Below are positions 1-21,616 of a stretch of DNA of 21,616 nt, piece after piece. The notes beneath the pieces are model-generated. The model had not been told where the DNA came from. It was given only the letters and a program-made list of their open reading frames with translations, and searched no databases. The stretch is from a virus. The position numbers and the translations under genes are program-made. The stretch's first letter is position 1. Each line of letters opens with the position of its first letter. The stretch is from IMG/VR virus record IMGVR_UViG_3300030109_003551, positions 1-21,616 of that record; one strand, given 5' to 3'.

Positions 1-237
1 TGTGTGGGCGAATATAAGTACACGCCCAAATCTCTCTTATCCGCTGCTTTCGATTATCCTTTTACTAAGTGTGGGGTTGATATTGTGTTTGGTGTAGTTA
101 ATAGTTTGAATGACAACGTATTAAAGTACGATATGAAATTAGGGTTTAAAGAAAAAATGCGTTGGGAAGGAATGCATGATGACGGTGGGGATTTAATTCT
201 ATTAGAGATGCATAAGAGAGATTGCAAATGGATATGA
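1..237 (+). CDS. GNAT-family acyltransferase, C-terminal fragment (5' cut by window edge)
   Basis: The reading frame is open to the first base, so the GTG at 4 is probably an internal codon and the gene starts upstream of the window. The visible 78 residues match the C-terminal half of GNAT N-acetyltransferases: an AAFDYPF helix segment, a strand ending in GVVNSLN (the N-x-N-like turn before the last helix), and the hallmark K-L-GF-K-E turn followed by a final hydrophobic strand (DLILLEM). GNAT enzymes move an acyl group from acyl-CoA to an amine; the substrate cannot be told here. It sits directly upstream of three virion genes. T7 gene 13, an internal virion protein that has been compared with acetyltransferases, has the same position, so a virion role is possible. 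Its stop overlaps the next gene. The acetyl-CoA-binding P-loop lies outside the window and cannot be checked. Confidence 0.7.
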   Translation, partial: CVGEYKYTPKSLLSAAFDYPFTKCGVDIVFGVVNSLNDNVLKYDMKLGFKEKMRWEGMHDDGGDLILLEMHKRDCKWI

Positions 238-1211
238 AAATTTATGACTTAATAAATCCAAGATTTTGGATGGAACTTTTTACCTTTTATGGTGGAAGTA
301 AAGGTGGCGGAGGTAGTAGCCAACAAGTATACCAATCCCAGATGCCAAAAGAATTAGTGCCGTATGCAAGAGATATAGCGAAACAAGCTCAAAAATATGC
401 AGCTGAAGAATACACCCCTTACGGAGGAGAAAGAATAGCTGCTTTAGACCCTGCCCAACAAAGAGCATTAGGAGCGTATGAGTCTATGGGGCCGTCCCCT
501 TATTTTCCTGCGGCTGGACTAGCAGCTTTACAAGCAACCCAAGGGGCGATGCAAGGATTTACTCCTCAACAATTTGGTGCAGATCAAGCAGCCCAATATA
601 TGTCTCCATACCAACAAGCCGTTACTGATGTAGCTAAACGACAAGCTACAAGTGAAGCAGAGAAGATGAGAGCTAATATAGCTGGACGAGCTCAAAAAGC
701 AGGTGCATTTGGTGGCTCTCGCTATGGACTTATGGAGGGTAAACTTTACTCTGATTTAGGCACTCGTCTATCTGACATACAAGCCAAAGGCTCAGAAGCT
801 GCGTTCCAGCAAGCACAGCAGCAATTTGAAAGAGATCGAGCAGCTCGCATGGGAGCAGAAGAGTTAAGACAACGTGGACTTGGTATGGGTATAGAGGGAG
901 CTAGAGCATTAGGACAACTAGGGACTACCCAACAACAGTCAGAAATGCAAAGATTACAAGCTCTAGAACGTGCAGGTACATTACGTCAAGCAGAAGATCA
1001 AAGGTTATTGGATATGAGGTATCAAGATTTCCTACGTCAAAAAGAATACCCATACAAACAACTTGGGTTCTATTCTTCTATGATTCGAGGATTACAACCA
1101 ATAAGCCCGTATTCTACATACAAACCCCCTCCTAGTCCGTTCCAACAGGCTTTAAGTTTGGGATTGGCTGGATTAGGAGCTTCTAGGTTATTCGGAGGTG
1201 GAGGCAACTAA
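228..1211 (+). CDS. Gln/Ala-rich phage virion protein (probable internal virion or ejection protein)
   Basis: This 328-aa protein probably belongs to the virion. It has no signal peptide. After a short start it has a Gly/Ser run (SKGGGGSS), then a segment of the type YTPYGGERIAALDPAQQ, which I know from many uncharacterised phage structural proteins. The middle (roughly residues 120-270) is helical, rich in Q, A, E and R, and likely coiled. The end carries YPYKQLGFYSSMIRGLQP, a pattern shared by the same group, then a Gly/Ala/Leu-rich amphipathic tail ending GGGGN. I chose ATG 228 because AAGAGAG at 214-220 lies 7 bases upstream. ATG 234, which forms ATGA with the upstream stop, is an alternative, and TTG 222 is unlikely. 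Its place between a GNAT gene and a transglycosylase gene resembles T7 gene 14. The ejection role is inferred from order and composition, not from a diagnostic motif. Confidence 0.6.
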   Translation: MDMKIYDLINPRFWMELFTFYGGSKGGGGSSQQVYQSQMPKELVPYARDIAKQAQKYAAEEYTPYGGERIAALDPAQQRALGAYESMGPSPYFPAAGLAALQATQGAMQGFTPQQFGADQAAQYMSPYQQAVTDVAKRQATSEAEKMRANIAGRAQKAGAFGGSRYGLMEGKLYSDLGTRLSDIQAKGSEAAFQQAQQQFERDRAARMGAEELRQRGLGMGIEGARALGQLGTTQQQSEMQRLQALERAGTLRQAEDQRLLDMRYQDFLRQKEYPYKQLGFYSSMIRGLQPISPYSTYKPPPSPFQQALSLGLAGLGASRLFGGGGN

Positions 1212-3403
1212 TGGCGATTCAAGATCAAGGTATAGCATCTATAACTCCTAGTATAGGAGCAGCAGGTATAACTTCAACTTCACCTACATTGCAAAGTGTA
1301 GTGCCTAAACAAACTATAGATCAAACTGTAGATTATCTTAAAAAAGTTCCTTTTGAGTATTTAAGGAGTGAAATGACTAATCCTACAGGGGATATACCTA
1401 TATATCTGGTTGCCGCTGAAACATCTAGAAGGCTTAACGAAACTAAAAGGGCTCAAATGCCTGTACCTCCTACCAGCACTGTTGCGGATAAACTATTAGA
1501 AGAATCAGGAATTATGTCTCCGGTTGCTCAAAGAGCTCCTATGCCTTCCGAAATGCCAATGCAGTTTAGTAACGGAGGTGAAGTATTTGCTCCGGTTTAT
1601 GGAGAAGGTATGGGGTTTGGTCGTCCAGAGGATGAATTTGGAAATACATCTGCACTAGCTAACACTTTAACATCTCAAGACTTTAGACGATTAATAGAAG
1701 ATGTTGCAAGGGAGCGAGGACTTACTTTAGAACAAGCTGCTGATTTAGTAGCAATGGGTACACAAGAATCTAATCTAAACCCATACTCTCCAGTAGGAGG
1801 GGCAGGTGAAATAGGGGGTATGCAGGTTAAACCTTCTACTGCAGTTGATCCGGGGTCAGATCAGTACTTTACTGCTTTTGGTGATGAGTCAGAACTAGCT
1901 GCGTATACTAATTGGCAAAGAGAATTTGCTGAAACTCAGGGTAGAAACCCTAAATACGGAGAAAAGGTAGAATGGATTGGGAGTAACATGCCCAGAACGG
2001 CAACAATGCTAGAAAACCCACGTAATAACGTAGACACAGCCACTGCATATTATCAAGGGCTTTTATCTAGATACGATGGGGATAGAGATAAAGCTATAGC
2101 CGCATATAACCAAGGCTATGGTGCTATAGATAAAATTATACAAGAAGCTCAGATAACGGGTAGACCTTTCTTAGAAGTATTAGAAGAAGCTAACCCCGAA
2201 GGGTATGCGTATTTAACGTCAGTAAATAAGAATTTATCTGCCCGTCCTGAAGCCACTGTAGATTTTCCTGAAGGGCCATCATTAGAAGAGGCTGTCGAAG
2301 AGAAAGAAAAGGTAGACAGAAAAAGAGAACTAGAATTAGAGCAAGAAAAAATAAGAGAAAAAGAAAGAAAAGAACAAGAAGAGAGAGATAGGGAAAGAAG
2401 ATATACACCAGACGAGATTATTATAGGTGGTGAGCCTCCTAAAAAAGATGATCCTGAACCTAAAGCTGAACCTAAAGTTGAAACTACAGTTATTCCTAAA
2501 GACGCACTTACAGGTTTAGCTCCTTCTTTTGCTCGTAATACAGACTTAATAGAACGAAGAATTAGAGGAGGGGCTTTATCGCAAGGTCTAGATGCAGAAT
2601 TGTTTGAGGCCGATAATCAATCCGAAACACTTTATAGCGAAGTAGGTAAGATATATAAACAGTATACAGACTCAATGGAGAAAGGTAGTGACCTAACAAG
2701 AGAACAAGCAAAAGATCAACTTACCAAAAATTTAAAAGATGCAGGGCTAGATGATCTTTATAGCGATCTTAGAAAAAGACTAGATAAACGTGGGCTAAAA
2801 CAAGAAGAAAGAAACGAATTTTTAAGGGCTTTACCGTTCTTTAATGCGGCTTTAGTTGCTATAGAAGGTGGCGATCCGGGTATACTTCAAACTTTTGCTA
2901 GAGTAGGTAAAGCAGGGCTAGAAAGTTATGGCGAAATAGAACAACTAATTAGTAAAGAACAGGATGCATTAGATGAAATGGAATTAGCTTATGAGCAAGC
3001 TATGATAGCCCAAAATCAATTTAAATATACCGAAGTTAATAGGCTACTCGCAGAAAGTGAAGCTAAACATAAAGAAGCCTTAACAACACGATTTGAAATG
3101 ATGTATAAACTGACAGATCAAAAACTACAACAAAGTTTAGCTGAAGCTAACTTAGTTTCTGACGCAGCACGAGACGCAGCAGACAAAGAGTTTAGGTTAG
3201 AACGAGATATTAAAGAGGCAATACTTGAGGGTGAAATGGAACCAATGTTTTTACAAGAAGAAGCTCGTGCAGAATTAAAAACGACACAACCAAACGCAAA
3301 CACAGAAACTTCAGCGTATAAACTTGCTCTTGAAGATACACGTAGAAGGTTAATAAGACAAAAAGTATTAGAAACTTATCGTATTAATCCGTTTGAAAAT
3401 TAA
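1211..3403 (+). CDS. Virion lytic transglycosylase with SLT domain (peptidoglycan-cutting ejection protein)
   Basis: This 730-aa protein has a soluble lytic transglycosylase domain at about residues 155-310. The catalytic Glu186 sits in TQESNLNP, followed by GEIGGMQVKPSTA (199-211) and AAYNQGYG (297-304), the three signature motifs of the SLT fold. Such enzymes cleave the MurNAc-GlcNAc bond of peptidoglycan; in virions they open the cell wall during DNA entry. The first 100 residues hold a short segment (DIPIYLVAAETSRR, then PPTSTVADKL) that recurs in phage virion proteins. Residues 355-400 are a highly charged E/K/R coiled coil, followed by a Pro/Lys linker, and the C-terminal half is mostly helical. 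ATG 1211 overlaps the previous TAA (TAATG), with GGAGGTGGAGG at 1194-1204 as a strong ribosome-binding site. There is no signal peptide, which fits a particle-borne enzyme better than a secreted endolysin. It corresponds in position to T7 genes 15/16, where the transglycosylase is instead at the N-terminus of gp16. Confidence 0.88.
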   Translation: MAIQDQGIASITPSIGAAGITSTSPTLQSVVPKQTIDQTVDYLKKVPFEYLRSEMTNPTGDIPIYLVAAETSRRLNETKRAQMPVPPTSTVADKLLEESGIMSPVAQRAPMPSEMPMQFSNGGEVFAPVYGEGMGFGRPEDEFGNTSALANTLTSQDFRRLIEDVARERGLTLEQAADLVAMGTQESNLNPYSPVGGAGEIGGMQVKPSTAVDPGSDQYFTAFGDESELAAYTNWQREFAETQGRNPKYGEKVEWIGSNMPRTATMLENPRNNVDTATAYYQGLLSRYDGDRDKAIAAYNQGYGAIDKIIQEAQITGRPFLEVLEEANPEGYAYLTSVNKNLSARPEATVDFPEGPSLEEAVEEKEKVDRKRELELEQEKIREKERKEQEERDRERRYTPDEIIIGGEPPKKDDPEPKAEPKVETTVIPKDALTGLAPSFARNTDLIERRIRGGALSQGLDAELFEADNQSETLYSEVGKIYKQYTDSMEKGSDLTREQAKDQLTKNLKDAGLDDLYSDLRKRLDKRGLKQEERNEFLRALPFFNAALVAIEGGDPGILQTFARVGKAGLESYGEIEQLISKEQDALDEMELAYEQAMIAQNQFKYTEVNRLLAESEAKHKEALTTRFEMMYKLTDQKLQQSLAEANLVSDAARDAADKEFRLERDIKEAILEGEMEPMFLQEEARAELKTTQPNANTETSAYKLALEDTRRRLIRQKVLETYRINPFEN
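2456..2479 (+). repeat. 12-bp tandem repeat in the transglycosylase linker
   Basis: Two adjacent copies of GAACCTAAAG(C/T)T encode the Pro-Lys-Glu linker EPKAEPKV between the charged coiled coil and the C-terminal half. It is a short slippage-type repeat that keeps the frame and is probably a flexible spacer. Confidence 0.6.
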
Positions 3404-6400
3404 TGGCTACTCCAATTGACAATTTACTTGGGTCTATAGCTTCTTTTGATCCTTACAATCCTGCGTTTGACCCTAGGTCATATAGAAGAAGGGTGCGGGT
3501 TCCTGAACGGCAGCCTATTGGAAAGTTACCTCTAAGGGAAGCAGGGTTTTGGACTGCTTGGAAAGACTCACGACTACGTGCCGATGAATATCTAGCGGCA
3601 AAAGAGTATGCTGCAAACCCTAACGATACAACAATGGAGGCTTTAGCTAAAGTTTCAGAGCCCACATACGCATATCTTTCTAGTGATGAAGTTTTAAAAA
3701 ACCCTTTACTTGCTTGGAAATTTTTACGGCAACAAGCAGGACAGGCTTTTGGATTTATGACTAATCCCATAGTGGCTTCTGCGGCAGCTAGTTTTATCCC
3801 CGTGCCCGGTTCTGGCCCTGTTGCTTTTATGACGACTGGAACTGCATCTTATACTACTAGTTATTTAATTAGAAAAGCCCAAGAAAACCAACGGTTAATA
3901 TCTGAAGGTAAAATGGCGGATCATGACCTAGATTTGAATACTATGTTAGGGTCAGGTTTTGCTTCCGCAGGTTTAGATTTATTTGGACTACGTTTATTAA
4001 AAGCAATAGGAGCTGCTGCAGGGTTAGCGGGTAGAGATGCACAAAAACAATTTTTTAAAACAGTGCTTAATTCACCTAAGTTAAATCCTAATGCCGGAAT
4101 ATTAGGAGAAGGAATCCCATCAAAAGGTTTAGCAGCTAAAACTCTTAAAGGTAGGTTAGGTAAAGGAGCCGCAGCAGCTGCAGCCTTTGAAGCTCCTCAA
4201 GAAATGATACAAACAATACTTGAAAGAAATGCTGTAGGTTTGTCTCTTACAGATGAAGAAGCACAAAGGGAAATAATAGAAGCAGGTATTTTAGGTTCTA
4301 TACTAGGAGCTCCTCTTGGAGCAATATCTAACTTTAATAATAGAGTAGAACAACAAGAAACCCAACCACCCCAACCACTTTTATTAGGAGCCCCTCCTGA
4401 ACCTTCTCCACCAACTGTTCGTAATCTTAGAACTTATGAAGTTACCCCACAGAAACAATTAACAGGTTTTCCTAAAATACCTTCTCCTGAACAAATAGAC
4501 GAGAAACTTGGAGTAAAAGAAATAGATATGGGCCCTGCTGTAGAAGTAGACCCTACAACACCCCCACTTCCAGATTTAAGATCAGCACCTTTTGGTACAA
4601 ACATTATGTACGCAGATGCAGAAGGAAATGTTCGTCCTTATGGGCCTAATTTTGAAGCTGAATACCCAGAGTATGACGATAGAATACCCCCTATACAAGC
4701 AGACACAAAGGTAGTTGGAGAAGCTAAAGGAAGAATTACTCAACTTAGAACACAGTTAGATCAGGCTGAAAAAGCATCTTTAGACAAACAAGACCTTATA
4801 GAACGAAACAGAACTCAAGTAGCTATTTTAAAGTTTGTAAAAAGCAAGCTTGGAAAAAAGATGATAAGAGCTCCTAAAAGACTTCAAGGTAGGTTAAGTC
4901 AAATAAAAGCTGCAGCAGAACAGTTTAAGGATAAGTTTGCTATTGATAACGAAATTGAACGACTTGAAGCAGCAATTAAAGTTGTAAATCAAGAAGAAGA
5001 TAGAATAAACAACGAAATTCGCAATCAACTAGATATTATTAAAGCAAATAGAGGACGGGTAGGGTTAATTACTACTGGGGCTCCTATAACTGAACGAATA
5101 TCTAAGGTTGTAGGGGCTCCCCTAAGAGGTGAAGATGCAGGTAGATTAAGAGAAGAACAACTAACTAACGAGGCGGCTCGTAGTATTGTTCAAATGGTTG
5201 GCGACACTCCATATGCGGGTTCTAAAAGTAATCGTTACATTAGAGACTTAATTAGTTTTTTTGGAATTCCCACTTCTTTTATAGAATCTGTAGAGGCAGG
5301 TAAAAAACGAGATGAGAGTTTAGGTAGAAACGCTGACATAGACAAAGACACTAAAAATAAAAATGCAGATAAAAGAGAGGTCAATAACTACGCAGAAACA
5401 CGAAACGATAATCTTGCTAAGGATACAGTTAGTCGAAGAGAAAGAGTAGCTGCTGAAAATGCAAATTATGAAGAATTTAGAGGTTTACCAGTAGAAGAAC
5501 AGCTAATAAAAGCATACCTTCCTACTTTTAGTGAGGCAGATATGTTGCAGTTTAGAGACCTTAGTAATTTTGGGGCTATAGATTGGAATCGAGTAACTGA
5601 GGAATCTAAAAAACGTTGGCTTGAAGCAAATATTAGGTTTATAGAAAAAGAAAATAGAAGACCAATAACCCCAAAAGAGCTTGAAACTTTAGAAACGGAA
5701 ATTGGACAAGAATATTCAGATTTAGTGGACATGTTAGTTCCGGGCACTACAGAAGATATAAGAAAAACTTCTGGAAAACCAGACCCAGCTAGTGAAAAAC
5801 TGCAAGCTCAATTAAGCGCATCAAATACATTTAATGAAGAATGGAAAGCTAACTTCAAAGCATCGACAGCAAGTTTACCTATAGGTGCAAGAGAACGCTT
5901 GTACCAAGCTCTTGTAAAAGAAAATAAACGAGCGTTAGCTAGAAGAACAAAAACAGATAAAAAAGCCCCTTACATAACGCTTGAAGAAAAAGTTGAAAAT
6001 TTATACGATTATAAAAATCCTCTTCTATTTGCAAGTGAAGTGCCTATTAGTGCCGAGAAAATAGCAGACTTTTATAATCTTGACGTTAGGATTCCTGAAG
6101 ATAGACAAATTTTAACCGATCTAATTAAAACCCAAAGAGCAACAATTACTGCTCGAAAGAAAAATAGAAGGAGACAGTTAGATGCGGCTTACAGAGATGA
6201 GAAAAAAAGATTAGGAGTAAATAAATTAACATCAGTACAGAAAGAAAGTATAAAACGTAATCTTCCAGTGATATTGGAAACTGAAGCCCAACGAAGAGTA
6301 GATGAAGAACTAGAAGGTGTAAAAACAGGGCCAACGGCTAGACCAGTAAGTCAAAGAGACAAAGCAAAAGCTGGCCCAGTAACAATCACTAACCCTGAGA

Positions 6401-9400
6401 CAACAGAGCAGATAACATTTATTCCGCCAAAAACTAGCAGGTCTAGACCTAGAGTAATAGAACCAGACGGCAAGAAGAGAATAGCTACTTTAGATGAAAC
6501 AAACATTTATAATGAAGGTATACGAGCTAGAGAATTTGAAGATGCAAATGTTGAAGATGTAAGCGTTGAGGATATAGACTACAATGCATTTACTAATTAT
6601 GTAGATGATATACCTTTATCTAGTGATGACATAAAAGGTCGAAGTATTGATGGTATTACCTCTGAGCGAATAATAGCTAACGATTTAAAATCTGCCTTGC
6701 GTCAAATATCTAAAGAAGTAGGTGGAGTAATGGGTAGAATAGCTAATAGATTATCGGCACTGGGGCTTAAAACATCTATAGTTTACGGACGAGTTACAGA
6801 CCCTATAACTGGAGCTAGAAAAGAAGGTCAGTATGACCCTACAACAGATACCATAACATTAGACCCAGAATATGGAGCTAATGTACATACATTACTACAT
6901 GAGGTTACACACGCTGCTACACAAAATGCGTTAAAAAGAGGGGGTAAAAACCCTATAGTTAGGCAGTTAAATGAGTTGTACAAGTTTAGTAAGAATTACA
7001 TAGACGGAGATGTATTCCCTGATGCTGCTCAAAGTCTTGAAGAATTTGTTGCTGAAGTATTTGCTAACCCTCAATTACAAAATAGATTAAAAGAAATTAG
7101 CTATAAACAAAAACGTAGGTATAGTTTATGGGAGCGTTTTATAAATGCAGTTAAGCGTATCCTTAGATTACCTACAGAATCTGTCTTTGACCAAGCGTAT
7201 AACAGTATTAATAAAATACTAGAAGTTCCAGACATTGATCCTGAAGGCACTACTTTATACAGAATGGGTATATTCTCTAATAATACGTATAAAGATAATG
7301 TAGCAACTAGTATGTTTAAGAAGTTTGACAAAAACTCTAAGATAGGACGGGATCAATCCAGCACTAGTCCAGATACTATACTAAGTCTACTGTTAAACTC
7401 TGGGGCTCCTGTACGAAAATTAGTTTCTGGATTTATGCCTCTTTCTTTCTTAAATAAAATGGCTCAAAGAGTGTTTAGTCCTGAAGTTCGGGAGATGAGT
7501 GACCAACTTGTAAAACTTATAAAAGATAAATCTCGATATTTATTGGAAACTAAAAAAGCGTTTAGCCCCATCGTCATGGCTGCATATAAGCTTAGAAGTA
7601 AAGATGTAAAAAAATTCGATGCATTTAGAGATATAGTAAATGAAAGCACGTTTAACGAAACTAAAATAGCTAACGATGCGGATGGTAGTCCATTAACAAA
7701 AGAACAGTTTGAGGAAGCTAAAGCAAAATGGAACAGCAAACAAATAGCTGGAGATATAATCGATACAGCTTATAAAAAAGAGGAACAACGATTAGGTCGT
7801 TCGTTAACAGAAACAGAAAGAAAAACTATAAGAAGTGCAGAACTACAAAAAGTGTTTAAAGAGTGGGATAAGTTATATGCTCGTTATACTAATCTAGAAA
7901 AACCGTATCAAGAAATGTACGGAAAAATGAGAAGAGCCTATGACGCAATATATAAAGAATTAACGAATCAACTTGCTCCTTTGATAGATAGATATGTAGA
8001 AAATCCTGAAGCCAATGCTAGTATAAAACGAATGATCCAACAAAAAATAATACAAAGGCAGAACATAGACCCGTACTTTGCATTGTCTAGATTTGGAGAG
8101 CATAAATTATTTTATATAGACCCTGTATCAAAAGAAAAAGTTGTTGAGTTTTTTGAAAGCCCCAAAGCTAGAGATGCAGTTATAGATCAAGTTAAGATAG
8201 ATATACTAGATACTGCTGGGTTTAAATCGGATGCTGACATGGGTAGACGACTTTTAGACTTTGATAATGAAAGACGTAAGTATGGAATAAATATAACTTT
8301 AGATTTAGAAGACGCTACTGCAAAATACGGAAATAACCCTGATCGTCTTAATACATATAATACGCTCATGGAAGAGTACAAACGTTTTGATGAAAAAGCT
8401 AAAAGAGTGTTGGAAGAATTAGGCGATATAACTCCTTTTAATAAAATGGATATTAGAAATGGCGGGGATTTAGGTAATATACCCGATGATGCATTTATTA
8501 AAAAAATAATGGGGTTTGTAGATAACGATGACAGTAATTTAAGTAGAGAAGAAAAAAATCAATTTTATGAAACAATTATAGAGGCTATGCCTGAATTTCT
8601 TATAACAGGTAATATGCGAACTAGATCATCTGTACGTGGCTATAGTAAAGATATAATAAGATCGTTAGCAACTTATGGAGACAACCATATAAGGATGGCG
8701 GCTAACCTTAAATATAACAGAGATATATTAAGCACTTCCAATAATATAGAGTCAGTTATAAACAATGTTAGAAAAGAAGGTAATACTGATAAATTTGATT
8801 TTGAATTTGGCGTTGATATAGCCCAAGACTTTAGTACCTCTCTACAAAACAGAGCTAAATTTGCAGCTAACCACACATCTTTTAATGCGATAACAAGGGG
8901 TTTTACTGCAACAAGTTTTCACTGGATGATGGGTTTTAATATGTCTTCCGCATTAATACAACTAACCCAACTTCCTATGGTTGTATACCCTATGCTAGGA
9001 GGGGAGTACGGCTTTTTAGAAGCTGGTAAATCTATAGGCAAAGCTACCCGAATGGTAATGGGTTCTGGTAAATTACTCTCTGATTCTGAATTAAATTTGT
9101 ACAAAAAAGATGGTAAATCTTTTAAATATTGGGGCTATAAAAGAAAAGATAAAGATTTAATAGGGGATGACTATGTAGATGATGCAATCCCTAGCATACT
9201 TAATTACAGTCGAGAACAAGTAAATTATCTACAAGCAAATACACAACAACGAAAGGCTTTAGAAAAAGAGTTTGCAGGGAATCGAAATGTTTTGGAATCA
9301 TTTAAAAAAGTGCCTAGCACTCTTGAGTTTACTAAAAAAGATGCAGCTACAGGTAAACAAGTAGCCTATAGTAAGAATGACTTTAACGATTTAATAGATG

Positions 9401-10695
9401 CCCTAAAGTATAGGGAAATAGGTAGATCAGCTACATACGAGTATATGGAATTAGGACGTAATTCTGCTGAAGACTACGGCCCTTATAAACGTACAATGGC
9501 TCAAACGATGGCAGCTTCTGCGACAGCATTTAATGCAGCAGATCAATTTAGTAGAGAAGTAACAGCTATAGCTGCATTTGATTTGGAAATGAAGGAGTCA
9601 GGAAATAAGACATTAGCAATTCAAAAAGCTGCTAACGCATTAGAGGAATATCATGGCCCTGCAGCTTCTGAAACAACTTCAGGAATAGCTCAGAATAATT
9701 TAGGTAGAATCCTAACTATATTTAAACAGTACGGTATGGCTATGTATAGTTTACTATTTTCTTCTATGTATAGAGCGTTGCCTAGAGGATGGACGGGAGG
9801 AAGAGTAGACCCACGAGACGCTGCGATAGCAAGAAGACAAGTGGCAGGATTATACGGGGGCTCGTATTTATTTGGTGGTGTGCAGGGAATGCCTTTCTTT
9901 TTTATCCCTGAATTTATACACGACATGTTCTTCAGAGATGATGGCGAAGATGATTTTGAAACAAAAACAAGAATGTTCTTTGGTGAAGCCCCGATAGATA
10001 GATTGTTAGGTGTATCAGTATCTACTAGAGCTTCATTTGGGGATTTAATTGTAAGAGATTCTAGAGAAGATATTAGAACAGCCACTGGACTTATGGAAGA
10101 AGCTTTAATTCAAATTGGTGGAGCTCCTTTTAGTATCGTATCTCAATTCGCTAAAGGAGCAGATGAAATAGCTGAGGGAAATGTTTTGAGGGGTTTAGAG
10201 TCTGCAATCCCTGTAAGCACTAGAAATTTAATGAAATCCCTTAGATATGCTAGAGAAGGAGCTCGCACTACTAGAGGAGATATAATACTAGGGGATGTTC
10301 CGGCTTCAACTCTTGTAGCTACTGCTTTAGGATTAAGTGATAAAGACTTAATGATGCAGCTGGAGAAGAATAATTGGCTAATACAGAAAAGAAATGTTTT
10401 ACAAAAGAAGCAACAAAAATTATTACATGCTTTGCATTTAGCTAGAAAAAACTACGATACACAATCTTATGCAGAAATATATAAAGAAATATTTGAATTT
10501 GCCGAAAAACATCCAGAATTAAATATAACAGGCAAGAAAATACAAGCTTCGTTGAAAAGAAGGCAAAAGAATAGTGAAATTGCAGAGTTATACGGGGGTA
10601 TGATATTGGATAAAAAATACAGAACCGCCTTTACAGATAGATATAATGATTGGGATGTGGGGATAAATACTTGGGATGATCCTTTATATGATTAA
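3403..10695 (+). CDS. Giant (2430 aa) phage ejection/polyvalent protein with HEVTH metallopeptidase domain
   Basis: Probably the large DNA-ejection protein of the virion. In order: a Pro-rich basic start; hydrophobic helices at about 117-157 and 183-213; a segment of the type PQEMIQTILE...LGSILGAPLGAI (265-309) common in large phage internal proteins; coiled coil at about 443-550; a long charged middle; a metallopeptidase site with H1166-E1167-V-T-H1170 and downstream EEFVAE (E1213, E1214, E1218) as likely third zinc ligand; a long helical part; a region around 1830-1870 (FHWMMGFNMSSALIQLTQ) resembling the LPD38-type domain of large polyvalent phage proteins; and hydrophobic helices at about 2100-2130 and 2147-2173. 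The hydrophobic parts fit membrane insertion. The peptidase may mature virion proteins or act on host protein after entry; its target is unknown. ATG 3403 overlaps the upstream TAA (TAATG) without a clear ribosome-binding site, so translation is probably coupled. It is about twice the length of T7 gp16. I saw no convincing RNA polymerase motifs, so an N4-type virion polymerase is unlikely. Confidence 0.75.
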   Translation: MATPIDNLLGSIASFDPYNPAFDPRSYRRRVRVPERQPIGKLPLREAGFWTAWKDSRLRADEYLAAKEYAANPNDTTMEALAKVSEPTYAYLSSDEVLKNPLLAWKFLRQQAGQAFGFMTNPIVASAAASFIPVPGSGPVAFMTTGTASYTTSYLIRKAQENQRLISEGKMADHDLDLNTMLGSGFASAGLDLFGLRLLKAIGAAAGLAGRDAQKQFFKTVLNSPKLNPNAGILGEGIPSKGLAAKTLKGRLGKGAAAAAAFEAPQEMIQTILERNAVGLSLTDEEAQREIIEAGILGSILGAPLGAISNFNNRVEQQETQPPQPLLLGAPPEPSPPTVRNLRTYEVTPQKQLTGFPKIPSPEQIDEKLGVKEIDMGPAVEVDPTTPPLPDLRSAPFGTNIMYADAEGNVRPYGPNFEAEYPEYDDRIPPIQADTKVVGEAKGRITQLRTQLDQAEKASLDKQDLIERNRTQVAILKFVKSKLGKKMIRAPKRLQGRLSQIKAAAEQFKDKFAIDNEIERLEAAIKVVNQEEDRINNEIRNQLDIIKANRGRVGLITTGAPITERISKVVGAPLRGEDAGRLREEQLTNEAARSIVQMVGDTPYAGSKSNRYIRDLISFFGIPTSFIESVEAGKKRDESLGRNADIDKDTKNKNADKREVNNYAETRNDNLAKDTVSRRERVAAENANYEEFRGLPVEEQLIKAYLPTFSEADMLQFRDLSNFGAIDWNRVTEESKKRWLEANIRFIEKENRRPITPKELETLETEIGQEYSDLVDMLVPGTTEDIRKTSGKPDPASEKLQAQLSASNTFNEEWKANFKASTASLPIGARERLYQALVKENKRALARRTKTDKKAPYITLEEKVENLYDYKNPLLFASEVPISAEKIADFYNLDVRIPEDRQILTDLIKTQRATITARKKNRRRQLDAAYRDEKKRLGVNKLTSVQKESIKRNLPVILETEAQRRVDEELEGVKTGPTARPVSQRDKAKAGPVTITNPETTEQITFIPPKTSRSRPRVIEPDGKKRIATLDETNIYNEGIRAREFEDANVEDVSVEDIDYNAFTNYVDDIPLSSDDIKGRSIDGITSERIIANDLKSALRQISKEVGGVMGRIANRLSALGLKTSIVYGRVTDPITGARKEGQYDPTTDTITLDPEYGANVHTLLHEVTHAATQNALKRGGKNPIVRQLNELYKFSKNYIDGDVFPDAAQSLEEFVAEVFANPQLQNRLKEISYKQKRRYSLWERFINAVKRILRLPTESVFDQAYNSINKILEVPDIDPEGTTLYRMGIFSNNTYKDNVATSMFKKFDKNSKIGRDQSSTSPDTILSLLLNSGAPVRKLVSGFMPLSFLNKMAQRVFSPEVREMSDQLVKLIKDKSRYLLETKKAFSPIVMAAYKLRSKDVKKFDAFRDIVNESTFNETKIANDADGSPLTKEQFEEAKAKWNSKQIAGDIIDTAYKKEEQRLGRSLTETERKTIRSAELQKVFKEWDKLYARYTNLEKPYQEMYGKMRRAYDAIYKELTNQLAPLIDRYVENPEANASIKRMIQQKIIQRQNIDPYFALSRFGEHKLFYIDPVSKEKVVEFFESPKARDAVIDQVKIDILDTAGFKSDADMGRRLLDFDNERRKYGINITLDLEDATAKYGNNPDRLNTYNTLMEEYKRFDEKAKRVLEELGDITPFNKMDIRNGGDLGNIPDDAFIKKIMGFVDNDDSNLSREEKNQFYETIIEAMPEFLITGNMRTRSSVRGYSKDIIRSLATYGDNHIRMAANLKYNRDILSTSNNIESVINNVRKEGNTDKFDFEFGVDIAQDFSTSLQNRAKFAANHTSFNAITRGFTATSFHWMMGFNMSSALIQLTQLPMVVYPMLGGEYGFLEAGKSIGKATRMVMGSGKLLSDSELNLYKKDGKSFKYWGYKRKDKDLIGDDYVDDAIPSILNYSREQVNYLQANTQQRKALEKEFAGNRNVLESFKKVPSTLEFTKKDAATGKQVAYSKNDFNDLIDALKYREIGRSATYEYMELGRNSAEDYGPYKRTMAQTMAASATAFNAADQFSREVTAIAAFDLEMKESGNKTLAIQKAANALEEYHGPAASETTSGIAQNNLGRILTIFKQYGMAMYSLLFSSMYRALPRGWTGGRVDPRDAAIARRQVAGLYGGSYLFGGVQGMPFFFIPEFIHDMFFRDDGEDDFETKTRMFFGEAPIDRLLGVSVSTRASFGDLIVRDSREDIRTATGLMEEALIQIGGAPFSIVSQFAKGADEIAEGNVLRGLESAIPVSTRNLMKSLRYAREGARTTRGDIILGDVPASTLVATALGLSDKDLMMQLEKNNWLIQKRNVLQKKQQKLLHALHLARKNYDTQSYAEIYKEIFEFAEKHPELNITGKKIQASLKRRQKNSEIAELYGGMILDKKYRTAFTDRYNDWDVGINTWDDPLYD

Positions 10696-10919
10696 TCTAT
10701 TCTCCAAATGCGTAACCCTCTTACGTTATTTTCTAAAACTGTTTTGGACGCTATTCGCACTCCAGCTTTTCTGGCTTTTTTGGCTATTTCATACAGTAAA
10801 GGGCGGCATTTACAACAAGGTAGGAAAAAACTAGTACCCACTTGAAACGCCCACCAATCTATATGGACAGGCGTTCCCTCTAGGTTTAACCAAGATATTT
10901 TACTCGTCTTCTCCTTCAT
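10692..10919 (-). CDS. Small conserved phage protein, W-rich (function unknown)
   Basis: This 75-aa protein has the pattern V-G-T-S-FF-L-P (27-34), a helix (LLYEIAKKARKAG), then E-N-N-x-x-GLRIWR (to 73). I recognise the arrangement of a GxSFFxP segment, a basic helix and a closing G-x-R-x-W-R from small phage proteins of unknown function, though I cannot name a family. Three Cys (35, 36, 38) are too close together to suggest a classic zinc knuckle. The ATG lies inside the 3' end of the primase-helicase gene (20-base overlap) and has only weak upstream pairing to 16S rRNA, so translation is probably coupled to that gene. Its TAA shares the TTAA with the stop of the giant virion gene on the other strand. 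It is the last gene of the replication operon. Confidence 0.65.
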   Translation of the reverse strand: MKEKTSKISWLNLEGTPVHIDWWAFQVGTSFFLPCCKCRPLLYEIAKKARKAGVRIASKTVLENNVRGLRIWRID

Positions 10920-13758
10920 CCTTATCTACTGAATCTACCTTATCACTATCCAAGATTAAACATGATACGGGTGGGGATTTTATATAACCCTTACCCAACC
11001 TAATATATTTCGGCTCTTTAAAACACACCCCGTTATTTCTCAAATTCTTAACCATAAACGTGTAGTCAATCTGTTTCTTACTACACCAATTACGTAACGA
11101 TCTAGAATTAATATACAGTCTGTTTTTATCTGGTTCCTCTCTTATCACTATATTAGCGGAAGGCTTATGTATAATGTCCGAGTCCTCAACCATAGTATCT
11201 CGCCTATCTACATCAGAGTTTAAAATTAATGTAGCGTTCAGATGCTCTGAAAGAAATATACCTAATGACTCTTCCGCAGTTTTTACCATACCCTTTGGAG
11301 TGTTTTGTTGGCTTATAAGCTCTGCAAGTAACCATTCATAAGTAGACTGAACATCAAATCTCCATAACCCTAAATCATTTCCTAGCTCTACGCCCGTCAT
11401 ACCTATACCTGCCATAGCAACCCAGAAACGTTCCTTGTTTGTAAAGTCACCGTCTTTTCGTATCTGTCTAATCATACTCTGGACTTTTTCCTTACATTCC
11501 TCTGGATGTCCTATCATGTACGGTACAATAACTTCTGCAGCTACTCCATGATTTTCAAATAACTCATTTATAAGATCACCGTTTTCTTCATCACTTAAAT
11601 TATTATCTTTAAATTCAAACTGCAGTAACCGCATCAACTCACCTTCAGGAGTTGCCTTCTCATACGTAAGTAAATCAGTAATGCTTGAGTTAGCTGTAGT
11701 TATCGTCCCAGTATTCCAAAATATATTATTAATTCTTTCAGCATTCTCACTGCCTTTTAATCTGTTTATACCTTCTCCATCTGATAATGTGTACACAAAC
11801 TTAGAGGCTTCTTTAGGGTCTAGGTTAGTTATTTCGTCTATACATAAAGGAATGGATTGATATATACCCAAGCGTTGCAACCAAGAGTTAGGTGTATCTG
11901 CTCCTTTCATCGCCAATCCCTTAGGATGCCCCCATATAGAATTTACACTAAGTATCGTAGCACTCTTGCTTTTACCGCTACCATCTGAGCGTAGATGTAA
12001 CAGACCCCCATTCACATTGGTGTATTTAAACAAAGGACATGCAAGACCAAATCCTAAAATAAACCTACGATATTCTTCACCCTCTCTAGCATATAACTTA
12101 TTTATCGCCTGTTTCCATTTATCAAGCTCTCCTGCATAGGAAAACTTATGAGCGTAACGGCTGAGTGTCATATTCTTAGGAGTAGGCTTACACCCCCCTG
12201 CCGTAAATTCTCTATCTCCTAACACAAAAGATTGTGCATTATTACCCCACCCCATTTGGTTATATGCTTTTGTTACTTTCTCTGTTTTCTCTAAATATTT
12301 TAACCAAGCGTTTAGATATCCCACTATTTCTCCTTTCTGATTTTCTCTCTCAACCACAATTCCATACTTACTTAATACATCAAATTTAGATTTACCATTT
12401 AAATCAGCAAAAGATATAGTAAAATCTCTAGTGCCGTCTTTAGGTAATTTAAAACGAATCTGTGCCAACATACCTTCTTCTGAATCCTCTAATCTTTTTT
12501 CCATAAATAAAGGATTATCATATACACATATAAATCGAGGTTTCTTGTTTTTGGCATCAGGGGGTTTTTCCATCCATACGCCTTGCCCCTCTACATAACT
12601 ATAAGGTTTTGGGGGAACCGGAATGTTATACTCAATAACAGTTCCTATTTTTTCTAGAGTATCCCGTACTAATATAGGTTTCTTTATTCCCTTTAATGTT
12701 TTGGCTAGAGCTATAGGACTATTAATAGAATCTTTATACGCACACTTAATGCACAATTCAGGATTCAACGCTTCAAACTTCTTACATGTATGAGGTTTAC
12801 CTTTAATGTTTATTACTTTTTTCTTAGTCTCTTCAGGAGTGTAATCTGGATATCCCTCTGATAGTTTTTTTATAGCCCCTTCTTTATCATCACAATATAA
12901 AGCTATAGATAGTCCTGCAAACCATAAAGGTTCTGATTGATCTTTTGGGTTTTTAACCAGATCATTAAGTTGATTACACTTGTTTACGGCAGTATTAAAA
13001 TCATAATTTATATGTTCTGATAGTATAGGTGTAGTGTTATCTTCAGGAATTATATCTACAGGCTGTTCTACCTCTTTAACTTCTTCAACCTTGCCTAAAA
13101 TACTATCCCAAAACTCATAGGTATGTGAGCCATCTCCCTCAGCAATAATTCTAACTGGGACTTTGCCCCCCTTTTTATAGTTATGAGTGCCTACAATTCT
13201 CAACACTCTAGATGCATCTGTAGATACAACTGGGTCTATTACCAACCCGGCATTAATGAATAAAACTTTTAATCGGCCCGCTAGTGATAACCATTGTTCT
13301 TTTTCTATTGGGGCTTCTAGACAGTAATGAATATGTACACCAGACCCAGAACCTACTATTAATGGCATAGGTAAATCATTATCCTCCACAACCCTTCTAA
13401 GTTCTTTAAGAGCTTCAGGCAGTTCTGCATAAGAATTCTTAACTTTCCCTACATCTATATCGTAAGATAAAGTGCTAAACCTACAAGCATTCTCTGCTAT
13501 TCGTAAATTTTTTCTCTCTCCTTTTTTATACTTCTCATATACTTCTTTCTTATAATCAGCTATAGCGTAATACGCATCTATTCTTTTAGAGTCTAAATCC
13601 TCCGCTATCTTAGCAGCTTCAGATATAGAAGAAGCCCAGTATTGATTGGAAATAGATTTTTTCTCCCCTGTATGCTGTAAACTAAAAATACAGTATGAGT
13701 ATTCACCATCTCCGTAATCATCGGGCAGTACAGTTTCTAAGAAATGTTTTGGGATCAT
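10900..13758 (-). CDS. Primase-helicase: AEP primase fused to DUF927-like/SF3-type ATPase
   Basis: This 952-aa enzyme would make primers and unwind the fork. The N-terminal archaeo-eukaryotic primase domain shows D100-x-D102 for metal binding, H142-I-H144 after GSGSG, and R184/R187 with the GTHNYK loop (190-195), the three AEP motifs. A linker carries C325, C336 and C339 (HTCKKF...CIKC), a likely zinc site often found between such primases and their helicases. The C-terminal ATPase resembles DUF927: Walker A at 590-597 (RSDGSGKS), Walker B LCIDE (638-642), a sensor-like TTAN (687-690) and an arginine at 710. The P-loop has Arg590 where the first Gly/Ala is expected. ATG 13758 has AGGGG 7 bases upstream and begins 9 bases after the preceding stop. 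It takes the place of the VapE/D5-type primase found with SSB, PolA and VRR-NUC in many other phages. Confidence 0.88.
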   Translation of the reverse strand: MIPKHFLETVLPDDYGDGEYSYCIFSLQHTGEKKSISNQYWASSISEAAKIAEDLDSKRIDAYYAIADYKKEVYEKYKKGERKNLRIAENACRFSTLSYDIDVGKVKNSYAELPEALKELRRVVEDNDLPMPLIVGSGSGVHIHYCLEAPIEKEQWLSLAGRLKVLFINAGLVIDPVVSTDASRVLRIVGTHNYKKGGKVPVRIIAEGDGSHTYEFWDSILGKVEEVKEVEQPVDIIPEDNTTPILSEHINYDFNTAVNKCNQLNDLVKNPKDQSEPLWFAGLSIALYCDDKEGAIKKLSEGYPDYTPEETKKKVINIKGKPHTCKKFEALNPELCIKCAYKDSINSPIALAKTLKGIKKPILVRDTLEKIGTVIEYNIPVPPKPYSYVEGQGVWMEKPPDAKNKKPRFICVYDNPLFMEKRLEDSEEGMLAQIRFKLPKDGTRDFTISFADLNGKSKFDVLSKYGIVVERENQKGEIVGYLNAWLKYLEKTEKVTKAYNQMGWGNNAQSFVLGDREFTAGGCKPTPKNMTLSRYAHKFSYAGELDKWKQAINKLYAREGEEYRRFILGFGLACPLFKYTNVNGGLLHLRSDGSGKSKSATILSVNSIWGHPKGLAMKGADTPNSWLQRLGIYQSIPLCIDEITNLDPKEASKFVYTLSDGEGINRLKGSENAERINNIFWNTGTITTANSSITDLLTYEKATPEGELMRLLQFEFKDNNLSDEENGDLINELFENHGVAAEVIVPYMIGHPEECKEKVQSMIRQIRKDGDFTNKERFWVAMAGIGMTGVELGNDLGLWRFDVQSTYEWLLAELISQQNTPKGMVKTAEESLGIFLSEHLNATLILNSDVDRRDTMVEDSDIIHKPSANIVIREEPDKNRLYINSRSLRNWCSKKQIDYTFMVKNLRNNGVCFKEPKYIRLGKGYIKSPPVSCLILDSDKVDSVDKDEGEDE

Positions 13759-13767
13759 ATATAACCC

Positions 13768-13962
13768 CTACTTAGCCGCACGTTCTAATAAACTTAATAG
13801 AATATGCACCTTATTTATATGAGTGGAATGCTTAGGGGCTGTACCTCCTTCAAACCAAGACATCAGTGTGGGTCTAGATATATCTAATAGTGTAGACATG
13901 TCAGAAACTGTTACCTTTAAATCTACACAGCGTTGCCCTAATTCTTTACCAATAGATTCCAT
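13768..13962 (-). CDS. Small XRE-like helix-turn-helix DNA-binding protein
   Basis: This is a 64-aa protein whose core is a helix-turn-helix: a first helix IGKELGQRC, then VTVSDMSTLLDISRPTLMSWFEGG, where SRPTLMSW is the recognition helix, and a closing helix INKVHILLSLL. It is probably a transcription regulator or origin-binding accessory protein. I chose the ATG at 13962, since AGGGGGG (13968-13974 on this strand) lies a few bases upstream. The frame stays open to another ATG at 14049, which would add 29 aromatic, hydrophobic residues with no HTH character and only weak upstream SD pairing. The inverted repeat and pyrimidine tract described separately lie in that stretch. It precedes the primase-helicase by 9 bases. 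Target site unknown. Confidence 0.75.
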   Translation of the reverse strand: MESIGKELGQRCVDLKVTVSDMSTLLDISRPTLMSWFEGGTAPKHSTHINKVHILLSLLERAAK

Positions 13963-14060
13963 AAAATCCCCCCTAAATAATGGTAGAAGCCCTAGATAAG
14001 CCACGAAAGGAAAGAAAGGACTATAAACCCATCCAAGGCTTCTACACATAACTAAATATC
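13963..14060 (-). promoter_or_regulatory. 98-base leader before the HTH gene with inverted repeat
   Basis: This is the longest gap in the window. It holds a perfect 9-bp inverted repeat, GTAGAAGCC (13983-13991) and GGCTTCTAC (14037-14045), separated by 45 bases. On the transcribed strand the loop carries a run of only C and T (14005-14020). That run could pair, with G-U wobbles, to the A/G-rich ribosome-binding site at 13967-13974. No poly-U follows, so it does not look like a terminator. It may be an RNA fold controlling the HTH gene or a site bound by the HTH protein. Confidence 0.4.
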
Positions 14061-14702
14061 TTATTTATCTTCTTTTGCCCAACCCTTAATCATATCTTCT
14101 TCTGATTCGGGGGGTTGTTCTTTATCTTTTTTACTAGGACGTTTAGTGGGTTCATCTGCTTCTGATCCTGCTTGGAGCAGGGTAGGATCGCCTTGCTCTG
14201 ATTTTATTTCATCGGATATTCTTTTTTGCATCTCTCCCTCCGATTCAACAGGTTCAAAATCCTCGTCCTCCATGTAAGGAATAAACTTAGTAACCTGCAC
14301 TGATACAAGAATTGAAGATATACCTGTCCTACCTGCTACATCATAAGCATATTGATAAAGTTTAACACTCCCCCTAGAGCCATTACCTAAACTAGTAGCG
14401 TCTATAACTTCATTCGCCCCGTTAACTACTCTTACAGGTTTGTTTTCAGTGCCGTCTAATTTGTAACGCTTGCGTTTAAGGTTCACTATGTATTTACTAT
14501 CATCATTTTTATCTGTCTTTACAGTTAAATGATTTGCCTTCCAGTCATCTGCTACCTTTTTATCTTCAGTAGCTATTTGAAGTTCCCACTGCTCCGTACC
14601 AAATGGATTTACAGCTTTAACCAACTTAGGCCAGTTAAACTCTACGTCCTTAATGATAAGATTGCGAGGTTCAAACGATGCTTCTTTTTTGGCTTTTGCC
14701 AT
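14061..14702 (-). CDS. Single-stranded DNA-binding protein with acidic C-terminal tail
   Basis: This 213-aa protein would coat ssDNA at the replication fork. Residues 15-143 look like an OB-type beta fold: FNWPKLVKA near the start, alternating strands (KYIVNLKRK, PVRVVNG), the turn LGNGSRGSVKLYQY (105-118), and a closing strand ILVSVQVTKFIPY. The NGS-then-valine-strand pattern is typical of phage ssDNA-binding proteins. From residue 144 on it is Glu/Asp-rich and disordered, like the acidic tails of T7 gp2.5 and other SSBs that recruit polymerase and helicase. The start has AGGAG 7 bases upstream and lies 10 bases after the preceding stop. The gene is next to a Cys-rich partner and upstream of the primase-helicase. 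The assignment rests on fold pattern, tail and context rather than one catalytic motif. Confidence 0.7.
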   Translation of the reverse strand: MAKAKKEASFEPRNLIIKDVEFNWPKLVKAVNPFGTEQWELQIATEDKKVADDWKANHLTVKTDKNDDSKYIVNLKRKRYKLDGTENKPVRVVNGANEVIDATSLGNGSRGSVKLYQYAYDVAGRTGISSILVSVQVTKFIPYMEDEDFEPVESEGEMQKRISDEIKSEQGDPTLLQAGSEADEPTKRPSKKDKEQPPESEEDMIKGWAKEDK

Positions 14703-14712
14703 GACATTACTC

Positions 14713-15339
14713 CTATGTAATTGTAGAAAAATCAGGGTCTTTAACTATTTTTAATCTAGTAATTTCACTAGACCCCTCACTTCTTTGTGAAACTACTTTA
14801 TACTCTTCGGGGGTTATGGCTCTAACAGGTTTAAATAAAACCTTGGGCCTCCCGTTTTCAAACTCAAAAAATGCTTGAGTAACTACGTGAGCAACTGAGA
14901 GTTCATATTGGGTTAAATATTCAGTGTATGCATTATATGGATACTTACCCACTTTGTTTTTACCAAATATAGAGGTAGAAGACAGGATAACCCTATATAA
15001 ATCCCCATTAAGTTCTTCGGGTAACAAAACAGCTAACCGTAAACTATGCTTACAAGCTTTAGAATTACCCCCACCAGACCCTTTTATATCATTAGAACAC
15101 GACATACATAAGTTACTTGGAGCATTTTCAACATCTGCATCAGGTTTTTTACCATCATTGCTCCAACAAGTCGGGGCGGTAGTATTTCCATCCTTATAAC
15201 TTTCTTTGTACCAAACTCTCTGGATTTTTGGGGCTACGCCTACTATTATCCAGTCCTGTGGTTCAGAGGTGTTAATGATTCTACCCTTATAGAACCTACT
15301 AAAAACCCCATCTTTTATAGAAATCTTACTATGTACCAC
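14713..15339 (-). CDS. Four-Cys (putative zinc) phage replication-module protein
   Basis: This 208-aa protein is of unknown function. It has C58 (PTCWS), C78-x-x-C81 (LCMSC) and C96 (ACKH), with H98 near by, a spacing that suggests one zinc site in a loop inserted into a beta-rich fold. The later part (RLAVLLPEEL, VGKYPYNAYTEYL) and the gene's place directly upstream of the SSB suggest a nucleic-acid-binding partner, perhaps a second OB-type protein or a recombination mediator; that is inference. The start is GTG at 15339, inside the last codons of the HTH gene (11-base overlap), with only weak SD pairing, so translation is likely coupled. No enzyme motif is visible. Confidence 0.65.
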   Translation of the reverse strand: MVHSKISIKDGVFSRFYKGRIINTSEPQDWIIVGVAPKIQRVWYKESYKDGNTTAPTCWSNDGKKPDADVENAPSNLCMSCSNDIKGSGGGNSKACKHSLRLAVLLPEELNGDLYRVILSSTSIFGKNKVGKYPYNAYTEYLTQYELSVAHVVTQAFFEFENGRPKVLFKPVRAITPEEYKVVSQRSEGSSEITRLKIVKDPDFSTIT

Positions 15340-15580
15340 TATCAGACTTTCGTAAAGATGGTCTAGCTACTCTTTTTCCACCTACAATAGACTGCTTATT
15401 AAAAGCATCTCCTACTACATAGTCTCGTACACTATCTATGGTAAACATATAACTACCTCTTAGAACAATATAAGGTATGTCATCTCGTTTCACCATTCTT
15501 CTGACAGTAGCTGTACTAACTCCCAAATATTCTGCTATTTCTTTGAGAGTAACTAATTTAGTATCTTCTTTAAGGGTCAC
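15329..15580 (-). CDS. MerR/excisionase-type helix-turn-helix protein
   Basis: This is an 83-aa DNA-binding protein. Residues 10-33 (VTLKEIAEYLGVSTATVRRMVKRDDIP by pattern) form the winged HTH of the excisionase/MerR group: an EIAEYLGVS helix-turn, TVRRMVKR as recognition helix, then IPYIVLRGSYMFTIDSVRDYV as wing and closing helix. The basic tail (GGKRVARPSLRK) may also touch DNA. No integrase is in the window, so excisionase function cannot be claimed; a regulator or origin-binding role is as likely. It starts with GTG at 15580, fixed by AAAGGAG 6 bases upstream. It is one of two HTH proteins in the operon. Confidence 0.8.
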   Translation of the reverse strand: MTLKEDTKLVTLKEIAEYLGVSTATVRRMVKRDDIPYIVLRGSYMFTIDSVRDYVVGDAFNKQSIVGGKRVARPSLRKSDSGT

Positions 15581-15591
15581 ATTACACTCCT

Positions 15592-16005
15592 TTATTTTTT
15601 ACTCTTCCGTACCACCACAGTATATTCTCTAGTTATATTCATACCTTCGGGTAGTAAGTCAGGGTTTTCCTCAATCAAACTTCTAAAATTACCTTGATGA
15701 ATGCGTCTTTCTAAAATTTCTAATACCTTATGTTTATCTATAAATTTATAAACAGCCTCCCAGTTAGTAGGAATATATCTAATTTTAATGCTTCTAGTTA
15801 TAGTGCCGCTGCTAGTTTTAATGCTGTCAGCATCTATATCTTTACACAAATCTAATATTCGTTTTTTGACAATATCTAACTGCTGGACTAATTCGCTATC
15901 TTTAGTATCATACTCTTTAGATAGTTCTTCCCGTTTATCTCGTATATTTCTATACGCTCTAGCCAATTCATCAGCAGATACTCTGGATGTATCGTTGGGT
16001 TCCAT
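15592..16005 (-). CDS. Coiled-coil phage protein, Gp157/Gam-like pattern (function unknown)
   Basis: This 137-aa protein starts with a long charged helix (about 8-60: ELARAYRNIRDKREELSK through IVKKRILDLCKD) that probably forms a coiled coil. A small beta part follows with SGTITRSIKIRY, then WEAVYKFIDKHKVLEILERR and the end PEGMNITREYTVVVRK. The layout of coiled coil, S-G-T strand, W-x-x-hydrophobic helix, then P-x-G-hydrophobic strand ending VRK is common in small phage proteins near recombination genes and recalls Gp157 or Gam-type proteins. I cannot assign a reaction. ATG 16005 is fixed by AGGAG 6 bases upstream. Confidence 0.65.
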   Translation of the reverse strand: MEPNDTSRVSADELARAYRNIRDKREELSKEYDTKDSELVQQLDIVKKRILDLCKDIDADSIKTSSGTITRSIKIRYIPTNWEAVYKFIDKHKVLEILERRIHQGNFRSLIEENPDLLPEGMNITREYTVVVRKSKK

Positions 16006-16096
16006 GATTAACTCCTATAGTGTTTCTATAAATACTTTTCACAATTTAACACAATTGATAAGAAGTGTATAGTATTTTTCTTAATATTTTTTATAT
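16006..16096 (-). other. Very AT-rich gap between helicase and coiled-coil genes
   Basis: This 91-base gap has no open frame of note. It is strongly AT-rich towards the helicase stop. It has two copies of CACAATT (16040-16046 and 16050-16056) one helical turn apart, and on the transcribed strand the string CACTATAGGAG, whose last bases are the ribosome-binding site of the next gene. A weak TTGTGT / TATAGA pair with an 18-base spacer could be a promoter, but it is far from consensus. Candidate roles are an internal promoter, operator or origin; none is proven by sequence. Confidence 0.3.
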
Positions 16097-17647
16097 TTAT
16101 AATTCTTTATATAAACGTACAATATTGGAATGTACATCTATCTTACTTTGCAGCATTTTATATATCCGTCTTTCCACTTCACTACCCTCTAAGTGAACTA
16201 CAGTAACAGGATTCTTTTGCCCTGCTCTATGGGCTCTAGCGTTACACTGTAAATATGTTTCTACAGACATAACAGGCGACCAATACACTATGGTGTCTGC
16301 CCTGTGCAGAGTTACTCCGTGCGATGCAGATTGTGGTTGTACGATTAATACTCTAGGATCGTCAGTATCTTGAAACCTTCTAAATATATCTGTACGTTTA
16401 ACAGCACTTACGCCCCCATTTATAATTTCACAAGTAACCCCCGATTTATTTAAATGTTCAGATACGGTCAGTATGGCGTGTCTATACGGTACAAATATAA
16501 TTAACTTATGAGATGACTCTTCTATTATTTCATCTAGTATTTTGATTCGTGTAGAAGCATCAAAATTTATTATTTCACCCTCGTCTGAATATACAGCCCC
16601 ACCAGATAGCTGTAGTAACTTATTCATTGCGGCAGCGGCATTAACCATTGTTATATCTTCCCCTGCGGCATTAACGATAAGTTGTTGTTTCATTAGCTTA
16701 TAATATTTATTTTGTTGAGGGGTCAATGGAACCGATCTAGTTGTATAAGTAATATCTGGTAAGTCCAAACATTCCTCTTTTGTATACCTAATCGCAGGTT
16801 GAAGCACTCTATGGACTAGTTTTTTAGCTTCAGGTCTAGGTACATACTTAAACTGTGTGACCTTACGCATTACCATTTCTCGCCATCTACCCAAAAATCT
16901 AGGTATATTTGTAGGATTGACTAATTTAGCTAATCCGTAAGCGTCTACAGGGCTTTGAGATGCAGGTGTACCTGTAAGCATCCACAATCTTGTGCTGGAA
17001 GAAATTAAACTATTAAGCACCTTCCATCGAGTAGTAGCTACATTCTTATATGCGTTGGCCTCGTCAACTACTATTAAGTCAAACCCACCATTTTTAATTT
17101 CATCTTTTACTATTTCCACGCCATCGTAATTAATAATTACAAATTCAGCCCCAGACTCAATAATATCTACTCTTTTATTTCGCCTTCCATGACACACTGC
17201 CGCTGTTCTGTGCATAGCACAAGCAAATAAATCATCAAGCCAAGCAGATTGCATAATGGATAGTGGACATATAACTAATACTCTATTGACTAACCCTAAC
17301 TTCATTAAATAGTCAGCCGCCCATATTACAGATGCAGTTTTACCTGTACCTTGCTCGTTAAAGCAACAAGCTTTCTTATGTAGCGTAAGGAATGAGGAGG
17401 TTTCTATCTGATGGTCAAAAGGTTTAAATTTACCTGACCATTTATAATTAGTTTTTATAGGTGAAGGAACATTCTTAACACCTATGTCAGTAAGTTGTTG
17501 AGATTCTTTTATACCCCAATGAACTAAAACTTCACTAATACCTTTATCATTTGCTTTTTTTAATAATTTAGATTTGGTTATAGCATCCAACAAAATAGCA
17601 GGATTTCTAACCCGTAACAATAACGCTTTATTTTGTATTATATCCAT
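16097..17647 (-). CDS. SNF2-type superfamily 2 helicase/ATPase
   Basis: This 516-aa DNA-dependent ATPase has both RecA-like lobes. Lobe 1 has the Q-like FDHQ (77-80), Walker A NEQGTGKT (97-104), motif Ia VLVICPLS, Walker B VVDEAN (193-198) followed by KN, and motif III LTGTP (224-228). Lobe 2 has FVPYRHAI, INGGVSA and motif VI, Q467-CNARAHRAGQ (to 477). The RAHRAGQ box and the CPLSIMQSAW segment are typical of SNF2 proteins. The usual DEAH box is DEAN here. Phage SNF2 proteins are thought to remodel forks or recombination intermediates; it may serve as the fork or branch-migration helicase beside the primase-helicase. ATG 17647 has AGGAGGG 4 bases upstream. Confidence 0.92.
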   Translation of the reverse strand: MDIIQNKALLLRVRNPAILLDAITKSKLLKKANDKGISEVLVHWGIKESQQLTDIGVKNVPSPIKTNYKWSGKFKPFDHQIETSSFLTLHKKACCFNEQGTGKTASVIWAADYLMKLGLVNRVLVICPLSIMQSAWLDDLFACAMHRTAAVCHGRRNKRVDIIESGAEFVIINYDGVEIVKDEIKNGGFDLIVVDEANAYKNVATTRWKVLNSLISSSTRLWMLTGTPASQSPVDAYGLAKLVNPTNIPRFLGRWREMVMRKVTQFKYVPRPEAKKLVHRVLQPAIRYTKEECLDLPDITYTTRSVPLTPQQNKYYKLMKQQLIVNAAGEDITMVNAAAAMNKLLQLSGGAVYSDEGEIINFDASTRIKILDEIIEESSHKLIIFVPYRHAILTVSEHLNKSGVTCEIINGGVSAVKRTDIFRRFQDTDDPRVLIVQPQSASHGVTLHRADTIVYWSPVMSVETYLQCNARAHRAGQKNPVTVVHLEGSEVERRIYKMLQSKIDVHSNIVRLYKEL

Positions 17648-17690
17648 CTACCCTCCTAAAATAACCATACCCTGTTCTTCTTAAATAAAC

Positions 17691-17954
17691 TTATGCAGGT
17701 TTATGATTTGATTTTCTTTTAAACGATCTATTTTTATTCACTGAAACTAATTTAACATTAGATTTTTTAGCACTGCCCCCTTTCGATAGAGGTGTAACGT
17801 GATGTAAGTCTTTGCCTTTTCGAGACGAATATCCATTTTTCTTATCCCACTCTCGTCTAGCTTGTTGGCGTTTATTTCTACTATCATTCTCACCTCTAGC
17901 TAATTGCTGTTGGTATTCTTTTTTATAAGGTCTTGGTTTGTTTACATACGGCAT
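17691..17954 (-). CDS. HNH-like small phage protein
   Basis: This 87-aa, very basic protein ends in an HNH-like box: DLHHVTPLSKGGS (49-61) with H51/H52 as the general base pair position, SNVKLVSV (65-72) with N66, and NKNRSFKRK (73-81) in place of the last His helix. No flanking CxxC pairs are present, so it is a Cys-free form. In phages such proteins are annotated as HNH endonucleases that nick or cut DNA; whether this one is active is open, since the third motif His is not clear (H84 is the only candidate). ATG 17954 comes right after the preceding gene's TAA, with AAAGGA 5 bases upstream. Confidence 0.7.
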   Translation of the reverse strand: MPYVNKPRPYKKEYQQQLARGENDSRNKRQQARREWDKKNGYSSRKGKDLHHVTPLSKGGSAKKSNVKLVSVNKNRSFKRKSNHKPA

Positions 17955-18626
17955 TTATATCCTTTCATTATGCTCACAAGAAGTAACCGGACACCACCCT
18001 CTACATGTAAAATTTTCCCTAGCATTCCATACGTCATTTACATAACAAGTGTTTAAAACATCAACTTCATCTCTCCATTTTACCCATAAATCATCCTGTT
18101 CGTCACTAGAATATTTAGCTTTTATTAGAGCTTTTTTAACCACGAAAAGAAGTCCTGCTTTTATTTTATTAATAAAAGGATAATGTTTAAATACAGCTAA
18201 AGACATAAGTTCTAATTGATCTGTATCTGCTCTATCAGGATGCTTGCCTGTTTTATAATCAATAATAACAGCCTTGTCCTCTTGAATTATTAATAAATCT
18301 ACTATACCTCTATACCAAACATCTTTAGCATAAAAAGAACAAGGTTCTAAACTTTTTGTTACGCCCAATCTCTCTTCACAAAAAACCTCTCCCTTAAAAT
18401 TTTCCAATATAGTATCCACAGATTTCTTTATATACTTAAAAGGTTCTGGTATTTCTACATTATTTTTTACATATTCTTCTGCAGCTTTATGAACCCTATT
18501 ACCGTATAACATAGGTTGCGACACAGGCTCTTTAATATCTTTAACTACCTTAAGATGGTAATATTTTCTTGGGCATTGCTTAAATAAACTTAGACTACTG
18601 TAAGACCAACTATTCACATTCGCCAT
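17955..18626 (-). CDS. RecB/Cas4-like PD-(D/E)XK exonuclease with putative Fe-S cluster
   Basis: This 223-aa nuclease has the order of motifs of the RecB/Cas4 group: SYSSLSLFKQCPRKYY (9-23), H46 in YGNRVHKAAEEY, E84/E85, D110 in YRGIVD, D123-Y-K125 in IIDYKTGK, and Q137 in DQLELMSLAVF. These residues bind the metal ions that drive DNA cleavage. C18 together with C208, C212 and C217 (CRGWCPVTSC) matches the one N-terminal plus three C-terminal cysteines that hold a 4Fe-4S cluster in Cas4 and AddB. In phage replication modules this protein probably trims DNA ends for recombination. Its ATG overlaps the polymerase stop by 17 bases, with an AGGAAG ribosome-binding site inside the polymerase gene. 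Confidence 0.88.
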   Translation of the reverse strand: MANVNSWSYSSLSLFKQCPRKYYHLKVVKDIKEPVSQPMLYGNRVHKAAEEYVKNNVEIPEPFKYIKKSVDTILENFKGEVFCEERLGVTKSLEPCSFYAKDVWYRGIVDLLIIQEDKAVIIDYKTGKHPDRADTDQLELMSLAVFKHYPFINKIKAGLLFVVKKALIKAKYSSDEQDDLWVKWRDEVDVLNTCYVNDVWNARENFTCRGWCPVTSCEHNERI

Positions 18627-20496
18627 AACTTCTTCCTACTCCTGATTCACAATCCAATGGTAATCCTTCAGCCCACTTAGGGGTACATCTCATACAGGAT
18701 TCAATATAATCAAGTGCGGGTGATACTTCATCGTTTCTGACTACACATATAACAGAATCATGTACAGTTAACACCACACGGTATTTTTTAGCTATCTGCA
18801 GCATCTGTTCCCCTATGATGCACCTAGCTATTCCTTGCGTTATATTCTCAACTGCTTTGGCTCCGTATATGTATGTGTCCCCTGTACGTGATTTGTATGT
18901 GTAATCCCCTGTAGTAACTTCTACTGGTTCCTTACCCTCAACTTCTTTTAATATAACTTTCTGTTTTAATTCAGGGTATTGTATACGTAAACCACTTGGA
19001 AGCATAAACGAAGAATCCTTCCACACCAACTTAGGAGTATGGGAACTGGTGGTTTTTTCAGAAAAAACAGGCCAACGACCCTCTGGATTTTTACCACTAA
19101 CCATACCTTTTATAGCTATGTCCATCTTGCCCCAAAACTGTTTTATCTTAGAATTACTCGTTCTATAGGTATTAATAACATCTTGGGCAAACTCTTCATC
19201 AATACTTACACCTTGAGCTTGAATAAATTTCTGAAATTTACTATGCCCCATACCGTAGCCACAGCCTAGAATTACAGACTTACCTATAAACCTTTCCTCT
19301 TTGGTTATATCCTTTACTTCTTTTCGGTATATCTTTGATGCCATAATCTTGTATACATCTTCCCTCTTCTTAAACGCTTCTACTAAGTCCTCTTGCCCTG
19401 TAAGCCAAGCCAATGTCCTAGCTTCAATCTGCGAAGAGTCAGTATTAATTATCATATATCCTTTAGGAGCCACAATAGACTTTTTCAGAGCATTAGCATC
19501 TACCCCCCTACTAGGTAAATTCTGTAAATTAATTTTATCTGACCCACCCCATCGTGTGGTATGTGCAGCACAGTATCTAAGAGGAATTGGCAGTGTACCT
19601 CTACCAGCAATATCAATAAATCTCTGCGTTCTAGTTTCCTCCAGTGTAGACTTAACCCCCATACGAGCCGCCACAACTGTTTGTACTCTTATATCAGAAT
19701 GCTTTTGTAATTCTTTAAATTCTTCATCTGCCTTAGCAAATGCAAAAGTCTCTTTACCTGTACGTGGGGATATCTTAGTGGGAGGGGCAACCCCTAATTC
19801 TTTTAGTACCTCTGCAAATTTAGGATTACTCATTAACGAGTCTTTATCATAGCCACTACTTTGTAATAGCTTTTCTTTTTTGTTCGTAACGTCCTCTAGA
19901 TGTTTAAGTAATAAAGACTTATTTAGTCTTAGTTGTGGTTTTACAAACATTCTTAAAGTTAAATCAATTAAGTCCAACTCTGAATCAGGAAAATCCTTAC
20001 TTAAAACATCATATGCTTTTCTAGTAAGTTCCACATCATTTATGCAATATTTAGAATACCTATTTAGAAAATCAACATCAAAATCTTTTAGTCTTAGACC
20101 TTTAGCTTCTAACACTTCTTTACCTTTTATACCAACCTCTAAATCTTTAACTAGAGAAGATAAAGAATGACTAACATGAGCTCCACGTATAGCTCTAGAC
20201 ATACATAATGTATCAAATAAAAAATGAGGGGTAATGTTAAAACGCCAAGACAATATTGCGGCATCGAACATACAATTATGTGCTAGGACAGCACAATTAG
20301 ATAGGTTAAATGAAGTTAAAAATTTATATATTTTATTAAAATCACCAGTACACCATACAGGTGCATCCTGATTAACTTTAATAGCTACCCCGATAACTTC
20401 AAATCGGGAATCCCTTATATATTCTTCAGTAGTCATTCTACTAAGAGAATACTTAGGATCGTAGTAAGTCTCAAAATCTAAGGTTATTATATCCAT
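18610..20496 (-). CDS. Family A DNA polymerase with 3'-5' proofreading exonuclease
   Basis: This 628-aa replicative polymerase has an N-terminal DEDDy exonuclease: LDFET (D7, E9), AHNCMFD (N74, D78) and Y150-CIND154. The polymerase has the TTRWGG segment (313-318), motif A NTDSSQIEAR (351-360, metal ligand D353), motif B R402-FIGK406-SVIL410-GCGY414-G and motif C VHDS (578-581, metal ligand D580). Position 410 aligns with E. coli Phe762 and is Leu; motif C has Ser where Glu is usual. There is no 5'-3' exonuclease domain and no room for a T7-like thioredoxin-binding loop of full size. The ATG at 20496 lacks a good ribosome-binding site and is preceded by a 16-bp palindrome. Downstream nuclease, helicase, SSB and primase genes complete the replisome. 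Confidence 0.95.
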   Translation of the reverse strand: MDIITLDFETYYDPKYSLSRMTTEEYIRDSRFEVIGVAIKVNQDAPVWCTGDFNKIYKFLTSFNLSNCAVLAHNCMFDAAILSWRFNITPHFLFDTLCMSRAIRGAHVSHSLSSLVKDLEVGIKGKEVLEAKGLRLKDFDVDFLNRYSKYCINDVELTRKAYDVLSKDFPDSELDLIDLTLRMFVKPQLRLNKSLLLKHLEDVTNKKEKLLQSSGYDKDSLMSNPKFAEVLKELGVAPPTKISPRTGKETFAFAKADEEFKELQKHSDIRVQTVVAARMGVKSTLEETRTQRFIDIAGRGTLPIPLRYCAAHTTRWGGSDKINLQNLPSRGVDANALKKSIVAPKGYMIINTDSSQIEARTLAWLTGQEDLVEAFKKREDVYKIMASKIYRKEVKDITKEERFIGKSVILGCGYGMGHSKFQKFIQAQGVSIDEEFAQDVINTYRTSNSKIKQFWGKMDIAIKGMVSGKNPEGRWPVFSEKTTSSHTPKLVWKDSSFMLPSGLRIQYPELKQKVILKEVEGKEPVEVTTGDYTYKSRTGDTYIYGAKAVENITQGIARCIIGEQMLQIAKKYRVVLTVHDSVICVVRNDEVSPALDYIESCMRCTPKWAEGLPLDCESGVGRSYGECE

Positions 20497-20511
20497 GATA
20501 CAAAATATTCA

Positions 20512-20527
20512 TGTCACAATTGTGACA
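20512..20527. promoter_or_regulatory. Perfect 16-bp palindrome before the DNA polymerase gene
   Basis: TGTCACAATTGTGACA is exactly its own reverse complement. It lies in the 36-base gap between the VRR-NUC stop and the polymerase ATG, ending 16 bases upstream of that ATG. Its symmetry and size fit an operator for a dimeric repressor such as an HTH protein. As RNA it would give an 8-bp stem with almost no loop, so a DNA-level role is more likely. Confidence 0.5.
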
Positions 20528-20532
20528 CAGTC

Positions 20533-20817
20533 CTATATCTTGTTAAGTAAATCCTGCACCGCTAATATATTATTCTCGTTGATCACTAGCGTGTGCCCTC
20601 CTGTTGCTTCAATTTCATCTAAATTTTTTTGTTGTAGCTCTGTAGGTTTTTTATTACCGACCTTGCATTCAATACCTACAAACTTACCATTGTAACACAC
20701 AATTATGTCAGGCACACCTGATTTACCATATCCATTCATGATAGGCGAAAAATAATAAGCATTGTTTTTACGCAATACTTTGTAAACTTGGTGTTTTATT
20801 TTCGCTTCTGGTGTCAT
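20533..20817 (-). CDS. VRR-NUC family nuclease
   Basis: This 94-aa protein is a stand-alone VRR-NUC domain, a compact PD-(D/E)XK nuclease that in phages and FAN1-type enzymes cuts branched DNA such as Holliday junctions. The order is complete: MTPEAKIKHQVYKVL helix, YYFSPIMNGYGKSGVPD (21-37) with D37, IECK (49-52) with E50 and K52, then Q62 in the helix ELQQKNLDE and a closing GGHTLVI strand. The length is standard. The ATG lies within the upstream small gene (50-base overlap), with only a weak SD. It lies directly upstream of the polymerase gene. Confidence 0.92.
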   Translation of the reverse strand: MTPEAKIKHQVYKVLRKNNAYYFSPIMNGYGKSGVPDIIVCYNGKFVGIECKVGNKKPTELQQKNLDEIEATGGHTLVINENNILAVQDLLNKI

Positions 20818-20956
20818 CTATAACCCATCCACTTAGAGCCATTTCAAGTCTTTGATAATCTAAATTTACTAACTTGTGTATTGTTTTATAACCGTAAGAG
20901 GAATCCTTAGACGACTCTCCGGTTATAAACACTTCTTCTTCGTAAAACGGTTTCAT
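20768..20956 (-). CDS. Small hypothetical phage protein (62 aa)
   Basis: This is a soluble, acidic 62-aa protein with no motif I can name; the middle YKTIHKLVNLDYQRLEMAL looks helical and the end is polar. ATG 20956 forms ATGA with the stop of the 38-aa membrane peptide gene, and AGAAG lies 4 bases upstream, which supports translation. Its 3' end overlaps the VRR-NUC gene by 50 bases, longer than the other overlaps here, so its exact extent or reality is less sure. Confidence 0.5.
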   Translation of the reverse strand: MKPFYEEEVFITGESSKDSSYGYKTIHKLVNLDYQRLEMALSGWVIDDTRSENKTPSLQSIA

Positions 20957-21069
20957 ACAACTTCTAATATACCTTTAACTATCTCTACCAATATAGGCGT
21001 ACACGCCATAGCAACAAATAAACAAACCCATAGCCAAAAAGCAAAATGATTTAATTTAGTGTAAAACAC
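20953..21069 (-). CDS. 38-aa single-pass membrane peptide (GTG start)
   Basis: This short open frame fills an otherwise empty stretch. It encodes a peptide with one hydrophobic helix of about 20 residues (FAFWLWVCLFVAMACTPILV, about 9-28), preceded by a few residues with K and H and followed by EIVKGILEVV. GTG 21069 has AAAGGGGG upstream (ending 6 bases before it). It overlaps the preceding gene's stop by 14 bases, and its TGA overlaps the next ATG as ATGA. This tight fit on both sides argues that it is translated. Possible roles are holin-like or membrane anchoring of replication; none is shown. Confidence 0.5.
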   Translation of the reverse strand: MFYTKLNHFAFWLWVCLFVAMACTPILVEIVKGILEVV

Positions 21070-21235
21070 GATTGTCCCCCTTTTCGTCCGTATCGGCTAA
21101 CATAATTAATAATGTAGCTATCTCTGTATGGGCATTTTTTACCGCCTCAGAGAAAACTTCCTTATCTTTTTCAGAAGGTAACTCCTCATATATAATGTCG
21201 AGGATACTTAATACTATGTCTTTATCTAGACTCAT
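21056..21235 (-). CDS. Small helical hypothetical protein (59 aa)
   Basis: This acidic, mostly helical 59-aa protein (DKDIVLSILDIIYEEL, then a second helix VFSEAVKNAHTEIATLLIML) has no recognised family. I chose ATG 21235, which forms ATGA with the upstream stop; TTG 21247 in the same frame is less likely. It overlaps the membrane peptide gene at its 3' end. Confidence 0.55.
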   Translation of the reverse strand: MSLDKDIVLSILDIIYEELPSEKDKEVFSEAVKNAHTEIATLLIMLADTDEKGDNRVLH

Positions 21236-21606
21236 TCTTGAACCCAATTTTGTTCAACAGCCTTTTGATGCCACAGTCTGTATTTATCATTAGTTCTCGT
21301 AGGAAACTGCCCCCGATCAGACGAACCATCTGCTCTCTGATTAATCTTAGTTTCCTCTACAATAAAACGAGCATAATATTTATATATAACATTCCGTAGC
21401 ATAGTGGCTATTACTTTAGGTTGTTTACTTACAAATCCCATTTGACCCCAAGATTCTAACGCATTAGTTACAAATTGGGAATGTAGATCAAAAGCCTCAG
21501 GATTTGCTAGTGCAGGGACTATATCTTCGTGCATAGATAAAGCCCTGTTTATATAATCTTCATCCACTACAGTTTCCCCCCACCTATTCCTATCTTTAAG
21601 TTGCAT
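21232..21606 (-). CDS. Hypothetical phage protein (about 124 aa, 5' end near window edge)
   Basis: I do not recognise this protein. It is soluble and mostly helical, with W, Y and R spread throughout (RNRWGETVVDEDY near the start, VIATMLRNVIYKYYARFIVEETK in the middle, DKYRLWHQKAVEQNW at the end) and no catalytic motif that I can see. ATG 21606 is the first ATG in the frame, but the frame stays open to the window edge and no ribosome-binding site is visible, so the gene may begin further right. It is the first gene of the replication operon that can be seen here. Confidence 0.6.
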   Translation of the reverse strand: MQLKDRNRWGETVVDEDYINRALSMHEDIVPALANPEAFDLHSQFVTNALESWGQMGFVSKQPKVIATMLRNVIYKYYARFIVEETKINQRADGSSDRGQFPTRTNDKYRLWHQKAVEQNWVQE

Positions 21607-21616
21607 CAACGCAGTA

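What the first reader, a model, noticed from the sequence alone, without database searches (positions are those of the whole stretch)
3403..10695. Giant 2430-aa ejection-type protein with a zinc-metallopeptidase site in its middle
The sequence shows HEVTH at residues 1166-1170 with EEFVAE about 45 residues later, inside a protein with several hydrophobic segments and an LPD38-like C-terminal part. T7-type ejection proteins are about half this size and carry a transglycosylase rather than a peptidase; here the transglycosylase is in the gene just upstream. A virion-borne peptidase could process its own chain or other virion proteins, or be injected to act on host protein.
Basis: partly seen in the sequence, partly recalled or inferred. 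Interest (0 to 1): 0.5.

Follow-up and report, generated by a model that had tools for sequence, protein, structure and literature searches.

The report
Giant phage ejection protein with zincin
A phage protein of a kind already described, probably injected into the host with the DNA, contains what looks like a real zinc-protease domain; related phage injection proteins carry the same domain, often at a similar place, but what it cuts is still unknown.

Summary
The 2430-aa ORF has one HExxH (HEVTH 1166-1170) in a confidently predicted zincin-like fold; the likely third zinc ligand is E1214. HExxH is present in 51 of 51 C-terminal relatives whose sequence reaches far enough (29 of 80 do not); motif presence was not used to pick them. 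The protein is a PLxRFG 'polyvalent' protein, third in an ejection-type trio: gene 1 (ejection protein), gene 2 (transglycosylase), gene 3 (giant). The kind is known: Iyer et al. 2017 described zincin metallopeptidases in such proteins and proposed self-processing, release of parts in the host, or attack on host proteins. A domain profile reaches four virion-type proteins with solved structures, N4 RNA polymerase and PhiM1 gp48 among them; the PhiM1 paper calls the matching region endolysin-like. The less obvious result is architectural: among motif-bearing contigs the zincin mostly stands about 1,150 residues before the C-terminus behind very variable N-terminal parts. I favour a protease acting after ejection on its own chain or the ejection complex; no substrate or activity is shown.

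The parts
222..1211 (+). gene 1, 329 aa, DNA-ejection-type protein (small member of the trio)
   Evidence: PHROG 4287 'DNA ejection protein' E 1.8e-19; 87% identical to its counterpart in L180 over residues 1-307
1211..3403 (+). gene 2, 730 aa, transglycosylase-bearing protein; SLT best stretch at residues 254-314 (about 1970-2152)
   Evidence: Pfam SLT E 4.8e-12
3403..10695 (+). gene 3, 2430 aa giant PLxRFG / polyvalent, internal-virion-type protein
3466..4695 (+). N-terminal conserved block, residues 22-431
   Evidence: similar in L179 (22-431) and L180 (22-310); part of it in L038 and L182 by iterated profile, 4 of 36 N-parts in all
4696..6678 (+). non-conserved charged middle, residues 432-1092; no Pfam match
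   Evidence: no BLAST similarity to L179 or L180 there; 35% charged; no Pfam family at E<=0.001 in residues 1-1136
6679..7212 (+). zincin-like metallopeptidase (MPTase) domain, about residues 1093-1270
   Evidence: AlphaFold2 of residues 1086-1290, pLDDT 84, pTM 0.71; fold and profile matches
6898..6912 (+). HEVTH, residues 1166-1170: predicted zinc histidines and catalytic glutamate
   Evidence: H, E, H in 29 of 29 rows of A5
7042..7044 (+). E1214, predicted third zinc ligand
   Evidence: 28 of 29 rows of A5 have E, one D; invariant in A1, the window and 12 phage proteins
7273..10692 (+). C-terminal carrier module, residues 1291-2430, mostly helical
   Evidence: model pLDDT 79, pTM 0.79; NF032893 best stretch 1979-2395
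8074..8097 (+). YFALSRFG, residues 1558-1565, the PLxRFG-type motif (reading of the motif recalled from its name)
   Evidence: alignment of relatives, consensus PYFPL.R.G

Best explanation
The ORF is a giant internal virion (ejection) protein of the PLxRFG/polyvalent kind, third of a trio that corresponds in domain content to the three proteins of podophage ejectosomes. Its middle holds an apparently intact zinc endopeptidase of the zincin class (two His of HEVTH and E1214 hold zinc, E1167 activates water). The chain is packaged uncut, passes through the tail with the other ejection proteins, refolds at or across the inner membrane, and only then the peptidase works. Its most likely substrate is its own chain or a neighbouring ejectosome protein, cutting near the long unconserved stretch just in front of it to free the N-terminal part from the constant C-terminal carrier. 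Shown here: sequence, predicted fold, conservation, architecture, relatives. Inferred: virion location of this protein, zinc binding, activity, timing and substrate.
For: Fold: N-terminal helices, three strands, HExxH helix, then a helix bearing E1214, the layout Iyer et al. give for these domains. Solved matches by VIA-align: lethal-factor zincin Z 9.1, N4 gp50 9pnt residues 2124-2358 Z 7.7, PPEP 6.5-7.5, PhiM1 ejectosome protein Z 6.7. A profile of 86 sequences reaches 9sfn_G 'internal virion protein' 4e-24, PhiM1 gp48 2.9e-14, 23sg_S 'gp10' 8.5e-13, N4 vRNAP 1.8e-7. Conservation: 51 of 51 testable C-terminal relatives have HExxH 650-1100 residues before the C-terminal block; 29 of 80 are too short to tell. 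Architecture: of 158 motif-selected loci, 101 with a complete 3' end have a median of 1158 residues from HExxH to the C-terminus (quartiles 1119-1203), while the N-part of the 38 complete at both ends ranges 77-2558. Virion location in a homologue: Cellulophaga phage phi14:2 gp076, annotated structural from MS/MS. Uncut before ejection: N4 vRNAP is packaged unprocessed (PMC5512222 section 8).
Against: No activity, zinc or cut site is shown, and no virion data exist here for this phage. Recombinant full-length N4 gp50 showed 'no evidence of degradation' (PMC12633501 section 5), which speaks against easy self-cutting. The C-terminal module exists without this domain: Atu_ph08 matches the module with 379 bits but has no HExxH in the 3989 residues seen, and Rollin has an HEMGH that the MPTase profile does not match. 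No dedicated search for a cut-site motif was made; the stretch in front of the domain shows no similarity to L179 or L180. Foldseek alone had no match at E<=0.001; its best rows are a mycobacterial regulator (E 0.009) and lethal factor (E 0.03). 9pnr, another N4 gp50 entry, aligned with rmsd 19.3.
Confidence: 0.5

Rival explanations
1. The peptidase is an effector: once injected it cuts a host protein (for example a defence, envelope or transcription protein).
For: Iyer et al. list this option. The nearest solved relatives outside phages are secreted or injected enzymes that cut other proteins (their biology is recalled). Other N-parts of the family carry predicted effector-like domains such as ART-PolyVal, 2 of 37.
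Against: The domain sits at a near-constant distance from the C-terminus with many different N-parts and in phages of very different hosts, which suits a general step of delivery better than a host-specific target.
Confidence: 0.25
2. The peptidase processes the chain during assembly or inside the capsid, before ejection.
For: Phage P1 DdrB is processed before packaging and has an MPTase domain (PMC5512222 section 8).
Against: N4 vRNAP is packaged unprocessed; recombinant gp50 shows no degradation. The PhiM1 domain is modelled within a gp48 chain in the mature particle (8vb2_A), but no mass spectrometry was done on PhiM1 (passage), so that is weak.
Confidence: 0.15
3. The domain is mainly structural (a folding or oligomer piece) and its catalysis is unimportant.
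For: The N4 C-terminal region is required for encapsidation and represses transcription (PMC5512222 section 5, PMC12633501 section 11); the sections and passages I read report no measured protease activity of a phage MPTase domain.
Against: H, E, H are identical in 29 of 29 rows of A5 and the third-ligand Glu in 28 of 29, although identity to the window is only 22-37%. A purely structural domain would be expected to lose them sometimes.
Confidence: 0.1

Closest known systems
Phage-type polyvalent proteins with zincin-like MPTase (Iyer et al. 2017, PMC5512222)
   Same: Giant multidomain chain, HExxH zincin plus Glu helix, LPD39-like and PLxRFG C-terminus, next to ejection genes; the functional options were already proposed there.
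   Different: No Pfam metallopeptidase model reaches its cut-off here: only Tox-MPTase4 (E 0.06-0.08) and DUF6782 (E 0.07-0.13) appear, both below cut-off. No recognisable cargo domain in residues 1-1136.
PLxRFG domain-containing proteins (NCBIfam NF032893)
   Same: 278 bits against a cut-off of 100; the giants of L179, L180, RHph_TM3_14A and Rollin also pass.
   Different: The model covers only the C-terminal part of the chain.
PhiM1 ejectosome TEP gp48 (8vb2; PMC11440229)
   Same: Same zincin-type domain, and a lysozyme-like domain in the neighbouring ejection protein (OEP), as SLT is in gene 2 here.
   Different: 1263 aa; the A5 profile matched gp48 only at profile positions 47-262, around the zincin. 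The paper names Asp268-Asp528 endolysin/exotransglycosidase-like.
N4 virion RNA polymerase gp50 (9pnr/9pnt; PMC12633501)
   Same: C1 subdomain with HExxH, followed by about 1,100 mostly helical residues.
   Different: Polymerase in front. The C-module profile matched none of the four N4-like vRNAP loci at E<=10, and gp50 was not among the rows shown for the C-module model.
T7 gp16 (internal virion protein D)
   Same: Large third ejection protein; weak fold similarity of the C-module (9jyy_I 'core proteins of mature T7', Z 4.1, 220 aligned) and to predicted 'Internal virion protein D' of Roseobacter phage CRP-4, E 3.4e-5.
   Different: T7 gp16 carries a transglycosylase (PMC11440229, passage); here that domain is in gene 2. 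Z 4 alone is not evidence of kinship.

Membership tests
Zincin-like MPTase of polyvalent proteins | HExxH in a helix after a three-stranded sheet, and Glu in a following helix | tested here: met
Zincin-like MPTase of polyvalent proteins | Statistical similarity to other phage MPTase-type domains | tested here: met
   hhalign probability 99.7 with an N4-like set (4 sequences) and a T7-like set (6 sequences)
Zincin-like MPTase of polyvalent proteins | Placement in one of the 12 clades of Iyer et al. | not tested
   their alignments were not at hand
Zincin-like MPTase of polyvalent proteins | Zinc binding and proteolysis | not testable with these tools
   needs protein
PLxRFG proteins (NF032893) | Score above the curated cut-off of 100 bits | tested here: met
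   278 bits
LPD38 / LPD39 (Pfam) | Score above the Pfam gathering score | tested here: not met
   LPD39 19.9 bits against 27 and no LPD38 listed at E<=1; 25 of 29 rows of A5, window included, match LPD39 at E<=0.01 and LPD38 is not listed
T7 gp16-type ejection protein | Third gene of an ejection trio with a peptidoglycan enzyme in the trio | tested here: met
   gene order, PHROG 4287 in gene 1 and SLT in gene 2; same order of small, middle and large internal protein in KiKu
T7 gp16-type ejection protein | Common fold with T7 gp16 | tested here: inconclusive
   Z 4.1, 220 aligned
DarB-like antirestriction protein (PHROG 10089 label) | DNA methylase plus SNF2 helicase in the chain | tested here: not met
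   no such Pfam match in P0001 at E<=1; only the C-terminus, best stretch 2028-2405, matches the PHROG

The most novel reading that the evidence does not exclude
The zincin marks the joint between variable N-terminal cargo and a constant C-terminal carrier in a broad class of phage ejection proteins, and it is a late, post-ejection step of the ejectosome itself (release of cargo or dismantling of the tunnel). It has been overlooked in at least one solved ejectosome (PhiM1 gp48), where the domain is named endolysin-like. If so, existing genetic and structural systems (N4, PhiM1, P. putida T7-like phages) could test it at once.
Probability: 0.3. Interest if true: 0.6.

Novelty: new member of a known kind. 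Interest (0 to 1): 0.33.

Why it matters
Zincin domains are the commonest domain type of polyvalent proteins (Iyer et al.), yet what they cut is open. The near-fixed distance to the C-terminus, the conservation test and the link to solved ejectosome proteins give a testable frame: change one glutamate in a cultured T7-like or N4-like phage and ask what stays uncut.

Tried and rejected
Close relatives by whole protein or by the single domain in viral contigs: none confirmed. Pfam on the domain alone: only sub-threshold hits. PDB sequence search with the single protein: no hit at E<=1. Profile of the C-module against the 18 named phage loci: matches only Atu_ph08, Rollin, RHph and Parlo; none in the N4-like or T7-like ones at E<=10. 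PDB fold search of the C-module: best Foldseek E 0.5, best VIA Z 5.4 over 51 residues, so no solved fold is claimed; N4 gp50 not being among the rows shown does not exclude kinship. Idea that HExxH is chance: rejected. Idea that E1213 or E1218 is the zinc ligand: E1213 varies; E1218 is Gly in KiKu, ErraM and Axy21 and other residues in more rows, though it is invariant in A5. Idea that the transglycosylase is a fixed partner: L180's counterpart of gene 2 has no Pfam hit at E<=0.1. A simple text pattern for GHKL ATPase motifs found nothing, so the carriers of the HATPase hits are not named. An earlier count said that P. putida proteins carry a transglycosylase and entry 3 says the giant cannot be aligned in DNA with L180; both were too strong and are corrected in the report.

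Rows dropped. Pattern search: 159 loci, of which 158 were analysed; L178 was left out by my id range and holds the motif too. A3: 148 of the 158 had a segment of 195 aa or more, 85 remained after removing near-duplicates, plus the window. Its members were chosen by the motif, so one search shows kinship, not motif conservation. One search counts: extremes of the C-part are 83 and 1703, and short ORFs such as L120 (83) and L051 (156) are included. A5: the window and 28 of the 29 non-redundant loci; L237 left out because its domain has a long insert. In the 52-row alignment, HExxH is out of register in two rows (H1166 in 50 of 52) and two rows show D at 1214 (L247, and L258 which looks misaligned); all 51 loci do have HExxH by pattern.

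Full report
What is there. The window is a 21,616-base virus record. Three + strand genes run 222-1211, 1211-3403 and 3403-10695; genes on the other strand follow from 10,900 on. Gene 3 is 2430 aa with one HExxH, HEVTH 1166-1170, and EEFVAE from 1213. By composition 0.005 HExxH would be expected.

Is it a zincin? AlphaFold2 on residues 1086-1290 with 86 sequences gave pLDDT 84 and pTM 0.71; the elements are helix, helix, three strands, HExxH helix (model 76-95), helix, and a helix (127-136) that bears model residue 129 = E1214. That is the layout described for MPTase domains of polyvalent proteins (PMC5512222, section 8 read in full). The VIA-align second look ranks lethal-factor zincin (Z 9.1, rmsd 4.5, 147 aligned), N4 gp50 9pnt (Z 7.7, rmsd 4.6, 164 aligned, residues 2124-2358), PPEP peptidases (Z 6.5-7.5) and PhiM1 8vb2_A (Z 6.7, rmsd 4.2, 129 aligned, 290-499); a second N4 entry, 9pnr, aligned badly (rmsd 19.3). 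Z under 8 can mean a common arrangement only, and Foldseek alone had no match at E<=0.001, so the sequence evidence matters: the 86-sequence profile reaches 9sfn_G 'internal virion protein' (4e-24), PhiM1 gp48 (2.9e-14), 23sg_S 'gp10' (8.5e-13), N4 vRNAP (1.8e-7) and lethal factor (2.8e-6). The call does not name the organisms of 9sfn and 23sg. Profile-profile comparison with four N4-like and six T7-like domains gives probability 99.7 each. Zinc-site distances were not measured.

Is the site kept? In the window and 12 phage proteins (A1) the only invariant columns are H1166, E1167, H1170 and E1214; these proteins were found by similarity to the domain. To test without choosing by the motif, I took 80 viral contigs by similarity to residues 2040-2330: 51 reach far enough upstream and 51 of 51 have HExxH 650-1100 residues before that block; 29 are cut off; none of the testable ones lacks it. 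These are the best 80 of 354 confirmed relatives, so the test covers the nearer ones. In the non-redundant alignment A5 (29 rows with the window), H, E, H are 29 of 29 and E1214 is 28 of 29 with one D. Farther away there are exceptions: Atu_ph08 has the C-module but no HExxH in the 3989 residues seen (about 890 of its residues were not fetched), and Rollin has an HEMGH that the MPTase profile does not match.

Architecture. Relatives L179 and L180 have the same arrangement where their sequence allows: ejection genes, the giant, then a primase-type gene on the other strand; L179 begins inside the preceding gene. Their giants match the window in two blocks, residues 22-431 (22-310 in L180) and 1093-2429 (1099-2425), with nothing detectable between. 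In 158 motif-bearing loci the distance from HExxH to the C-terminus is fairly steady (101 with complete 3' ends: median 1158, quartiles 1119-1203, extremes 83 and 1703), while the N-part of the 38 ORFs complete at both ends ranges from 77 to 2558 residues (sd 518, against 264 for the C-part) (N-part measured from the upstream stop). For the window the same measure is 1265. In a Pfam scan of 37 N-parts (window included), 5 match HATPase_c, 2 ART-PolyVal, 1 LPD22, 1 SutA-RBD and 1 weakly ZNF598 PAH; the window's has none at E<=0.001. RHph_TM3_14A carries InPase (860-994) before its zincin. So the zincin stands at the head of a constant carrier behind changing cargo. N4 vRNAP shows the same order, with C1 2124-2375 and C2 2376-3500 (PMC12633501: abstract, passages and sections 5 and 11 read), but my C-module profile matches none of four N4-like vRNAP loci, so only the zincin is shown to be shared.

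Ejectosome reading. Gene 1 matches 'DNA ejection protein' (PHROG 4287, E 1.8e-19), gene 2 has SLT, gene 3 is the giant. PhiM1 has EP3 (gp50), an OEP (gp49) with a lysozyme-like domain and the TEP gp48 (PMC11440229: passages and section 7 read). The paper calls gp48 Asp268-Asp528 endolysin/exotransglycosidase-like; its main text has no 'protease', 'peptidase' or 'HExxH', and 'zinc' only in unrelated places. My profiles and the fold comparison place the zincin match, with HEAAH and HEF, inside or across that region (8vb2 376-514, 348-582, 290-499). I found no paper that says so in the searches (open-licence PMC texts only; listings seen). The C-module model (pLDDT 79) has no PDB match of weight, but predicted viral proteins named polyvalent and one 'Internal virion protein D' match it.

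T7-like relatives carry the domain: P. putida phages, Achromobacter Axy21 and Xanthomonas pradoviruses. Titan-X has SLT and zincin in one chain; the KiKu and Axy21 proteins had no Pfam hit at E<=0.1, so the record's label 'endolysin domain' for KiKu is not confirmed.

How it works. The candidates were all named by Iyer et al.: processing before packaging, processing after entry, or an effector. N4 vRNAP is packaged unprocessed and recombinant gp50 shows no degradation, which argues against early or easy self-cutting. The steady place at the head of the carrier, shared by phages of unrelated hosts, argues for a general delivery step. I therefore favour action after ejection on its own chain or its ejectosome, at about one half, with a host target at one quarter. 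Nothing here shows activity.

Verdict. A sound observation of a known kind of protein, with a useful architectural regularity and a probable relabelling of a solved domain.

Noticed in passing
8vb2 (PhiM1 gp48) Asp268-Asp528: The domain that the PhiM1 paper calls endolysin/exotransglycosidase-like contains the zincin match with HEAAH and HEF; it looks like a metallopeptidase-type domain seen in a virion.
   Followed up: partly
window 1-1102 against L180 290-1394: 87% identical DNA that stops near the end of gene 1; gene 2 has only short protein similarities, the giant aligns in DNA only in three short pieces (48, 93 and 358 bases) and at about 30% in protein, while pieces beyond it are 66-77% identical in DNA. 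The ejection genes differ far more than their surroundings.
   Followed up: partly
L180 1512-4103: The counterpart of gene 2 has no Pfam hit at E<=0.1, so the transglycosylase may come and go between near relatives.
   Followed up: partly
N-parts of the giant proteins (alignment A7): 5 of 37 N-parts match HSP90/gyrase-type ATPase (HATPase_c). The words HSP90, Bergerat and GHKL do not occur in the main text of the polyvalent protein paper. Which loci was not resolved.
   Followed up: no
L019 13315-19869 (Pseudomonas phage Rollin): C-module relative with another HExxH (HEMGH, residue 1052) that this MPTase profile does not match: perhaps a replaced peptidase at the same place.
   Followed up: no
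L006 (Vibrio phage PG11 vRNAP): Two successive zincin-type matches in one vRNAP (HELVH and HEMTH).
   Followed up: no
L018 (crAss-like cr272_1): Two in-frame stops inside the domain segment, perhaps stop-codon recoding.
   Followed up: no
window 10900-20817, - strand: Replication module: DUF927 primase/helicase, SNF2-type helicase, PD-(D/E)XK nuclease, family A DNA polymerase; the primase is 28% identical to a protein of Pseudomonas phage Rollin.
   Followed up: partly
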